Shown here one piece after another: positions 1-64,000 of a stretch of 64,000 nucleotides of DNA. The position numbers and the translations under genes were made by a program. The stretch comes from Rhizobacter sp. Root1221. Its GTDB lineage: Bacteria > Pseudomonadota > Gammaproteobacteria > Burkholderiales > Burkholderiaceae_C. The notes beneath the pieces were generated by a model that saw only the letters and a program-made list of their open reading frames with translations, was not told the origin of the DNA and searched no databases. The stretch is from positions 1,206 to 65,205 of the forward strand of contig NZ_LMDI01000045.1 in the NCBI RefSeq assembly GCF_001425785.1. The letters run 5' to 3'. Position 1 is the first letter of the stretch. Each line of letters starts with the position of its first letter.

Positions 1-69
1 CTGGCTCTCGCTGAACTTGCTCTTTCTCATCGCGTCCTCGTCTTCCTTGTGAGGCCGCATTCTCCAGAT

Positions 70-264
70 TCAGGTGTCTACTGGTTGGGGGAGCTTACGC
101 AACCACGTAGCAGTGCCCTGGTTTCTCAGCGGGGAATCCATATCGTCAACGTCCAGCTCATCGAACTGCGCCACTGGGACGTTGTCCACGCCGAACTTGG
201 CCCCCTCCTCGCGCCATGAGGCTTCGATCCATCGCCTGGCATGCTCGATCAAGGTCTGCGTCAT
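70..264 (-). CDS. hypothetical protein, 64 aa
   Basis: Short leftward frame from an ATG at 264, lying about 105 bp downstream of the DUF2806-type gene on the same strand. The product is soluble, with a Trp-containing amphipathic start (ARRWIEASWREE) and an acidic middle (DELDVDDMD). It has no signal peptide or membrane segment. I do not recognise a family. It may be the last gene of the small accessory block beside tRNA-Ser, but it may also be a chance frame; only position and length support it. Confidence 0.3.
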   Translation of the reverse strand: MTQTLIEHARRWIEASWREEGAKFGVDNVPVAQFDELDVDDMDSPLRNQGTATWLRKLPQPVDT

Positions 265-368
265 GGGCAGATGATAGGAGGAGTTGCGCACGGAATGACC
301 GCCTAGGCTGCAAAGCGGACTTTTCAGGTCCCCGACCACACAGCGAGGTGAGCAGATGAACGCCGCGA

Positions 369-1439
369 TCACACTTCCGGCGGCTCGTCCGATCGCCGGT
401 CAAGGAGTTCCGTGAGCCGGTTTTTCACCGCGCGACAGTTGACCCTGCGCGCCCGACCATCGGGGCCACGCTCCAACGAACACACCGACACCTCGAGGTG
501 CTGGTTCGCAAGGTGGTCCGCGAACGATTCGATGAACTCAGCATCTGGCTGGACCTCGCACAGGGTAATGAGTTCGACCCCAAGCGGTGACAGTTGAAAC
601 CCGTTCAAATCCACGGACTGTGTGCTCAGCGAGTCTCGTGCCCACCTCACCACGACGACATGTCCGCAGACACGAAATTCCACCTCTCGCTGCGCCCCCG
701 GCGAGTATCGTCTGCCCATGCCGAGTCCCCCGACGCCAGACAAGAGTCCGAGGACTTGAAGGCGCATCAGTAAAGCGGCACTGATACCTCGCTTGTTGAG
801 TAGCGTTCCGAAACCGCTTGGTACTGTGTCCTCCACGACGAATGGCGCAACCTTCGCGATTTCGTCCGCCTCGGATTTTGAAAGGGTTCGCAGAAAGTCG
901 AGCGTTCGCAGTGAATAGGTGTTCGGGGCGGCGACCTCCCCGGCAAGGACGCGGCCCCATAGCCGTTGCATTTGCTCAGCCGAAGTTCGGCCAGCATTCG
1001 CGCGCCAAGCCGCGAGCCAATCGTCATCCACGGACGCGTCCGGAACTGGTGACACCTGTGTTTCGAGCCACGACTCCGCGTGAAATATCGCCTTCGTCTG
1101 GTTCACCTCCGCAGCGAGATAGTCGGCCGCGGCGAGGCCGAGCGCTCGCTCGGCAGCCCTTGGCAGGCTGAAGCTCGGCTCGATGCGACCTGTCGGTTCC
1201 GAGCGCTCACTTGTGTAGCAGACACGTAGGGTCGGGCCGGAATAATCCAGTCGCGCCTGTCCGGATTTCAATGCGGACGCTTCGGCCTCCGCTTGAGCTA
1301 CAAAAAGAACTTCCTCTCGCCGGGCCATGGCAATCGCCCGACCCATCCTGCGCGCCTGCCACGGGCCGAGCAGCCCGCCCCCGCCCTTCTCGACTGTCTC
1401 CCACAGCTTGATCGATAGCGCTTCGCCGGGCGATTTCAT
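369..1439 (-). CDS. DUF2806-type protein of unknown function
   Basis: A 356-residue soluble protein. The middle carries the stretch typical of DUF2806 proteins: WLAAWRANAGRTSAEQMQRL, then LWGRVLAGEV and YSLRTLDFLRTLSKSEADEI (about residues 143-195). The family has no assigned biochemical activity. The ATG at 1439 is preceded by a good ribosome site (GGGAGC, 7 bp upstream). The gene lies on the 3' side of tRNA-Ser and reads away from it, a usual place for integrated accessory DNA, and its base composition looks less GC-rich than the lysC side. Family assignment comes from remembered motif similarity, not from a search; a defence or mobile-element role is only suggested by location. Confidence 0.65.
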   Translation of the reverse strand: MKSPGEALSIKLWETVEKGGGGLLGPWQARRMGRAIAMARREEVLFVAQAEAEASALKSGQARLDYSGPTLRVCYTSERSEPTGRIEPSFSLPRAAERALGLAAADYLAAEVNQTKAIFHAESWLETQVSPVPDASVDDDWLAAWRANAGRTSAEQMQRLWGRVLAGEVAAPNTYSLRTLDFLRTLSKSEADEIAKVAPFVVEDTVPSGFGTLLNKRGISAALLMRLQVLGLLSGVGGLGMGRRYSPGAQREVEFRVCGHVVVVRWARDSLSTQSVDLNGFQLSPLGVELITLCEVQPDAEFIESFADHLANQHLEVSVCSLERGPDGRARRVNCRAVKNRLTELLDRRSDEPPEV

Positions 1440-1480
1440 GAAAGCTCCCTAAGAGCCCGAATTCTGCCGGATAGCGGAAA

Positions 1481-1513
1481 GCAAAACGCCCCCTGCAGGA
1501 GGGGGCGTTTTGC
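1481..1513. terminator. bidirectional intrinsic terminator
   Basis: A near-perfect inverted repeat (GCAAAACGCCCCC / GGGGGCGTTTTGC, loop about TGCAGGA) with A and T runs on the two sides, so it can stop transcription in both directions. It lies about 100 bp downstream of tRNA-Ser on the minus strand and just upstream of the DUF2806-type gene, so it probably ends the tRNA transcript. Confidence 0.75.
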
Positions 1514-1609
1514 GGTGTGCGCGGCGAAAAAATTCGCCTGATTTGTTTGTAGTTTGTCTGCAGGCCCGGGGTGAATTCCGAAAGAACCTTTAGAAATCAA
1601 CTACTTAAA

Positions 1610-1702
1610 TGGCGGAGTCGGAGGGATTCGAACCCTCGATGCAGGTTTTGCCCACATACTCCCTTAGCAGGGGAGCACCTTCGGCCACTCGGTCACGACT
1701 CC
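1610..1702 (-). tRNA. tRNA-Ser(GCU)
   Basis: On the minus strand the sequence folds as a class II tRNA of 93 nt. The acceptor stem GGAGTCG pairs with CGACTCC, followed by discriminator G and an encoded CCA. The anticodon arm is CTCCC-CTGCTAA-GGGAG with anticodon GCT, there is a long variable arm, and the T-loop is GGTTCGAATCC. The long variable arm and GCT anticodon identify tRNA-Ser decoding AGC/AGU. Its 3' end faces the accessory block to the left. Confidence 0.97.
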
Positions 1703-1737
1703 AGCACAGCGCGCATTCTAACCCGGAAAACTCCGGT

Positions 1738-3006
1738 TCAGCCAGTGGGTTGGTCCAAATCGAACGCCTTGTGCAGTGCGCGCACCGCGAGTTCCATGTA
1801 CTTCTCGTCGATCACGACGCTGGTCTTGATTTCGCTCGTGGTGATCATCTGGATGTTGATGCCCTCGTCGGCGAGCACGCGGAACATCTTGCTCGCCACG
1901 CCCACGTGCGACCGCATGCCGATGCCCACGATGCTGACCTTGCAGATCTTCGGGTCGCCCACCACGTTCGTGGCAGCCGTTTGGGGCACCACCTTCGTGT
2001 TCAGCAGCTCGATGGTGCGCGCGTAGTCGTTTCGGTGCACCGTGAACGAGAAGTCGGTCTTGCCGTCGTGCGAGACGTTCTGGATGATGACGTCGATGTC
2101 GATGTTGGCTTCGGCCACCGGACCCAGGATCTGGAACGCGATGCCGGGTTTGTCGGGCACGCCCAGCACGGTGATCTTCGCTTCATCGCGGTTGAAGGCG
2201 ATGCCAGCCACAACTGCTTGTTCCATTTTTTCGTCTTCCTCAAAAGTGATCAGGGTGCCGGAACGTGCCTCTTCGGCGATGTCGATGTCCCAGGGGGTGA
2301 AGCTCGAGAGCACGCGCAGGGGCACGCGGTACTTGCCGGCGAATTCGACGGAACGGATCTGCAGCACCTTGGAACCCAGGCTCGCCATCTCGAGCATTTC
2401 CTCGAAGCTGACGGTGGCCAGGCGGCGCGCCTCGGGCACGATGCGCGGGTCGGTGGTGTAGACACCATCCACGTCGGTGTAGATGAGGCACTCGTGGGCC
2501 TTCATCGCGGCCGCCACGGCCACGGCCGAGGTGTCGGAACCACCACGTCCGAGCGTGGTGATGTTGTCGTTCTCGTCCAGGCCCTGGAAGCCCGCGATGA
2601 TGACCACGCGGCCGGCGGCCAGGTCGGCGCGCACGCGGGCATCGTCGATGCTCTGGATGCGGGCCTTCGTGAACGAGCTGTCGGTGCGCACGGGCACTTG
2701 CCAGCCGGTGTAGCTCACGGCCTCCAGGCCTTCGGCCTGCAGCGCAATGGCCAGCAGGCCCACGGACACCTGTTCGCCGGTGGAGGCGATCATGTCGAGC
2801 TCGCGCAGCAGCGCCGGGGTGGTGGACGCCGGGGAGAGTTCCTTGGCCAGGCCGAGCAGGCGGTTGGTCTCGCCGCTCATGGCCGAGGGAACGACCACCA
2901 TCTGGTGCCCGGCACGGGCCCATTTGGCGACCCGTTTGGCGACGTTGCGAATGCGCTCCGTGGAGCCCATGGAGGTGCCGCCGTATTTGTGAACGATGAG
3001 TGCCAT
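1738..3006 (-). CDS. lysC: aspartokinase
   Basis: Phosphorylates aspartate with ATP, the first step toward lysine, threonine and methionine (and diaminopimelate for peptidoglycan). The 422 residues match the usual length of the monofunctional alpha/beta-type enzyme. The N-terminus has the kinase signature VHKYGGTSMGS. Residues about 1-230 form the amino-acid kinase domain (including GRGGSDTSAVA near 151-161). Two ACT regulatory domains follow (for example KITVLGVPDKPGIAF and VSIVGIGMRSHVGVASKMF), which normally bind lysine/threonine for feedback inhibition. The start at 3006 fits the family (MALIVHKYGGTS). It lies 75 bp downstream of tilS on the same strand. Confidence 0.97.
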   Translation of the reverse strand: MALIVHKYGGTSMGSTERIRNVAKRVAKWARAGHQMVVVPSAMSGETNRLLGLAKELSPASTTPALLRELDMIASTGEQVSVGLLAIALQAEGLEAVSYTGWQVPVRTDSSFTKARIQSIDDARVRADLAAGRVVIIAGFQGLDENDNITTLGRGGSDTSAVAVAAAMKAHECLIYTDVDGVYTTDPRIVPEARRLATVSFEEMLEMASLGSKVLQIRSVEFAGKYRVPLRVLSSFTPWDIDIAEEARSGTLITFEEDEKMEQAVVAGIAFNRDEAKITVLGVPDKPGIAFQILGPVAEANIDIDVIIQNVSHDGKTDFSFTVHRNDYARTIELLNTKVVPQTAATNVVGDPKICKVSIVGIGMRSHVGVASKMFRVLADEGINIQMITTSEIKTSVVIDEKYMELAVRALHKAFDLDQPTG

Positions 3007-3081
3007 GAAAAGGGTTCGCAGAGATGAAGGGATGCGCTGCGAAGCGCAACCTGGGATTTTAGCGGTTGCGGCGGGCGTTGG

Positions 3082-4383
3082 TCACGCTTCCGTCACGGGC
3101 AGGCGGTGCCAATGCAGCGCCAATTGGGCCTGACCGGGCAATCCGACCACCCTGGCGTCGATGCCGAGCCCCGGCACGAACAGCAATTGCCCGCCACTGA
3201 ACACCAGCGGGCCATCGCGCTCCCATTCGGGCACGCCCGCCGCCTGGTACTGCTTCTTGAGGCTGCGCGCCGGCCGCTGGAGCCCCGCCTGGAACTGTTC
3301 ACCCCCCCCGCGGGCGCGCAGGTCCAGGTGTGCGAGCCACGCGATCGGAACCCCCCCTTCGGCCACACGCGAGGCCACGAGCTCCCCGCCCCAGCCCGGC
3401 AAGCGGTACCGCCCTCCCCGCGTGATGCGCAGCCCCGTCTCGCGACGCAGAGACTCAACGTCGGCACGCGCGTGGTGGCAGGTCAGCCGGCCCCGGTACC
3501 GCCGCAGCGTGGCCTGGCCGAGTGGCCACTGCCCAGGGCCGGTACCGGCGAGTTCACCTTGGAGCCGCGCCACCAACGACGCCGGTGCTGCCGCCCCCAC
3601 CTGGCCACGCAACCACAGGCGCAGCGCGTTGGCGCCGCGGTCCGGTCCCAGTGCCTGCCAGGCGGCCACCCGGAGCCCGCCCGCATCGGCGCACGACAGC
3701 AGGTCGGCCGCGGCCACGTCGTCAAGCACACGGCTCGCCTGCTGGGCCCAGCGCGCGGCCGCCCCGAGCGACACCTCGGCGTCGGGGAACGCACGGGTCA
3801 ACGCCGGCCAGACGGCCAGGCGCAACCGGTTGCGGGCGAAACGCGGGTCGGTGTTGCTGCCGTCGTCGATGAAGCCGAGTCGGTGCTGCGCGAGGTACGC
3901 CTCGATGCTGTCGCGCGACCGGTCAAGCCACGGCCGCAGCCACACCAGCCCGTCGCGTTCGACACGGGCGGGCATGGCGGAGAGCCCGGCCACGCCAGCG
4001 CCCCGCAGGGCCTGCAACAGGAAGGTCTCGGCCTGGTCGCGGCGATGGTGGGCAAGGAGCACGGCGGTGGCGCCGCCGGCGCGGGCCAGGGCCGCGAGTG
4101 CCGTGTAGCGGGCCTCGCGGGCCCAGGCCTCGATGCTGTCGCCGCGGGCGGGCCGCCCGGTCAGCCGGTGGCCGGCAAACCGCACCGGCAAGCCGGCCAC
4201 GGCCCAGCGTTCGCACTGCGTGCGCACGTGGTCGAACCACGCGTCGGCGTCGGGCTGCAGGCCATGATGGATGTGCAATGCCAGGACCTGGAGGTCCTGT
4301 GCCTGCGCCGCCACGGCGGTGGCGTGCAGGAGTGCGGTGGAGTCGCGGCCTCCACTGGTGGCGACCGCGACGATGCCCCGCAC
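3082..4383 (-). CDS. tilS: tRNA(Ile)-lysidine synthetase
   Basis: Converts the wobble cytidine of the CAU anticodon of one tRNA-Ile to lysidine, using lysine and ATP, so that the tRNA reads AUA. The PP-loop motif SGGRDS is at residues 10-15, and a second conserved motif is [16 protein letters not shown] (about 108-123). The rest covers the substrate-binding and C-terminal tRNA-binding parts; 433 residues is normal for the family. The start at 4383 lies 8 bp after the accA stop, so the two are probably co-transcribed, an arrangement common in Burkholderiales. Confidence 0.93.
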
Positions 4384-4391
4384 GGCGCGGA

Positions 4392-5363
4392 TCAGCGCTC
4401 TTTGGTGTCGGAGAAACGACCGTAGGACTGCAGGCGCTCGTAGCGGCGGTCCAGCAGCTCCTTCGGCTTCAGGTCGTGGACCTGGCGCAGTGCGTCGTTG
4501 AGCGCGCGCTTGAGGTACGCCGCCATCTGCTTCGGATCGCGGTGGGCGCCACCGACCGGTTCGTTGACGATCTTGTCGACGAGGCCCAGGGCCTTCAGGC
4601 GGTGGGCCGTGATGCCCATGGCCTCGGCGGCCTCGGGTGCACGCTCCGACGTCTTCCAGAGGATGGACGCACAGCCTTCCGGCGAGATGACCGAATACAC
4701 CGAATACTGCAGCATGAGCACCTGGTCGCCCACGCTGATGGCGAGCGCACCACCCGAGCCGCCTTCACCGATGATGGTGACGATGATGGGCACCTCGAGC
4801 TGCGCCATCTCGAAGATGTTGCGGCCGATGGCTTCCGACTGGCCGCGCTCTTCCGCGCCGATGCCGGGGTAGGCCCCGGGGGTGTCGACGAGCGTGAACA
4901 CCGGCAGGCCGAACTTCTCGGCGAGTTTCATCAGGCGCAAGGCCTTGCGGTAGCCCTCGGGGCGCGACATGCCGAAGTTGCGCGCGGCGCGTTCCTTCGT
5001 GTCGCGGCCCTTCTGGTGGCCGATGACCATGCAGGCCTGGCCATTGAACCGCGCGAGACCGCCGACGATGGACTGGTCGTCCGCGAAGGAGCGGTCGCCC
5101 TTGAGTTCCTGGAAGTCGGTGAAGATCTCGTTGATGTAGTCAAGCGAGTACGGGCGCTGCGCATGGCGGGCGATCTGCGCCACTTGCCACGGGGTCAGCT
5201 GGGAATAGATGTCCTTCGTGAGCTGCTGGCTCTTCTGGCCGAGGCGGTCGATCTCGTCGGAGATGTCGACCGCGGATTCGCTCTGGACGTAACGCAGCTC
5301 TTCGATCTTCGTTTCGAGTTCGGCGATGGGCTGCTCGAATTCAAGGAAGTGACGTTTGCTCAT
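4392..5363 (-). CDS. accA: acetyl-CoA carboxylase carboxyltransferase subunit alpha
   Basis: Alpha subunit of the carboxyltransferase that moves CO2 from carboxybiotin to acetyl-CoA, giving malonyl-CoA for fatty-acid synthesis; it acts with AccD, which is not in this window. I chose the ATG at 5363 because the protein then begins [13 protein letters not shown] and has 323 residues, the normal size; an upstream in-frame ATG would add 20 unlikely residues. An N-terminal coiled coil ([14 protein letters not shown]) is followed by the crotonase-like core with [16 protein letters not shown] and [11 protein letters not shown], hallmarks of AccA. Confidence 0.97.
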
Positions 5364-5464
5364 CGGATGGGGGTCCTGCTGGTCTGGGAGCACCGCTGGT
5401 TGCGGGGCTCGACGTTGTTGCAACGCGACATTCGCGCTCGGCGCCAGATGCCGCGGCGCCTCGC

Positions 5465-6106
5465 TCAGTTTGGGACAGGCAGAGGTTCAAGGCTCCGCCA
5501 AATGTACCATGTGGCCACCGACCGGAATGGTGCCCAGGCGTCGCCCACTTCCCGGGCTTCGGCACGCGACACCGGCTCGCCGCTGAAGTAGTTCTGGCTG
5601 ATGCCTTTCATGAGGCCCAGGTCGTCCAGGGGCAGCACGTTCGGGCGCAGCAGGTGGAAGATCAGGAACATCTCGGCGGTCCAGCGTCCGATCCCGCGGA
5701 TGGCCACCAGTTCCTCGATGATGGCCTCGTCGTCCATCTGCTGCCACTGCTTCACGTGCACCATGCCGCTCTCGAAGTGGCGGGCCAGGTCGAGCACGTA
5801 GTCCACCTTGCGGGCCGACAGGCCCGCCTCGCGGATCTGCGCCGGCGCCAGGGCCAGCACGGCCGTGGGCTTGACCCGCTCGGCAGCGCCATCCACCGTG
5901 GCGGTGAACCGCTCCCACACCGACTGCGCGGCCTTCACGGAAATCTGCTGGCCCACGATGGACCGGGCGAGCGTGGTGAAGGCATCGCCCCGGCTCTGCA
6001 GCCGGGCGTCGCCGAACACGGGGATCAGCTTGCGCATGACGCGGTCGCGCTTCGACAGGTGCCGGCACGCCTCGTCCCAGAAATCAGGGGTGACTGTTCG
6101 GACCAC
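5465..6106 (-). CDS. DNA-3-methyladenine glycosylase II (AlkA/HhH-GPD type)
   Basis: Base-excision repair enzyme that removes alkylated purines such as 3-methyladenine. With the GTG at 6106 the protein has 213 residues and starts [17 protein letters not shown]; this start sits 1 bp past the cysS stop, implying translational coupling. Visible features are [16 protein letters not shown] (substrate-pocket helix), the helix-hairpin-helix [17 protein letters not shown], and [11 protein letters not shown], whose second Asp (LDDLGL) is in the position of the AlkA catalytic aspartate. It lacks the N-terminal extra domain of E. coli AlkA, as many short bacterial homologues do. Confidence 0.88.
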
Positions 6107-6107
6107 G

Positions 6108-7484
6108 TCAGGCCTTCGTCCAGGTGGTGCCTTGCGGGGAATCCTGCAACACGATGCCGTCGGCCAGGAGTTCCTGGCGGATGCGGTCGGCGAGCGCGAA
6201 GTCACGGGCCTTCTTCGCCACGTTGCGCGCGTCGATCTTCGCCTGGATGGCAGGCTCGTCCGCGGCCGCCCCGCCCTGCAGGTAGGCCCGCGGGCTCTGC
6301 TGCAGCACGCCGAGCGCGCCGGCCAGGCCCTTCAGCAGCGCAGCCTGCGCCGTGGAGCCGGTGCGGTTGATGTCGCTGGCCAACTCGAACAGCACGGCCA
6401 GGGCCTCTGGCGTGTTGAAGTCCTCGTTCATCGCGTCGCGGAACCGCGCGGCCGGGCCGGTGGTCCAGTCGATCGGGGTGTCGGCCACGGGACCCACGGC
6501 GTCGAGTGCCGTGTAGAGGCGGCGCAGGCCGCTGCGGGCGTCGTCGACGTGGGCGTCGCTGAAGTTGAACGGGCTGCGGTAGTGCGTGCGCAGCATCAGG
6601 AAGCGGACGGTTTCCCCGTCGTAGCGCTTCAGCACGTCGCGGATCGTGAAGAAGTTGCCCAGGGACTTGGACATCTTCACGTTGTCGACGTTGACGAAGC
6701 CGTTGTGCATCCACACGTTCGCAAACGGTTTGCCGGAGGCGCCTTCGCTCTGGGCGATCTCGTTCTCGTGGTGCGGAAACTGCAGGTCGGCGCCACCGCA
6801 ATGGATGTCGAAGTGTTCACCCAGCAGCGCGCAACCCATGGCCGAGCACTCGATATGCCAGCCCGGGCGGCCCGGGCCATACACGCTGTCCCACTTGGCG
6901 TCGGCCGGTTCGGTGGGCTTGGCGGCCTTCCACAGCACGAAGTCGAGGGGGTCTTCCTTGTCGCCCGCCACGGCCACGCGTTCGCCGGCCCGGAGCTGGT
7001 CGAGCGACTTGCCTGAGAGCTTGCCGTAGCCCGGAAACTTGCGCACGGCGTAGTTCACGTCGCCCGCCGCAGTGCGGTAGGCGAGGCCCTTGGCTTCGAG
7101 CGTGCCGATCATCTGGAGCATCTGCGGCACGTAGTCGGTGGCGCGGGGCTCGGCGTCGGGCGGCAACACACCGAGCGCGGCCGTGTCGTCGTGCATGGCC
7201 TGCGTCATCTCGCGCGTGAGGTCGCGGATGGAGATGTTGCGCTCGACCGCACGCTTGATGATCTTGTCTTCGATGTCCGTGACATTGCGCACGTACGTGA
7301 CGCGGTACCCGGTTGCGCGCAACCAGCGTGCCACCACGTCGAACGCCACCATCATGCGGGCATGGCCCACGTGGCAGAGGTCGTACACCGTCATGCCGCA
7401 CACGTACATGCGGACATGGTTGGGCTCGATGGGTGAAAAGGCCTCGGTCTGGCGGCTCAGGGTGTTGAAGATGCGCAGGCTCAT
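6108..7484 (-). CDS. cysS: cysteinyl-tRNA synthetase
   Basis: Charges tRNA-Cys with cysteine in the cytoplasm. With the ATG at 7484 the protein starts [16 protein letters not shown] and has 458 residues, as expected; longer upstream starts run into non-conserved sequence. The class I HIGH signature appears as LCHVGHARM, the KMSKS loop as [10 protein letters not shown], and zinc ligands in YVCGMTVYD and [15 protein letters not shown]. The C-terminal anticodon-binding region is complete. The 204-bp gap to the divergent TPR gene should hold both promoters. Confidence 0.97.
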
Positions 7485-7688
7485 CGGCAATACGAAAAAT
7501 GGCAGGCGCGCGAACTGCCGGCACGCCCGCGGGGGGCACCGGCCGAACACAGCTGGGGACAGGGATGATCGGGATGCGAGCCGCGGCAGGGGCTGCGATA
7601 CAATTTTCAGAGTATACCGGCTGCCCCGCTGCGGCCGTCCGAGCCCCCGGGCCTCCCGCTCCAAGGGCCATCCCTACCCGCCATCAGG
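7485..7688. promoter_or_regulatory. divergent intergenic region cysS / TPR operon
   Basis: The 204 bp between two divergent genes must contain promoters for cysS (left) and for the TPR-to-mtfA cluster (right). An AT-richer patch (ATACAATTTTCAGAGTATAC, around 7599-7618) stands out in otherwise very GC-rich sequence and is the best place for a -10 element. I see no clear operator or riboswitch. Confidence 0.4.
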
Positions 7689-8729
7689 ATGTCGATGAAT
7701 CGTCTACGCACGCGATGCCTGGGTCTGGCCGCCGCCGGTTTGCTGTTGACCCCAACCGCGGCGTTCGCCGACGACTTTGCCGATGTCGACCGGCTCTTTG
7801 CCGCGGGCCAGTTCGCCGATGCCGCGCATCGCGCGGATCAATCGCTCGCGGCACGCCCCCAGGACGCGCGCATGCGCTTCCTGAAGGGCCTGATCCTGTC
7901 CGAGCAAGGCAAGAACACCGAGGCCATCGAGGTGTTCAACAAGCTCGCCGCCGACCACCCGGATCTGCCGGAGCCTCAGAACAACCTCGCCGTGCTGTAC
8001 AGCAAGCAGGGCCAGTACGACCAGGCCCGCCGCGCCCTCGAGGCCGCCATCCGCACCAACCCGAGCTATGCCACGGCCTACGAGAACCTCGGCGACGTGT
8101 ACGCGAAGCTCGCGAGCCAGGCCTATTCGAAGGCCCTGCAGATCGACGGCACCAACAACACCAAGGTGGCACCCAAGCTGTCGATGATCCGCGGGCTGTT
8201 CTCGCCCCAGGCCACGGCCGGCCGCACCGTGGCGTCCGCCGCGCCCGCGCCTCGTCCACCGGCTGCTGCGCCCGCAACCGCGCCCGCACCCACACCTGCC
8301 CCGGCCCCGGTGCCGCCAGCCCCGCCCGCCGCCAAGCCCGCGCCCAAGCCGGTGGAGCCCCCGGCCCCAGCGCCTACGCCGAAGCCCGCCGCCACCGACA
8401 CCCAGGGCCCGCAGGCCGCCGCCATCGCCTGGGCCAGCGCCTGGAGCCGCAAGGACCTCGACAGCTACTTCGCCGCCTACACCCGCGACTTCTCCGGCGG
8501 CAAGACGCGCAAGGCCTGGGAAGAGGAACGACGCGCCCGCATCCTCGGCAAGCGCAGCATCTCGGTGGCATTGACCAACTTCGACATCGAGGTCAAGGGC
8601 GAGCGGGCCACCGTCGAGTTCCACCAGGCCTACCGCGCCGACGCGCTCAAGGTGGCCAGCCGCAAGCGGCTCGACATGGTCCTCGTGTCCGGCCACTGGT
8701 TGATCCAGAAGGAAAGCAGCGGTTCGTGA
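7689..8729 (+). CDS. exported TPR protein with C-terminal NTF2-like domain
   Basis: A 346-residue exported protein. Residues 1-27 are a signal peptide ending ...PTAAFA; about 30-165 are TPR-type helices (for example FLKGLILSEQGKNTEAIEVF and NNLAVLYSKQGQYDQARRAL). About 175-235 are an Ala/Pro-rich linker, and about 240-346 an NTF2/SnoaL-like fold (AIAWASAWSRKDLDSYFAAY). The same type of C-terminal domain ends the next gene, the L,D-transpeptidase, so the two probably work together at the cell wall. Its stop overlaps the GTG of that gene by 4 bp. A second ATG two codons downstream (7695) is an equally good start. The binding partner is unknown. Confidence 0.85.
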   Translation: MSMNRLRTRCLGLAAAGLLLTPTAAFADDFADVDRLFAAGQFADAAHRADQSLAARPQDARMRFLKGLILSEQGKNTEAIEVFNKLAADHPDLPEPQNNLAVLYSKQGQYDQARRALEAAIRTNPSYATAYENLGDVYAKLASQAYSKALQIDGTNNTKVAPKLSMIRGLFSPQATAGRTVASAAPAPRPPAAAPATAPAPTPAPAPVPPAPPAAKPAPKPVEPPAPAPTPKPAATDTQGPQAAAIAWASAWSRKDLDSYFAAYTRDFSGGKTRKAWEEERRARILGKRSISVALTNFDIEVKGERATVEFHQAYRADALKVASRKRLDMVLVSGHWLIQKESSGS

Positions 8730-9910
8730 TCCGATCCTGGAATGTGCCGAGCCGCGGCTGGCTGGCCGCGGTCCTGCTGCTGCCGTTGCTGGCCTTTGCC
8801 GCGGCGCCGGCGCAGTCACCCGAAGCCCGGTTGATCGACGTGTACCGCCTGATCCAGGCGGGCCAGTCGCGCGTGGCGCTCGAGCGCGCCGAAGCGCTGG
8901 CCCGCGACGTGCCCAACTTCCAGCTCGCACAACTCCTCTACGCCGACCTGCTGCTCGTGCGCCAGGGCGCGTTCGCCGGCCTCGGTGGCCTGCCGGCATC
9001 GCTCCCGGCCGACGCCAAGGAACCACTCGCGCAGTTGCGGCGCGAAGCCTCGCTGCGGCTCGCCGCGCTGACCGAACGGCCGCCCACCGGCGCCCTGCCC
9101 CGCGAATTCATCGAACTGCCGGCCAGCAGCCGCCACGCCATCGCGGTGGACGCGAGCCGCTCGCGGCTCTACCTGTTCGAGAACACGCAACAAGGGTTCC
9201 GGCTCGTGGCGGATCACTACGTGTCGGTGGGACGCCTCGGCGTGGGCAAGCAGTCCCAGGGTGACCAGCGCACGCCGCTCGGTGTGTACTTCATCACCAG
9301 CCGGCTCGACCCGGGCCAGCTGCAGGACTTCTACGGCGCCGGCGCCTTGCCGCTCAACTACCCGAACGAGTACGACCGCCGCCAGGGCAAGACCGGCCAT
9401 GGCATCTGGCTGCACGGGGTGCCGCAGCAGAACTTCGCGCGCACCCCGCAGAGCACCGACGGGTGCGTGGTGCTGGCCAACGACGACATGCAGCGCCTGC
9501 TGCACGACGTGGCCCCGCGCAGCACGCCGGTGCTCATCTCCCAGGCCATCCAGTGGGTCACGCCGGTGCAGGCCGGCGTGGCCCGCCAGGATGCCCGGCG
9601 GCTGCTGGAGAAGTGGCGCACGGCGCGGTCGTCGGGCAAGACAGAACTGCTGATGCCGTTCTATTCGGCCCGGTTCTCGAACGGCACGCCCGCCTGGGAC
9701 CTGGCGCTCGCCAAGGAACTGCGTGCGGCCCAGGGCCGTGCCGCGGAACTCAAGGACGTGTCGATCCTCTCATGGCGGGACCAGAGCGATGTGCTGGTGG
9801 TGACGTTCGGGCTCGTCAACAAAGGTCAGCGCACCGGACAGGTCAAGCGCCAGTACTGGGGCAAGGAAGGTGGACAATGGAAGATATTCTTCGAAGGAGT
9901 GATTGGATGA
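8726..9910 (+). CDS. L,D-transpeptidase (YkuD family) with C-terminal NTF2-like domain
   Basis: Periplasmic enzyme of the family that makes 3-3 cross-links or anchors proteins to peptidoglycan. The GTG at 8726 overlaps the TPR stop (GTGA); it yields 394 residues starting VIRSWNVPSRGWLAAV, and the signal peptide ends near AFAAAPAQ. The YkuD domain (about 130-265) has the catalytic pattern H230-GVP ... S-T-D-G-C247-V, so His and Cys are both present. The C-terminal 110 residues (MPFYSARFSNGTPAWDLALA onward) form an NTF2-like domain like the one in the preceding protein. It ends in an ATGA overlap with the cyclophilin gene. Confidence 0.9.
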   Translation: MIRSWNVPSRGWLAAVLLLPLLAFAAAPAQSPEARLIDVYRLIQAGQSRVALERAEALARDVPNFQLAQLLYADLLLVRQGAFAGLGGLPASLPADAKEPLAQLRREASLRLAALTERPPTGALPREFIELPASSRHAIAVDASRSRLYLFENTQQGFRLVADHYVSVGRLGVGKQSQGDQRTPLGVYFITSRLDPGQLQDFYGAGALPLNYPNEYDRRQGKTGHGIWLHGVPQQNFARTPQSTDGCVVLANDDMQRLLHDVAPRSTPVLISQAIQWVTPVQAGVARQDARRLLEKWRTARSSGKTELLMPFYSARFSNGTPAWDLALAKELRAAQGRAAELKDVSILSWRDQSDVLVVTFGLVNKGQRTGQVKRQYWGKEGGQWKIFFEGVIG

Positions 9911-10467
9911 ACCTCAAGAAGTTCGTGGTCGTGGCCTGCATCGGCCTGGGTGCGGTCGCCTCGGCGCATGCACAAAAAGTGAAGTTCTCGACGAGCGCCG
10001 GCGACTTCGTCGTGCAACTCGATGCCGAAAAGGCGCCGAAGACGGTGGCCAACTTCGTGCAGTACGTGAAGGATGGCCAGTACACCGACACCATCTTCCA
10101 CCGCGTGATCGGCAGCTTCATGATCCAGGGCGGCGGCTTCACGGCCGACATGAAGGAGAAACCCACCCGCGCGCCCATCCCGCTCGAAGCGCGCAACGGC
10201 CTGAAGAACGGCCGCGGCACCATCGCGATGGCCCGCACGCAAGACCCCAACTCCGCCACGGCGCAGTTTTTCATCAACGTCGTCGACAACAACATGCTCA
10301 ACGCCGAAAACTCGCCCGACGGAAACGGCTATGCCGTGTTCGGCAAGGTCGTCGAGGGCATGGACGTCGTCGACAAGATCCGCGCGGTGAAGACCACCCG
10401 CAAATCCCCTCACTCGGACGTACCGGCCGAGCCCATCACCATCAAGAAGGCCACGCTGGAGAAATGA
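9907..10467 (+). CDS. ppiA: periplasmic peptidyl-prolyl cis-trans isomerase (cyclophilin)
   Basis: Catalyses cis-trans isomerisation of proline peptide bonds in exported proteins. The ATG at 9907 overlaps the previous stop (ATGA) and has a strong ribosome site (GAAGGAG). The 186-residue product starts with a signal peptide ([20 protein letters not shown], cleavage after AHA). The cyclophilin core has [15 protein letters not shown], then [18 protein letters not shown] and [15 protein letters not shown], with the catalytic Arg in FHRVI. It is followed one base later by a cytoplasmic paralogue. Confidence 0.93.
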
Positions 10468-10468
10468 C

Positions 10469-10969
10469 ATGACCCAACACGTTGAACTGCAAACCAACCA
10501 CGGCACCATCCGCATCGAGCTCGATGACGAGAAGGCCCCCAACACCGTGCGCAACTTCATCTCGTACGTCGAGAAGGGGCACTACGACGGCACCATCTTC
10601 CACCGTGTCATCAAGGGTTTCATGATCCAGGGCGGCGGCTTCGCCCCGGGCCTGAGCCAGAAGCCCACCGACGCCACCATCCAGAACGAGGCCAACAACG
10701 GCCTGAAGAACAACCACTACACGCTGGCGATGGCGCGCACGAGCGCACCGCACTCGGCCACGGCGCAGTTCTTCATCAACACCGCCAACAACGACTTCCT
10801 GAACTTCACGGCCGAAAGCGCGTCCGGCTGGGGTTATGCCGTGTTCGGCAAGGTCGTTGCCGGCACCGAGGTGGTCGATGCCATCGAAGGTGTCAAGGTG
10901 AGCAACAAGGGTGGTCACGAAAAGGTGCCCGTCGAGGACGTGGTGATCCAGAGCGCCAAGGTGGCCTGA
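10469..10969 (+). CDS. ppiB: cytoplasmic peptidyl-prolyl cis-trans isomerase B
   Basis: A 166-residue single-domain cyclophilin without signal peptide, so it acts in the cytoplasm. Motifs match the neighbour: [33 protein letters not shown] and [16 protein letters not shown]. It starts 1 bp after the ppiA-like stop and is clearly translated from the same message. The close similarity of the two reading frames suggests a tandem duplication in which one copy kept a signal peptide. Confidence 0.95.
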
Positions 10970-10986
10970 CCAGGTGACGCCCCGCC

Positions 10987-11805
10987 GTGAACACTGATCC
11001 CCGGCCGACCCCGGCCTTGACCATCCCCGCGGCGGCGGCCACCGAATGGGCCGTGCCGGCGCACTGGAAAGCGGTCGACTTCATCTCCGACCTGCACCTG
11101 GGCGACGACACGCCCCACACCTTCGAGGCGTGGAAGTCCCACCTGCAACACACCCCGGCCGATGCCGTCGTGATCCTCGGCGACTGGTTCGAGATGTGGG
11201 TCGGCGACGACCTGCGCACGCAAGGCCTTGCGGCGCAATGCGTCGAGGTGCTCGCCCAGGTGTCGCAGCAACGCACCGTGGCCTTCATGATCGGCAACCG
11301 TGATTTCCTGATCGGCGCCGACATGCTGGCCGCGTGCCACCTGAAGGGGCTCGACGATCCCACCGTGATGGTGGGGTTCGGCGAGCGGGTGCTCATCACC
11401 CACGGCGATGCGCTGTGCCTGTCCGACACCGCGTACCAGCAGTTCCGCGCCATGGTGCGCAACCCGGCCTGGCAGAAGCAGGCGCTGTCGCTGCCGCAAG
11501 CCGAACGGGTGCGCATCGGTGCGCAAATGCGCCACCAGAGCGAACAGAAGAAGGACGGCCGCTCGGCCCCCGCCGACTGGGCCGACGTGGACTTCCCCGC
11601 AGCCGTGGCCTGGCTCGAGGCCGCCCGGTCGGCCACGATGATCCACGGCCACACCCACCGGCCCGGCACGGAAACCATGGCACCCGGTTACGTGCGCCAC
11701 GTGCTGTCCGACTGGGACCTGGACCACCCGCCCTACCGCGCCGAGGTGCTGCGGTGGTCCGCGGCCGGGCTGCACCGCGTGGCAGCGGCCGTTTCGCGCG
11801 CCTGA
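10987..11805 (+). CDS. lpxH: UDP-2,3-diacylglucosamine diphosphatase
   Basis: Hydrolyses UDP-2,3-diacylglucosamine to lipid X in lipid A synthesis, as a peripheral membrane enzyme. The metallophosphoesterase motifs are all present: FISDLHLG, ILGDWFEMWVGDD, IGNRDFLIG, ITHGDALC and HGHTHRPG. The GTG start at 10987 gives 272 residues with about 25 extra N-terminal residues compared with E. coli LpxH; a later start is possible. It lies 17 bp after ppiB, the usual ppiB-lpxH neighbourhood of proteobacteria. Confidence 0.94.
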   Translation: MNTDPRPTPALTIPAAAATEWAVPAHWKAVDFISDLHLGDDTPHTFEAWKSHLQHTPADAVVILGDWFEMWVGDDLRTQGLAAQCVEVLAQVSQQRTVAFMIGNRDFLIGADMLAACHLKGLDDPTVMVGFGERVLITHGDALCLSDTAYQQFRAMVRNPAWQKQALSLPQAERVRIGAQMRHQSEQKKDGRSAPADWADVDFPAAVAWLEAARSATMIHGHTHRPGTETMAPGYVRHVLSDWDLDHPPYRAEVLRWSAAGLHRVAAAVSRA

Positions 11806-11809
11806 TCCG

Positions 11810-12589
11810 ATGACAAAGTGGTGGGCCAGCCTGCAGCGCTGGCGTGACCAGCGCACGCTGAACCGGCGCCCGATCCCCGACGCGCTGTGGGCCCTGACCC
11901 TGGCGCGCTTCCCGTTCCTCGCGCTGCCCGACACCGCCGACGCCGCGCGCCTGCGGGACCTCACCACGCTGTTCCTCGCCCGCAAGGAGTTCCACGGGGC
12001 CGAGGGCCTGGCCGTGACCGACCTGATGGCCGTGGCCATCGGCGCGCAAGCCTGCCTGCCCATCTTGAACCTGGGCCTCGACCACTACGACCGGTTTGTC
12101 GGCATCGTGGTCCATGCCGGCGAGGTGGTGGCGCGCCGTGAGGTGGTGGACGACGACGGCGTCGTGCACCACTACGACGAGCCGCTGAGCGGCGAGGCGA
12201 TGGAAGGCGGCCCGGTGATGCTGTCGTGGCAGGACGTCGAGGAAGCGGGCGACACCGCGGAATGGGGCTACAACGTCGTGGTGCATGAGTTCGCCCACGT
12301 GCTCGACATGAACGACGGCCAGTCCGACGGCATCCCGCCGCTGCCGAACCGCGCGTTGCACGACACATGGCAACGGGTTTTCGCGGCCGAGTACGAGGCC
12401 TTCAGCGCCGACGTGGAGGCCGGCGTGGAAACCATGCTCGACCCCTACGCCGCCGAGGCCCCGGCAGAATTCTTCGCGGTGGCGTGCGAGGTGTTTTTCG
12501 TGGCACCGCACGACCTGCGCCACGTGCATCCGGATGTCTACGGGCTGCTGCGCGACTACTTCAAGCAGGATCCGGCCGAACGCCAGTGA
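11810..12589 (+). CDS. mtfA: M90-family zinc metallopeptidase (MtfA-like)
   Basis: Cytosolic zinc peptidase related to E. coli MtfA, which binds the Mlc repressor and so touches glucose PTS control. The HExxH zinc motif is HEFAH at residues 159-163 (VVVHEFAHVLDMNDGQSDG), followed by the downstream Glu-containing helix in AEAPAEFFAVACEVFF. At 259 residues its length is normal for the family. It starts 4 bp after lpxH and is the last gene of the rightward cluster, converging on clpA. The Mlc connection is family knowledge only; no Mlc or PTS gene lies nearby. Confidence 0.9.
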   Translation: MTKWWASLQRWRDQRTLNRRPIPDALWALTLARFPFLALPDTADAARLRDLTTLFLARKEFHGAEGLAVTDLMAVAIGAQACLPILNLGLDHYDRFVGIVVHAGEVVARREVVDDDGVVHHYDEPLSGEAMEGGPVMLSWQDVEEAGDTAEWGYNVVVHEFAHVLDMNDGQSDGIPPLPNRALHDTWQRVFAAEYEAFSADVEAGVETMLDPYAAEAPAEFFAVACEVFFVAPHDLRHVHPDVYGLLRDYFKQDPAERQ

Positions 12590-12619
12590 AGGCAGCGAGA
12601 GCGGAGCGCGGGCCGAATC

Positions 12620-12644
12620 AAAAACGCCCGCACAAGGCGGGCGT
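12620..12644 (-). terminator. intrinsic terminator of clpA
   Basis: Inverted repeat ACGCCCG (12624-12630) / CGGGCGT (12638-12644). Read on the minus strand it is followed directly by a TTTTTG tract, so it stops leftward transcription from clpS-clpA before it enters mtfA. Confidence 0.75.
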
Positions 12645-12650
12645 CAAGCA

Positions 12651-12674
12651 AGCGAAGCGAAGCGAAGCGAAGCG
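12651..12674. repeat. short tandem repeat (AGCGA)n
   Basis: Nearly five head-to-tail copies of the 5-bp unit AGCGA between the clpA terminator and the clpA stop codon. It is non-coding and may vary in copy number between strains. Such repeats are common near gene ends in GC-rich Burkholderiales. Confidence 0.7.
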
Positions 12675-12679
12675 CCAGA

Positions 12680-15027
<2,348 letters not shown>

Positions 15028-15031
<4 letters not shown>

Positions 15032-15381
15032 GCGGCCTCCATAATGCATTGCAAAGGGTGCCCGCCGCGGCGTGCGGCGGTTGCCACCAGTTCGACCTTC
15101 GTTGCTGCCACGTCCTTCGTGTACACACCGCACACGCCCCGGCCCTCCTTGTGGACCTTGAGCATGATCTGTGTGGCCGTCTCCAGATCTCGTTTGAAGT
15201 ATTCCTGCAGGACCATCACGACGAACTCCATCGGCGTGTAGTCATCGTTGAGCAGCACCACCTGGTACATGCGAGGCGGCTCCGTCTTGGCGGCCTGACG
15301 CTCGGCGACGACAGCTCCCTGCCCTTCATCGGGCAATGCGGGCTTCGGCGTCTGTGGGGGGATCGGCTTTTCCTCTGGCAT
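15028..15381 (-). CDS. clpS: ATP-dependent Clp protease adaptor ClpS
   Basis: Adaptor that binds N-terminal destabilising residues and delivers such proteins to ClpA. The 117 residues contain the core [20 protein letters not shown] and [20 protein letters not shown] typical of ClpS, after a flexible N-terminal tail of about 37 residues that is needed for ClpA engagement in this family. The stop overlaps the clpA start (ATGA). Confidence 0.96.
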
Positions 15382-15524
15382 GGAATGATTCTATCGAGTC
15401 GGCACGCTATCGGTCACACGGATGGATATTGCGCCGATCTGCGCCTCGTCAAGCCCGGAAATGGGACTCCCCTGACATTTATTTTGGGGCACCCCGTTTC
15501 ACCCTCCCACCCCCTACCGTGGTA

Positions 15525-15530
15525 TTGACA
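15525..15530 (+). promoter_or_regulatory. possible -35 box of the cold-shock gene
   Basis: A perfect TTGACA lies 57 bp upstream of the cold-shock start codon in the 205-bp divergent gap with clpS. No good -10 box follows at 16-18 bp, so the assignment is tentative. A long pyrimidine-rich stretch precedes it (15499-15520). Confidence 0.35.
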
Positions 15531-15586
15531 AGTTGGCCTTTGCAAACCGAGAATTTGTGCACAACAAGGGATCGGGAGAACCCAGA

Positions 15587-15892
15587 ATGACTGTAGGTAC
15601 GGTGAAGTGGTTCAATGACGCCAAGGGATTTGGTTTCATCGAGCCCCAAGGTGGTGGCGACGACGTGTTCGCCCATTTTTCTGCCATCCAGATGGAAGGG
15701 TTTCGCACCCTCCAGCAAGGCGAGCAGGTGTCGTATGAGCTGGTCCAGGGCCCCAAGGGCCGCCTGGCACAGAACATCCGCCCACTGCGCACGCCCGCAG
15801 GTGTCTCGGACGACAGCGAATCCATCCCCCTCGACGACACGGCCGACGAGGCCCTGAACTCGGTATCGGGTGCGTTGGCCGCGTCGCCCTGA
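15587..15892 (+). CDS. cold-shock domain protein with acidic C-terminal tail
   Basis: Single-stranded nucleic-acid binding protein of the CspA type. RNP-1 is visible as KGFGFIEP and RNP-2 as DVFAHFSAI; the start [18 protein letters not shown] is canonical. The cold-shock fold ends near residue 68 ([10 protein letters not shown]). A further 33 residues, rich in Asp/Glu and Ser, make it 101 residues long instead of about 68. The ATG at 15587 was chosen because the family starts there, with GGGAGAA upstream. Confidence 0.93.
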
Positions 15893-15922
15893 CCTTCCTG
15901 CGCTGATCTGCCACACGGCTGA

Positions 15923-15942
15923 GGCCCGGCGCCACCCGGGCC
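15923..15942. terminator. GC-rich hairpin between convergent genes
   Basis: Perfect inverted repeat GGCCCGG (15923-15929) / CCGGGCC (15936-15942) with a 6-nt loop, between the convergent cold-shock and GGDEF/EAL genes. There is no T tract, so it may be an inefficient or Rho-aided stop. Confidence 0.45.
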
Positions 15943-15990
15943 GGCTTGAACACGCCCGTCGTTCGCGGTGGGCGGTTTCATGTCGTTTGG

Positions 15991-18768
15991 TCAGGCGGTT
16001 GGGGGCGCCGTGGCGAGCGCCCCATCCACCAGCCCGCCGGCCAAGTCGGCGGCGCGCCGGATGCTGCCGAACAGCCGGCCCTGTACTTCCACGCACTCCT
16101 CGCTGCTGAGCAGGTCGAGTTGCCGTTGCACGTCCACGCCCGACGCGGCGCTGGCAATGCCAAGCGTGTCGCACAGCGTCGTCAGCGCACGCACCATGGC
16201 GTCGCCCTCTTTGTCCAGGCCCACCTGGCGCACGAACGATTCCTCGATCTTGACCTTGTCGAACGGGAACCGGCCCAGCAGGCCAAGGGCCGAACGGCTC
16301 GAGCCGAAATGGTCGATCGCGATGCGCACCCCGAGGTCCTTCAGCCGGTGCAGCGCGGCCAGCAGCCGCTCGCCACCGCCCGACAACACGTGTTCACCCA
16401 CCTCGAGCTCCAGCCGCCCCGCACCGAGCCCCGACCGCTGCAAGGCCTCGGCCACGACGCCAGGGAACGCGGGGTCCTCGAGCTGGCCCGCGTTGATGTC
16501 GACCGACAACCGCAGGTCATCGGACCAGCGTGCGGCGTCCTGGCAGGCCTGGCGCAGGATCCAGTCGCCAAGCGGACGCAGGACACCGATCTCGTCGGCC
16601 AGGCAATGCACCTCCTGCAGCTCGACCAGGCCGCGCCGGGGATGCCGCCAGTGCACCTTGGCCTCGTAGCCGCAGACCGTGCCGAACCGCACGTTGACCA
16701 CCGGCTCGTAGCTGACCTCGAACTCGTGGCGCGCCAGCGCCTGCCCCAACTCGCGTTCGAGCTCGCGCCGCGCCTGCAGGCGCGCCTCCATGTCCGGTTC
16801 GAAAAACCGGTAGCGCCCGCGCCCGGCCTGCTTCGCGCCGTACAACGCCATGTCGGCACACGCGAGCAGGCGGTCCGGGTCGGCATCGCGGGACGCCGCC
16901 ACCATGATGCCCACGCTCGCACCGATCCCCACCTGGTGCCCCTTCAACTCGTACGGGGCGCCGAGCGCCGACACGATGCGGCCGGCCAGGTGTTCCGCAT
17001 CACGCGGGCTCGCCAGGCCCGACTGCACGATGGCGAACTCGTCGCCCCCGAGCCGCGCCACGAGGTCGCCCTCGCGCACCACGTGGGCCAGGCGCTGTGT
17101 CACCGCGAGCAGCAAGGCATCGCCCGCCGGATGGCCGAGCGTGTCGTTCACTTCCTTGAAGCGGTCGAGGTCGACATACAACACGGCCACGCCATCGCCA
17201 TCGGTGACCCGCGTGAGCGCCTCGGCCAGCCGCGCGCGGAAACGGGTGCGGTTGGGCAAGGCCGTCAACGGGTCGTGCTGGGCCAGGTGGGCGACGTGGG
17301 CCTGCGCCCGGCGCCGTTCATCGATGTCCTCCAGCACACCCACCCATTCCGACCCGGACCGGCCGGGTTCATCGACCTGCACCCCGCGCACCCGCACCCA
17401 GCGCCAACTGCCGTCGCGCACCTTCAGGCGGAACTCCACATCCATCTCGCGCCGGCCGGCCGCGATTTCGCCGAGCATGGCGTTGACGGACGGCCGCTCG
17501 GCGTCGTGCACCTGCTCGATCCAGCCGAACCCGAGGGCTCGCGCTTCCGGCTGGCCGGTCACCGCCTCCCAGCCCGCCGCGGCGAACAGAAGGCCATCGG
17601 TGGTGCCGCGCCACAGCACGAGCGCCCCGGCCTGCGCCAGCGTCCGGTAGCGCCGCTCGCTGACGGCCAGCGCCTCGGCATTGCGGCGGGCGTCCTCGGC
17701 CCGCTGGTGCAGGGCGGCCTGCGAGCCCTCGATGCGCTCACGGAGTGCCTCGAATTCCTGGATCGCGATCGTGGTGGCCTCGTCCGGCGAGGCCGCGCTG
17801 CGCCGGCCCTCGGCAGCATGTTCCGCGTCGCGGGCCAGGCGCGCCACGGGGTGAAGCACCTGGCGCGCGAGCCACACCGCCATCAGCAACGCGAGCGACA
17901 CCGCGACGGCCCCGCCCAGCAGCAGCTGGCGCCGCAGGTCCTGCCAGCCCGCATTGAAGGTATCGAGCGGTTCCCCCGCCACCACCACCCACCCCGGCGT
18001 GCCTGCCAGGCGCTGGAACGCGAACTTGATGGGCAGGCCCTCCGCGGTGCGCGCCTCGAACAGCCCGTGGGTTTCGGCGTGCGAACTCACCTTCACCCAG
18101 TCGGGCACCATCCGGCCGACCATGCTTGCGGCATCGCGTGAGCGCGCGAGGAGGCGCCCGTTGCCATCGGTCACCGCAACCAGCATGCTGGCCTGGGTGG
18201 CGCCGTCCTGCGGCGCAAGATCGACGAGTTGGTGCGGAGGCACCAGCACACCGACCAGCACCGGTTCCCCCCGGCGCACCTGGCGCGTGACGATGGCCAG
18301 CCGAGGCGGATCGACCAGCAGGTTGGACACGGCCGGGCGGCCGCTGACCGTCACGGCAGAGGCGGTGTCGGCCGGCAGGCCGGCCGCGGTGAGCAGCCCG
18401 GCGCCGTCACGCCCCGTGAGCGCCGAGGCCGGCTCGGACACCACGAGCGCCCCTGGCAACAGCCCGGCGCCATCCAGCCATTCCTGCAACCCGGCGATGC
18501 CGGCCGCACCGCCGGACGGTGCCGCCAGCGCTTGCACGAGCGCTGTCTTGCTGCCGAGGTTGCGCTCGATGGCGTGGGCCAACGTGCGGGCCGTGTCGGC
18601 GAGCCGGTTGCCCGAAGCCTCGCGGTAGGAATCGGCGGTGCGCCACAGCGCAAACGCACCGGCCACCAGCGTGGGCACGAGCGTGGCCAGCACGAGCGCC
18701 ACCAGGTAGGTGCGCAGTCGGCGGCGGCCTCGGCCGCGAAGTCGGTACTGCAGGTCCTGCCAGTTCAT
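15991..18768 (-). CDS. membrane-bound PAS-GGDEF protein with degenerate EAL domain
   Basis: A 925-residue cyclic-di-GMP protein, starting MNWQDLQYRLRG at 18768. In order: membrane helix near 20-42, a periplasmic Cache-like sensor (about 45-280), second membrane helix near 282-302, linker/coiled coil, and PAS/PAC (about 385-500). GGDEF comes next, with an intact RLGGDEF motif near residue 572, then an EAL-type domain (about 680-925). The GGDEF half should make c-di-GMP. In the EAL half the signature reads YEAKVHW instead of E-x-L-x-R. The metal-binding DDFG region reads AIDHFGSS, and AEGVE reads ASGVD, so phosphodiesterase activity is very unlikely. It lies divergent from the response regulator gene. 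Confidence 0.9.
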   Translation of the reverse strand: MNWQDLQYRLRGRGRRRLRTYLVALVLATLVPTLVAGAFALWRTADSYREASGNRLADTARTLAHAIERNLGSKTALVQALAAPSGGAAGIAGLQEWLDGAGLLPGALVVSEPASALTGRDGAGLLTAAGLPADTASAVTVSGRPAVSNLLVDPPRLAIVTRQVRRGEPVLVGVLVPPHQLVDLAPQDGATQASMLVAVTDGNGRLLARSRDAASMVGRMVPDWVKVSSHAETHGLFEARTAEGLPIKFAFQRLAGTPGWVVVAGEPLDTFNAGWQDLRRQLLLGGAVAVSLALLMAVWLARQVLHPVARLARDAEHAAEGRRSAASPDEATTIAIQEFEALRERIEGSQAALHQRAEDARRNAEALAVSERRYRTLAQAGALVLWRGTTDGLLFAAAGWEAVTGQPEARALGFGWIEQVHDAERPSVNAMLGEIAAGRREMDVEFRLKVRDGSWRWVRVRGVQVDEPGRSGSEWVGVLEDIDERRRAQAHVAHLAQHDPLTALPNRTRFRARLAEALTRVTDGDGVAVLYVDLDRFKEVNDTLGHPAGDALLLAVTQRLAHVVREGDLVARLGGDEFAIVQSGLASPRDAEHLAGRIVSALGAPYELKGHQVGIGASVGIMVAASRDADPDRLLACADMALYGAKQAGRGRYRFFEPDMEARLQARRELERELGQALARHEFEVSYEPVVNVRFGTVCGYEAKVHWRHPRRGLVELQEVHCLADEIGVLRPLGDWILRQACQDAARWSDDLRLSVDINAGQLEDPAFPGVVAEALQRSGLGAGRLELEVGEHVLSGGGERLLAALHRLKDLGVRIAIDHFGSSRSALGLLGRFPFDKVKIEESFVRQVGLDKEGDAMVRALTTLCDTLGIASAASGVDVQRQLDLLSSEECVEVQGRLFGSIRRAADLAGGLVDGALATAPPTA

Positions 18769-18964
18769 GTTCCGTGGATCGCAGACATTCGGGCCAGGGG
18801 ACGGCACCAGGCGCGGCATCGGGAAACCCGGCGCGCGAGGGCGTTGCGGTGCGAACCGCGAATCGTACACGGGTCGGTGCCGATTGCGTCACCGCGGAAA
18901 CAAACCGGCCACATGATCGATACACGCGCCGGTCAGCATGTGGATTTTGTTGCACTGCGCTGCC

Positions 18965-19672
18965 GTGACCCGCTGCCTTCTCATCGACGACGACGAACAG
19001 ATCCGCACCACCCTCTCCGATTACCTTCGGGGCTTCGGCATGGTGGTCGACGCCGCGCCGGACGGGGCCGGACTGCGCGAAGCGCTCCGGGCCCACACCT
19101 TCCAGCTCATCATCCTCGACGTGAGGCTGCCCGGCGAAAGCGGCCTCGACCTGTGCCGGTGGCTGCGCCAGCAGCAGCACACCACGCCCGTGATCATGCT
19201 CACCGCGCAGGGTGACCCGATCAGCCGCGTGCTCGGCCTGGAAATGGGCGCCGACGACTACCTGGGCAAGCCGTTCGAGCCACGCGAGCTGGTGGCCCGC
19301 ATCCATGCCGTGCTGCGGCGAGTGCCCCGCGCCGGCCCGCCCCTACCCGAAGGCGGCCGGTACATCCACTTCGACGGCTGGGCGCTCGACAGCCTGCAGC
19401 GGTTGCTGACGTCCCCGTCGCACGTGATCGTGGCGCTGTCGAACGCCGAGTACCGCCTGCTGACTGCCTTCGTGTCGCGGCCGGGATGCGTGCTGACACG
19501 CGAACAGCTGGTCGACGCCACGGCGTCCGCCGGCGCCGAGGTGCAGGGCCGCAGCGTGGACCTCGCGGTGTCTCGCCTGCGTCAGAAACTCGGCAACAAC
19601 CAGTCCGCGCAGGCGCTGATCCGCACCGTTCGCGGTGAAGGTTACTTGTTTGCCGGGAAGGTCACGCCATGA
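18965..19672 (+). CDS. OmpR/PhoB-type response regulator
   Basis: Two-domain DNA-binding response regulator. The receiver (about 1-118) has LLIDDDEQIR, the phospho-acceptor region ILDVRLPGESG and the conserved Lys in LGKPFEPREL. The winged-helix domain (about 140-235) ends RTVRGEGYLFAGKV. I prefer the GTG at 18965 (VTRCLLIDDDEQ, 235 residues); an ATG 9 codons upstream is possible. The stop codon overlaps an ATG (ATGA) that opens a 32-residue frame resembling the start of a sensor kinase, so the original partner has apparently been lost. Target genes are unknown. Confidence 0.92.
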   Translation: MTRCLLIDDDEQIRTTLSDYLRGFGMVVDAAPDGAGLREALRAHTFQLIILDVRLPGESGLDLCRWLRQQQHTTPVIMLTAQGDPISRVLGLEMGADDYLGKPFEPRELVARIHAVLRRVPRAGPPLPEGGRYIHFDGWALDSLQRLLTSPSHVIVALSNAEYRLLTAFVSRPGCVLTREQLVDATASAGAEVQGRSVDLAVSRLRQKLGNNQSAQALIRTVRGEGYLFAGKVTP

Positions 19673-19767
19673 AGGGCTGGTGGACCGACACCCTCTTTCA
19701 ATCGTCGCAATCCACCGGCGCCCGACCGGACCCCAACGCTTTCCACTCCCCCGATTCAGGGCGATAG
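19669..19767 (+). pseudogene. N-terminal remnant of a sensor histidine kinase (inferred)
   Basis: An ATG overlapping the response-regulator stop (ATGA) starts a frame of 32 codons (MKGWWTDTLFQSSQS...) ending at a TAG at 19765. In OmpR-type pairs the kinase gene normally starts exactly so, and MKGWW-x-DTLF resembles kinase N-termini just before the first membrane helix. Homology seems to end after about 10 residues. A matching C-terminal piece lies at 24711-24776, with two foreign genes in between. This is inference; no kinase motif survives in this short piece. Confidence 0.45.
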
Positions 19768-19879
19768 AACTCCCGCCGCACATCATTTGGGCGCAGAATC
19801 GGTGTCGTGCTGAACGACGGCATATGGCCAGGCCGCGCAAGCACGTCGCCGTCGCCGTCCGCGAGCCGGGAGCTAGTCT

Positions 19880-21214
19880 ATGTCCAAGCGCCTCGTGTCC
19901 ATGATTGCCATCGGCGCCACCGCTCTGGCGGCTGCCACCCTGTTCTTCTTCAAATCGTACAAGCCGCAGCCCGACCTGCCGCCGGCCGCGCCCGTGGCCG
20001 CGGGCTTCCTGCACGGGCAGACGGTTCGCATGCTGATCGTCGGCGACCCGTTCTCCATCGCGCTGCGCGCGGGCGCGCGCGAGTTGGGCCGCCGCGCCGG
20101 GGGCAGCATCGAGATCGAAGTGGTCGGCTACAACGACGTGCGCCGGCTCACGCTGCTCAATGCGCAGGACCAGCACTCGGCCTACGACATCGTCAGCTTC
20201 GACAGCGTGTGGGCCGGCGAGTACGGCGCCGCGGGCGTGTTGCTGCCGCTGAACGACTGGATCAAGGCGTCGGCGGCGACGATCCGCCCCGACGACTTCC
20301 TCGAGATCGGCTACCGGCAGGGGCAGTTCAAGGGCCGACAGCTCGGCCTGCCGATCCAGCCCCACCCCGAGTTGCTGTGGATCCGCCGCGACCTGTTCGA
20401 GAAGGCCGGCCTTGCCGCGCCGCGAACCACGGACGAGTTGCTGGCGGTGGCGAAGCGCTTTACGCAACCGGCGCAGGGTCAGTTCGGGATTTGCTGGAAC
20501 GGCCAACGCGGCCAGGCGCTCGGCCAGCAGATGGCGCATTTCTACGCGGCCTTCGGCCAGCCCTTGCTCGACGCCGGCGGGCGGCCGACCCTGAACACCG
20601 AGCGCGGCATCGCCGCGGCGCGCTTCGCGCAGAGCCTGTTGCCGTTTTCGCCACCCGACGTGCTGAACATGGCCTGGGACCAGCGGCCGGTGCGCTTCGC
20701 CAAGGGCGGCTGCGTGATGACCTACGAATGGGCGGCACGCAGCTACTTGGTCGAGGAAGACCCCGGCTCGCAGGTCGCCGGGCGGGTCGGCTACGAGGCA
20801 GCGCCGCACGCGCCGGGCGCCAAGCCGGTCACGTCGATCGGCACCTGGAGCCTGGGCATCCCCGCCAACATCGGCGCGCGGCGTGACATCGCCTGGCCGT
20901 TCCTCGCCTGGCTGACGGGCAGCGAGATCGAGCGCTGGCTGGCGCAGCAAGGCAACGGTGGCATGCCCCGCTACTCGGTGATGCGCGACCCCGCGCTTGC
21001 GCAGCGCTACCCGGCCTTCCAGGCCGTCGCGCGGCTGGGCAGCGCCGGCCAGCTCGACGACTGGATGCGCCCGGCGGTGCCGCAGTGGCCGGCGTTGGCC
21101 GACGTTCTGGGCAGCGTGTACCACGACATGCTGCGCGGAGAGTCGACGCCTGAGCAGGCTGCCGCACGCGCCCAGCAGCAGGCCGATGCGCTTTTCACGG
21201 CCCCGGCCAAGTGA
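19880..21214 (+). CDS. extracellular solute-binding protein (ABC family 1), membrane-anchored
   Basis: A 444-residue protein with an N-terminal membrane segment (about 4-25) and no lipobox Cys, then a periplasmic binding-protein fold of the sugar/peptide family 1. Examples are SAYDIVSFDSVWAGEYGAAG, LGLPIQPHPELLWIRRDLFE and a C-terminal WPFLAWLTGSEIERWLAQQG. No permease or ATPase gene is nearby. Instead it is followed 42 bp later by a large hybrid kinase with a periplasmic sensor, so it more likely presents a ligand to that kinase than imports it. Ligand unknown. Confidence 0.83.
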   Translation: MSKRLVSMIAIGATALAAATLFFFKSYKPQPDLPPAAPVAAGFLHGQTVRMLIVGDPFSIALRAGARELGRRAGGSIEIEVVGYNDVRRLTLLNAQDQHSAYDIVSFDSVWAGEYGAAGVLLPLNDWIKASAATIRPDDFLEIGYRQGQFKGRQLGLPIQPHPELLWIRRDLFEKAGLAAPRTTDELLAVAKRFTQPAQGQFGICWNGQRGQALGQQMAHFYAAFGQPLLDAGGRPTLNTERGIAAARFAQSLLPFSPPDVLNMAWDQRPVRFAKGGCVMTYEWAARSYLVEEDPGSQVAGRVGYEAAPHAPGAKPVTSIGTWSLGIPANIGARRDIAWPFLAWLTGSEIERWLAQQGNGGMPRYSVMRDPALAQRYPAFQAVARLGSAGQLDDWMRPAVPQWPALADVLGSVYHDMLRGESTPEQAAARAQQQADALFTAPAK

Positions 21215-21256
21215 GGGCTTGGCACGCATGAATGCGCCGCAGCGGGAGCCCGCGTG

Positions 21257-24200
21257 ATGCCGCGTTGGTCGGGCCTGGGTCTGCGGCACCAGTTGATCGC
21301 CGCGTTCGTCGCCGTGATCCTGCTGCCCACCGCGATCATCTCCATCTACAGCCTCAGCCGCAGCAGCGAGCTGATCATCCAGATCGCCCGCGACGAGGGT
21401 CTGCGCGGCGCCGGCGTGCGCGCGGCGGCGGCCAATCGTCAGTTCACTGACATCGGCACCGATCTGCAAGTCATCGCCCAGGCGTCCGTCTTGCGCCGCT
21501 ACCTGAATGCGGCACCGGGCGCCGAGCGCGCGAGCGTCGCGCGGGAGGTGGAGCGCTACTTCACCGCCTTGCTCAAGCGCTGGGGCGAGCGCTACAGCCG
21601 CCTGTGCCTGCTCGACAGCAGCGGCCACGAGGCGAGTTGCGCGCGCGTCGGGGCCGGCGCGCCGGCTGTGCTGCCGCCCAGCGAGTTGGCGGATCGCTCG
21701 TCCGAGCTTTATTTCGCGGGCGCGCTGCAGCTGCGAGCGATTCCCGGCCAAGAATCGACCTTCATCTCGGAGCTCGCGCTGCAGGCGCCGGGCGCCCACG
21801 ATCCCGCCATGCCAGTGCTGCGCTATGCGACGGCGCTGCAGAGCGACAGCGGCCTGCTCGATGGCGTGGTCGTGCTGGACGCGCTGGTGGCGCCGGTTCT
21901 GGGCGCGCTCGAGGCGTCCGCCGCCCCCGCGGGCACCACGTACGTCGTCGACCGGCAGGGGCACTACCTGTTGCACCCCGATCCGGCACGCCGCTTCGCC
22001 CACCTGCGCGGCGACGGCGTGTCGCTGCGCAGCGAGCGTCCGCACGATGCGGCGGTGATCCTGGCCCAATCGGCCGGCACGCTGTACGCGTCCGCCGATC
22101 GGCCCGAGACCTTGCAGGTGTTCGCGCGCATCCGGCCGCCCGGGCAGAGCAGCGTGCTGTGGACACTGATCGACGAGCAGTCGCTCGATGCGATCCTCGT
22201 CGAGGTCGGCCACACGCGCAACGTCATCGTGATGGTGGCCGCGGTCGCCTTGCTGCTGGCAATCGCCGTCGCGCTGCGCGTGACGCACGGTATCGTGCGG
22301 CCGATCAGTGCCCTGGCGCGGGCGGCGGATGAGATCCGCCAAGGCGATCTCGACACGCCCCTGCCCGCGGCGGCGCGGCCCGACGAGGTCGGTGTGCTCA
22401 CGCGCGCCTTCGCGCAGATGGCTGCACGGGTGCGCGAGCTAGTCGGCACCCTGCAGCAGCGCGTCGCCGATCTCGAACGCAGCGACGCGGCGCTGCGTTC
22501 GGGCCAGACGCGCCTGCAGCAGATGATCGATTCCAACCTCGCCGGCATCGTCTTTTTCGACCTGGAGGGCCGTGTCATCGAGGCCAATGATGCCTACCTG
22601 CGCATCGTCGGCTACGACCGCAACGATTTGCGCGAGGGGCGCATCCATCGCGCGACGCTGACACCGCCGGAATACCGTGACGCGACCGACCGGGCCATGG
22701 CGGAAGTTCGCGCGCTGGGTGCCTGCAGGCCCTACGAGAAGGAATACATTCGCAAGGACGGCAGCCGGGTGCCGGTCCTGGTCGGCGTTGCATCGCCCGA
22801 GCCCGGGTCGGAGCACGCCGTGGGCTTTGTGCTCGATCAGACCGCGAGCAAACAAGCCCGGATCGAGCGCGATGCGCGCGCGGCGGCGGAGCTTGCAAGC
22901 CTCGCCAAGAGCGAGTTCCTGACGCAAATGAGTCATGAGCTGCGCACGCCGCTGAACGGCATCCTGGGCTTCGCGCAGATCCTGCAACGTGACAAGACCT
23001 TGACCGAGCGGCAAGCCAGGGGGCTGAAGATCATCGACGAGAGCGGGCAGCACCTGCTCACGCTCATCAACGACATCCTCGATCTGTCGCGCATCGACGC
23101 GGCCAAGCTCGACCTGTACCCCACCGAGGTCAACCTCCCGGTGTTTCTGCAGGTGGTGGGCGACATCATCCGCGTCAAGGCGGAGGAGAAGAGTTTGCTA
23201 TTCGTCTACCAGGCGACGCCGGATCTGCCAGCCACGATACGTGTCGACGAGAAGCGACTGCGCCAGGTGCTGCTCAACCTGCTCTCGAATGCGATCAAGT
23301 TCACCGACACCGGGCAGGTGACGCTGCGCGCAACGCGCTTGCAGTCACCGGGGACCGGCGCCGAGGCCGATGCGACGGCACGCCTGCGCTTCGAAGTGGA
23401 AGACGAAGGCATCGGCATGAGCGAGGCGCAACTGGCGCGCTTGTTCCGGCCCTTCGAGCAGGTGGCCGACGTCAAGCGACGCGAGGGCGGCGCCGGCCTG
23501 GGCCTGGCGATCAGCCGACAGCTGGTTCGCCTGATGGGCGGCGACATCCAGGTCCGCAGCCGGCCGAGCGAGGGCAGCGTCTTCGCGTTCGAGATCGAGG
23601 TACCGGCGATGCAGACCCAGGGTCAGGCGCTGACTGCGCGCGGCGTGCCGATCGGCTACGAAGGGGCGCGCCGCAAGATTCTCGTGGTCGACGACGTGCC
23701 GCAGGGGCGCGCGCTGCTGCTCGATGCCTTGGCCACGCTGGGCTTCGAGATGGCCGAGGCCGGCAATGGCGAAGAGGCGCTCGCCGCGGTGGCCAGGTTC
23801 CGGCCCGACCTCATCGTGATGAACCTCGTGATGCCGATGATGGACGGCTTCGAGGCGACCCGGAGGCTGCGGCTCTTGCCGGAAGGCGCCAAGCTGCCTG
23901 TCATTGCCGCGTCGGCCAACGCGAGTGCACAAACGCAGGCGCGCTGCCGCGCGGTGGGCGCGAATGCCTTCATCAGCAAACCCATCGAACTGAAGGCCCT
24001 TCTGGACGCGATCGCCGCCACGCTGGACCTGACGTGGCTCCGTGAGGAGCCGGCCGCCCCGACCGAAAGGGCGCCGCTGTCCGGTGCCCCCCGCGCGGCG
24101 CCCGGCCAGGCAGCGCGGCACGCCACGCGCAGCGCGCGGTCCGAGGAAGATCTTGCCGATCATTGGCCCAGCCTGCGCGGTGCGCGCATCCTGCTGGTCG

Positions 24201-24580
24201 AAGACAACGCCTTCAACAAGGAACTCGCGTTGGAGATACTGAGCCGCGCCGGCATCGTCGTCAGCGTCGCCTGCGATGGCCAGGTGGCGCTCGAGATGCT
24301 GCGCCGCGAGCGTTTCGACGGCGTGCTGATGGACTGCCAGATGCCGGTGATGGATGGCTATACCGCGACGCGCGCGCTGCGCCAGCAGGTGCAGTGGCGC
24401 GATCTGCCGGTCATCGCGATGACCGCCAACGCAATGGTCGGGGACCGCGACAAGGTGCTCGCGGCGGGAATGAACGACCAGATCACGAAGCCGATCAGGC
24501 TTGAGGAGATGTTCGCGACACTGGCCCGCTGGGTGCACCCTGCCGTGGCCGAATCGCGCGGCACCGCGAAGCCCATGTGA
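21257..24580 (+). CDS. hybrid sensor histidine kinase with two receiver domains
   Basis: A 1107-residue membrane kinase. TM1 at about 13-33, periplasmic Cache-type sensor to about 318, TM2 at about 321-341, HAMP at about 342-395, PAS/PAC at about 417-535. HisKA carries MSHELRTPLNG with phospho-His at 560, and the HATPase has NAIKF, DEGIGM and GGAGLGLAIS. Two receivers follow. The first (about 807-925) has Asn856 where the phospho-acceptor Asp is expected (VMNLVMPMMDG). The second (about 976-1095) has Asp1026 (LMDCQMPVMDG). Signals probably pass from His560 to Asp1026. The ATG at 21257 was preferred over the adjacent GTG at 21254. No HPt domain or output regulator is adjacent. Confidence 0.93.
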   Translation: MPRWSGLGLRHQLIAAFVAVILLPTAIISIYSLSRSSELIIQIARDEGLRGAGVRAAAANRQFTDIGTDLQVIAQASVLRRYLNAAPGAERASVAREVERYFTALLKRWGERYSRLCLLDSSGHEASCARVGAGAPAVLPPSELADRSSELYFAGALQLRAIPGQESTFISELALQAPGAHDPAMPVLRYATALQSDSGLLDGVVVLDALVAPVLGALEASAAPAGTTYVVDRQGHYLLHPDPARRFAHLRGDGVSLRSERPHDAAVILAQSAGTLYASADRPETLQVFARIRPPGQSSVLWTLIDEQSLDAILVEVGHTRNVIVMVAAVALLLAIAVALRVTHGIVRPISALARAADEIRQGDLDTPLPAAARPDEVGVLTRAFAQMAARVRELVGTLQQRVADLERSDAALRSGQTRLQQMIDSNLAGIVFFDLEGRVIEANDAYLRIVGYDRNDLREGRIHRATLTPPEYRDATDRAMAEVRALGACRPYEKEYIRKDGSRVPVLVGVASPEPGSEHAVGFVLDQTASKQARIERDARAAAELASLAKSEFLTQMSHELRTPLNGILGFAQILQRDKTLTERQARGLKIIDESGQHLLTLINDILDLSRIDAAKLDLYPTEVNLPVFLQVVGDIIRVKAEEKSLLFVYQATPDLPATIRVDEKRLRQVLLNLLSNAIKFTDTGQVTLRATRLQSPGTGAEADATARLRFEVEDEGIGMSEAQLARLFRPFEQVADVKRREGGAGLGLAISRQLVRLMGGDIQVRSRPSEGSVFAFEIEVPAMQTQGQALTARGVPIGYEGARRKILVVDDVPQGRALLLDALATLGFEMAEAGNGEEALAAVARFRPDLIVMNLVMPMMDGFEATRRLRLLPEGAKLPVIAASANASAQTQARCRAVGANAFISKPIELKALLDAIAATLDLTWLREEPAAPTERAPLSGAPRAAPGQAARHATRSARSEEDLADHWPSLRGARILLVEDNAFNKELALEILSRAGIVVSVACDGQVALEMLRRERFDGVLMDCQMPVMDGYTATRALRQQVQWRDLPVIAMTANAMVGDRDKVLAAGMNDQITKPIRLEEMFATLARWVHPAVAESRGTAKPM

Positions 24581-24710
24581 CCTGCTGCGACTGCGCAAGA
24601 CGGCCAACGTCAAGCGGCTGATCGAGCGGCTCTTCAAGCGCGAAGGCTGGACGCAGGCGAGCGAGGCGAGCGAGGCCAGCCAGGACGGCTTCGACGAACT
24701 GAGGCGACAT

Positions 24711-24776
24711 GCACCGCAGCCAGAAGGGGGGTTGCGGGCCACGGTGTTCCTGCCAATGCGCAGGCAACGCGTTTAG
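24711..24776 (+). pseudogene. C-terminal remnant of a sensor histidine kinase (inferred)
   Basis: A frame ending with TAG at 24774-24776 encodes APQPEGGLRATVFLPMRRQR plus V, which looks like the last beta-strand of a HATPase domain (GGLRATVFLP is a common kinase C-terminus). It has no proper start and lies directly behind the solute-binding protein/hybrid kinase pair. Together with the piece at 19669 it suggests one kinase gene split by an insertion of about 5 kb. Too short to be sure. Confidence 0.4.
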
Positions 24777-24877
24777 ACTCCCGGATCACGAACGGGAAGC
24801 GTTCGTGTTGTCCAGCCCGCCGCCCTTCCCCCGCCGCCAGGCGCCGGATGGGCGCAGGCACCTTCCGGAGATCCTCG

Positions 24878-25924
24878 ATGACGTCACTTGCGTTCGCCCG
24901 CCCCACCCTCGTTGCCATCGCCGCCGCGATGTCCTGCTTCGCCGCGCAGGCGCAGGACAAGGTGCTGAACCTGTACAGCGCCCGCCACTACCAGACCGAC
25001 GAGGCGCTTTACGCGAACTTCACCAAGGCCACCGGCATCAAGGTCAACCGCATCGATGCGGACGATGCCGGCATCCTGACCCGCCTGAAGTCGGAGGGCA
25101 CCTCCAGCCCGGCGGATGTGGTGCTGCTGGTCGATGCCGCACGCTTGTGGAAGGCGGAAGAGGAAGGCCTGTTCCAGCCGGTGAAGTCCGGCGTGCTGCA
25201 GTCCCGCATTCCGGCCACGCTGCGCGGCCGCGACATGGGCCAGGGCTCGGCCTGGTTCGGCTTTTCCACCCGCGCCCGCGTCGTGGTCTACAACAAGGCC
25301 TCGGTGAACAAGGACGACGTCGACACCTACGCCGAACTGGGCGACCCCAAGAACAAGGGCCGGCTGTGCACCCGCTCCGGTTCGCACCCCTACAACCTGT
25401 CGCTGTTCGGGTCCATGCTGGAGCGCCAAGGCGCCGAGAAGACCGAAGCCTGGCTGCAAGGGCTGTCGAACAACATGGCCCGCGCGCCCAAGGGCGGCGA
25501 CACCGACCAGATCAAGGCCGTGGCCACCGGTGAATGCCAGGTCGCGCTCACCAACAGCTACTACCTGGCGCGCCTGATGCGCAGCGACAAGGCGGAGGAC
25601 CGCGCCGTGATGGACAAGGTGGCCATCGTCTTCCCCGACCAGCAAGGGGCAGGCACCCATGTCAACGTGGCCGGCGGCGCCGTGGCGGCACACGCCAAGA
25701 ACCGCGCCGCGGCCGTGCAGTTCCTCGAGTATCTCGCGGGCGACGAGGCCCAGGCCTACTTCGCCAATGGCAACAACGAATGGCCCGCGGTGGCCGGCGT
25801 GAAGCCTGCCAACCCGGCCCTCGATGCCATGGGCACCTTCAAGCAGGAGGCGGTGCCGGTGGCCGCCGTGGGGGCCAACCAGGCCAAGGTGCAGCAGATG
25901 CTGGACCGGGTGGGCTACAAGTAA
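24878..25924 (+). CDS. fbpA: iron(III)-type ABC transporter substrate-binding protein
   Basis: Periplasmic ferric-ion binding protein of the FbpA/FutA type. The ATG at 24878, with GGAG 9 bp upstream, gives 348 residues starting MTSLAFARPTLVAIAAAMS; the signal peptide is cleaved after AQA. Typical features are VLNLYSARHYQTDEALYANF and ADVVLLVDAARLWKAEEEGL. The paired tyrosines in LTNSYYLARLM normally ligate iron. A C-terminal block reads NEWPAVAGVKP. The permease gene follows on the opposite strand, ending only 10 bp away. Confidence 0.9.
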   Translation: MTSLAFARPTLVAIAAAMSCFAAQAQDKVLNLYSARHYQTDEALYANFTKATGIKVNRIDADDAGILTRLKSEGTSSPADVVLLVDAARLWKAEEEGLFQPVKSGVLQSRIPATLRGRDMGQGSAWFGFSTRARVVVYNKASVNKDDVDTYAELGDPKNKGRLCTRSGSHPYNLSLFGSMLERQGAEKTEAWLQGLSNNMARAPKGGDTDQIKAVATGECQVALTNSYYLARLMRSDKAEDRAVMDKVAIVFPDQQGAGTHVNVAGGAVAAHAKNRAAAVQFLEYLAGDEAQAYFANGNNEWPAVAGVKPANPALDAMGTFKQEAVPVAAVGANQAKVQQMLDRVGYK

Positions 25925-25934
25925 CCGCCCCTCG

Positions 25935-27563
25935 TCAAGCCGTGGCGTTCGCCGCGCGCACCATCGTGCGCGCGAGCAGCACCACCGGCACCAACCCCAC
26001 CGCGACGATGGCGAGCGACGGCAGCGACGCCTCGGCGAGCCGTTCGTCGCGGGCCAGGTTGTAGGCCACCACTGCCAGCGTGTCGCTGCCGAACGGTCGA
26101 AGCACAAGCGTGGCCGGAAGCTCCTTCATCGTGTCGACGAACACGAGCAGCACCGCCGCCAGCGCCGAACGATGCAGCAGCGGCAGGTGCACCCGACCGA
26201 ACAGCCGCCACCGGCCCGCGCCGAGCATGCGCGACGTTTCGTCGATCGACAGCGGCACACGGGTGTACCCCGCCTCCACCGTTTGCAAGGCTACCGCGGA
26301 GAAACGCACCAGGTAGGCGAACAACACGCCGGCCACCGTGCCGGTGAACAAGGCCGACGCGCCCAGGCTGGGCCATCGGGCCTGCACCCACGCCACCGGC
26401 AGCAGGATGCCCACCGCCACCACGGCGCCGGGCAGCGCGTACCCGAGGGACAGCGTGCGGGCCCCCAGGGCCAGCACCGCGTCAAGGCGCGAGCCACGCT
26501 GGCGCAGTGCAAAGCCCAGCGCCAGGGCCAGCAGCGTGGCGGCCACGGCCGCCAGGCCCGCGAGCCGGAAGCTCGACCATGCCCACGCGCCAAAGCGCGC
26601 GAGTGGCAGGCCCATCTCGCTGGTGGTGGCTTCGCGCCACAGCATCACCCCGAGCCACCCCGCAGGCAACAGGAAACCCAGCAAGACTGGCACGGCGCAC
26701 ACCAGGGTGGCCACCGCGGCGGAAGCACCACGCAGCGCGACAGGTTGAGCCTCGCCCGCATGCAAGGCGCCGCTGCGCGTGGCGGCATACCGCATGCGGT
26801 TCTGCGCACGCCGCTCGAACGCGAGCAACACGGCCACCACCACCAGGAGGATCGAAGCCAGCTGGGCCGCGGCGTTGCTGTCGTTCATCGACAACCAGGC
26901 ACGGTAGATGCCGGTGGTGAACGTGCCGAGCCCGAAGTAGGACCCGACGCCGTAGTCGGCCAGCGTCTCCATCAGCGCGAGCGCGACACCGGCCATCACC
27001 GCGGGGCGCGCCAGCGGCAGCGCCACAGTGCGCACGCGCCGCGGCAGGCTCGCTCCGAGCAGCCGTGCCGCCTCCATCATGTGCACGGCCCGCTCGCCGA
27101 GGGCTGCGCGGGTCAGCAGGTAGACGTACGGGTACAGGCACAGCACGAACAGCGCGATCGCACCCTGCAGGCTGCGCACGTCCGGCCACAGCGCCCCTTG
27201 CCAGCCGAAGGCCGCCCGCAATCCCACCTGCACCGGGCCACTGAATTGCAGCGCATCGGTGTACGCGTACGCGAGCACGTAGGCCGGCATGGCCAACGGC
27301 AGCAACAGCGCCCACTCCCACACGGTGCGCCCCGGGAACTGGAACAGCGCCACGGCAACCGCCGTGGCGACACCCAGCACCCCGACCCCCGCCGCCACCC
27401 CCAGCATCAGCCAGAGCGACTGGAGCGCGTAACCGGGCAGCACCGTCGCAGCCAGGTGCTGCAGCACCTGCAGCGCGGCGGCATCCATCACCAGCCAGGA
27501 CCCGAGCACGCCGGCCACCGGCAGCGCGACCACGGCGCAACAGAGGATCAGCAGCCAGCGCAT
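25935..27563 (-). CDS. fbpB: iron(III)-type ABC transporter permease
   Basis: Inner-membrane permease of the FbpB type, 542 residues with about 12 hydrophobic helices arranged as two fused permease domains. The cytoplasmic EAA-like loops are visible as MMEAARLLGASLPRRVRTVA and DETSRMLGAGRWRLFGRVHL. It converges tail-to-tail with the binding-protein gene and diverges from the ATPase gene. The transporter is therefore split over three transcription units instead of one operon. Confidence 0.9.
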   Translation of the reverse strand: MRWLLILCCAVVALPVAGVLGSWLVMDAAALQVLQHLAATVLPGYALQSLWLMLGVAAGVGVLGVATAVAVALFQFPGRTVWEWALLLPLAMPAYVLAYAYTDALQFSGPVQVGLRAAFGWQGALWPDVRSLQGAIALFVLCLYPYVYLLTRAALGERAVHMMEAARLLGASLPRRVRTVALPLARPAVMAGVALALMETLADYGVGSYFGLGTFTTGIYRAWLSMNDSNAAAQLASILLVVVAVLLAFERRAQNRMRYAATRSGALHAGEAQPVALRGASAAVATLVCAVPVLLGFLLPAGWLGVMLWREATTSEMGLPLARFGAWAWSSFRLAGLAAVAATLLALALGFALRQRGSRLDAVLALGARTLSLGYALPGAVVAVGILLPVAWVQARWPSLGASALFTGTVAGVLFAYLVRFSAVALQTVEAGYTRVPLSIDETSRMLGAGRWRLFGRVHLPLLHRSALAAVLLVFVDTMKELPATLVLRPFGSDTLAVVAYNLARDERLAEASLPSLAIVAVGLVPVVLLARTMVRAANATA

Positions 27564-27640
27564 GGGACGCCGGGCTGCTCGGGTGCTCCAGGGGGAACGC
27601 GAATCATGGGAGTTCGTAAAGCCATCGGTATGATTGAACC
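27564..27640. promoter_or_regulatory. divergent promoter region permease / ATPase
   Basis: The 77 bp between the divergent permease and ATPase genes must carry both promoters. An AT-richer patch (GTAAAGCCATCGGTATGATT, about 27615-27634) is the best -10 area for the ATPase. I see no convincing Fur box, although iron control would be expected from gene function. Confidence 0.35.
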
Positions 27641-28723
27641 ATGTTTCTGCAACTTGACAGGGTGGGCGTGCGCTACGCCCGCAGCACGGCGACGCACCCG
27701 GCGGTAGAGGGCGTATCGCTCGAGATGGCCGCGGGCCAGGTAGGTGTGCTGGTAGGCCCGTCGGGCTGTGGCAAGACCTCGCTGCTGCGCGCCGTGGCTG
27801 GCCTGGAAAGCGTGGCCGCTGGCCGCATCACGATCGACGGACAGGTGTTGAGCGATGCCGCCGCCGGAACCCGGGTGCCGGCCGAGCACCGCCGCATCGG
27901 CATGGTCTTCCAGGACTACGCCCTGTTTCCGCACCTGAGCGTGGCCGACAACGTCGCCTACGGCTTGCATGGCCGGCCGCGCACCGAACAGCTGCAACGC
28001 GTGCAGGACATGCTGGTGCTGGTGGGCCTCGCGCACATGGGCGCCCGCGCGCCGCACGAACTCTCCGGCGGCCAGCAGCAGCGCATCGCGCTGGCCCGTG
28101 CGCTCGCGCCGGCACCTCGCCTGCTGCTGCTGGATGAACCCTTCTCGAGCCTCGACGTGGACCTGCGCGAACGCCTGGCCCACGACGTGCGCCAGATCCT
28201 GAAGGACAGCGGCACCACGGCGCTGGTGGTGACCCACGACCAGCTGGAAGCCTTTGCACTGGGCGACATGATCGGCGTGATGAACCAGGGCCGGCTCGAA
28301 CAGTGGGACGACGCGTACTCGCTGTACCACCGGCCGGCGAGCCGGTTCGTCGCGCAGTTCATCGGCCACGGCGTGTTCGCGCCGGCGCGCATCGTCAGCC
28401 ACGGTGACGGGGCCCGCGTGCATACCCCCCTCGGCCAGCTCGCCGACGCCACCGAGTGCCCGCTGCCCGGCGCGTACCCCGAAGGCGAATGTGACGTGCT
28501 GCTTCGCGCCGACGACGTGATCCACGACGACGACAGCCCGGTCAAGGCCCGCATCGAACGCAAGGCATTCCGCGGATCGGAGTTCCTCTACACCCTGCGC
28601 CTCGCCACCGGCGAACAGCTGCTGGCCCTCGTGCCGTCGCACCACGACCACCAGCTGGGCGAATGGATCGGCATCCGTCCGGCGGTCGACCATGTGGTGA
28701 CCTTCGCTCGCACCGCGCACTGA
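27641..28723 (+). CDS. fbpC: iron(III)-type ABC transporter ATP-binding protein
   Basis: ATPase that powers the ferric transporter; 360 residues. Walker A is GPSGCGKTSLLRA, Q-loop VFQDYALFPHLS, signature LSGGQQQRIALARAL, Walker B LLLLDEPFSSLD and H-loop VTHDQLEAF. After about residue 240 a TOBE-like regulatory tail follows (GRLEQWDDAYSLYHRPASRF onward), as in FbpC. The start at 27641 matches the family (MFLQLDRVGVRYA). Confidence 0.93.
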   Translation: MFLQLDRVGVRYARSTATHPAVEGVSLEMAAGQVGVLVGPSGCGKTSLLRAVAGLESVAAGRITIDGQVLSDAAAGTRVPAEHRRIGMVFQDYALFPHLSVADNVAYGLHGRPRTEQLQRVQDMLVLVGLAHMGARAPHELSGGQQQRIALARALAPAPRLLLLDEPFSSLDVDLRERLAHDVRQILKDSGTTALVVTHDQLEAFALGDMIGVMNQGRLEQWDDAYSLYHRPASRFVAQFIGHGVFAPARIVSHGDGARVHTPLGQLADATECPLPGAYPEGECDVLLRADDVIHDDDSPVKARIERKAFRGSEFLYTLRLATGEQLLALVPSHHDHQLGEWIGIRPAVDHVVTFARTAH

Positions 28724-28776
28724 CCTGCCGGACATGAAAGAACCCGCGATGAACGGATTCATCCCACGGACAAGGA

Positions 28777-29109
28777 ATGGGTCGAAGCAGTCTCGCTGCG
28801 CCAAAGCCTGAGCCCGCAGGTGGCGAACAGGGTTCGCATCCTCATGCGCTGATCATCAACAGGGACGCGGCCAACGCGTTTCTGCAAAGCAAGCAGTGGC
28901 CTGTGGTCGGCCATGGGTTGTTGAAATATCTGTCAGAGAACAGGGATTCCTTGAACCTGCGAGACGAGAAACTGGCGGTCCAGGATCCCAGCGTTGCCTA
29001 TTACTCCCGCGACGAGCCGGCAGGCGAGACCATGGACAACATCGCCGCTGAAACCGTGGACAAGCAACGAAGGGCCCATGCGGCCATGGACCGGTTCAAC
29101 AGCCGCTGA
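28777..29109 (+). CDS. hypothetical protein, 110 aa, possibly frameshifted
   Basis: A soluble, charged 110-residue frame, unlike any family I know; the convincing part starts around residue 25 (ALIINRDAANAFLQSKQWPV) and ends AMDRFNSR. Just upstream, in another frame, HPTDKEWVEAVSLRQSLSPQ continues to a TGA at 28849-28851 and looks equally protein-like. The real gene may thus be a single frame broken by an indel near 28845. The ribosome site of the ATG at 28777 is poor. It lies between the transporter and the prophage end. Confidence 0.4.
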   Translation: MGRSSLAAPKPEPAGGEQGSHPHALIINRDAANAFLQSKQWPVVGHGLLKYLSENRDSLNLRDEKLAVQDPSVAYYSRDEPAGETMDNIAAETVDKQRRAHAAMDRFNSR

Positions 29110-29182
29110 GTCAACGAGCGATGGCTCCAGCAGTCAGGCGAGGCTTCCGCCAGGCAACACCCTGCGACACGAACCAACAAAA

Positions 29183-29212
29183 AAGCCCCGCTCCTCATAG
29201 GCAGCGGGGCTT
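29183..29212 (-). terminator. intrinsic terminator at the chromosome/prophage border
   Basis: Ten-base-pair stem AAGCCCCGCT (29183-29192) / AGCGGGGCTT (29203-29212) with a 10-nt loop. On the minus strand it is followed by TTTTTT, so it blocks leftward transcription coming out of the prophage end. It may also end the small gene to its left. Confidence 0.75.
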
Positions 29213-29633
29213 CGGATCAGATTCCGGGCAACGCCCGGAAACACGATCACATGTGGTCGATCATGACCTACCTCTTCCTATGACCACTACCTCATGACTA
29301 ATGCTTGTGGCCCCATCTGTGGCCCCATAACGCTGCTGTTCATTCGCACAGCCCCTGATCGAATTTGTACAGGCGTGGTTCCCGGGACGGGTACCCGATT
29401 GTGAGCATTTACGCAGCCCTCCGGCCATCGCGCGGAATCCACGCAGAGAAGGTTGTGAGACCTCTCCCTCACTTTCGCTACTTGGTCGCGCGCATGGCGT
29501 TAGGTGGCTGCTCGTCTTGGGCGTGGCTCAGGGCGCGACCGGTAGCCGCGCCCTGGCACCAACAAAGTAAGCGCCACCCGCACACCAGCTGCAATGAAAT
29601 CGACGGTATTGCGGTGCAACGCCAATTAGTAGG
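29213..29633. other. prophage left border region, no clear gene
   Basis: About 420 bp without a convincing gene between the terminator and the ATPase gene. It holds an 11-bp direct repeat TGTGGCCCCAT (29306-29316 and 29318-29328) and a hairpin CAGGGCGCG / CGCGCCCTG (29529-29555, loop 9 nt). The composition changes from GC-rich to AT-richer across this stretch. The phage attachment junction should lie here because phage genes begin immediately to the right, but the core cannot be defined without the other end. Confidence 0.45.
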
Positions 29634-31940
29634 TCAAGCACCCGTGGCAACTTGGACCATCTCGTCATAGTGCTTCTTATCAACCTCTTCCATCCACTGA
29701 AAGATGCTGCCCACCACACTGTGACTTTCTCCCGCCAGATTCTCAGCAGACTCTTCAGTAATTTCAATTACGTCGCTGTGAGAATACTTGTTGATGAAAC
29801 GATAAATTTTCTCTTTCAACTCAGGTGTCGTGATGACACATCCTTTCAAACCCACGTCCATAAGTTGACTTATGTCACTTCTACGCTTGGGAAATTTGAA
29901 AGAGAAAAATGACTCCATAAGCTTTCGCGCGAGATTGGCAGTCAGGAAGGCCTCATCACGATTCAGAGTGGTACGCGTCTTGTACTCGTAGAGCATCTTG
30001 AAGATGTAATGATACTCAGATCCGTAATTTTTTAGCGAATCGTCGGCGTCGACGAGCAGGGAATGTCGGGGCGAACCCGGCGGGGCATCCAGTCGGTAAA
30101 AGAAGCAATTCTCCGGCTTCTTGTCCGCCCTTCGATTCCTGTTCGTTCCGCTGAACCAATCGCGGACCAGTTTGAAGTAAGTGAAATTATGGGTGAGCAC
30201 GAACAACTGCAACGCTTCCGAGCACTGAGTCCTCAAGAATGAGTAGGCGTGAAACAGGTGATTCGAATCAAAGCTTGAAACCGGATCGTCCACAACAACA
30301 ATCGTATCTTTGATGTTGTTTCCATTTTCTTTCAGCTTTGTGATGAAGTAGACGAATGCAATGGCCGTCTTTTCGCCTTCGCTCAAGTTTCCATCATGCT
30401 CGCCCACCCCATTCCTGATGATCTCGTAACCTTTTTTATTCTGGTTAAAGCTAAGGCACAACTCGGAGCGACCGATGAAACGGTGCAAGACATCATTAAA
30501 CTCCTTTGCGCCTACTGTTTCATTTGAAAGAAGCGCCTCTAGGCTCGAAACCTGTTGGTCAAGTTTCTCAATTTCCTTGTACTCATTCTTTGCCTCTAAC
30601 TCAATGTCATTGCATCTCTTCTCACAACCCGAATAATCAAACTCCTGCATCTCGGCAGCTGCAAAGTGAAGCTCTAATGCAGCCTTGTTCTTCGAAGTTT
30701 CCGCCTTAAAGTTCGTAGTCTTATTGTTGTGTCGACCGACAACTTCAATCATGGCCTTCAATACTGCATTGAAGTCAGTCACGTTTTCCTCAGCGACATC
30801 CACGATCTGGATGTCCGTCCTTGCAGGGTCGGTGATCTTTGCCTTGAGAGCCTCGCGCCACCCTTCAATCGGCTGGTTAATTTTCTCCGCAATTGAAGAG
30901 TATTGCTTTTGCAATCGCTCGCAATCGGCGGAGTATTCTTTATAAAAACTTGTTGCAGCCGGCAAGTTATTTACCGGAGCGCCCTGTGTTTCAATCCAGC
31001 TCGCAGCATTTTGCAGCCGAGTTTGAAAGTCAGTGAACTCTCTGCTGAAATGGGCAGCCAGTGCTTCAGCCCGAAGCTGCGTGAACGTTGAACCGCAGAA
31101 CTCGCAAGACCGGGAATCGTGTGTCTTGTGAATTTCCAAACCTGTTTGGACCCAAGCCCGGATATCAGGGTTATCGGCCAATCGCTGAACGGCCTGATTC
31201 ACCGCTGTAGTACCAATAAGATCCCTGATGCGAGCCGCCGCCTTCTTATAGTAATCAGTCTCAATCGCCGTCGAAGTGAACACAAGACTTGGGAGCTGGT
31301 CGGGCTTCGCTGCGTTAGTTAAATCTATGACTTTGGCATCGGAAAGTACGGAGTCAGCATTCAACAGCGCTTCAGCGTTACTCTGAATAAAACCAGACAA
31401 CTTGCGACGATCATAGTTCAAATAGTAACTATCGCTTGTATCAACCGCTTGAAGCCCGAGTTTCATTTTTTTTGCGGCGCCTGTCAGAAACTTATCGAGT
31501 GCTTCGCGTTGTTTCTTGGCATCATCGATCTTATCGCTGTAGGACTTCTTCTTTACAGAAACGTCCAGCTTGACTTTTTCTAGCTTCTGCAGGTCGGCAA
31601 TCTTTTCTTTGGCTATAAGAAGAATGCTTTTAACCGACTTGTCCCAATTAATGTTTTCGTGAATGAAACGCTGATTGAAGACGTGAATCTTCAACGGAGA
31701 CGTGGCAAGAGTGGCTTCCGTAATGGTGGAGCCGTTCTCCAAGGCGATGGAAAACTGTGCTGCGCTGAAGCGAGGAATCAGCGAGCGATGCTCCAAACAA
31801 TAAAACACATTGGACAGCGTCGACTTCCCTGTCCCGTTCCAACCATAGACAAGGTTGTTCTTGCCAAACTTCTGAATCTTCGTCCCATTGAAGTCGGTGA
31901 AGATTCCGAATTGACGAAGACGATTGATGCACGTGATCAT
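29634..31940 (-). CDS. AAA_13-type ABC ATPase with C-terminal HEPN-like motif (RloC/PrrC-like candidate nuclease)
   Basis: A 768-residue protein with a strong start: ATG at 31940 preceded by AAGGAGG. Walker A is GWNGTGKST (33-41), ABC signature LSEGEKTA (519-526), Walker B IVVVDDPVSSFDS (from 547). A CEFC pair (279/282) lies in the coiled-coil insert, where RloC carries its zinc hook. The C-terminus has R672-x3-E676 (ARKLMESFFSFKFP) and R714-x6-H721 (RFINKYSH), the R-x4-6-H pattern of HEPN RNases such as the anticodon nucleases PrrC and RloC. The gene is visibly AT-richer than all neighbours and lies beyond the phage lysis genes, a typical cargo position. Expected role: phage exclusion by tRNA cleavage; this is inference. 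Confidence 0.75.
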   Translation of the reverse strand: MITCINRLRQFGIFTDFNGTKIQKFGKNNLVYGWNGTGKSTLSNVFYCLEHRSLIPRFSAAQFSIALENGSTITEATLATSPLKIHVFNQRFIHENINWDKSVKSILLIAKEKIADLQKLEKVKLDVSVKKKSYSDKIDDAKKQREALDKFLTGAAKKMKLGLQAVDTSDSYYLNYDRRKLSGFIQSNAEALLNADSVLSDAKVIDLTNAAKPDQLPSLVFTSTAIETDYYKKAAARIRDLIGTTAVNQAVQRLADNPDIRAWVQTGLEIHKTHDSRSCEFCGSTFTQLRAEALAAHFSREFTDFQTRLQNAASWIETQGAPVNNLPAATSFYKEYSADCERLQKQYSSIAEKINQPIEGWREALKAKITDPARTDIQIVDVAEENVTDFNAVLKAMIEVVGRHNNKTTNFKAETSKNKAALELHFAAAEMQEFDYSGCEKRCNDIELEAKNEYKEIEKLDQQVSSLEALLSNETVGAKEFNDVLHRFIGRSELCLSFNQNKKGYEIIRNGVGEHDGNLSEGEKTAIAFVYFITKLKENGNNIKDTIVVVDDPVSSFDSNHLFHAYSFLRTQCSEALQLFVLTHNFTYFKLVRDWFSGTNRNRRADKKPENCFFYRLDAPPGSPRHSLLVDADDSLKNYGSEYHYIFKMLYEYKTRTTLNRDEAFLTANLARKLMESFFSFKFPKRRSDISQLMDVGLKGCVITTPELKEKIYRFINKYSHSDVIEITEESAENLAGESHSVVGSIFQWMEEVDKKHYDEMVQVATGA

Positions 31941-32163
31941 GACGATCCTCCTTGGCAGCCCATTCGACGTGGGCTTCACCGACTGTTATGGATGTTGCAG
32001 GTATACGCCACGTGCGATCAAACGTGTTGATTTTGCCACTAGCGTAAACCCTCGTCATACCCAAAGAATGCCGGCATTGCCCCGTCGCCCTGGGCCAAGG
32101 TGTCTGCTGAGAAAGCGGGCCTATGGATGCAAGCAGCGGAGCGCATCCGCGCCCGCCATGAGG

Positions 32164-32179
32164 CTGTACAAAATAACAG
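32164..32179. promoter_or_regulatory. LexA-box-like palindrome
   Basis: CTGT-ACAAAATA-ACAG matches the proteobacterial LexA consensus CTGT-N8-ACAG. It lies about 224 bp upstream of the ATPase/nuclease start and just past the end of the 77-residue gene. About one such match is expected by chance in a window of this size, so the assignment is tentative. Confidence 0.3.
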
Positions 32180-32204
32180 CATGCTCATTGAAGTTATCCA
32201 CGGA

Positions 32205-32438
32205 CTATGGCCTTGTCAGAAGCTCCCGCGTACGGACAACTTCAAACACCCGGTCGTCCAGCGCGACAACGAGATCGCCATCTTCCAGTTGGTGAACGGC
32301 CTTGCTTGTCGGCTCGACTTTGATGCGCTTCGCGGACACGATCTCTTCGAACTGCTGCAGCAAGCGCACTGTGTGTTTGCCGCCATCGCAATCGAAAACA
32401 ACGAACCTCCCAGTCTCGCGCATGACCCTACGGCGCAT
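32205..32438 (-). CDS. hypothetical phage protein, 77 aa
   Basis: Small soluble protein with a beta-rich pattern (RFVVFDCDGGKHTVRLLQQF, LEDGDLVVALDDRVFEVVRT). The ATG at 32438 has AGGGGAG upstream, a better site than that of a second in-frame ATG at 32423. It follows the spanin genes on the same strand. I recognise no family; composition is intermediate between phage core and the AT-rich ATPase gene. Confidence 0.6.
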   Translation of the reverse strand: MRRRVMRETGRFVVFDCDGGKHTVRLLQQFEEIVSAKRIKVEPTSKAVHQLEDGDLVVALDDRVFEVVRTRELLTRP

Positions 32439-32492
32439 CCGTGCTCTCCCCTGATAGATCGGGAAAATACTACCTCGTCCCGATTTCGGACT

Positions 32493-33005
32493 CTACGGCG
32501 TAGTCAGCGCGTCACGCTCTCGCTCGCAGGTTTCGCCGGCAAGCCCGCGGCGTCCAGCAAGGTCAGCCAGGTCTGCACCTCGCGCTTCCATCCGGCTGAG
32601 CACGTCGGCAAGCACCATTCCGGTGTCGAAGGTTGGCGCGCCGCCGCCGGCATCGGTGGAATCTGCGGCTCCGGCACAACGACGGGCGGCGCGGGTGGCA
32701 GCGGCGCGCAGCTGCTCACCAGCGCCGACAGCAGCAGCGTGGTCGGCAGCCAGGTTCTCCCTCTTCGTTCGTTCATCATCGAGTGCCTCTTGTGTAAGCC
32801 GGGCGCGGCGCTCGCCCTCCAGTAGTCGCGCCTTCAGAACGGAAATCGCCGCAGTCACAGCGGCCTCGCGTTGCCGAGCGGTCGTCGAGCGCAGCTCGGA
32901 CAACTCGGTTTTGAGGTTGCCGATCCGCACCTCCTGGGCGGTGACAGTCGCAACAACAATCGCGGCAATGGCCCCGGCCAGCATCAGCCTTGGCGAGATG
33001 ATCAT
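32493..33005 (-). CDS. Rz: Rz-like inner-membrane spanin subunit
   Basis: A 170-residue protein with one N-terminal membrane anchor (MLAGAIAAIVVATVTA, about residues 8-23) followed by a long coiled coil (about 25-100). That is the architecture of i-spanins that, with an outer-membrane lipoprotein partner, disrupt the outer membrane at the end of lysis. The ATG overlaps the endolysin stop (ATGA). A complete lipoprotein gene is nested inside in another frame, which confirms the assignment. Confidence 0.85.
   Translation of the reverse strand: MIISPRLMLAGAIAAIVVATVTAQEVRIGNLKTELSELRSTTARQREAAVTAAISVLKARLLEGERRARLTQEALDDERTKRENLAADHAAAVGAGEQLRAAATRAARRCAGAADSTDAGGGAPTFDTGMVLADVLSRMEARGADLADLAGRRGLAGETCERERDALTTP
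32504..32779 (-). CDS. Rz1: Rz1-like outer-membrane spanin lipoprotein, nested in Rz
   Basis: A 91-residue frame lying entirely within the Rz-like gene, in a different reading frame. It has a lipoprotein signal peptide (TWLPTTLLLSALVSSC) with lipobox LVSSC, and then a proline-rich stretch (APLPPAPPVVVPEPQIPPMP), exactly as in lambda Rz1. After lipidation and export it should pair with Rz across the periplasm. Confidence 0.85.
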   Translation of the reverse strand: MMNERRGRTWLPTTLLLSALVSSCAPLPPAPPVVVPEPQIPPMPAAARQPSTPEWCLPTCSAGWKREVQTWLTLLDAAGLPAKPASESVTR

Positions 33006-33430
33006 GGTGAACCCAGCTCGAAGTGCGGACTGTCGCCCTCGCCTCGCTCACGCGGCTTGCCATCGGCATCCCAGTCGGCACCCCAACGGATCCGCACCGC
33101 CAACTCCGAAGCTGCATCGAACATCGCACGCGCGATCGCGTCGAAGTCTTTCGGGTCCGACCAGTCGACTCCACCGTTGCGGAGCGGCGCCAGGTCAACC
33201 GCGCGCCCGTCGATATGCTTCGATGCCAGGGTCCAGGTGACCACCTTTCCGGGCGCCGTCCTACCCTGCGCGTACAGCTGCGCCTGGCGCGCTGCCGTGC
33301 GGAGTCCCTCGACAACGAAGAGCTGGAACGGGACGCGCTCAGCAGCACGACGAACGACATCTACGAGCAGAGGGCTCACGCCGACCAGGCGCATCTCGCT
33401 GGTCGGATCAAGCCTTGGGGTGGCGGTCAT
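33002..33430 (-). CDS. endolysin, M15-family L-Ala-D-Glu/D,D-peptidase
   Basis: Peptidoglycan-cutting lysis enzyme. The ATG at 33430 gives 142 residues (MTATPRLDPTSEMRLVGVSP). Zinc-peptidase motifs are present: FVVEGLRT, SKHIDGRAVDLAP (His and Asp ligands) and a C-terminal SPHFELG (third His). There is no signal peptide, so it needs a holin for export; two holin-like genes precede it. Its ATG overlaps the stop of a small upstream frame, and its own stop overlaps the Rz start. Confidence 0.92.
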   Translation of the reverse strand: MTATPRLDPTSEMRLVGVSPLLVDVVRRAAERVPFQLFVVEGLRTAARQAQLYAQGRTAPGKVVTWTLASKHIDGRAVDLAPLRNGGVDWSDPKDFDAIARAMFDAASELAVRIRWGADWDADGKPRERGEGDSPHFELGSP

Positions 33431-33525
33431 CGCTGAGCCCCCCGTGCAGGCGTCTGCACGGCGCAGACGCTGATGGAAGCAGACGCCGTGGACAGTGCCA
33501 CGACGCTGCCAAGATGTGATTTCAT
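33427..33525 (-). CDS. small phage peptide, 32 aa
   Basis: Starts at an ATG at 33525 (ribosome site AAAGGTC upstream) and ends in an ATGA overlap with the endolysin start. The 32 residues (MKSHLGSVVALSTASASISV then CAVQTPARGAQR) have a mildly hydrophobic N-terminal half like a weak signal peptide. Coding for a peptide is supported only by the start/stop coupling. It may be a translational coupler for the endolysin. One copy of the dispersed 14-bp palindrome lies inside it (33445-33458). Confidence 0.4.
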   Translation of the reverse strand: MKSHLGSVVALSTASASISVCAVQTPARGAQR

Positions 33526-33548
33526 GAATGACCTTTCGTCGTTGAAGA

Positions 33549-33869
33549 TTAGGGAGGCCCCAGCGGGGCCGCATCTGTGCGGGCGTATTCAGGAAGCCCC
33601 ACTCGCCACTCGCGCGCACCGGAGACGAGGACCGCGAGGGTCCCTACGGCCAGGCCTACCTGCGTGTATCCCGGCCACTCACGGAACAGCAATGGGGCAA
33701 AGCCACTGGCGGTGGCCGCGGCGAACAACAGCGCGAAGTTCAGACGGACGTCCCATCGCGTGGTGGCGCTGCTCATGACTGCGAATCGGCAGACGCAGCA
33801 CCACCCGAGCCCCGAGCACGCTGCGAAGTTCGCCAAGGACAGGAGGTACTGCTGTTCGAGGTAGTTCAT
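33549..33869 (-). CDS. holin-like membrane protein
   Basis: A 106-residue protein with about three predicted membrane helices (residues 8-31, 43-62 and 68-84), short loops and an Arg/Asp-containing C-terminus, as in class I holins. The position directly before the endolysin supports a holin or antiholin role. The ATG overlaps the stop of the next membrane protein gene (ATGA), so the two are made together. Which one forms the lethal hole cannot be decided from sequence. Confidence 0.65.
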   Translation of the reverse strand: MNYLEQQYLLSLANFAACSGLGWCCVCRFAVMSSATTRWDVRLNFALLFAAATASGFAPLLFREWPGYTQVGLAVGTLAVLVSGAREWRVGLPEYARTDAAPLGPP

Positions 33870-34288
33870 CGATCACTCCCCGGAGGCGGTGGATTGGGTG
33901 GATCAAGCGGTGGAACGTCGGGCAGGCGCTTCAGGCGCAGCAGCCAACGGCCACACTTGCGCAGGCCGTCGGGGCCAAGCGCGCTGATCAGCACGGCCAC
34001 GGGACCGAGCACGTAGTTGAACGGCAGGCCCTCCGAGTACCGCGTAGCAAGCTCAGCAGCCGGAACCGTGAGGAGCAATGCGAGGATCACGATGCCCGCC
34101 AGATACTTCAGCGTGCCCCACCGCCCGGACAGCTCGAGGCGGGACGAGGACCAAGCGCCACCGAGCAGCGCGCCAATGAAGATGACGGCGTAGGGGCCGA
34201 CCACTCCCGCGATCTCGGGACTGAATGCAGCGGCCGCAATGGCCACCGCCACGGACACGATGTCAAGCGGCTGAACGGGTGCTGCCAT
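33866..34288 (-). CDS. second holin-like phage membrane protein
   Basis: With the ATG at 34288 (GAAGGA 5 bp upstream) the product has 140 residues and starts MAAPVQPLDIVSVAVAIAAA. There are three or four hydrophobic segments (about 10-27, 32-48, 62-80, 92-107) and a proline-rich end (LPDVPPLDPPNPPPP). It lies first in the lysis block, just after a terminator. It resembles LydA/Hol-type phage holins by topology only. Confidence 0.6.
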   Translation of the reverse strand: MAAPVQPLDIVSVAVAIAAAAFSPEIAGVVGPYAVIFIGALLGGAWSSSRLELSGRWGTLKYLAGIVILALLLTVPAAELATRYSEGLPFNYVLGPVAVLISALGPDGLRKCGRWLLRLKRLPDVPPLDPPNPPPPGSDR

Positions 34289-34310
34289 AGCGTCCTTCAG
34301 AAAGAGAAAA

Positions 34311-34327
34311 GCCCGCTCGAGGCGGGC
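34311..34327 (-). terminator. intrinsic terminator after the tail-fibre gene
   Basis: GCCCGCTCGAGGCGGGC stem-loop; on the minus strand it is followed by TTTTCTCTTT. It separates the tail genes from the lysis genes, so lysis genes need read-through or antitermination, or their own promoter. Confidence 0.65.
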
Positions 34328-34350
34328 ATGTGTGCGGTGTTGGGACGAGG

Positions 34351-35208
34351 TCAGGTCAACAGAAACTCCATCGTTCCGGGATCGAACCGTGGAGCCAAAC
34401 CGCCCGTGGACATGGTCTTCGGCGTATCGAACGCCCGCCAGAACAGATAGCCGCCGGATCCGTCGAACACCTGGAAATGGGTGACATTGCCCTGGTTTGC
34501 CGTGGGGACGGGCCACACGATTTCCACGTTGTTCGAGATGAGCCCCGTCGTGCCAGCGTCGCTCGCACCGGTATCACCTGGTTCGACAGTGGAAGACAGC
34601 GTGGTGAAGTCCGGCGCAAACTCCGCGCGCACATAGCTGCCCGAACCGGGCTCGGTGCCTGGCGTCGAGTTCGTCGGCGCGTTGGTCGTGTAGCCGATCT
34701 CCCACGCCGCGGGAGGCGAGTACGGTTGAGCGCGGAACATCCGGTCAATCAGCTTGTTGGAGAAGAAGTTCGACAACCCCCCGGTGATCCCAAGCACAAG
34801 CTGGATCGCCCCCGCTGGCATGGCGAACTCATCGGTGTTGTTGATCACAACAGGAACGGCGATCGGCACCCAGAACCAGCAGTTGCCATCCGTCTCTGCG
34901 TCCATGAAACCAACGTAGGACGCGGTGCCCCACGCAGCACCGGCCGTGCCGAAATCCACCGGGTTGTTGTTCGATGTTGCGTGCGAGCTGCCAGAGCTGG
35001 GCAGCGTGCTGGCCGCGCCTTGAGTGCCGGCGAAGTTGGCCAGCGACGTCACGATCTCCTGCCGTGCATACCCGGCGCCACTCAACTCCGTGATTCCATC
35101 GATGTCGGCTGCCGAGGCCAGGGCCATCCACCAGGACTCGAGGCCTGTGAAGTCGCTTCCGCGGAAATAGTCGGCCAGCTTGTTTCTGCCGAAGTCTGTC
35201 ATTGCCAT
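34351..35208 (-). CDS. phage tail-fibre-like protein with two repeated domains
   Basis: The start MAMTDFGRNKLADYFRGSDF at 35208 opens a 285-residue protein. It appears to hold two related domains: FGRNKLADYFRG ... SYVGFMDAETDG (about 5-120) and NFFSNKLIDRMFRAQPYSPP ... YLFWRAFDTP (about 145-275). Each begins with a helix carrying N-K-L. Such domains occur in tail-fibre and decoration proteins of siphoviruses. It follows the tip protein gene, where side-fibre or receptor-binding proteins are encoded. The gene at 47400-47975 seems to carry one copy of a similar domain. Confidence 0.6.
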   Translation of the reverse strand: MAMTDFGRNKLADYFRGSDFTGLESWWMALASAADIDGITELSGAGYARQEIVTSLANFAGTQGAASTLPSSGSSHATSNNNPVDFGTAGAAWGTASYVGFMDAETDGNCWFWVPIAVPVVINNTDEFAMPAGAIQLVLGITGGLSNFFSNKLIDRMFRAQPYSPPAAWEIGYTTNAPTNSTPGTEPGSGSYVRAEFAPDFTTLSSTVEPGDTGASDAGTTGLISNNVEIVWPVPTANQGNVTHFQVFDGSGGYLFWRAFDTPKTMSTGGLAPRFDPGTMEFLLT

Positions 35209-35218
35209 GGTGCTTGCC

Positions 35219-38020
35219 TTAGCTTCCTGGTGTGGTGTTGTCCGCGTCGCCGCGGTAGTTGCCCGTTGCCTGGACGATGCCAGTCGCAACTTCTCGAATC
35301 TCGAAGATCCACCGACCGATGTAAAACATGGGGACGTTCTCCATCGGGTCCATGTCCGGCAGGAACACGGAGAACGTTCGCGCCTCAGTGATCGGATACC
35401 AAACCCCGGAGTTGGCGGATAGGGAAACGCTCGACTCCGGAGTTGCCCCGACGGTTGCGAACTCGGTTAGTGGCGTCCACCTGATTTCAAAGCGTGCGGC
35501 CTCGGTTGCCTCGACTGGTGGCCTCAGCATCCACTGATTTGCCTGCTGCCAGTAGGTGACAGTTGACCCTTGAATCGCAGGCACAACCAGCTTGATCCAC
35601 AGCGTCCCGTCCGTTCTGAACTGGAATGCCTTTTCATGCAGGCGCGTGAAGAATGCCGGGTACTCGAACTGGCCAGTTAGGCGCGGGATGCTGGCCACCT
35701 GGCCGCCGCCGCCATCGTTCGGATCGTCGACCTCGTCGGACGGATCGACGGGATCTTGCACCTCACCAGGGCCAGGCAAGAGATCGTTGTCCGCCTCGTG
35801 CACCCGGTCGTCGTCGATGACCGCAGAGATCTGGTAGAGCTGCAGGCCATCGTCATTGAGGCCACCGTCGGCGATCGCGCTGATCTTCACCAACTCGTCG
35901 GTGGTGCCGATGACACCGAGGAGAAACTTGGTCCTCTCGCGAGAGCCGTCGTCGGTGAAGATCACCGCATCAGGTGCAGAGAGCAACACGACCTGGTCTG
36001 AGTTCACCCCAGAGGTCACAGGGATGGGGTCCGTGACCGTGCCGTCAGCGCGGACCAGCGAGATGGAAAGCGCGCCTGTGGAAAAATCCGGGGGCTCGGT
36101 CAACGTCATCGTCAGGGTGGCCGGATCCCATTCGGCGACGTCGCCAGTCTGCCCATAGCCCCCAACGTCGGGCATGAACCGAACCGGTGACATGAACGCC
36201 GGCAGCACACCCTCCATCTCAACCACGGCAGAGACGGTACGCGTACGCAAAGCCATCGAAGCCGCTTCGTACAGCCCTTCCCGTCGAGCATGCGTCGGTC
36301 CGGTGATCCCAGGCAGTCGGATACGTGCAGGCGTCTGCACACTCTCCGCGCCGGGGGCCGGGCATTCGACCGGCATCCACTCCCACGCTCTGTAGTCGAA
36401 GTACTCGACGATCACGCCGTCGGGCTCGCGCCCGGTGGGGTGCTGCTCGTGCAACTTCATCCCGGTGGCGTTGCGGTGGGTGAATGCTGTCGTGGGCAGG
36501 GCCTCGTACTGATCGCGCGCCAGCGTGAGGACACCGGCACGCCGGAAGGCGCGGCACCTCATGGTGCGGGCCACGAGTTGGAGGGCTGACCAGCCGTCGG
36601 TTGCCGCGTCCATGACGTAGTCGAATCGATCCTGCCGCTCGTCGGCAATGGCTGCATACGCAGCGATCGTGTCCAGGTCCACACGTTCATCGGGCAGCCC
36701 GAGCCCCCAGATCGGCGACGTTGCCAGTTCGGCGAACCACCACGCCGGATTGCGCGTCTCCACCTCCTCCGACCAACCATCTGCCTCGGACCACGTGCGC
36801 GTCATCGCCTTGACGATCAGGGACAGTCGGCCCTGGCTGATGTTCGACAGCTGCTCACTCGACCGCATCACCAGCTCGTAGTGCGCCACGTTCGGATTCA
36901 GCGGCGCCGCACCGTCGACGAACGCTCTCATGCTGGCGAACACCAGGTCGTTGCGAACACGCAAGTTCTCATCGCGCACGTCGGTTCGAACAATGCGCAC
37001 CTCGGGCCGAATCGCGGCGTCCATCGTGATGGCGAACGTCCAACGTCGAGCCTTGCTCGTCGCGCCCTCCTTCGTGATCGTGTGGTACACGCTCCAAGGC
37101 GTGACCGCCACGCCGAACTCGTCGAGCTGACGCATCTCGACGCGCCATTGAACCGTGTGGTTGCCCAGTTCGCCCTCGTCGTTCGCTCGCCCGATGCCGG
37201 TCGGCATCAGGATGTCGTACTCCACACGCTTCGTGACCTTCCTCGGACCGCAGGCCGCGAATCCACCCACGTACAGCCCAGTCAAAAGGGCCTGCCCTGC
37301 GACCTCGGGTACCGTGATCACGTACGGGTTGACCGCCGTGGGCGCCACCCCGGGCGGAAGGTACCGGGCCGTGAGCACATCCTGGAAGTGCGAAACGGGC
37401 GTGTCGTCTATCAGAGCACGCTCAACAGCGTGGTCGCCAACGCCGACAGCGTACAACGCGTAGAACATCTGCTCGCCACCGATCTCGGTGTCATCGTCAC
37501 CGATCCCGTAGGCCGTATATGCGGCGTACGGCATGGCCGCGTAGTTCGGGAACAGCTGATGTCGGCCCATGACCTTTGTGATCGGATCGAAGGGCCTTGC
37601 CTGGTTGCCCGACAGGCCGGTGTTGTAGACCTGTGAGGACTTTTGCTCAACCACCCGCGGAGGCTCGATGGGAATGAGCACGTTGATCGCCAGGCTGCCG
37701 GCAATCGCGATAGCCGCACCCGCCGGACCGCCGACGTACGCGGCCACGATGGTGACCACCACCTGCAGCACGGTGCGCAGGGCGGCCTTGTCCTGCGGCA
37801 TCTCGTGCCACTCCAGGACGTCGCCATCGAAGAGAGGTCTCACGTAGTCGCTGGGCAGGAGCCAATCCCCATTCAGCCGCGGCACCAGCACGCCAAAGGC
37901 CTCCGGGCGGGTGTCGAGCAACATCGTGCCTGGCACCACCCGGCGCATTTCATCCGAGCGAAGGACATGCACAGGCGATGTCGAATGGCCAACGACAGCA
38001 GTCACAGGGAACGTCTCCAA
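35219..38020 (-). CDS. tail tip protein, lambda J-like (TipJ family)
   Basis: A 933-residue central tail tip/host-specificity protein. Recognisable are the N-terminal region with a hydrophobic stretch (VVVTIVAAYVGGPAGAAIAI, about 87-106) and IPIEPPRVVEQKSSQVYNTG. These are followed by a phage-tail fold with SHFQDVLTARYLPPG and NPAWWFAELATSPIWGLGLP, motifs of lambda J-type proteins. The C-terminal third varies in the family and contacts the receptor. The start overlaps the end of the NlpC/P60 gene by 19 bp. Confidence 0.88.
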   Translation of the reverse strand: METFPVTAVVGHSTSPVHVLRSDEMRRVVPGTMLLDTRPEAFGVLVPRLNGDWLLPSDYVRPLFDGDVLEWHEMPQDKAALRTVLQVVVTIVAAYVGGPAGAAIAIAGSLAINVLIPIEPPRVVEQKSSQVYNTGLSGNQARPFDPITKVMGRHQLFPNYAAMPYAAYTAYGIGDDDTEIGGEQMFYALYAVGVGDHAVERALIDDTPVSHFQDVLTARYLPPGVAPTAVNPYVITVPEVAGQALLTGLYVGGFAACGPRKVTKRVEYDILMPTGIGRANDEGELGNHTVQWRVEMRQLDEFGVAVTPWSVYHTITKEGATSKARRWTFAITMDAAIRPEVRIVRTDVRDENLRVRNDLVFASMRAFVDGAAPLNPNVAHYELVMRSSEQLSNISQGRLSLIVKAMTRTWSEADGWSEEVETRNPAWWFAELATSPIWGLGLPDERVDLDTIAAYAAIADERQDRFDYVMDAATDGWSALQLVARTMRCRAFRRAGVLTLARDQYEALPTTAFTHRNATGMKLHEQHPTGREPDGVIVEYFDYRAWEWMPVECPAPGAESVQTPARIRLPGITGPTHARREGLYEAASMALRTRTVSAVVEMEGVLPAFMSPVRFMPDVGGYGQTGDVAEWDPATLTMTLTEPPDFSTGALSISLVRADGTVTDPIPVTSGVNSDQVVLLSAPDAVIFTDDGSRERTKFLLGVIGTTDELVKISAIADGGLNDDGLQLYQISAVIDDDRVHEADNDLLPGPGEVQDPVDPSDEVDDPNDGGGGQVASIPRLTGQFEYPAFFTRLHEKAFQFRTDGTLWIKLVVPAIQGSTVTYWQQANQWMLRPPVEATEAARFEIRWTPLTEFATVGATPESSVSLSANSGVWYPITEARTFSVFLPDMDPMENVPMFYIGRWIFEIREVATGIVQATGNYRGDADNTTPGS

Positions 38021-38406
38021 AATTCATACCGGTGGTAGCCGTCGCGCGTCGCGTCGGCCAGGGGCTGAGCCACGACGCCGCCGCGGGGCCCTCGGTCGGA
38101 CATGTGGCCGTCGTTGTGCAGCAGCCGCAGTCCCGCGGGCGTGCTGATGATCACGCCCACGTGCCGGCCGAACGGGCCCTGCATCAGCACGATGTCTCCG
38201 TCTTGTGCGGGTGCCGGACCGGGTCGCCAACCGGAGGCTTCAGCCGCGCCTTTGATCGCCCGGACGTTGTCATCAGTAGCCACGGCGACGTCCGGCATGG
38301 CGATGCCGTACCGCTGCGCGAAGACCAGGCGCACAAGCGCCCAGCAGTGGAAATCGGGGGTCCATGCGCGCCCAATTAGGACCGTGGCCCAATGGCGAAC
38401 TGTCAT
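38002..38406 (-). CDS. NlpC/P60-family tail assembly protein (lambda K-like)
   Basis: A 134-residue cysteine peptidase domain. The catalytic Cys is in PDFHCWALVRLVF and the His in GRHVGVIISTPAG. In lambda, K has this domain and takes part in tail-tip assembly; in other phages it may help cut peptidoglycan at injection. The ATG overlaps the stop of the preceding tail gene by 4 bp. Confidence 0.88.
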   Translation of the reverse strand: MTVRHWATVLIGRAWTPDFHCWALVRLVFAQRYGIAMPDVAVATDDNVRAIKGAAEASGWRPGPAPAQDGDIVLMQGPFGRHVGVIISTPAGLRLLHNDGHMSDRGPRGGVVAQPLADATRDGYHRYEFWRRSL

Positions 38407-38954
38407 CGGGCGGTCAAGCCGGGATACTCTTCCGGCTTGTAGGTGAGCCGGGGAACAGCGACGTTGACCGGGTCCCCATAGGAAGCGCGAAGCGTCGCGG
38501 AAGTGCCGTCGATGGTCGACTCCGTGAATGTGAGTCGCAGGACCGGGAGCATGGCAGGCCCACTCAGGTCATCGCTGGCGTACACGCGCTCGATCAGCTC
38601 CCAGGGGATGTTGGTTCCCCTCGCAATTCGCAACGCATCCGACAGCAGCCCCGAGACATTGTCGATCGTGACATTGACGGTCGGAGTGGCCGCGTCGTCG
38701 GACTCCTCGCTGCGCGAGGCCTCGACGTACGAGGCCATGAAGGTGACAACCTCACCGGCATCTCTGGGGGCCGTTGATTCCAGCATGGCCTCCAGCGGTG
38801 CCATGTCGTGAACAATACGCGCCGGCTCCGGCAGCGTGGGATGCCACAGTTCGTACGTCAGCAGCATGGCACGACGCACCGGCGCGTACACGGCCGCCTC
38901 CGCGTAGGCCTCGCTGAACGTGACGCCCTTTCTCGGGGGTAGGTATGTTGGCAT
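38403..38954 (-). CDS. minor tail protein, DUF1833-like
   Basis: A 183-residue protein starting MPTYLPPRKGVTFSEAYAEA. The middle (HPTLPEPARIVHDMAPLEAM, then VVTFMASYVEASRSEESDDA and TPTVNVTIDNVS) matches the phage family usually called DUF1833, found next to NlpC/P60 and J genes. It probably corresponds in function to lambda L, near the tail tip. A TTG two codons upstream is an alternative start. Confidence 0.75.
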   Translation of the reverse strand: MPTYLPPRKGVTFSEAYAEAAVYAPVRRAMLLTYELWHPTLPEPARIVHDMAPLEAMLESTAPRDAGEVVTFMASYVEASRSEESDDAATPTVNVTIDNVSGLLSDALRIARGTNIPWELIERVYASDDLSGPAMLPVLRLTFTESTIDGTSATLRASYGDPVNVAVPRLTYKPEEYPGLTAR

Positions 38955-38986
38955 GCTCAAAAATCTGGCTCGTGTTGGTGAGTTGG

Positions 38987-39616
38987 CTAAAAGCCTGCCG
39001 CGCGCGCCACGGCAGCATCTCTGGTTCTGCGTTTGAATTCATCTGCTCCGGAACGGCGGATGCACCAAGCCGTGCCGCGCGCCTGGGCCGCAACGATGCC
39101 GCTCGCGCGGTGCATGCCATTCATGCGGCGGTGCCAGTGGTAGCCCACACGCGGGACATAGGCCGCGCCCCCCTGGGCCACCTGCCAGTAAAGCGGGTGC
39201 TCGATCCACACATCACCAGACGGGATCAACCGCAGCGCCGACAGTGCAGCGGCGGTCTGCATCAGCGCCAGGTGATGCACCATCAACGGGGAGCCGGCAT
39301 GCACGACGGGATCGTACGGTGCCGGCCTGCTGCGAAGCGGTGCCATGCCAGGCCGAACGGTCAGTTCGTCGGTGTAGGCGAGCGGCCGGCCGGCGGCCAC
39401 GCACTCGTCGAGCACGTCGGCAATGTCGTGCGGCAGGCTGTCGTCACTGTCCAGGAAAAACACGTGCTCCGTCCGCACCCGGGCCAGCGCGCGGCGCCGG
39501 GCCGCATGGATACCGGCCGTGGTCGTGAAGGTCTCGCAGTGGTTCAGGGCCACCACCCCGGCGGGCAGCATCATCGTGACGGGCTCGCGGCTCAGGATCA
39601 GGGCGGTGATGCTCAC
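38987..39616 (-). CDS. glycosyltransferase-like protein in the tail module
   Basis: GTG at 39616 overlaps the upstream stop (GTGA) and gives 209 residues. It looks like a small family 2 glycosyltransferase: VRTEHVFFLDSDDSLPHDIA carries the D-x-D nucleotide-sugar motif (DSD), followed by RPLAYTDELTVRPG and a WHRRMNGMH segment. There is no membrane helix. Glycosyltransferases are unusual between minor tail genes; it might modify a virion protein or the host surface. Family assignment rests on the DxD region and overall pattern. Confidence 0.6.
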   Translation of the reverse strand: MSITALILSREPVTMMLPAGVVALNHCETFTTTAGIHAARRRALARVRTEHVFFLDSDDSLPHDIADVLDECVAAGRPLAYTDELTVRPGMAPLRSRPAPYDPVVHAGSPLMVHHLALMQTAAALSALRLIPSGDVWIEHPLYWQVAQGGAAYVPRVGYHWHRRMNGMHRASGIVAAQARGTAWCIRRSGADEFKRRTRDAAVARAAGF

Positions 39617-40458
39617 GATGCCACCCACAACCATTCAATGTTCGCGTACCCGTTCCACTCTCCTTCGAAATACGTCGGGATGCACGTTGCCTGCAGGAGA
39701 CCAGGGCACGCGACACCGCCCACGGTGGCGGAGACCTTGGCTACACCGCCAGAAATCGCGGTTATGAAGTTGAACTCCGGGTCTCGATGAAGGAACCATT
39801 CCAGATCAAACATCCCGAGAAACCCGGGGTCCGTTCGGTTGCCAACCTCCGGCGGGTCGTCGGCCTCGATGATCGGCACCCAACTGACCAGGGTGAACTC
39901 CACGTCGGCCAGCGCGCCAGCTCCGCCTACGATGCCGCCGCACAGCGCGTTGCCGCCGTTGTTCTCATCCGGTAGCGTGCCGGAGTTGGACTGCGCTGGC
40001 GTGGCCACATCCATTTCTTGCACCGGATCGCACCAGCCCATGGCAAAGTCGCCGCCACCTCCGCCGGTCACCTCCGGCGTGCCCAGGCCGCGCACCTCCA
40101 ACACCGCAGTGACGTTCCAGCCGACCCCGGGCAGAAACTCGGACCAAGTCGGCGTACCCACAAACCGGCGGAACCGATATGCGCCCTCGGGAACGCCTTG
40201 CGGCAAAGGCCAGTGGGCTCCGAACCAGCACCCGCCAAAGACCAGCGTGTCTCGCCACCAGGATCGGAACACCTCGGCCTGCGCAAAGGTGAACAGGAAT
40301 GCGGCCTGCTCGCGCTGCAAGAGATCTCGTTGCAGAACGCGAGACTTCAGCGGTCCGGCGGTCCCGCCCTCAGGAGAAAGAAGCCGGCGCTCCTTCGACT
40401 GGACCTCCGACATGCGTGGGCACGGCAAACCGGATGGGTAGATCAACGAATCGGCCAT
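39613..40458 (-). CDS. putative minor tail protein, 281 aa
   Basis: The ATG at 40458 (MADSLIYPSGLPCPRMSEVQ) overlaps the previous stop by one base (TGATG). The first 100 residues (SPEGGTAGPLKSRVLQRDLL, FTFAQAEVFRSWWRDTLVFG, GAHWPLPQGVPEG) are typical of a tail protein found after tape measure genes in Burkholderiales siphophages. The C-terminal half, Gly-rich and beta-like, is variable. Exact role unknown; by position it links tail tube and tip. Confidence 0.65.
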   Translation of the reverse strand: MADSLIYPSGLPCPRMSEVQSKERRLLSPEGGTAGPLKSRVLQRDLLQREQAAFLFTFAQAEVFRSWWRDTLVFGGCWFGAHWPLPQGVPEGAYRFRRFVGTPTWSEFLPGVGWNVTAVLEVRGLGTPEVTGGGGGDFAMGWCDPVQEMDVATPAQSNSGTLPDENNGGNALCGGIVGGAGALADVEFTLVSWVPIIEADDPPEVGNRTDPGFLGMFDLEWFLHRDPEFNFITAISGGVAKVSATVGGVACPGLLQATCIPTYFEGEWNGYANIEWLWVAS

Positions 40459-41009
40459 CAGGTTGCCTCGATGGTGATGCGGCCGGCGAACCGCCGATCG
40501 TGCTGAACCGGCACGGACCCGGACGCAGCCACGCTGACCCGCCCAGAGAAGGGCCGCCCGACCGATGGCATAGCGGTCCCGGTAGCCGGAATCGACACAC
40601 GGCCGCCGAAACTGCTCCGACCGGGCCCGTCCAGGCTGGGCTCGCCCGTCAGCAGCAAACGCCCATTGAGCCGAAATCGCCCACGTGCGAGGGCCGACGT
40701 GGTGTAGGGCTCGAACCACATGGCCTCCCACCACATCGGCGCACCGCCCTCGGTCATGACGAACGCGGAGAATGGCCGCGAACCCGCGGCCGCGTCCTGC
40801 TCGAACCAATCGTGCAGCGCCTTCATCTCGTCCCCCTCAAGCAGCAGGGACACCGACTGAACGCGAGGTGCGATGGTGAACTTGCGACGCTTGCGGCTGT
40901 GACCCGTTGTGGGCGTCGAGTTGCCGAATACCTCGCGCACTTCGATCGCATGGCCGGACGCGAGAAAGTACGGCAGTCCGCCGGGCAGCTTCAGATCTGG
41001 AAGGGGCAC
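40458..41009 (-). CDS. putative minor tail protein, 183 aa (lambda M-like position)
   Basis: I chose the GTG at 41009 because GGAGGGG lies 5-6 bp upstream and it follows the tape measure stop directly; the protein then starts VPLPDLKLPGGLPYF. Residues 45-110 (RKRRKFTIAPRVQSVSLLLE, MKALHDWFEQDAAAGSRPFS) look like a small phage-tail domain that binds the tape measure end. The C-terminal 60 residues form three short repeats (GRVSIPATGTAM, GRVSVAASGSVPV, GRITIEAT). Confidence 0.65.
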   Translation of the reverse strand: MPLPDLKLPGGLPYFLASGHAIEVREVFGNSTPTTGHSRKRRKFTIAPRVQSVSLLLEGDEMKALHDWFEQDAAAGSRPFSAFVMTEGGAPMWWEAMWFEPYTTSALARGRFRLNGRLLLTGEPSLDGPGRSSFGGRVSIPATGTAMPSVGRPFSGRVSVAASGSVPVQHDRRFAGRITIEAT

Positions 41010-41010
41010 C

Positions 41011-43152
41011 TCAGCCCCTCCGCTCGAGTTGACGGCTGAGCCCAAACGTCCGGCGCTGCGCCTGAGAGATGGGGCCACCGGCCGCAAGGTCGGACGTCAT
41101 CTCCTCGCGCATCATGCCGCGCACGATGACCCGGAGGTTGCCGTCTGAACCCTTGCGTGTCTGGACATCCTGGCCGTGGTTCTCGACCGTGACGCTGCCC
41201 CCCCCTCCGCCGCCATTGGCCGGGTTGTACTTCGCTGGCACAACCGCCTCGCCCTTGTGCAGGGACGCCACAAAGCCGTCGTGCGGCACGAAGTTGGTTC
41301 CCGTAGCCAGCTCGGGCAGGAATTGCGTGCCCTCGCTGTAGCTGCCGTTCTGGTACGTGTCGCCCGAGTTGTATCCACCTCCGAAGGCCCCGCCGATCAG
41401 CTTCGCGAAGCCGTTCACCAGCGCGTCGGTGTTGCCGCCCCCCTTGCCTGTGAGAGAACCGATCAGGTCGGCGGCCAATGCCTGAGCGACCATGTTCTGG
41501 AGCAGGCTGACCCACCGTTTGCCGATGTCGTCGAAGTTTCCACCCAGCATCTCGCTCAGTTCGGCACCGAGCGTCTGCTGAATGCTGCGCTCGGCCTCTT
41601 TCGCGGCTTCAGTCGCCTGCTTGAACGCCTCCGAACCCTTCTCCGCAGCACCGTTCATCCGGTCGACAGCCTGCTGCCCTGCCCGACCGTACAAGTCGAG
41701 CGAGATGCGCCCGGCAGCGAACAGTTCGTCGAGCCGTTCGATGCGCGCGATGTACTCTTCCTGAGGTGTCCGCGTCTCGCTGTACATCGAAGCGACTTCA
41801 TCCGCGAGCTGCTTTTGGACGGAGGCCAGCGCCTTCGTCGTCTCCAGCTCCGACTTCTTCTGGGCCGCAGCTGCCTTGTCCGCATCGAGCCGTGCAGCGG
41901 CCGCGAACGCCGCGCCTGCTTGGGCTGCATCGTCGAATCGGCGGCCAGCTGCGATGTCCGCGGCAACACGTTCCACCTCGGACAGATGCTCGGTCTTCTC
42001 GATCCTCTTTCGCAGGTTGTCGATGTAGGTCTCGGCCTCCTGATGGGCGCGTGCTGCGGCAGCGGTCCCCGCAGCGGATGCTCGCGCCGCTTCTGCAGCC
42101 GCCTTCTTCTCGGCCTCTTCGCGCTTCTTCGCCGCCTCGACCTGACCGGCAAGGTCCGGAAGCTTCTCCTGCGGCGCGGCCACAGCTGGGCCGGTGCCGT
42201 AGATGCCTTTGACCTCGTCGCTCGCCTTCGCCGCATTGCGCGAGAGCACCTCGACGTCCTTCGAGAGGCGAGCAATGCGGGATTGCTGTTCGGAGGTGGG
42301 ACTGTCCACCTCGCGCAGCTTGATCAGTTCATCAGTGACCTTCGACAGGGACGCGGACAAAGCGCGCGCCCGCGCTTGAGCGGCATCGCCTCCGAAGCTG
42401 CCGGCTTCGATGTCGCCGCGGAAGTACTCGAACGCTTGGTTGAGCGCCGGGATCACTTCTGAGGTCAGCGCCCGGGCAAAGTTGGTGGCGTTCGCTTGGA
42501 GGTTGGCCAACTGCTTGTTGTACTTCTCTGCCTCGGCTGCCTGGTCGGACGTAGCCGTGGCCACCAACTCGCCCTTGTCGGCCACGTCCTGCAAGAACGG
42601 AGCAAGCTCCTTCATCGACTTGCCGAACAGCGCGCTGACCACGGCTGCCTTGTTGGCGTCCGTCTCGAAGCCGTTGAGCGCCACAGCGATCTGCACCAGG
42701 GCCTCGGCCGGGTCGAGCTTCTTCAGCGCCTCGACGTCCAGTCCGATCTCGCGGATGGCGATCCCCGCCGCGTCGTTCTTTCCAGCGTCCTGCAGTGCCT
42801 TGTTGAGTTTCACCAGCGAGGTTTCAACGGTCTCGAACGTTCCGCCAGCGCGCCGCGAGATGTCGTCAAGGGCGCTGATGTTCTCGACACTGGAGCCGGT
42901 CGCGTCGCGCAGATCGTTGAACGCGTCGAGGCCATCGATCGCCGCGCTGAACATGTTCGGCAGCGCCTGTGCCAGCTCGAGGGCGGCACCGGCCAGGCCG
43001 ACACCCACAGCGGTTCCAATTGCCACAGCACGCGTGGTCATCTGCTGCTCGAAACGCCGAGCCTCCAGCTCGGCCTTCGTGAGCCCGTTCGAGAACTCCG
43101 CCGCATCGAGCGACACCCCGACGCTCAGGTTCGCGATCTTGCCGGTTGCCAT
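41011..43152 (-). CDS. tail tape measure protein
   Basis: A 713-residue protein that sets tail length and is threaded through the tube. The N-terminus MATGKIANLSVGVSLDAAEF and LTKAELEARRFEQQMTTRAV is typical. A hydrophobic stretch at about 45-65, GSSVENISALDDISRRAGGT and an Ala/Glu/Lys-rich coiled coil around residues 330-370 follow. The C-terminal part resembles a tape-measure C-terminal domain. At about 0.15 nm per residue the predicted tail is near 107 nm. It begins immediately after the stop of the gpGT frame. Confidence 0.92.
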   Translation of the reverse strand: MATGKIANLSVGVSLDAAEFSNGLTKAELEARRFEQQMTTRAVAIGTAVGVGLAGAALELAQALPNMFSAAIDGLDAFNDLRDATGSSVENISALDDISRRAGGTFETVETSLVKLNKALQDAGKNDAAGIAIREIGLDVEALKKLDPAEALVQIAVALNGFETDANKAAVVSALFGKSMKELAPFLQDVADKGELVATATSDQAAEAEKYNKQLANLQANATNFARALTSEVIPALNQAFEYFRGDIEAGSFGGDAAQARARALSASLSKVTDELIKLREVDSPTSEQQSRIARLSKDVEVLSRNAAKASDEVKGIYGTGPAVAAPQEKLPDLAGQVEAAKKREEAEKKAAAEAARASAAGTAAAARAHQEAETYIDNLRKRIEKTEHLSEVERVAADIAAGRRFDDAAQAGAAFAAAARLDADKAAAAQKKSELETTKALASVQKQLADEVASMYSETRTPQEEYIARIERLDELFAAGRISLDLYGRAGQQAVDRMNGAAEKGSEAFKQATEAAKEAERSIQQTLGAELSEMLGGNFDDIGKRWVSLLQNMVAQALAADLIGSLTGKGGGNTDALVNGFAKLIGGAFGGGYNSGDTYQNGSYSEGTQFLPELATGTNFVPHDGFVASLHKGEAVVPAKYNPANGGGGGGSVTVENHGQDVQTRKGSDGNLRVIVRGMMREEMTSDLAAGGPISQAQRRTFGLSRQLERRG

Positions 43153-43862
43153 CTACTTCACTCCTTTTTGACGTTCATGCCGCGGTCTGACGCGGTGCAC
43201 CTTCAGCCCTCCGCCGGCGGCGCTGAAGACAGCGGCGGCCACCTCCGCCCCGCCCTTCCCCTCGTCTTCGGGCCACAGGCGCTTGAGACTGAACAGGTCA
43301 GCCTGGTCGAACTCGAAATCCTTGTTTCCGGTCGACCAGGCGATGAACGCCGTGATCTGCGCCAACAGCTTCTCGATGCGGCGGAACGCCAGCGGCTTGC
43401 GCCTTGCCACCCACGCCTGCATCTCGCCCTCGGTCATGACCCGTGACAACTCCTCCACCGTCATGCCGAGCTGCTCGGCCAGGTCGAAGAGGAACTCTTG
43501 CCGCGGGTCTAGGCGTTTCCCTCGTCGCCCGCCTTCGGGCCGTTGGCCTTGTTCGCGGCTTCGTAGATCCGTCGAACCACATCGGGCGTGAGGCTGGAGA
43601 GCGTGTGCGCGTCCGCCTCCGAATCGATGTCGAACAGCATCGCCCCCGCCTCGTCGCACAGGACCATCGACAGCGAACGCCCCACATCCAAGCCGTCGTC
43701 CTTGCGCAAGGCATCGAGTCGCTTGCGGTTTTGACTCGCCGTGTAGATGGTCTGTACGGCAACGAAAACCTCACCCAGCCCAGGAATCTCGACCTTGACC
43801 GGCGGCGGATTCGTCGCCGCGGCGACGGCGGCCCGAAGGCTCATGCGATCGAGCGCGCTCAC
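43153..43862 (-). CDS. tail assembly chaperone gpGT, made by -1 frameshift
   Basis: Fusion of the upstream gpG frame with the downstream gpT frame. On the minus strand the slippery heptamer G-GGA-AAC (GGGAAAC, 43521 to 43515) lies four codons before the gpG stop and is phased X-XXY-YYZ. A -1 slip there continues as GKRLDPRQEFLFDLAEQLGM and ends after the ARRKPLAFRRIEKLLAQ region typical of lambda-T-like proteins, giving about 236 residues. The T part has no good start of its own. The fusion recruits the tape measure protein and tube subunits during assembly. Confidence 0.88.
43509..43862 (-). CDS. tail assembly chaperone gpG
   Basis: A 117-residue unshifted product starting at GTG 43862, which overlaps the tube gene stop (GTGA). 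Core: VKVEIPGLGEVFVAVQTIYT and SMVLCDEAGAMLFDIDSEAD, and it ends at a TAG at 43509. In lambda the G:GT ratio set by frameshifting is critical for tail assembly, and the GGGAAAC site near the end supports the same here. ATG at 43844 is an alternative start. Confidence 0.85.
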   Translation of the reverse strand: MSALDRMSLRAAVAAATNPPPVKVEIPGLGEVFVAVQTIYTASQNRKRLDALRKDDGLDVGRSLSMVLCDEAGAMLFDIDSEADAHTLSSLTPDVVRRIYEAANKANGPKAGDEGNA

Positions 43863-44521
43863 GCCACACCGCTTTCGAAAACGTAGATCTCGCCGGTGAG
43901 GCGGATGGTGGCGGAGCCTTGCCACAGGCCGCCGTTTCCGCCGGTCAGGTTCTGCGACTGCACCGATCCCAGGGCAACGACGCGCCCGCCGTCCTTTGGG
44001 AACAGCAGATCGAAGGCCAGGATTTCACCCGATCGCTTGGCCGCCCGCATTGCCACCTGAATCGGAGAGTTCAACGCCGCCAGGTAGTCGAGCTGCATGG
44101 TGCCCGGATCCGACAACCCAATCTCGAACTCCTTGGCCTTCGAACAGATCGTCGTGGCTTCGTATTCGTCCGCAGCACCGTCCTGCTGGTTGAAGTTCTG
44201 CAGCTCGCAGAACGGGGACATGTCGGCAGGCGCGAGGGTGCCGCCCGAGATGTACGCCGTGTAGTCGGTCGAGTCCACGCCGATCAGGTCCAGGTCGTTC
44301 GCGGTGGCCCCCTCCTGCACGACGTACAGGTTGCCGTTCAGCTCGGTCATGCCGACGACGCCGGCGACCTTGACGGGAGTCCCGTCCTCGAGGCCGTGTG
44401 CCGCACTGGTGACGTTGGCCGGGTCATCGTTGGTGACGGCGGTGATCGCCTTCGTGGCCAGGAATCCGATCTGCACCCGGAACTGCGAGCCCGGGAACTT
44501 GTAGCGCTTTGCGGAGGGCAT
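43859..44521 (-). CDS. major tail tube protein with an inserted FCCH-like domain
   Basis: A 220-residue tube subunit. Residues 1-25 and about 95-220 (FCELQNFNQQDGAADEYEAT, GTMQLDYLAALNSPIQVAMR, SATIRLTGEIYVFESGVA) form the tube fold. About residues 26-92 (ITAVTNDDPANVTSAAHGLE, TELNGNLYVVQ, DSTDYTAYISGGTL) match the beta-barrel insert often labelled ubiquitin-activating E1 FCCH-like in phage virion proteins, probably displayed on the tail surface. Position before gpG/gpGT and the tape measure supports the call. Confidence 0.85.
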   Translation of the reverse strand: MPSAKRYKFPGSQFRVQIGFLATKAITAVTNDDPANVTSAAHGLEDGTPVKVAGVVGMTELNGNLYVVQEGATANDLDLIGVDSTDYTAYISGGTLAPADMSPFCELQNFNQQDGAADEYEATTICSKAKEFEIGLSDPGTMQLDYLAALNSPIQVAMRAAKRSGEILAFDLLFPKDGGRVVALGSVQSQNLTGGNGGLWQGSATIRLTGEIYVFESGVA

Positions 44522-44550
44522 GTTGATCGCCTTTCGTTTGGATAAAAAAA

Positions 44551-44569
44551 GGGCCGCACTTGGCGGCCC
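44551..44569 (-). terminator. strong intrinsic terminator between head and tail genes
   Basis: Stem GGGCCGC (44551-44557) / GCGGCCC (44563-44569) with a 5-nt loop; on the minus strand it is followed by seven T. It lies after the tail-completion gene and before the tube gene, where it would cut the late transcript unless RNA polymerase is antiterminated. It may also set the ratio of upstream to downstream messages. Confidence 0.8.
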
Positions 44570-44588
44570 CGATGGAGAATTGGTTCGC

Positions 44589-44978
44589 TCAGACGCTGGA
44601 GAGGTAGACGACGTAGTCGAGGGAGACCCGAGCGGTCTTGGTCGCGGCCTCGTCGAACTCGTTCTCGGCCGCCCAGATGAACTCCGGCCCGAGGGCGCGC
44701 ATCGCGGTCAGCACCTGGGAGCGCAGTTGCGACAACTCGATCCCTCCCTTCGCAGCATCTGTGACCACGTCCAGCTGCAGGCGGTAGTCCGCCGTGTCCT
44801 CCCCGCCATCACCGCAGATGGATTCCGACGGCACCGCGTCGATGACGGTGATGCGGATGGCTGGCCAAGTGGGAGCGGCAGCGTTGATTGGCTGGGGGAA
44901 CAGCCTGGCGTAGACGCGACCACCCACAAGCGGGGTCAGTGCCGCAACGACGGCGGCCAGCATGTCTTGGCGGTTCAC
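44589..44978 (-). CDS. tail completion protein (DUF3168-like)
   Basis: A 129-residue protein from a GTG at 44978 that overlaps the previous stop (GTGA). VYARLFPQPINAAAPTWPAI and ADYRLQLDVVTDAAKGGIEL are typical of the small protein that caps the tail tube toward the head in HK97-like phages. Only this C-terminal part of a longer open frame is conserved, which supports the internal start. Confidence 0.75.
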   Translation of the reverse strand: MNRQDMLAAVVAALTPLVGGRVYARLFPQPINAAAPTWPAIRITVIDAVPSESICGDGGEDTADYRLQLDVVTDAAKGGIELSQLRSQVLTAMRALGPEFIWAAENEFDEAATKTARVSLDYVVYLSSV

Positions 44979-45433
44979 GTTTCCAGATCCTTGATGGCCT
45001 TTTTGATCCGATCCCCGAATCGCTTGGACACCGCCGCGGCCGCCGGCTGAGCCGCGGCATCTGCACCGGGCCGGAAGAACGGCTGTGCCGGCGCGGTGAC
45101 GGTACCGAACTCCTGCAGCACAGCCACCCGAGAGGCGTATCCGTACTTGCGTTTGCCTCGCATGACCACCAGGTGCTCCGACGTTGCAGACGTCTGCGAT
45201 GGCTTCAAACGCTTCACCACGACGTTGCGTTCGAGGTTGCGCGGTTCGACCATCACGTCTTCGATCCTGTACGGCTCGTCCGCAACAGGAGCGCGTCTGG
45301 CGATCTCCTTCTTGAACACCGTGGCACCGGCTGACGTGGCGGACCGCGCAACGTTCTTTTGCACCTTTTCGTCGAGCTGTTTGAACTTCAGCCCCAGTTC
45401 GCGGAGGCCCTTGACGACGATCGAGCGGGCCAT
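44975..45433 (-). CDS. HK97 gp10-like head-tail joining protein
   Basis: A 152-residue protein starting MARSIVVKGLRELGLKFKQL. Helix pattern KVQKNVARSATSAGATVFKK followed by EIARRAPV and a C-terminal FRPGADAAAQPAAAAVSKRF match the HK97 gp10 family, which joins tail to head in HK97-like phages. A dispersed palindrome copy (45185-45197) is read in frame as QTSA in KPSQTSATSEH. Confidence 0.83.
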   Translation of the reverse strand: MARSIVVKGLRELGLKFKQLDEKVQKNVARSATSAGATVFKKEIARRAPVADEPYRIEDVMVEPRNLERNVVVKRLKPSQTSATSEHLVVMRGKRKYGYASRVAVLQEFGTVTAPAQPFFRPGADAAAQPAAAAVSKRFGDRIKKAIKDLET

Positions 45434-45435
45434 GC

Positions 45436-45765
45436 CTACTTCTCCACCATCTTGAGGAAGACCGATTGGTCCTCCACCTGACCGTCTGCCGCGGTGATCC
45501 GGCAGGTGACACGCAGCTGGCTGTTCAGCTTGATGGTCGCATCCGGTGCGACCCGAACACGGGCGATGACCACACCGGCCGCGACGCTCGTCTGAACCAC
45601 TTCCAGGCCGTCAGCAGCGATCACCGCGTGTGAGGCGTACGCGGACTCGATGTCGGCCAGCCAAGACGTCCAGTCGAAAGGGATGTCTCGCACCGCGTCA
45701 AGGTCGAAGCGTGCCACTGGCTTGAACTTGTTCGAAAGATCCCACGCTGAGCCGGTCGTTGCCAT
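45436..45765 (-). CDS. hypothetical phage structural protein, 109 aa
   Basis: MATTGSAWDLSNKFKPVARF, then DIPFDWTSWLADIESAYASH and a beta-rich second half (VVIARVRVAPDATIKLNSQL) ending with EDQSVFLKMVEK. I recognise it as a recurring small gene of Burkholderiales siphophages between adhesin-like and gp10-like genes, without assigned function. It looks like a compact beta-sandwich and could be a fibre-to-neck adaptor. Confidence 0.65.
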   Translation of the reverse strand: MATTGSAWDLSNKFKPVARFDLDAVRDIPFDWTSWLADIESAYASHAVIAADGLEVVQTSVAAGVVIARVRVAPDATIKLNSQLRVTCRITAADGQVEDQSVFLKMVEK

Positions 45766-45768
45766 TGT

Positions 45769-47352
45769 TTATCCCGGAAGTACTACGTAGGTGCCGCCAG
45801 ACGCGGCGACGACAAAGCGCATGCCCTCCGCGCCCACCACAAACCTCATTCCCTGCCCCGGCACCACGAAGCGCCACGCTTCGGATTCGCCGGGACCGGT
45901 CTCGCTGAAGTGCCCCACGGCGAGATCCGCCGCTTGCGCCGCAGTGATCAGCGACGCAAACACGCCGAGTGCTGCCCCGCTTTGTGACGTCGAAGCCGAA
46001 ACCTCGATCACGGCGGCCGCGGTCTGGCCCGTTGCTGTTGAAGCGTCCGTGCCATTCGATTCCTCAATGATCGAACCGGCGAACTGTCCTGGCGCCGCCA
46101 CGACTGCCCCTGCTGTCTCGACCGCGGCCGCTGCCTCCGTGACCCCAGCGCCGGCCGCCAGCGTGTGCGCCTGGCTGTCGTTCGCCGCGACGGCCTCGGC
46201 AATGAACGGCACAGCACTGCCCGCACCGGCCACCGACTCAACAGGCGCAGCCACTTCGGTGGTCGCCACCTCGAACGCACCTGCGGCCAACCCGTTGCTG
46301 ACCTCACTCGCCGCGGCGGGTTCGCTCCGCTCCCCGGATGCCGAAAGCCCCGCACTGCCGGCGTCGGAGCCAGAGGCGGCATCCACCAGACTTGCCACGT
46401 AGTCCCCAGTCGCGGCGGCACTTTCGCTCGCCGCGGTTGATTCCGCCATGGCGACACTGGCCACCAGAGCGATCGACTGGGTGTCTCCGGCCACACCGGC
46501 TTCGCTCACGCCGGCAAGCAGGCCAAGCGTGAAGGCCTGCGACTCGCTCGATCCGGTCGCTTCGATCAGCGCAGCAGCACCCGCAGCACTCGAAGCCTGC
46601 GCAGTGTCCGCCGCGCCGGCCTCCGCGACTGCTTGCTCGAGGGCTGCCGCGCCCCCCTGCGCCTCTGTTGCGGCGCCCGCGTCAGTCTGTGCAGCGATGA
46701 AGCTCCCATCGGACCCGGCGGCTGCGAGAACTACCATGACGGCCTCAACGTCATAGCCGCTCGGGTTCATGCTGCTGGTCGCTTGGCTGCCGGCCGCCGT
46801 CGCCACCATGTGCGAGGCAAGGTAACCCGTCGTTGTGGTGCTGTCCTGCTCCACATCATCCAGGGTGAATCCTGTCGGGTTGGCAAAGTTCAGCGGGTTT
46901 GCGCCTGCGTCGGCAACCATCCCCACCAGAACAAGGTCACCCACTTGCGTGCTGGTGCCGTCGCTGGAAACGCTGCTGATGCTCGAGGCCCCAGAGTCGC
47001 GCAGCGCGCTCGTGAGCACCACCCCGCTGAACTCCTGCAGAACACCTGAGAAGTAGTCGTTGTCGCCGCCAGGCAGCGCATCCACCGTCACCGTGGTGGT
47101 TCCGGCCGCGACGTTCAGCGCATACCAGATCTCAATGAAATTGTTGTCGCCGTCTCCGTTCACGCGGCCCTGCAACCAAGTGTTGCCCTGACTGTCGGTG
47201 ATCGTGTCGATGCCGGCCGGGTAGTTGCCCACCTGCAGCGTGAGGCAGTTTCCAGCAGTGACTGCGCTCGGCAGCGCGTTGACGGCCTGCGCACCGGTGC
47301 TGTTGAGGGTGCGCCAGGGCGTCGAATTCTTCTGGACGAACAGGATTGCCAT
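45769..47352 (-). CDS. repetitive Ala-rich virion/neck-fibre candidate
   Basis: A 527-residue protein. Residues 1-215 look like a beta-sandwich domain (GNCLTLQVGNYPAGIDTITD, NFIEIWYALNVAAGTTTVTV). Residues about 216-470 consist of roughly twelve repeats of about 20 residues rich in Ala, Ser, Glu and Asp (for example LIEATGSSESQAFTLGLLAG and IAEAVAANDSQAHTLAAGAG). The C-terminus has three short FVV repeats (WRFVVPGQG, MRFVVGAEG, MRFVVAASG). No signal peptide. The position among head-tail joining genes suggests an extended fibre or decoration at the neck. Confidence 0.6.
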   Translation of the reverse strand: MAILFVQKNSTPWRTLNSTGAQAVNALPSAVTAGNCLTLQVGNYPAGIDTITDSQGNTWLQGRVNGDGDNNFIEIWYALNVAAGTTTVTVDALPGGDNDYFSGVLQEFSGVVLTSALRDSGASSISSVSSDGTSTQVGDLVLVGMVADAGANPLNFANPTGFTLDDVEQDSTTTTGYLASHMVATAAGSQATSSMNPSGYDVEAVMVVLAAAGSDGSFIAAQTDAGAATEAQGGAAALEQAVAEAGAADTAQASSAAGAAALIEATGSSESQAFTLGLLAGVSEAGVAGDTQSIALVASVAMAESTAASESAAATGDYVASLVDAASGSDAGSAGLSASGERSEPAAASEVSNGLAAGAFEVATTEVAAPVESVAGAGSAVPFIAEAVAANDSQAHTLAAGAGVTEAAAAVETAGAVVAAPGQFAGSIIEESNGTDASTATGQTAAAVIEVSASTSQSGAALGVFASLITAAQAADLAVGHFSETGPGESEAWRFVVPGQGMRFVVGAEGMRFVVAASGGTYVVLPG

Positions 47353-47399
47353 GCGCGCGCCTCAGTGGCGCCCCACCCGGACGGGCGGGGCTGTACGGA

Positions 47400-47975
47400 T
47401 CACAGACTCGCGGTGTACGTGACCGTCAGCGTGTTGGTACTGACCACCGGTTGGTCGCCCCCGGTGAACAGACCTGCGCTGTAGAGGATCCCGCTCGTTG
47501 CATCCACGGCCGAGGCAGTGGTCAGGAAGCAGCCCTTCACGGTGCCGGACCCGGTGAAGGTGAACACCGCACCGGCCGACAACGACTTGCTACCAGAGGC
47601 GGCGGCCGACCAGGCGGCGGTCTTGCGGGCGCCGCTGTAGGTGGGCGCGTTCGTTGCACCGGCCTCCAACCATCCAGCGTGTGATGCAGCGGTGTCCCCC
47701 GCAACGGGGCCGGCGCCGTAGCTGGCCGAGCTGATCAGCCCAACGTAGAACGCTGCCGTGTACGCGGAGCCCGACAGGTACTTGTCGAGTGCGTCGTTCT
47801 TGCCCTGGGTCGTCACCAGGTTGGGAAACTCGCGGCGCGAGATCTCGTTGCCGTCCTTGTCGCGCAGGACAGCAGTGAACCGGCCTGCGGCCCGTGCAAC
47901 CTCGGAGAAGCCGTTGCGGAACCCCATCGCACCCAAGGCCCGCGCCACAGCCGTAGCCTTCGCTGCCCCCTTCAT
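47400..47975 (-). CDS. phage structural protein, tail-fibre/decoration-like
   Basis: The ATG at 47975 gives 191 residues (MKGAAKATAVARALGAMGF). Segments FTAVLRDKDGNEISRREFPN and TTQGKNDALDKYLSGSAYTA plus FYVGLISSASYGAGP resemble the domain found twice in the tail-fibre-like protein at 34351-35208. The C-terminal half is Ser/Thr/Ala-rich and beta-like. It overlaps the upstream small gene by 4 bp. Probably a virion surface protein; exact site unknown. Confidence 0.6.
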   Translation of the reverse strand: MKGAAKATAVARALGAMGFRNGFSEVARAAGRFTAVLRDKDGNEISRREFPNLVTTQGKNDALDKYLSGSAYTAAFYVGLISSASYGAGPVAGDTAASHAGWLEAGATNAPTYSGARKTAAWSAAASGSKSLSAGAVFTFTGSGTVKGCFLTTASAVDATSGILYSAGLFTGGDQPVVSTNTLTVTYTASL

Positions 47976-48154
47976 GCTGCCACCTCTTCGACTTCGGACT
48001 GCAGGAACCACCGTTCGCCCGGCGTGCCGTCGCTGGTGACGAATACGACGAGGTACTCCATCTGTTCGGAGCCCTCGTTGAAGCGCCGCTCCACCACTTC
48101 GCCTTCGAGCTGCGGCACGACTTGCCGCACCCGTGCGCCTGTCTTGATCACCAT
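47972..48154 (-). CDS. small conserved phage protein, 60 aa
   Basis: The start at 48154 (MVIKTGARVRQVVPQLEGEV) has GGAAGGA upstream, while the longer frame lacks a ribosome site. The product is a small beta-barrel-like domain (VVERRFNEGSEQMEYLVVFV ... GERWFLQSEVEEV), similar in pattern to small SH3-like proteins. ATGA overlap with the next gene. Function unknown. Confidence 0.6.
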   Translation of the reverse strand: MVIKTGARVRQVVPQLEGEVVERRFNEGSEQMEYLVVFVTSDGTPGERWFLQSEVEEVAA

Positions 48155-48206
48155 GATCGTCCTTCCGAGAAGTGCCCTGTCGGGCGGGTAATACAAGGTG
48201 CTTGCT

Positions 48207-48545
48207 TCAGCCGGCGTTGACGCCGCTGCTGCACATCAGCTCAATCTCGCGCCGACCGAGACGGATCTCCGCTGGGGGGCGCACGATGCTGTAGATGCTG
48301 GTTCCGTGACGAATGCGCCACGACGAGGACACGGCCGACAGCGCTGGCGACCAGCGCACCCGAATGCGGGTGTCCATCTCGCCGAGCGGTTGATTTCCGA
48401 AGATCGCTTCACGGCCACCGATGGGCTCGATTGAGGCAAAGACCTCGGCCCTTCGAACCCAGCCGATCGCAACCCCACCGGTGGCATCGGAGATCTGGGT
48501 CGGCGCCTCGAACACCGCCCGCTGTTTGAGAGATCCGGCGCGCAT
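48207..48545 (-). CDS. head closure / head-tail adaptor protein
   Basis: A 112-residue protein starting MRAGSLKQRAVFEAPTQISD. The beta-barrel pattern with RAEVFASIEPIGGREAIFGN and TRIRVRWSPAL matches the SPP1 gp16/HK97-type head closure family, which seals the portal after packaging and binds the tail. The stop of the connector gene touches its start by one base. Confidence 0.85.
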   Translation of the reverse strand: MRAGSLKQRAVFEAPTQISDATGGVAIGWVRRAEVFASIEPIGGREAIFGNQPLGEMDTRIRVRWSPALSAVSSSWRIRHGTSIYSIVRPPAEIRLGRREIELMCSSGVNAG

Positions 48546-49144
48546 CAGATCCTCGGGGACCAGCGGCAGAAGTCGAGCAGCATGGACGCACCCATCGGAA
48601 CTTGTGTCGCAATGGTCCCGAGAACCACTTGCTCTCGGTTCTCGTACCAGTGGCCGATCATGAGCAGCATCGCCTGCTTGATGCTTGCCGGCACGGCGGC
48701 GGTGCTGTCGGAAGCGACGTACGGCGCCTGGAAGTTGATCCTGATGGCGCCTACGTCGTCACGCGCATCCGGCCAAGACGAGCCGTAGACGGGTCGAACA
48801 CTTGGCGCGCCAGGGTCATCGTCCAGCCAGTAGGCCGCATCGTCCAGCAGCTGCTCGACGCCATCGGCATCGATGTACCGCAGGGAGGCGATGGAGCCAA
48901 CCGGAGAGACCGGCAGCGGCAATGGATCGCAGAACGCGTCGACCCGCAGCTGATACACAGCGTCCGTGAGCACGAGGCCCGTGTGCGCTTCGGCGTGCTC
49001 GCGCGCCGCCTGGATGTACACGGGGAGGATGCCCGCCTCGAACTCCGGCGGGTCCTCGGGATCTCCGTCGATCCGGCAGTGCTGAAACACCTCGAGCATC
49101 GACACCGGCTCGAACGTCGGCGAGGTGACGATGCGCAGGTTCAC
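48545..49144 (-). CDS. head-tail connector protein (gp6-like)
   Basis: GTG at 49144 overlaps the upstream stop (GTGA) and gives 199 residues. SMLEVFQHCRIDGDPEDPPE, QAAREHAEAHTGLVL and the C-terminal IKQAMLLMIGHWYENREQVV are diagnostic of the HK97 gp6/lambda-type connector that forms a ring below the portal. The order connector, closure, gp10-like is that of HK97-type phages. Confidence 0.88.
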   Translation of the reverse strand: MNLRIVTSPTFEPVSMLEVFQHCRIDGDPEDPPEFEAGILPVYIQAAREHAEAHTGLVLTDAVYQLRVDAFCDPLPLPVSPVGSIASLRYIDADGVEQLLDDAAYWLDDDPGAPSVRPVYGSSWPDARDDVGAIRINFQAPYVASDSTAAVPASIKQAMLLMIGHWYENREQVVLGTIATQVPMGASMLLDFCRWSPRI

Positions 49145-49566
49145 AGCTTGGCCTTCGCCGCCGCGACGGCGTCGGGATGCAGGTCCAGCACGCCAGTGGC
49201 GGCGCCGGCCTTGGCGTCGGCTTCGCTCAGTTCCACCAGTTGGGATGCCTGCCCGAAGAGGCAATCGCAGAGCACGAACGCCTCGACCTTCACAACCTGG
49301 ATCTCGGTCACTGGCGCGGCGGGAGCGCCTTCGGAGGCGGCACCAACGTCGACAACGGCAAGCGGGGTGGCATCGACCACGGATGCCGGTGCGGGACTCG
49401 GTGCAGACGTCTGCTCGGCGACAACCTTGATCTCGGTCCCTGGCGCGGCGGGAGCGCCTTCGGAGGCGGCGCCAACTTCGACAACGGCAAGCGGGGTGGC
49501 GTCGACCAGGGATGCCGGTGCGGGACTCAGTGCAGACGTCTGCTCGGTGTTTTGTCTCTTCGTCAT
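49141..49566 (-). CDS. hypothetical phage protein with two internal repeats
   Basis: A 141-residue protein. Residues 8-93 are two near-identical Ala/Pro-rich units of 43 residues, each starting EQTSA and containing DATPLAVV and GAASEGAPAAP. The last 48 residues (VEAFVLCDCLFGQASQLVEL) form a small separate domain that occurs alone in related phages after the capsid gene. The repeats look like a flexible linker grown by DNA duplication. Function unknown. Confidence 0.6.
   Translation of the reverse strand: MTKRQNTEQTSALSPAPASLVDATPLAVVEVGAASEGAPAAPGTEIKVVAEQTSAPSPAPASVVDATPLAVVDVGAASEGAPAAPVTEIQVVKVEAFVLCDCLFGQASQLVELSEADAKAGAATGVLDLHPDAVAAAKAKL
49292..49549. repeat. 129-bp tandem direct repeat
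   Basis: Two adjacent units, 49292-49420 and 49421-49549, differ at only a few positions (for example CCTGGATC/CCTTGATC at their starts). The unit length is a multiple of three, so the reading frame is kept, and each unit carries one copy of the dispersed palindrome TGCAGACGTCTGC (49402 and 49531). The near identity points to a recent duplication. Confidence 0.85.
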
Positions 49567-49581
49567 GGAGTACTCCGATGG

Positions 49582-49600
49582 GGGCGGCCGCTGGCCGCCC
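49582..49600. terminator. hairpin downstream of the capsid gene
   Basis: Perfect stem GGGCGGCC (49582-49589) / GGCCGCCC (49593-49600) with a 3-nt loop, between the capsid gene and the next gene. It lacks a T tract. Hairpins here often lower downstream expression relative to capsid or protect the capsid message 3' end. Confidence 0.5.
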
Positions 49601-49618
49601 AGGTTGTCAATGAAGGGA

Positions 49619-50818
49619 TCAGGTGGCCGAATTGACGTACACCTTCACCGCGGCCGTGTCGAGCAGGTTGCCGCCCGTGCGCATCCAGCCGCAGAATCCC
49701 ACCTGGCCGTTGAGCGCGAAAGCCGAGTCGTCGAACCGGCGCAGCGAGTAGCTGTTCGACACATCACGGATGACGTACTGTTGGAAGTCGCCGAACGCGA
49801 TCGACCGGGCATTGGCGGCCATGGCTGCGACGTCGTCGTTCACCGTGTAGCCGTACCCGGCAAGCGAACCCGCCAGGCCGCTGGTGATGCCCTCGGCGTC
49901 ACTCGGATTCCAGATCGGACGGCCGTTCGTGTCCTTGATCTTGCGCAGGACCTTCAGGCTGGAGTCCGCCAGCATGAAACGGGCATTCCTGCGGTAGGCA
50001 CTGTTGACCGAGTGGATCAAGTCGATCACGTCGTCATAGATGACCGACAGGGTCTGGCCAGTCGTCCCGGTCTTACCCACGGTCGCGCGGGTGACCACGC
50101 CGAACGGCTGTGCCGTGCCGGTGCCCGTCGTGTAGTGCAGGTTGGTGATCCGGCCGAGACGAGTTGCCAGGCGGTTCAGCACGAACGCGATGATGTCGAT
50201 CGCGCTGTCCTGGATCAGCTCGACCGGAAGTGCGATCTTCTTCGAGCTGTACTTGAACGGATTGACCGCCGCCGTGCCGAAGGTCATGTCCTGCCCCGTC
50301 GCAGCAGCGTTCTCGGCCACGATCTCGCCGACTTCCGCGGTGCCATCTGAGGTGGGCCAGTTCAGCGGGCTTCCGGAGTCGGTGGAGATCACCTGCGCAA
50401 CGTCTCGCATGCCGCCGAAGGCCTTGAGTGCGTCCACGACCATGGCCGCGATCTCCGAGGGGACGGTGTACCCGCCCTCGGCCGGGGTCGTGGTCGACAT
50501 GGCGTTGCGGATGGCCACGGCCTGCTCCGCGGTCACGTTGGCGCCATGCCGCAGGTAGATGGCCACGGCATCCTTCACCGTGATCTCGGCCGTGTCGTCC
50601 TTCTTCTTCGGATTGACGTTGAAGAAGCTGTCGGCCTCCAGCTCGCGCATGCGCTCCTGCGCACGGATCTGGCTCTGGGCCCGCTCGATCTCGTCGGCAA
50701 AGCCGTCGAACTTGGCTTGGTCTTCCTTGCTCCACACCTGTTCGCCCTTCTCGGCGAGCATGGCTTGGGCTTGAGTGGCGAGGTTCTGGATCTTCTCGCG
50801 CAGTTGTTGGATCGTCAT
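49619..50818 (-). CDS. HK97-family major capsid protein
   Basis: The ATG at 50818 gives 399 residues (MTIQQLREKIQNLATQAQAM). Residues 1 to about 95 form the charged coiled-coil delta domain that acts as built-in scaffold and is removed by the prohead protease. The HK97 fold follows (AEGGYTVPSEIAAMVVDALK, SSKKIALPVELIQDSAIDII, ARFMLADSSLKVLRKIKDTN, FGDFQQYVIRDVSNS). The protease gene lies directly upstream, and the ribosome site AAGG precedes the ATG. Confidence 0.96.
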   Translation of the reverse strand: MTIQQLREKIQNLATQAQAMLAEKGEQVWSKEDQAKFDGFADEIERAQSQIRAQERMRELEADSFFNVNPKKKDDTAEITVKDAVAIYLRHGANVTAEQAVAIRNAMSTTTPAEGGYTVPSEIAAMVVDALKAFGGMRDVAQVISTDSGSPLNWPTSDGTAEVGEIVAENAAATGQDMTFGTAAVNPFKYSSKKIALPVELIQDSAIDIIAFVLNRLATRLGRITNLHYTTGTGTAQPFGVVTRATVGKTGTTGQTLSVIYDDVIDLIHSVNSAYRRNARFMLADSSLKVLRKIKDTNGRPIWNPSDAEGITSGLAGSLAGYGYTVNDDVAAMAANARSIAFGDFQQYVIRDVSNSYSLRRFDDSAFALNGQVGFCGWMRTGGNLLDTAAVKVYVNSAT

Positions 50819-50879
50819 CTCTGACCTTTCGTGATGTCGAGGGCGACCGGCCCCCTTCGGTTTGTCACGCGCGAGAGCG

Positions 50880-51596
50880 CTAAACAACTTGCAGCAGGCG
50901 CAGGCGGTTGGCGTTGGCCGGGCCCATCGACTTGCCCGGCGCCGGGAGCGCGGGCGGCTTGATCGGTTGTGCGAGGGCCTTCGGTGCCTTCGCGAATGCG
51001 GAGAGGTTCCAGTTGTTGCTAGTGGTGGTCGCCGTGGTCACCCGGTCGACGAAGCCGTGCTCGAGCGCCTCGGCCGCGTTGAACCAGGTCTCGGCATCCA
51101 TCCACGCGATCACGTCGGCGGCATCCTTGCCGGTCTTCTTCGTGTAGTCGTCCACGATCGAACCCTCGACCTTCTCGAGGAGGTCGGCCGTCTCACGCAT
51201 GTCGGTCTTGTCTCCCCACACGAGACCGCTGGCGTTGTGGATCATGAAGAACGCGCCGTCGGCCATCTCGACTTCGTTGCACGCCAGGGCGATGCTCGTC
51301 GCTGCACTGGCGCAGAGGCTGTCGATGTGCGCAACGGTGCGGCCGGAGAACCGGCGCAGCGCAGCCATGATCGCGCGGCCCTCGAAGACGTCTCCGCCCG
51401 GGCTGTTGATGTACACGTTGAGCAACTCGGCATCCGCGACCTGGGCCAGCGCCTCCACCACCGCAGTGGCGCTGACTCCCCACCATGGGTCGATCACGTC
51501 GTAGATGTATAGCGACGCCTCCGCGCCGTTGCGCACCAGGTTCGTTGGCCGCTTCTCGCGGGACGCGTTGTCACGCAGCAGCTGCAGGATCTTCAT
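50880..51596 (-). CDS. prohead protease, ClpP-like (S14 type)
   Basis: A 238-residue serine protease that matures the capsid. ClpP-like motifs: NVYINSPGGDVFEGRAIMAA, catalytic Ser region DSLCASAATSIALA, catalytic His in FFMIHNASGLVWG, and the Asp-containing helix DMRETADLLEKVEG. The last 50 residues are Pro/Ala-rich. The start lies within the 3' end of the portal gene (26-bp overlap), giving translational coupling. Confidence 0.92.
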   Translation of the reverse strand: MKILQLLRDNASREKRPTNLVRNGAEASLYIYDVIDPWWGVSATAVVEALAQVADAELLNVYINSPGGDVFEGRAIMAALRRFSGRTVAHIDSLCASAATSIALACNEVEMADGAFFMIHNASGLVWGDKTDMRETADLLEKVEGSIVDDYTKKTGKDAADVIAWMDAETWFNAAEALEHGFVDRVTTATTTSNNWNLSAFAKAPKALAQPIKPPALPAPGKSMGPANANRLRLLQVV

Positions 51597-52863
51597 TGCT
51601 TTTCCCTGTGGTTTTGCGCGGGTCGAAGAGTTCGCCCGCGGTGCCCGGAAGCGGGGCCAGTCCCTTCGCCTTGCGGACTTCGTTCTGTGTCATCCAGCCT
51701 GGCCCGGTGCCAGGGCCGCCGAGGGCCGCGCGGTTGTATTCCGCTTGCGCCTTGCTGTCGCCCTCGATCAGCGCTTCACGGTCGAAGCGCACGAAGCGCC
51801 CGCTGTTCTTCGGAAACAGCTTCCGGTTCAGCTCTTGCTCGATGCGGACCAGGTGCGGCTGCAGCGTGTAGGTGACGAACGCGCGGCTCATAGCCTCGAT
51901 CCCACTGCCCCAGCTCGTGGACGCGCTGGTCTCGCCGATCATGTGAGGCGGAACCCCGAACGCCCGGGCGATGTCGATGACCTGGAACTTGCGCGCCTCG
52001 AGCAGCTGCGCGTCCTCGGCGCTCAAGCTGATCTCCTTGGCCGTCATGCCTTCGGTGAGTACCAGCGGAATGCGGTGGGCGTTCTGCACGCCCGCGTACT
52101 TCGTGGCGAACGCGGTCTGCAGCGCGACGATGTGTTCGGGCTTCATGCCCTTGTCGGTCGACAGCACCATGGACGGATGCGCGCCGTTCGAGAAAAACCG
52201 TCCGCTGTACTCGTCCATCGCCAGGGCGTTCCCCGTGGCGTTGCGTGCAGCGTGCTTGATCACCGACATCGAACTCACGCCGTCGAACCCGAAGCCAGGG
52301 AAATGCAGCACCTCTGCAGGTTCGAGCCAGGTGGTGATTCCGTACTGGGCCAAGTTGACGTAGTACCGGACGGCCCCGTCTGGCTGTTGCACTGGGCTGA
52401 CCCCGCCCCACGGCAGAGGAAGCAGCTCCCTGATGGTGTTGTTCACGCCACGCCGGATCCACGTGTAGCCGTCGCCGCGCAGCAACTGCGCAACGCTGAC
52501 GCCCTCCCAGTGGCTGGCCGCGGTGTACTGCTCACTCGGCTGCTCGTTCAGCAGGTACCAGAGTGCGTCGCGGGGCGCTAGCGACTTCGTGTCGCCGTCC
52601 GTCGTGTACGCATGGATGGGCAGCGTGGAGATGCCGCCGGCGATGCGCTGAACGCACGCAAAAACGGCGGCCACCCGCATCGCCGACGCCGGGCTGACCA
52701 CCATGCCGGCGGCGCCTGGCGTCACGCCGAAGGCTTCCATGACGTCGGCGCTGTAGGTGGCATTGGCCACCTGCTCCACCCCAGCTCGCGCCAGGGAGCC
52801 GTCGCGACCGGCCAGCCACGTCGCAAGCGTGCCGGTCTGGCGCAGCGCCAGGGCGCCGGTCAT
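51571..52863 (-). CDS. HK97-family portal protein
   Basis: A 430-residue portal that forms the dodecameric DNA gate. Typical features: VSPASAMRVAAVFACVQRIA, HWEGVSVAQLLRGDGYTWI, VLHFPGFGFDGVSSMSVIKH, IARAFGVPPHMIGETSASTS and the Asn/Pro-rich end TQNEVRKAKGLAPLPG. The ATG at 52863 overlaps the terminase stop by 4 bp. A copy of the dispersed palindrome (52875-52888) lies 12 bp upstream of this start. Confidence 0.95.
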   Translation of the reverse strand: MTGALALRQTGTLATWLAGRDGSLARAGVEQVANATYSADVMEAFGVTPGAAGMVVSPASAMRVAAVFACVQRIAGGISTLPIHAYTTDGDTKSLAPRDALWYLLNEQPSEQYTAASHWEGVSVAQLLRGDGYTWIRRGVNNTIRELLPLPWGGVSPVQQPDGAVRYYVNLAQYGITTWLEPAEVLHFPGFGFDGVSSMSVIKHAARNATGNALAMDEYSGRFFSNGAHPSMVLSTDKGMKPEHIVALQTAFATKYAGVQNAHRIPLVLTEGMTAKEISLSAEDAQLLEARKFQVIDIARAFGVPPHMIGETSASTSWGSGIEAMSRAFVTYTLQPHLVRIEQELNRKLFPKNSGRFVRFDREALIEGDSKAQAEYNRAALGGPGTGPGWMTQNEVRKAKGLAPLPGTAGELFDPRKTTGKSNEDPAAAA

Positions 52864-54599
52864 GCCGGCACCCCTGCAGACGTCTGCACAGGCGCCGCGC
52901 TCACGTCCACGAACCCAGTGGTGAAGGACGCTTCGCGGGTCGCCATGGCCCGACCGAGGGCGATGATCGCCGCCACCGGGCCGTCGATCTTGTTTTCATC
53001 CCGCTCCTTGCGCGGATAGATGTTGTCCTTCGCGTCCCGATGGCACACCACGTTGCTGATCATCCAGGTCATCGCGGGGTTTCCGTTGTGTTCCAACTTG
53101 CCTTGAAGCACGAGTGCCTCGAGTTCTTTCATCGGTTCGCTCATGGTCTGCACCGTCTGGCGGTACTCCACCATCGGGGCGCCGTCGTCGATCAGGTGGC
53201 TGATGAGCTGGGAGGCCTGCCAGGGGTCGGCCGCGGCCTCACGCAGATCCAGGTCCGCCAGGTCGTCGCGGACGGCCTGCTCGATCTGGTCGAAGTCGGT
53301 CACGTCGCCGTCGGTCACGTTGATGTGGCCCGCACGGCGCCACCCGTCGTATTGACTGTTGCGCCCTTGCTCCACCGCCCGCTCCGGGAGCCAGAACGTC
53401 GGGATCAGGTAGTACTTGTCCGCCGCCTCATCGATGAACAAGTTGACCTTCGCGGCCACGTCAACCTTGCTCGCCAGATCCAGCCCGGAAACGCAAGGGA
53501 GGTGGCGCACCTGGTCGACAGTCAGGCCGGGGTTCGCGCAGCGATCCCACGCGATCATGTCCATCCAGGCGCTGTCGGCGTTCACCCAGACGTTGAGGCG
53601 CTTCGTCAGAAAGTTTCCCTGTGCGCTTGGCGTCGCAAGCGCCTTGCGGCACGCGGCCTGCAGGTCATCGACCTTGACGCTCACGCCGAGGTTCGGATTG
53701 CTCTTGCGCCACACCGCCGGGTCGTGCCAGAGATCGCCCTCGTCGATCGTGAAGATCATGCCGAACCAGGTCTCGTCGATGATCGTGCGCTCGAGGACCT
53801 TGATCGTGTAGTCGCGCTGCTCGTAGCAGATGCCACTGCGGTCACTGCCGGCCGTCGTGATCATGATGATCAACGGCTGGCTTCGAGCCCCCGTCGCGCT
53901 GTCCAGCACGTCGAACAGGGCCCTGGTCTTGTGGGCGTGCAGCTCATCGACGACGGCCCCGTGGATGTTCAGCCCGTCAAGCGTGGTTCCCTCGGCGTTG
54001 AGCGGCTTCGCACCGCTTGCCGTGCTGGCGACAGTGATGTCGTGGCGGCCGACATCCACGCCGAACCTGTGTTTGAAGTCGGGCTTGCGGTCGGCCATGT
54101 TGCGCGCGACGTCGAACACCTCGCGTGCCTGGTCGCCGGTGGTCGCCGCGCTGTACACCTGCGCGCCTGGTTCACCATCGGCGGCGAGCAGCAAGAGCAG
54201 CACGGCAGCGGCCCATGTGGACTTGGCGTTCTTTCGCGCGACCTCTTCGTAGGCGCGGCGAAATCGGCGCAAGCCGGTGGTGGCATGCACCCAGCCGAAC
54301 AGGTTGATCGTCTTGAACACTTGCCAGTCTTCCATGTTGAGCGTGGCGTACGCGAGCTGCCCGTCCTCATAGACCGGCCTCGCCCACTCGCCTTTGATGT
54401 GCGGCATCAGGTCGACGAAGCGGCACGCCCTGGCCCCGATCGCCTCGTCGAAGCGATAGGGGAAATCGTCGTGACCCTGGCGCAGTTCGTAGTCGTCGAG
54501 GAAGCGCTGACAGGCAAGCCTCTCCAGTCGACCCGCCGCCTCGTGCCCGAGGGTCACCCGCTCGGCGTAGGCCCGAGCGCGGTGGAGGTAAGTCGCCAC
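52860..54599 (-). CDS. terminase large subunit
   Basis: Packaging motor ATPase and nuclease, 579 residues, of the HK97/Terminase_1 type. The Walker-A-like loop is EVARKNAKSTWAAAVLL, Walker B GAVVDELHAH, coupling motif MITTAGSDRSG. The nuclease domain starts SGLDLASKVDVAA, and conserved acids continue to DPWQASQLISHL and DGPVAAIIALGRA. It is preceded by the small subunit gene with only 1 bp between them. Confidence 0.95.
   Translation of the reverse strand: MATYLHRARAYAERVTLGHEAAGRLERLACQRFLDDYELRQGHDDFPYRFDEAIGARACRFVDLMPHIKGEWARPVYEDGQLAYATLNMEDWQVFKTINLFGWVHATTGLRRFRRAYEEVARKNAKSTWAAAVLLLLLAADGEPGAQVYSAATTGDQAREVFDVARNMADRKPDFKHRFGVDVGRHDITVASTASGAKPLNAEGTTLDGLNIHGAVVDELHAHKTRALFDVLDSATGARSQPLIIMITTAGSDRSGICYEQRDYTIKVLERTIIDETWFGMIFTIDEGDLWHDPAVWRKSNPNLGVSVKVDDLQAACRKALATPSAQGNFLTKRLNVWVNADSAWMDMIAWDRCANPGLTVDQVRHLPCVSGLDLASKVDVAAKVNLFIDEAADKYYLIPTFWLPERAVEQGRNSQYDGWRRAGHINVTDGDVTDFDQIEQAVRDDLADLDLREAAADPWQASQLISHLIDDGAPMVEYRQTVQTMSEPMKELEALVLQGKLEHNGNPAMTWMISNVVCHRDAKDNIYPRKERDENKIDGPVAAIIALGRAMATREASFTTGFVDVSAAPVQTSAGVPA
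52875..52888. repeat. best copy of the dispersed 14-bp palindrome TGCAGACGTCTGCA
   Basis: A perfect palindrome. Related copies lie at 33445-33458 and 36326-36339 (TGCAGGCGTCTGCA), 45185-45197, 49402-49415, 49531-49544, 55685-55698 (TTCAGACGCCTGCA), 59110-59122 and 62881-62894 (TGCAGACGCCTGCA). The outer TGCAG/CTGCA arms are kept and changes fall mainly in the central four bases. Inside genes it is usually read as QTSA or QTPA. I saw no full copy in the chromosomal part, but the search was by eye. Confidence 0.7.
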
Positions 54600-54600
54600 G

Positions 54601-55152
54601 TCAGAAATCCGCGAAGCTGCGGGCGCCCGCCGGGTCTGGCTTCGCTGCCTCGCCGCCCTTGTTCACATCGAACAGAGGAAGCTGCGACCGAATGGCTGTG
54701 CTCACGCGGGCGCGTTGCGCGGGCGTCAGCCCGAACTCGGCCAGCCAGCTGCGCAGCTTCTCGGTCTCGCGGTTAAGCGCCTGGTACGTGGGCGACTGGA
54801 TCCGCATGCCGTTCGGCGTGCTGACCTCGATGGCGGCGGCCGGGTCCTTGTTCTCGCTCAGCAGCAGCTCCTGCTTCGCGTTGATTGAGCGGCGCAGCAC
54901 CTTCAGCAGGCCGATGATTTCGCAGAGGGTTTCGAGCGCGTCAGCGTCAACCTTCGACAGCAGGTTGTAGTGCAGCAGTTCCGGCACCAGGCGCTTCCAC
55001 GCCTTCTTGCCCTCTCTGCTCAGATCGCGAGGCATCGGCGGCGCACCCACCTCGGGACGGAACATCGAGGTCAGGTCGATCGCGCGCCCGCCGCGGTTGC
55101 CCTCCAGCAACTTCAGTTCTGGCGGCTTGGCCGCTGGCCCACGTGCACCCAC
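54601..55152 (-). CDS. terminase small subunit, P27 family
   Basis: GTG at 55152 with AGGAGG 5 bp upstream is the best start: VGARGPAAKPPELKLLEGNR is the classic P27-family N-terminus. The 183-residue product has helical DNA-binding and oligomerisation parts (SREGKKAWKRLVPELLHYNL, ALETLCEIIGLLKVLRRSIN) and ends with FGLTPAQRARVSTA. It recognises the packaging start site, which should lie nearby, probably in the C-rich stretch 55160-55260 between this gene and the HNH gene. Confidence 0.92.
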   Translation of the reverse strand: MGARGPAAKPPELKLLEGNRGGRAIDLTSMFRPEVGAPPMPRDLSREGKKAWKRLVPELLHYNLLSKVDADALETLCEIIGLLKVLRRSINAKQELLLSENKDPAAAIEVSTPNGMRIQSPTYQALNRETEKLRSWLAEFGLTPAQRARVSTAIRSQLPLFDVNKGGEAAKPDPAGARSFADF

Positions 55153-55221
55153 CTCAACCTCCTGAGTTTGACCCCCCACCCCCCAAAACCTGCGCGCGCA
55201 AAAATCTGCCTGGCGCGTCGG

Positions 55222-55683
55222 TCACCTGTTGAGGGGCCCTGGACTTTCCCCCTCCCCCCCGGCCTCGGCCGCGACCGCGCGCCGGACCAGCACGGCGGCA
55301 CCCGTGGCACCAACTTGGGCCTCGGCCCTGGTCTTCAGGGCATGCCGAACCGCATTGATCGCCTGGAGGTTGCTCGGGTCATCGACCCCATCGAGCGTGC
55401 CGTGCAGCTGCAGCCAGAGCGCCTTGTTGATCTTGTGATCTACCTCGGTCGCGGGCTCCAGCCGACCCTCGGCCTTGGCCACCTGACACAGGTAGCCGTC
55501 ACGCTCCAGCACCAGCTTGCGCAACTTCCTCCAGGCATGGCCGTACCCGCGTTGCGTGGTGTTGCCATCGCGACCATGACGCTTGGCCCACTGCACCAGC
55601 GGATGGAGTTCGCATCGGCTTCCACCCTGGACCAGCACGCCACATCCGGGCCACGTGCACGGCCGCTTTGCTGCCTTGGGCAT
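55222..55683 (-). CDS. HNH endonuclease
   Basis: A 153-residue HNH nuclease of the type next to terminase genes in HK97-like cos phages, where it is needed together with terminase for cos cutting. An N-terminal Cys pair (CTWPGCGVLV, RCELH) resembles a zinc knuckle. The HNH core is RDGYLCQVAKAEG ... ATEVDHKINKA ... DDPSNLQAINAVRHALKT, with the DH pair and Asn visible. Starts at ATG 55683. Confidence 0.9.
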   Translation of the reverse strand: MPKAAKRPCTWPGCGVLVQGGSRCELHPLVQWAKRHGRDGNTTQRGYGHAWRKLRKLVLERDGYLCQVAKAEGRLEPATEVDHKINKALWLQLHGTLDGVDDPSNLQAINAVRHALKTRAEAQVGATGAAVLVRRAVAAEAGGEGESPGPLNR

Positions 55684-55704
55684 GTTCAGACGCCTGCAAA
55701 TGCA

Positions 55705-55738
55705 AACGCCCGGCGCGCTGATGAGGCGGCCGGGCGTT
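55705..55738 (-). terminator. hairpin in tR' position upstream of the late genes
   Basis: Ten-base-pair stem AACGCCCGGC (55705-55714) / GCCGGGCGTT (55729-55738) with a 14-nt loop. On the minus strand it is followed by the moderately T-rich TGCATTTGC, about 20 bp before the first late gene (HNH). A terminator between late promoter and late genes is what a Q-type antiterminator would act on. Confidence 0.6.
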
Positions 55739-55780
55739 GCGTATGTCTTACCTACCGGGGCTACTCCCCAGCGTGCCTGA

Positions 55781-55808
55781 AATGTAGCGGTTTACTCTCG
55801 TCCGTAAA
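55781..55808 (-). promoter_or_regulatory. candidate late promoter
   Basis: On the minus strand TTTACG (55808-55803) and TACATT (55786-55781) are separated by 16 bp, in the gap between the Q/ArpU-like gene and the HNH gene. It would read through the hairpin at 55705-55738 into all head, tail and lysis genes. The match to consensus is moderate. Confidence 0.4.
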
Positions 55809-55815
55809 ACCCCCC

Positions 55816-56226
55816 TCAAATTGGCCGGCGTCCCGTCACAAGGCCCTCCACGCGCTCGCGCTCGATCTTCCGCCTGTCTTGTCGTGCCGTGATGTGATCG
55901 GCCAGCAGGCGATGGGCCCGACCGATGCGGGCGTGCATCGTGGCCTCGGCGATGCACAGGCGCCGCATCTTCTCCCTCAGGGTGTTCGTGCCCAGGTACA
56001 CCTCGTGGACGGTTGCCTTCAACTCGGAGGGCAATCGCTCGATGCCGTCGTCCAGTTCGCTGGCGTCGATGTCTGAAGTGGGGATCGGCACGTCGGCGTA
56101 CGGTTCGCGCGGCATGTCAGCAGCCGCGAGGTTCACGCTGGCGTACCCCAGCACACCACGCCCGCTCATCAGCTTCCATCTCACCCAGTTCTGCAGACGC
56201 TGCTCGATCCACTCAATGCGCGCCAT
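55816..56226 (-). CDS. Q/ArpU-like late transcription regulator candidate
   Basis: A 136-residue protein starting MARIEWIEQRLQNWVRWKLM. The C-terminal half has a sigma-70 region 4-like helix-turn-helix: LPSELKATVHEVYLGTNTLR followed by EATMHARIGRAHRLLADHI. Phage regulators of the ArpU and Q types have this layout. Its place right before a promoter, a hairpin and the late genes fits an antiterminator or activator of late transcription. Binding site unknown. Confidence 0.6.
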   Translation of the reverse strand: MARIEWIEQRLQNWVRWKLMSGRGVLGYASVNLAAADMPREPYADVPIPTSDIDASELDDGIERLPSELKATVHEVYLGTNTLREKMRRLCIAEATMHARIGRAHRLLADHITARQDRRKIERERVEGLVTGRRPI

Positions 56227-56521
56227 CGTTGCCTCCCGGATCTCGCATCACAAGCAGCGCCTGGGTAGACGTCACGCTCAAGGCCGCAAAGTTCGCCATC
56301 GCCGGCGTGTCCCACGGCGTGCCCACGCACAACGGTCCCTCCCGTGCGAAGAACCATCCCGGCTCAAGCTGAAGGACACCGCGGCGCCAGCACTCATTGA
56401 CATGGGCGTCTCCGTGTTGGGCACGCTTCTCCCGCACCAGGCGGGCCACCACAGGCATCTCGACTGGCAGCCAGTCGTATCGCCGTTTCGCTCCACCTTC
56501 TTTCTTGTCCATCTTGTCCAT
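56213..56521 (-). CDS. hypothetical phage protein, 102 aa
   Basis: The ATG at 56521 (MDKMDKKEGGAKRRYDWLPV) has AAAGGA 4 bp upstream and is preferred over a longer frame reaching 56782, whose first part is low-complexity. Core: EMPVVARLVREKRAQHGDAH, VNECWRRGVLQLEPGWFFA. Soluble, unknown function. It lies between primase/helicase and the late regulator and overlaps the latter by 14 bp. Confidence 0.55.
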   Translation of the reverse strand: MDKMDKKEGGAKRRYDWLPVEMPVVARLVREKRAQHGDAHVNECWRRGVLQLEPGWFFAREGPLCVGTPWDTPAMANFAALSVTSTQALLVMRDPGGNDGAH

Positions 56522-56705
56522 GTCCTTTCGTAGAGGAATGAGTACATCCGAGCCCTCACGCGTGCGAGTGCGAGCGGGTGCATCCCCGCCCGCTGGCGCT
56601 TTGACCTGGACACCTGGACCGCTGGACATGGCTCCGCCCTCGGCCTCAGTTTCCGGAACAGTGCCGGGCTGAAGAATCGATGCGAGCACGTGGACAACGT
56701 GGACA
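56505..56705. repeat. iteron-like GTCCA/TGGAC repeats near the primase gene
   Basis: Three clusters of short direct repeats: TTGTCCA at 56505 and 56514 plus TGTCC at 56521; CTGGAC at 56606, 56614 and 56622 (8-bp period); GTGGACA at 56690 and 56699 (9-bp period). They lie in and around the 270-bp stretch between the primase gene and the next start. It holds no convincing gene, only an unlikely in-frame upstream extension. Iterated sites beside a replication gene can form an origin; this is a suggestion only. Confidence 0.4.
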
Positions 56706-56793
56706 GGTGATCCAGGGGCGCCTGGTCGCGTGCGACTACATGCGGTCGGCCTGGACTGGTTCGACCTTTTCCGCGTCGCCACGCGCTCGCTGG

Positions 56794-59430
56794 TCAGAAC
56801 GGGCAGTCACTGAGGGCCCCTACTGTTGAATTGCCCTGCGTCGGGCTGTTGAAGGATTGGCTGCCGCCGGCCATCGGCTGCAGCTGCGGTGGGAGCGAGC
56901 GGGGACGGACGTACACCCGTGGCCGCCCCGGTTTGCTTGAACGCTGCACGGGCCAGCCAAGGCGGCGCATGGCCGATCCCGCCTGACGCATCACCACCGA
57001 CGTCTGCTTGTCCGTCGTGTAGCCGATGCGCTTGAGCAGCTCGGTCATCGAGATCTCGTCGAGCAGCGCGCCGTTGGGAGAACCATGGGCCACGTGCTGC
57101 GTCTCGTCATAGAGGAATCGGGTGATCTCCGACTCGATCGCGTTCTCCACGGTGCGGGAAAGCTGCTGAGGGTCGAAGAGCTTGCGCTGCTCGTCCGCCG
57201 TCGGGTGGAACCGCTCGCCGGCGTCGACGTAGGTCAGCGCCTCGGCAAACATCTGGTCCAGGTTCTCCAGCACCCAGGCGATGTCGATCTCACGCGTCAC
57301 GGCCACAGGCCAGAAGCGCCGGTTGCCGGTCGGGTCGGTGAGGTAGTGGTCCTCGTTGGTCGTACCGATGAACACGACCTGGCGCGGGTAATCCTTCGGT
57401 CGCCTGTCGAAGCTCGCGCGGAAGCGGTCTTTCTGGCTCGACACGAACTGCTTCACCCGGGTGACGTCTGCCTTGCTCAGGGAGTCCAGCTCGCCCCACT
57501 CGTACATCCAGATGCCCTGCAGGTTCTGGTAGCTGTCCTTGTCGCCCAGCACCAGGCCGGTGTCCGCGGAGTACTCCCAGCCGAGCACGGAGGCCAGCGT
57601 GCTCTTCCGAGCGCCCTGGGCGCCCTCGAAGATCACCATGTAGTCGAACTTCGTTCCCGGTCCGCAGATGACCCGGCTGCCGTCTTTCTTCTCGGGCAGC
57701 ACGCGAGCGCACATGGCCATCAACAGCCAAGTCCCCACGCGGGCCAGGTACTGCTGTGTGGGCGCGTCGATCTCGTCCTCGCCCATGCATGCTCGACGCA
57801 ACCAGCCAGCCAGGCGCTTCTCACCGTCCCAGGTACCACGCAGGCCTTCCAGGCGCTCGCGCACCGGGTGATACCGGTGCCGCTTCGAGACCATGAGCAC
57901 GGCCTCCTCCAGGGTGCCGCGCGGCATGCTGGGGAGCCAGTGTTCTCGGGTGAGCCAGTTGCCCATCTCGAGCTCGTCCTCTTCCTCCCAGGCGCCAGCG
58001 CGTCCACCCCAGGGCGGCGCCTTGAGCTTGATCACGTTGTTCGTGAACTCGTTGAAGGCGATCACGCCCTGGACTTCGTCGATGCCAGGGATCCCGTCGG
58101 TCGGGATGCCATCGAGAGCCAGCACCAGGTTGTCGCGCACCGCCAGCGTCGCGCCCTTTTGCGTGGTGAGCAGCCGCGAGCGCCAACGGAGATCGGGGCC
58201 GTCGTCAGCAGCGGCCGCGCCCTCGCCTGTTGCTGCGCCAGCCAAAGAAGGGGTAGATCGGCCGGCGGCCTTCGCGCGGGCAGCATCGTCCGGCGGAACG
58301 AACTCACGCGCGCCCCGGATGAACGCGCGCACCTCTTCTGCACCCCAGCCACCGGCGATCGCATCGGCCAGATCCCAGCCGTCCTCGACGTTCCCTGGCT
58401 TCGGCACCGGGCACATCAGCACCGTGCAGCCCTCGTTGGCGACAAGCACCGAACCGATCTTCACCATGGCCTTCATGCCCGGTTGCACGGCTTCGTCCAG
58501 CAGCGGCTTCGACTCTGGCGCCAGGCCAGCCTCGCGTTCGTCCTTCGTAAGCTTGACCCGCTTGGCGTCGCAGTCGGGCCACAGGTAGACGGTTCGGCCC
58601 ATGAGCCAACGCCAAGCCGCCTTGCCCCATGCGTTGGCTCCGCCGGGCCAACTCACGAAGTCGAACTCGTGGCCCAGCAACTGGTGGCCTGCCAATGCAC
58701 ACTTCTCGCCCTCGACCAGGACGACGGGCGTGTTGCGAGGATCGCCGCTCAGGAGCGTGGCTGGCACGTACAGCGGCCGAGGCTCGTCCCACTGCTTCCA
58801 GTGCCACCGCATCGTCCCGCGCCCGTCGCTCTCGTCGACGCACCAGGTATGCGGCAGGATCTCCTTGCCGCCGTCGCTCGTGGTGAAGCGGACGACATGG
58901 CCGTACAGCTGCCCCTCGAACTTGTACTCCCAGGACCCGGCGACATCCGTGTAGTGCCAGTGCTTGAAGTCGGCCGGCGGTGCATTGGCCGGCACAGGCG
59001 TCACGGCCCGCCAGACGCTTTTCCTCTTGCCGTCCTGCTTGGGCGACTCGTCTGCCGCCGCGGGCGGTTCTGGTCGCCGCTCGTGCTGAGCAGCCGGTGG
59101 CGCCTGGCGTGCAGACGTCTGCGATGCCACTTGGTGGCGGCTCCATCCCATCAGTTCAACCAGGCGGCGAGCAGCTTGGATCTGGCTGAGGTTCTGGATC
59201 GCGGCGTACAGGCTGATCAGGTCGCGGCCGGAATCGTCCCCGCTGAAGTCGGCCCACATGCCGGTGTTCAGGTTGATGCTGCAGCTGCCCCCTGCCCCGC
59301 CCGAGAGGTCCGCGCACACGTACTCGTGGCCCTTGACCGCCCCGCCCGGCAGCCATTCGGCCACCAACTGCTCGGCTCGACGCAACAAGGCGTCGGCCAA
59401 CTCCGCGAAGTCAATTGGACGTTCAGCCAT
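56794..59430 (-). CDS. phage primase/helicase with TOPRIM-like and VapE domains
   Basis: An 878-residue replication protein. The N-terminal region (1-95) resembles a primase-associated domain (GGSCSINLNTGMWADFSGDD). A Gln/Pro/Ala-rich linker holds one dispersed palindrome read as QTSA. About 230-300 look TOPRIM-like (VVLVEGEKCALAGHQLL, SWPGGANAWGKAA, YLWPDCDA). About 430-790 are a VapE (virulence-associated E) SF3-like ATPase with Walker A VIFEGAQGARKSTLASVLG, GIWMYEWGELDSLSKADV and FIGTTNEDHYLTDPTGNRRF. A winged-helix-like end follows (TELLKRIGYTTDKQTSVVMR). It should prime and unwind phage DNA. Confidence 0.9.
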   Translation of the reverse strand: MAERPIDFAELADALLRRAEQLVAEWLPGGAVKGHEYVCADLSGGAGGSCSINLNTGMWADFSGDDSGRDLISLYAAIQNLSQIQAARRLVELMGWSRHQVASQTSARQAPPAAQHERRPEPPAAADESPKQDGKRKSVWRAVTPVPANAPPADFKHWHYTDVAGSWEYKFEGQLYGHVVRFTTSDGGKEILPHTWCVDESDGRGTMRWHWKQWDEPRPLYVPATLLSGDPRNTPVVLVEGEKCALAGHQLLGHEFDFVSWPGGANAWGKAAWRWLMGRTVYLWPDCDAKRVKLTKDEREAGLAPESKPLLDEAVQPGMKAMVKIGSVLVANEGCTVLMCPVPKPGNVEDGWDLADAIAGGWGAEEVRAFIRGAREFVPPDDAARAKAAGRSTPSLAGAATGEGAAAADDGPDLRWRSRLLTTQKGATLAVRDNLVLALDGIPTDGIPGIDEVQGVIAFNEFTNNVIKLKAPPWGGRAGAWEEEDELEMGNWLTREHWLPSMPRGTLEEAVLMVSKRHRYHPVRERLEGLRGTWDGEKRLAGWLRRACMGEDEIDAPTQQYLARVGTWLLMAMCARVLPEKKDGSRVICGPGTKFDYMVIFEGAQGARKSTLASVLGWEYSADTGLVLGDKDSYQNLQGIWMYEWGELDSLSKADVTRVKQFVSSQKDRFRASFDRRPKDYPRQVVFIGTTNEDHYLTDPTGNRRFWPVAVTREIDIAWVLENLDQMFAEALTYVDAGERFHPTADEQRKLFDPQQLSRTVENAIESEITRFLYDETQHVAHGSPNGALLDEISMTELLKRIGYTTDKQTSVVMRQAGSAMRRLGWPVQRSSKPGRPRVYVRPRSLPPQLQPMAGGSQSFNSPTQGNSTVGALSDCPF

Positions 59431-59515
59431 GGGCTGCCCCTCGTCCGCACGGGGTCACACCTGCGACTTGGCGCCGCATCGGTCGTGAAGGCATGTTCTT
59501 TTCGTTGTTGTGCGA

Positions 59516-59848
59516 TCAAGCGGCCACTGGGGCCGCGATGGACTGCAGGGCATTCGCCAGCGCGGCAACGCCGCATGCATGCCCGGGCACGAATTCAGCC
59601 GGCGCGTAGAGACCCTCCCAGTGTTGCGAGCCTGCGCGCTTCACCGAGCTGATGCGCACGAGCTGGCCCGCGCGCACCATGTTCTCGACCGTGCGCCGGG
59701 CGGCGTCGAATCCGACCTGTGCGGCGGCTGCGGACTCCCGCACTGAAACACCGTCGACGGCAACGCCCTCGACCAGCAGGCCACGGTCGCTCAGCAGGCG
59801 AATGAACGCCTGCGCGAGTGCATCGCGGATCTCACCGCGCGGGCGCAT
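59516..59848 (-). CDS. small winged-helix-like DNA-binding protein
   Basis: The start at 59848 (MRPRGEIRDALAQAFIRLLS) gives 110 residues and overlaps the previous stop by one base (TGATG). The pattern VSVRESAAAAQVGFDAARRT then VENMVRAGQLVRISSV is that of a winged helix with wing at SVKRAGSQHWEGLY. Lying just before the primase gene it may act like a replication initiator or accessory factor, or as an early regulator. Confidence 0.55.
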   Translation of the reverse strand: MRPRGEIRDALAQAFIRLLSDRGLLVEGVAVDGVSVRESAAAAQVGFDAARRTVENMVRAGQLVRISSVKRAGSQHWEGLYAPAEFVPGHACGVAALANALQSIAAPVAA

Positions 59849-60060
59849 CAGGTCCGCACCTGTTGAGCAAGGGGCGCGTGTCCCATACGAGTGGCGTCGA
59901 GAACGACAGGCCGAGATTGACGCTCGAACGGCTGACGCAGACGGACGACAACCAGATCGGCCCCGGCGCTGAAGGGCCAGCGAGCGCGTGCACTGATCAA
60001 GCCGTCCTTGTCGGTGCACGTCAGATCCAACGCTGCGGAGTTCCCAGTCGTGTCGTTCAT
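59848..60060 (-). CDS. hypothetical phage protein, 70 aa
   Basis: Starts at ATG 60060 (MNDTTGNSAALDLTCTDKDG), which overlaps the preceding stop (ATGA); its own stop overlaps the next ATG (TGATG). Short beta-rich protein (LISARARWPFSAGADLVVV, RPVVLDATRMGH). Function unknown; coupled starts and stops support that it is translated. Confidence 0.6.
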   Translation of the reverse strand: MNDTTGNSAALDLTCTDKDGLISARARWPFSAGADLVVVRLRQPFERQSRPVVLDATRMGHAPLAQQVRT

Positions 60061-60413
60061 GGCTTCTCCGGCCGGCTGCGATGGATGGCCGTGCCGACGA
60101 AGCCAGCTGCGATCAGCGCAACACACCCGAACGCACCGAACCACACGAGGACGGCCGCGACGGCAAGGGCAGCAGCACGCGCAGGCAGACGCGCCCACGC
60201 CCTCGCCTTGCTAAACCGGTCCTTCGGGTCCACCCGGGCACTCAGGAGCCCGAAGACGCCGAAGAACCAGAGCCAGGCCAGCAGCACGTTGCCCGCTCCA
60301 TCGATACCGTTGACCTTCCATTCGATGGCGCCCCAGAGGGAAGCCGCCCACACCACTGTGTTGATGGCAAGGCCCCGGAATGGCACCGGTTTGGCCACGT
60401 CGTCAGGCTGCAT
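60057..60413 (-). CDS. phage membrane protein, 118 aa
   Basis: Three to four hydrophobic segments: about 14-30 (LAINTVVWAASLWGAIEW), 43-58 (VLLAWLWFFGVFGLLS) and 82-108 (AALAVAAVLVWFGAFGCVAL onward). It starts at ATG 60413 inside the end of the CII-like gene (11-bp overlap). A membrane protein made in the early lytic operon could alter the host envelope or block superinfection, but I recognise no family. Confidence 0.65.
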   Translation of the reverse strand: MQPDDVAKPVPFRGLAINTVVWAASLWGAIEWKVNGIDGAGNVLLAWLWFFGVFGLLSARVDPKDRFSKARAWARLPARAAALAVAAVLVWFGAFGCVALIAAGFVGTAIHRSRPEKP

Positions 60414-60891
60414 GGCGCACCTCCATCGGATGGACGCGCTTGCCCTCGGCGTTCTTCGCAGCGAAATTGGAAAGCAGAGCCTGGCCGGCAGCCATCAGCT
60501 CGCCCCACTGGCGGTGAAGGTCCGACAGTTCGGTGTCGGTGATGACCCGATCGGCTGCGCCCACGGCAACCACCTGCAGCACGTCGCTGAACTCCTTCGC
60601 CACGTGTGCGAGGTGGCCCATCGTGTCCTCGTGAGCCACATCCAGCTGGGGCAACTGCAGCGCCATGAACCCCAGCTGCGCGTTCATCGCGTGGAGCGTG
60701 CGGAAGTCGCGCGAGATCTCCATGATCTTCAGCGCATCGACCAGGCCGGCCTTTGCGTTGCTGCCTGCTGGCGGACGCACCTCGTGGCAAAGCGAGGTGC
60801 CCCGCTTGCCGATGCGCGGCGCCAACGCCTCCGCGCCGCCGTCGAAGTCGTGCACCGTGTTGTACAGCGCGTCAAGAACGCTCATGCCCAT
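60403..60891 (-). CDS. CII-like phage regulatory protein
   Basis: The ATG at 60891 (AGG 6 bp upstream) gives 162 residues starting MGMSVLDALYNTVHDFDGGA. It matches the phage CII-type regulatory family (Phage_CP76): EALAPRIGKRGTSLCHEVRP, MEISRDFRTLHAMNAQLGFM. Such proteins decide between lysis and lysogeny by activating repressor and integrase promoters. It follows the cro-like gene, the same order as in lambda (cro-cII). Confidence 0.85.
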   Translation of the reverse strand: MGMSVLDALYNTVHDFDGGAEALAPRIGKRGTSLCHEVRPPAGSNAKAGLVDALKIMEISRDFRTLHAMNAQLGFMALQLPQLDVAHEDTMGHLAHVAKEFSDVLQVVAVGAADRVITDTELSDLHRQWGELMAAGQALLSNFAAKNAEGKRVHPMEVRHAA

Positions 60892-60977
60892 AGCAAACCT
60901 CGCTCGTCGTTGTGATGGAACTGGTGTCGATTCGCTGCGAAACTGGCACGCCTCTGCCAGCCGCGCACTGCCTGGAG

Positions 60978-61235
60978 TCAAGCGGCATCGGGCTGCGGAA
61001 CCGGAGGAGCACCCGGCGCAGCAACGAGTTCTGGCCAAACTCGATGCCAGTCGGCGGGCCGCATGTCCCAACGTCGGAACTGGAACCCGCACTCACGCTC
61101 CAGGACTGCGCAGTGCTCGGGGGGGAACCGGCGCCGCCCATCTCGCCAGAAGCACACGGCCTGGACGGAGACCCCAAAAAGAGTCGCAGCCTTCGAGGGC
61201 CCGATCAGCTCGATTGCTTTTCCGATTGCATCCAT
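60978..61235 (-). CDS. Cro/YdaS-like repressor
   Basis: An 85-residue helix-turn-helix protein (MDAIGKAIELIGPSKAATLF, then SVQAVCFWRDGRRRFPPEHC). The tail FRRWDMRPADWHRVWPELVA is typical of YdaS-like Cro proteins in phages. It diverges from the CI-like gene. The ATG is only about 9 bp from the -10 box of its promoter and has no Shine-Dalgarno sequence, so the message may be leaderless. Confidence 0.88.
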   Translation of the reverse strand: MDAIGKAIELIGPSKAATLFGVSVQAVCFWRDGRRRFPPEHCAVLERECGFQFRRWDMRPADWHRVWPELVAAPGAPPVPQPDAA

Positions 61236-61317
61236 GTCGAAAGATTCTACATGTGTAGAACTACAAGCTCAACAAGTGTATTTGCGCCCGATTCAACAAG
61301 TGTTTAACTTCCCTCAG
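61236..61317. promoter_or_regulatory. cI/cro operator and divergent promoter region
   Basis: Contains a 16-bp dyad TTCTACATGTGTAGAA (61245-61260) and half-site-like ACAAGT copies (61272-61277, 61296-61301) plus ACAAGC (61264-61269). A leftward promoter reads TTGAGC (61272-61267), 17 bp, TAGAAT (61249-61244); the dyad covers its -10 box, so repressor binding would shut cro. A weaker rightward pair TTTGCG (61281) / TTTAAC (61303) could serve the repressor gene, which also lacks a Shine-Dalgarno sequence. Confidence 0.75.
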
Positions 61318-61734
61318 ATGACCCTGGGGAAACAGATCCGGTACTACCGCGACAAGCTTCAACTCACGCTTGAGGAACTCTCTGAGAGGTCCGACGTTGA
61401 CGTCGGCACCATTAGCGCTCTGGAAGTTCGCGGAAGCCAGCGATCCAAGTACGCCCCCGCAATTGCACGAGCCCTGGGGTTATCCCTTGAACAGTTGCTC
61501 GACAGTTCACGGGACTGGACAGACCAAGCTACCAAGCCAGTTGCCGGAGCGCCAATTCCAATCCGCGCGAACGACACCGCCCATCCGAGCAGTTGGCCAC
61601 TTCCTGGTGTGACTCCCGAAGAGTTCTATAAGGTGTTGCACGAACAGGATCGCCGCGAGGTGGTGGCCTTCGTCCGCGGCCTGCTTTCAGTTCGTCAGGA
61701 GCCATTGGCGCGGAGGCGTACTAGTCGACGTTAG
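61318..61734 (+). CDS. CI-like XRE-family repressor without peptidase domain
   Basis: A 138-residue repressor candidate from ATG 61318 (MTLGKQIRYYRDKLQLTLEE). The helix-turn-helix spans about residues 5-60 (LEELSERSDVDVGTISALEV, YAPAIARALGLSLEQLL). After a linker a short C-terminal segment follows (EEFYKVLHEQDRREVVAFVR). No S24/LexA-type Ala-Gly cleavage site or Ser/Lys dyad is visible, so it cannot self-cleave in the SOS response like lambda CI. It is divergent from the cro-like gene. Confidence 0.85.
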   Translation: MTLGKQIRYYRDKLQLTLEELSERSDVDVGTISALEVRGSQRSKYAPAIARALGLSLEQLLDSSRDWTDQATKPVAGAPIPIRANDTAHPSSWPLPGVTPEEFYKVLHEQDRREVVAFVRGLLSVRQEPLARRRTSRR

Positions 61735-61779
61735 CCGTACGGGGCTCAACGTTCTCGCATTTCAACCACGGAGAAAGTG

Positions 61780-61971
61780 ATGGGAAACAGCATTGGCGGA
61801 ACGATCGGTTTGTTGCTCTTCGTACTTGGAGTGGTGCTCCTTGTGACATGGATCGTTCTACCGTTCATCATGATCAAGATGAACGGTCGAGTGCTTAAAC
61901 AACTCGAAGAACAACAGATGACCAACCATCTGCTGACGGAACTGCTGGCCGCACACCGGGCAAGCAAGTAG
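61780..61971 (+). CDS. small phage membrane protein, 63 aa
   Basis: The ATG at 61780 with GGAG 7 bp upstream (preferred over GTG 61777). One strong membrane helix (IGLLLFVLGVVLLVTWIVLP, about 9-28), then a basic and coiled cytoplasmic tail (MIKMNGRVLKQLEEQQMTNH). It lies directly downstream of the repressor gene, before a terminator, so it is probably expressed from the prophage. It could be a lysogenic conversion or superinfection protein; function unknown. Confidence 0.6.
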   Translation: MGNSIGGTIGLLLFVLGVVLLVTWIVLPFIMIKMNGRVLKQLEEQQMTNHLLTELLAAHRASK

Positions 61972-61980
61972 GCGGCGACT

Positions 61981-62012
61981 GCGGGTGCGACAGAAGGCGC
62001 CCGCATTTTTTT
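61981..62012 (+). terminator. intrinsic terminator of the repressor transcript
   Basis: GCGGGTGC / GCGCCCGC stem (one G-T pair) followed by ATTTTTTT. It ends rightward transcription from the repressor and small membrane-protein genes and isolates them from the early rightward promoter 20 bp further on. Confidence 0.75.
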
Positions 62013-62021
62013 GCGCCAGCC

Positions 62022-62062
62022 TTCTACACTTGTTGACATCACAAGTTCTACGTTTGTAGAAT
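62022..62062 (+). promoter_or_regulatory. early rightward promoter with second operator cluster
   Basis: TTGACA (62033-62038), 18 bp, TAGAAT (62057-62062) is the best promoter in the window. The dyad TTCTACGTTTGTAGAA (62046-62061), 14/16 identical to that in the cro promoter, overlaps the -10 box in the same register. An inverted pair ACTTGT (62028-62033) / ACAAGT (62041-62046) and a half-site TTCTACA (62022-62028) flank the -35 box. CI/Cro should control this operon together with the cro promoter. Confidence 0.85.
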
Positions 62063-62099
62063 TCGCTCCGTTGACCAATTCCGGTCCTCGGGAGCGCAA

Positions 62100-62411
62100 A
62101 TGCAAACCATCGCCAGCCGGCCCCCGGCACTCTCCAAGCCACGCCAGACCCCTCGGCGCCGCCTCCCCCCCATCGTCGGCTCGCGCATCGCGGGCCATCA
62201 ATCGGGCACTGGAGTGGAGTCCGACCAGATCTACTTCGGCCCCACCTCCGCTCTCGGCGAGTTGGGGTCCGCGTTCTGGTATCGCATGCGCGAGGCCACC
62301 TCCTGGAGCCGCGCCGATGCGTGGCGCATTCGCCAGGAAATCTGCGGCACCAGCATCTATCTCGACGCCGTCATCGATGACTTCGGCAGCCTGGTGGTGG
62401 TGTCGCAATGA
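62100..62411 (+). CDS. hypothetical early phage protein, 103 aa
   Basis: First gene of the operator-controlled rightward operon; GGGAGC lies 8 bp upstream of the ATG. A basic Pro/Arg-rich start (QTIASRPPALSKPRQTPRRR) is followed by a compact domain with GVESDQIYFGPTSALGELGS and FWYRMREATSWSRADAWRIR. Function unknown. Confidence 0.6.
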   Translation: MQTIASRPPALSKPRQTPRRRLPPIVGSRIAGHQSGTGVESDQIYFGPTSALGELGSAFWYRMREATSWSRADAWRIRQEICGTSIYLDAVIDDFGSLVVVSQ

Positions 62412-62695
62412 ACATCGACATCCGGCTCACCGATCCACGACTTCCCGGTCGCATTGACATCGTCGTCACCGTCCATCGGGCCCCTGACAGCGCGTCGTCG
62501 CCCCTCCCCGGCCGACTCGCGGTCTCCATCACCACCGACAACGGTTCGCTGTGCGCATACCCGACGGCGAGCGAGGCGCGCGCGTTGGCAGCTGCGCTGA
62601 ACTGCGCGGCCACTGAACTCGACGCCGTGACGGCCGACGATGAGGCCGCGTTCCAGCGCGCCGGCGAAGGCTATACAGCGCGGAGCCGCACATGA
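62408..62695 (+). CDS. hypothetical early phage protein, 95 aa
   Basis: ATGA overlap with the previous gene. Beta-rich first half (MNIDIRLTDPRLPGRIDIVV, GRLAVSITTDNGSLCAYPT) and helical second half (ASEARALAAALNCAATELDA). Soluble, no family recognised. Coupled starts and stops throughout this operon support that each small frame is real. Confidence 0.6.
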   Translation: MNIDIRLTDPRLPGRIDIVVTVHRAPDSASSPLPGRLAVSITTDNGSLCAYPTASEARALAAALNCAATELDAVTADDEAAFQRAGEGYTARSRT

Positions 62696-62856
62696 AGCCC
62701 GCCCGCCTCTTCTTGGCCAAGTACACCCTGCGCAACGGCGCCCGCGGCACGTTGCACGTGATCGCGACGTGTAGCTGCGATGCGGTGGTGGTAGCCATCG
62801 ACACCTTCGGCGGAAATCTGCGCACCTGCAGCGTTTGCGCCCACCCCTCCCCCTGA
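62692..62856 (+). CDS. small Cys-containing early phage protein, 54 aa
   Basis: Starts in an ATGA overlap with the preceding stop and ends at TGA 62854-62856. Sequence features: MKPARLFLAKYTLRNGARGT, then two Cys pairs, TCSCD (Cys27, Cys29) and TCSVC (Cys46, Cys49), which could hold a zinc ion. No family recognised. It would be missed by a 60-residue length cut-off. Confidence 0.6.
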   Translation: MKPARLFLAKYTLRNGARGTLHVIATCSCDAVVVAIDTFGGNLRTCSVCAHPSP

Positions 62857-62909
62857 CCCGCCCTCTTCGCCCCGCGGGCGTGCAGACGCCTGCACAACCA
62901 GGAGCCCAT

Positions 62910-63248
62910 ATGGCCGACTTCGCCGCCACCGAGTTTCACGCCGACCCCGACCTGGCAGAGCGCCCGCCAGCGCTGGCCCACGTCAGGCCCGTTCGCAATC
63001 CGATCGCGTTCCCGGCCGAAGACGCGGCCCGGCGGCGGGCCGAGGCCGCGCGCCTGGCCGAAGAGGTGGCGATCAAGCGACACGAGCGGCTGCAGGCGCT
63101 CTTCGACAACGCCAAGCGGCAGGCACACGCCGCCGGCCGCGCGCAAGGCCGCGAAGAGCGGCAGTTGACGGTCTGGCTCTGGGGCGCCAGCACGGGCCTC
63201 CTGCTGGCCGCCACGCCCATCCTCTACGTCTTCACCAAGGCTGCTTGA
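62910..63248 (+). CDS. hypothetical early phage protein with C-terminal membrane helix
   Basis: The ATG at 62910 with GGAG 6 bp upstream gives 112 residues (MADFAATEFHADPDLAERPP). A long charged coiled coil (AARRRAEAARLAEEVAIKRH, about 45-90) leads to one membrane helix at the end (WLWGASTGLLLAATPILYVF), a tail-anchored layout. The dispersed palindrome copy 62881-62894 lies 15 bp before the start. Confidence 0.6.
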   Translation: MADFAATEFHADPDLAERPPALAHVRPVRNPIAFPAEDAARRRAEAARLAEEVAIKRHERLQALFDNAKRQAHAAGRAQGREERQLTVWLWGASTGLLLAATPILYVFTKAA

Positions 63249-63249
63249 C

Positions 63250-63657
63250 GTGGGCGCCGTGCAAGCCAGCCCGCGCGTCGCGCCGGCTCCTTTGCAAGCC
63301 GAGTCAGCCTCGGTCGAATTCGGCCCGCTCAAGTGCTCCGTGGCGGGCTTCCTGCTCAAGCACTCGGAGGTGCGCATCAGCACCGACGGCGGCGGACACC
63401 TGATCGTCCAGGTGCTGCAACCTGGCGACGCGTTGCCCTTCGTGGCCGTGCAGCACGTGAAGGCAGACGAGCTGGAGAGCCTCAAGGAGCGCGCCGCACT
63501 TCTCCGCAAGCACTCTGCCGTCCTCATCCTCGGCAGCGGCATCGGCCTGTCCACCCACGACGGCAACGCCGTCCTCAAGCTGCGGCACGTGCGCGGCATT
63601 CAGCCGGTGAACTCCGGCGACTACTTCACCACCCTCGACTGGAAGGACCCCTCGTGA
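63250..63657 (+). CDS. hypothetical early phage protein, 135 aa
   Basis: GTG start 1 bp after the preceding stop. Beta-rich protein (HSEVRISTDGGGHLIVQVLQ, LPFVAVQHVKADELESLKER, SAVLILGSGIGLST). Soluble, unknown; perhaps a nucleic-acid related early function as in other recombination operons, but nothing diagnostic is visible. Confidence 0.55.
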   Translation: MGAVQASPRVAPAPLQAESASVEFGPLKCSVAGFLLKHSEVRISTDGGGHLIVQVLQPGDALPFVAVQHVKADELESLKERAALLRKHSAVLILGSGIGLSTHDGNAVLKLRHVRGIQPVNSGDYFTTLDWKDPS

Positions 63658-63995
63658 CCCTGAACCGCCCCGATCACCACGAGTTCACCGTGGGCGCCCA
63701 ACGCAGCGAGATCATGCTGCGTGATGGCTCTGCGGTGACCTTGCTCCCCGTGTTCCAACATGGCGAGCCCTGCCCGTACCACCGAGCGGTCAAGCTGAAC
63801 GGTGCCGTGCGTGTGATCGACATCCGCCACCTGGTGCGCCAGCTCGGCGACGACATCGCCGCGGCCCCGTCGCGCGATGTGCCCGGCCTGGTGTTTTTCA
63901 CCCTGCGTGCCGCATTCCCGTCCGCCGTGTGCCTGCTCGACCGGGTCAACACGCTGGGCGCACTGGTGCACCTCGAACCCGGGGTGCCGGCATGA
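63654..63995 (+). CDS. hypothetical early phage protein, 113 aa
   Basis: GTG start in a GTGA overlap with the previous gene. Contains FTVGAQRSEIMLRDGSAVTL, HGEPCPYHRAVKLNGAVRVI and DIRHLVRQLGDDIAAAPSRD; mixed alpha/beta, soluble. No family recognised. Ends in an ATGA overlap with the next gene, which leaves the window. Confidence 0.55.
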   Translation: MTLNRPDHHEFTVGAQRSEIMLRDGSAVTLLPVFQHGEPCPYHRAVKLNGAVRVIDIRHLVRQLGDDIAAAPSRDVPGLVFFTLRAAFPSAVCLLDRVNTLGALVHLEPGVPA

Positions 63996-64000
63996 CCTGG
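63992..64000 (+). CDS. start of a further early gene, cut by the window edge
   Basis: An ATG at 63992 overlaps the preceding stop (ATGA) and opens MTW before the window ends. By pattern it is the next gene of the early rightward operon. Confidence 0.5.

Follow-up and report, generated by a model that had tools for sequence, protein, structure and literature searches.

Results

Gene, reading frame and composition

The window, by which we mean the whole stretch of 64,000 nucleotides from Rhizobacter sp. Root1221 that was analysed, carries on its minus strand an open reading frame at 31979-29634, which encodes 781 aa when counted from the GTG at 31979. Counted from the ATG at 31940, which follows closely on an AAGGAGG, the product has 768 aa. 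Residues are numbered here from this ATG, and the labels G39 and K40 of the translation P0001 correspond to 38 and 39. The features to which the text refers are the following.

29175..29267, no strand, attL repeat (repeat comparison; partner attR at contig 70897-70989)
29634..31940, minus strand, rloC-like gene, 768 aa (ORF call, AAA_13 and PADLOC matches)
29637..30050, minus strand, C-terminal all-helical nuclease domain as modelled (predicted), residues 631-768 (AlphaFold2, PrrC alignment)
29778..29801, minus strand, R714-x6-H721, RFINKYSH (R in 23/37 and H in 37/37 proteins)
29913..29927, minus strand, R672-x3-E676 of the predicted catalytic triad (R in 37/37, E in 35/37)
30267..30299, minus strand, Walker B/D-loop VVVDDPVSSFD, residues 548-558 (re-translation, 37-protein alignment)
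30372..30386, minus strand, ABC signature LSEGE, residues 519-523 (re-translation, 37-protein alignment)
31095..31106, minus strand, CXXC (C279-E-F-C282) in the coiled-coil insert (re-translation; 37/37 proteins)
31818..31844, minus strand, Walker A GWNGTGKST, residues 33-41 (re-translation, 37-protein alignment)
32205..33619, minus strand, lysis end adjoining the gene (PHROG/Pfam searches)
32205-32438, minus strand, small ORF of 77 aa in the lysis end, unmatched
32493-33005, minus strand, Rz-like spanin in the lysis end
33002-33619, minus strand, endolysin in the lysis end
34351..59430, minus strand, prophage structural and replication genes (PHROG)

The initial annotation had read three ABC motifs (GWNGTGKST, LSEGEKTA and VVVDDPVSSFD), all of which were confirmed by re-translation; the CEFC pair that it saw in the coiled-coil insert lies at residues 279-282, and its C-terminal R672-x3-E676 and R714-x6-H721 are both there in the 768-aa numbering. 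It had also described the gene as AT-richer than its neighbours, in agreement with G+C contents of 0.471 and 0.483 in the two kilobases of 30001-32000 against 0.60-0.73 in 60 of the 62 other kilobases of the window. The two exceptions are 29001-30000 (0.546), which belongs partly to the rloC-like gene, and 61001-62000 (0.577), a dip in the right half of the prophage where the ORFs tested had no PHROG or Pfam match. Compared with five relatives of 75-83% identity, the gene gave pS values of 0.78-0.82 and pN values of 0.10-0.16. This contrast, together with one family model that runs over residues 11-749, indicates that the ORF is more than a chance one, and by these measures the protein is intact and strongly constrained by purifying selection. 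A promoter and terminator scan returned counts close to those of shuffled sequence.

Prophage and its boundaries

The 93-bp repeat at 29175-29267 is 96% identical to its partner at contig 70897-70989, beyond the window. The 3' end of icd (PF00180, 298 bits) lies partly within the far copy (attR), next to which there is a gene for a tyrosine integrase (PF00589). The ends of the prophage were set from the att repeat, the integrase and icd, which gives it a length of about 40.6 kb. No other prophage gene stands between the rloC-like gene and attL, the distance to the repeat being 366 bp, and the integrase is at the opposite end, so that the earlier placement at the prophage edge, outside the structural genes, can be sharpened to a position inside the prophage. 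At E 0.001, 12 of the 20 prophage proteins tested matched PHROG, and the genes of 34351..59430 include those for head protein, tail J, minor tail, tape measure, head-tail adaptor, major head, portal, terminase and primase/helicase. Towards the integrase end of the prophage, L013:3848-5641 encodes a 598-aa ParB-type protein (PF02195 and PF17762). To the left of the prophage, 21254-28723 holds ordinary host genes, namely a large hybrid histidine kinase and a pair of ABC transporter permease and ATPase. Rfam gave nothing over 28000-64000, and no tRNA gene was found in L013, the only one in the window being at 1610-1702, outside the prophage.

For the empty site, nine icd loci of the same genus (L113-L121) were compared, eight of which reach the icd end. 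In seven of these eight the match to the left flank of the window is confined to 23-36 bp at the att repeat, and the remaining one shows no match; the 110-aa ORF and the ABC ATPase left of attL are absent from the roughly 1.5 kb beyond icd in those loci, and an undisturbed empty site was not seen among L113-L121.

Family assignment and conservation

AAA_13 (PF13166) spans residues 11-749 of P0001 with 650 bits (E 8e-195, Pfam). The top PADLOC family was PDC-S06 (563.8 bits, residues 2-765), an unnamed candidate class, which PMC11811056, in the passage cited, places among the PADLOC candidates whose proteins DefenseFinder names otherwise, the other name not being given there. The PADLOC PrrC model gave 36.5 bits, with its best stretch at 463-751.

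Conservation was read from 37 distinct near-full-length proteins. The family profile matched 62 ORFs, of which 45 passed the coverage limit; the window's own protein was added, and 4 short and 5 duplicate sequences were dropped. The 17 ORFs below the limit were left out, two long ones (L047 and L053) among them. Many of the 37 were retrieved by patterns of conserved ATPase motifs, and the conservation of the ATPase is therefore partly built in; the triad never served as a retrieval pattern for this set. R672, H721, C279 and C282 are invariant (37/37), and position 676 is Glu in 35 proteins and Asp in two. The G and K of Walker A, S520, D551, D552 and the switch histidine H584 are likewise found in 37/37, and G522 in 36/37. 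From residue 651 on, blocks are 81-90% identical in five close relatives, with R672, E676 and H721 retained. L047, L053 and the divergent AAA_13 proteins L050, L052 and L056 have a CXXC and some R-x3-E followed by a His, unaligned patterns that may be due to chance.

The initial annotation had laid its stress on R714 and H721. H721 (37/37), like R672 and E676, corresponds to a residue that published work showed to be required; R714 is not general, being kept in 23 of 37 proteins and replaced by Lys already in a relative of 47% identity. Its expectation that both residues are conserved in close homologues held, since both are kept in 7/7 relatives with at least 53% identity. Two further sets of residues were noted. 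H271 (32/37) and H297 (30/37) flank the CXXC at window 31050-31130, and could complete a one-chain Cys2His2 zinc site in a region where the model is poor (pLDDT <50 at P0001 268-277). A C-terminal D-x2-H at residues 754-757 (window 29670-29681) has each residue in 33/37.

Fifteen PrrC proteins were collected with the PADLOC PrrC model, which matched 16 of 398 genomes, one fragment being dropped. When the family profile was aligned to them by hhalign, a probability of 98.3 and a pairwise E of 2e-14 were obtained over columns 486-742, in a register that puts R-x3-E over R-x3-E and SH over SH; R295, E299, R328 and H335 are each found in 15/15 of the PrrC set. Because it appears in this profile alignment, the kinship of the nuclease end with PrrC is, at the level of sequence, more than motif spotting. 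Searches of solved structures by sequence had no RloC or PrrC among the matches listed (4 and 50), and AriA and Rad50 came first among those listed when the search was made by profile.

Predicted structure

The full-length model (16 sequences) has a pLDDT of 82 and a pTM of 0.48, and falls below pLDDT 50 at P0001 268-277, beside the CXXC. Its long helices, at 112-167, 289-318, 335-371, 385-435 and 437-471, are the features from which the coiled coil was judged. Against solved structures its top matches are the heads of Rad50 and SMC proteins, with E 3.7e-8 at best and a query TM-score of about 0.26. The C-terminal domain, residues 631-768, was modelled separately by AlphaFold2 from 25 sequences and is all helical (pLDDT 85.2, pTM 0.81). 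It had no significant match to HEPN or to any other fold among solved structures, and nothing at E 0.001 in a viral structure library. Ranked by E-value, the first matches are the four-helix bundles Pyk2 PAT and vinculin tail (E 0.42-0.8, TM about 0.3). When the best 50 of 151 matches are ordered by query TM-score instead, HEPN proteins take the first five places (0.41-0.50, E 2.1-4.5): the HEPN toxins 8yuf (0.50), 8xeh (0.48) and 8xdj (0.42 and 0.41), and Csm6' (0.47), which carries a HEPN domain. For the C-terminus, proposed at the outset to be HEPN-like, neither a HEPN fold nor a non-HEPN fold gave a significant match. The HEPN survey of PMC3710099, in the part cited, places RloC and PrrC among HEPN proteins, and the model suggests that the domain fits a divergent HEPN.

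Distribution, mobility and neighbours

A relative was present in 145 of 72,556 plasmid records (89 at 80-90% identity, 111 conjugative) and in one of 50,697 phage records, at 24.5% identity; phage DNA searched with 29100-32500 gave no match. A collection of viral contigs yielded 26 loci, the window's own included, and not all of these count as phages, because the upstream flank of L025 is shared with the bacterial contig L005 (85% over 3.8 kb). Among related genomes, 4 of 148 others have a homologue at E 1e-20, and none of the 10 in the same genus.

The P2 portal gene borders a defence hotspot next to cos. A P2-type portal gene lies 383 bp (L029) and 54 bp (L030) from the relative, and about 3.4 kb from it in L028:5744-9371, where the relative is in two separate ORFs. 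In L027 three ORFs separate the relative from the baseplate and tail fibre genes that precede it, and the element that holds it in L036 also has a portal gene; the single protein tested in L024 had no match. P2-like phages are described in PMC9122126 as carrying a defence hotspot beside cos, and the name RloC has 0 occurrences in that text. Other settings were also observed. Upstream of one plasmid copy are genes for ParB and DUF932 proteins. In L004:10001-13676 the relative is interrupted by a 424-aa ORF, presumably a transposase from its appearance. In the Robbsia plasmid L095 the relative lies between a set of imuA, Y-family polymerase and error-prone polymerase genes and a gene for an SOS response-associated peptidase, a setting that would suit a link to DNA damage.

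A partner gene was sought by comparing, at E 1e-6, the flanks of 14 copies over at most 5 kb, and rejected, as nothing was common to all. Flank sharing was limited to L004/L025, L005/L025 and L028/L029/L030, and the 77-aa ORF at 32205-32438 had no match at E 1e-4 among the rloC loci and none in Pfam. Since no gene accompanies rloC in all loci and the window shares none, rloC looks like a one-gene unit. When 28 prophage proteins were compared with the rloC loci, only four matches were obtained, namely the portal (36%) and terminase (24%) of L036 and a single small protein found in both L033 and L070; the elements of the other relatives had no detectable kinship to the window prophage in the stretches compared. 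The lysis-to-tail DNA found, at E 1e-40, its own genome alone among 299 family genomes (two candidates scored each). L079 has the best viral relative of the endolysin (71%), but over the 14.4 kb compared it matched none of the remaining 27 of the 28 proteins. Thus none of these searches led to a related prophage that has this slot, and no turnover at the slot is demonstrated.

Restriction-modification partner

The genome is a 6.87 Mb draft in 76 contigs. HSDR_N was matched nowhere in it (9 of 14 control genomes have a match), nor was N6_Mtase (13 of 14 control genomes), and no R-M family was found among the neighbouring ORFs tested. By its gene content, as covered by HSDR_N and N6_Mtase in this draft, the genome is without a recognised type I R-M partner.

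Discussion

According to the passages cited from PMC2610378, RloC is recognised by ABC motifs like those of PrrC, by a CXXC within a coiled-coil insert, by a length of 658-897 aa and by Arg-X3-Glu-X36-52-His at the C-terminus, where Ser often precedes the His; it is seldom linked to R-M genes (8/73). In Geobacillus RloC, Ala at any of the three triad residues abolished the in vivo activity (PMC2610378). The activity itself is a cut in the tRNA anticodon with excision of the wobble nucleotide, and tRNA cleavage, the triad requirement and control by zinc and DNA breaks have been reported of other RloC proteins. The window protein has the ABC motifs (Walker A, signature, Walker B/D-loop, switch histidine), a CXXC insert that splits the ATPase, R672-x3-E676-x44-H721 with S720 before the His, and a length of 768 aa within the published range, and its draft genome gave no match to HSDR_N or N6_Mtase; the HEPN motif Rx4-6H is present as R714-x6-H721. 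It therefore resembles the RloC of Geobacillus kaustophilus and Acinetobacter baylyi ADP1, both in an ABC ATPase of Rad50 type that a coiled-coil insert with CXXC divides in two and in triad spacing, SH pair, length range and rarity of R-M linkage (PMC2610378 and PMC3874168, as far as cited), those named proteins being compared by description only. It differs in that the window copy resides in a prophage. A. baylyi has unlinked hsd genes (cited part of PMC3874168), whereas HSDR_N and N6_Mtase are unmatched in the genome of the window.

With PrrC the protein shares the ABC ATPase and the same catalytic residues. However, PrrC proteins have 341-416 aa and no CXXC insert, and a type Ic R-M locus always accompanies their genes (PMC2610378, in the passages cited), none of which applies to the window gene, and membership in PrrC was rejected on these three points. 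Another type, the ABC-HEPN proteins like APECO1_4465, also joins an ABC ATPase to HEPN in prophages; it forms a separate group in the part of PMC3710099 cited, and was set beside the window gene by description only. The length of 768 aa, the CXXC insert and the R-x3-E-x44-SH spacing place the gene with RloC rather than PrrC, and the published definition, the profiles and the PrrC comparison make it a convincing candidate for a prophage-borne RloC. The first call, a candidate of RloC/PrrC type, was right in kind, with RloC now favoured. The novelty is modest, a well-placed new RloC and not a new kind of system, because prophage residence of a small RloC subset was noted in 2013 (PMC3710099, same part).

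The domain make-up, the catalytic residues, the PrrC kinship, the att position and the presence on many mobile elements were directly observed. From these we infer an activity and a benefit, and consider it quite likely that the gene is a stand-alone RloC exclusion gene whose HEPN-type C-terminus cuts tRNA anticodons; it probably shuts out rival phages. RloC would be cargo at the attL end of the icd-integrated prophage, away from the structural genes. The lysogen would make it at a low level, silenced by its own ATPase and zinc insert, until a superinfecting phage brings about broken DNA and the ATPase is switched; the nuclease would then cut tRNA and translation would halt, so that the rival phage fails and the cell or its growth pays. 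PrrC is released upon an attack on its type I R-M partner. A trigger coupled to R-M in this way is not favoured here and would be unlikely, as HSDR_N and N6_Mtase have no match in the 76-contig draft. Our best guess for the trigger is DNA breaks, as in A. baylyi, whose RloC is activated by them with its own R-M genes dispensable (PMC3874168, part cited).

Whether the substrate is indeed the anticodon bears on one alternative, an RloC-family protein with some other RNA target. A substrate is unreadable from sequence, the structural match to HEPN is weak, and HEPN RNases vary, RNase LS and LsoA cutting mRNA (PMC3710099, in the cited part). However, in triad spacing and SH pair the protein agrees with the RloC/PrrC group, and the profile match to PrrC takes in the nuclease end; we regard another target as quite improbable. 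A DNA-repair or SMC-like ATPase devoid of nuclease activity, as the Rad50 and SMC heads among the whole-model matches might suggest, is highly improbable: the C-terminal region with the triad is missing from Rad50 and SbcC (PMC2610378, passages cited), whereas the window protein keeps R672, E676 and H721.

The benefit to the phage is a separate matter, and the enzyme activity given above is compatible with a cargo acquired by chance that guards the bacterium or its mobile elements and has no role in phage competition. The 145 plasmid records, 111 of them conjugative, the similar flanks of L005 and L025, the plasmid copy with its ParB and DUF932 genes and the failure to find a related prophage with the same slot all agree with such a cargo; on the contrary, a place flanked by lysis genes and attL, or beside a P2-type portal gene as in some relatives, is of the sort in which prophages carry exclusion genes, and we think chance cargo somewhat unlikely. 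Prophage carriage may nevertheless be chance, giving no benefit to the phage, since the one phage record is distant and many close relatives are on plasmids.

The stand-alone exclusion gene that we prefer touches on points where published accounts, in the portions cited, differ, namely the trigger of RloC that has no R-M partner and the extent of exclusion. For example, RloC acts against T4 according to PMC3710099 and PMC10999674, is listed as not tested in PMC12322248, and has phage exclusion as a proposal in PMC3874168, whose authors also considered RloC a curb on prophage development (all in the parts cited). If the prophage is induced by DNA damage, its own RloC cargo would then attack translation, and the weapon would have to stay silent during the phage's own induction. 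We put forward, as a speculative and on balance unlikely extension, that the phage carries a self-contained translation killer triggered by DNA breaks and silent in its own induction if damage-induced, a switch between exclusion of rivals and release from a damaged lysogen, and that H271 and H297 with the CXXC would form a one-chain Cys2His2 site and not a two-chain hook of Rad50 type.

A prophage-borne copy makes the curb of RloC on prophage development testable. Furthermore, a delimited prophage in a host with no type I R-M match is a clean natural setting for RloC, in which a single gene can be removed from a single prophage and exclusion, tRNA cutting and induction can be measured together.
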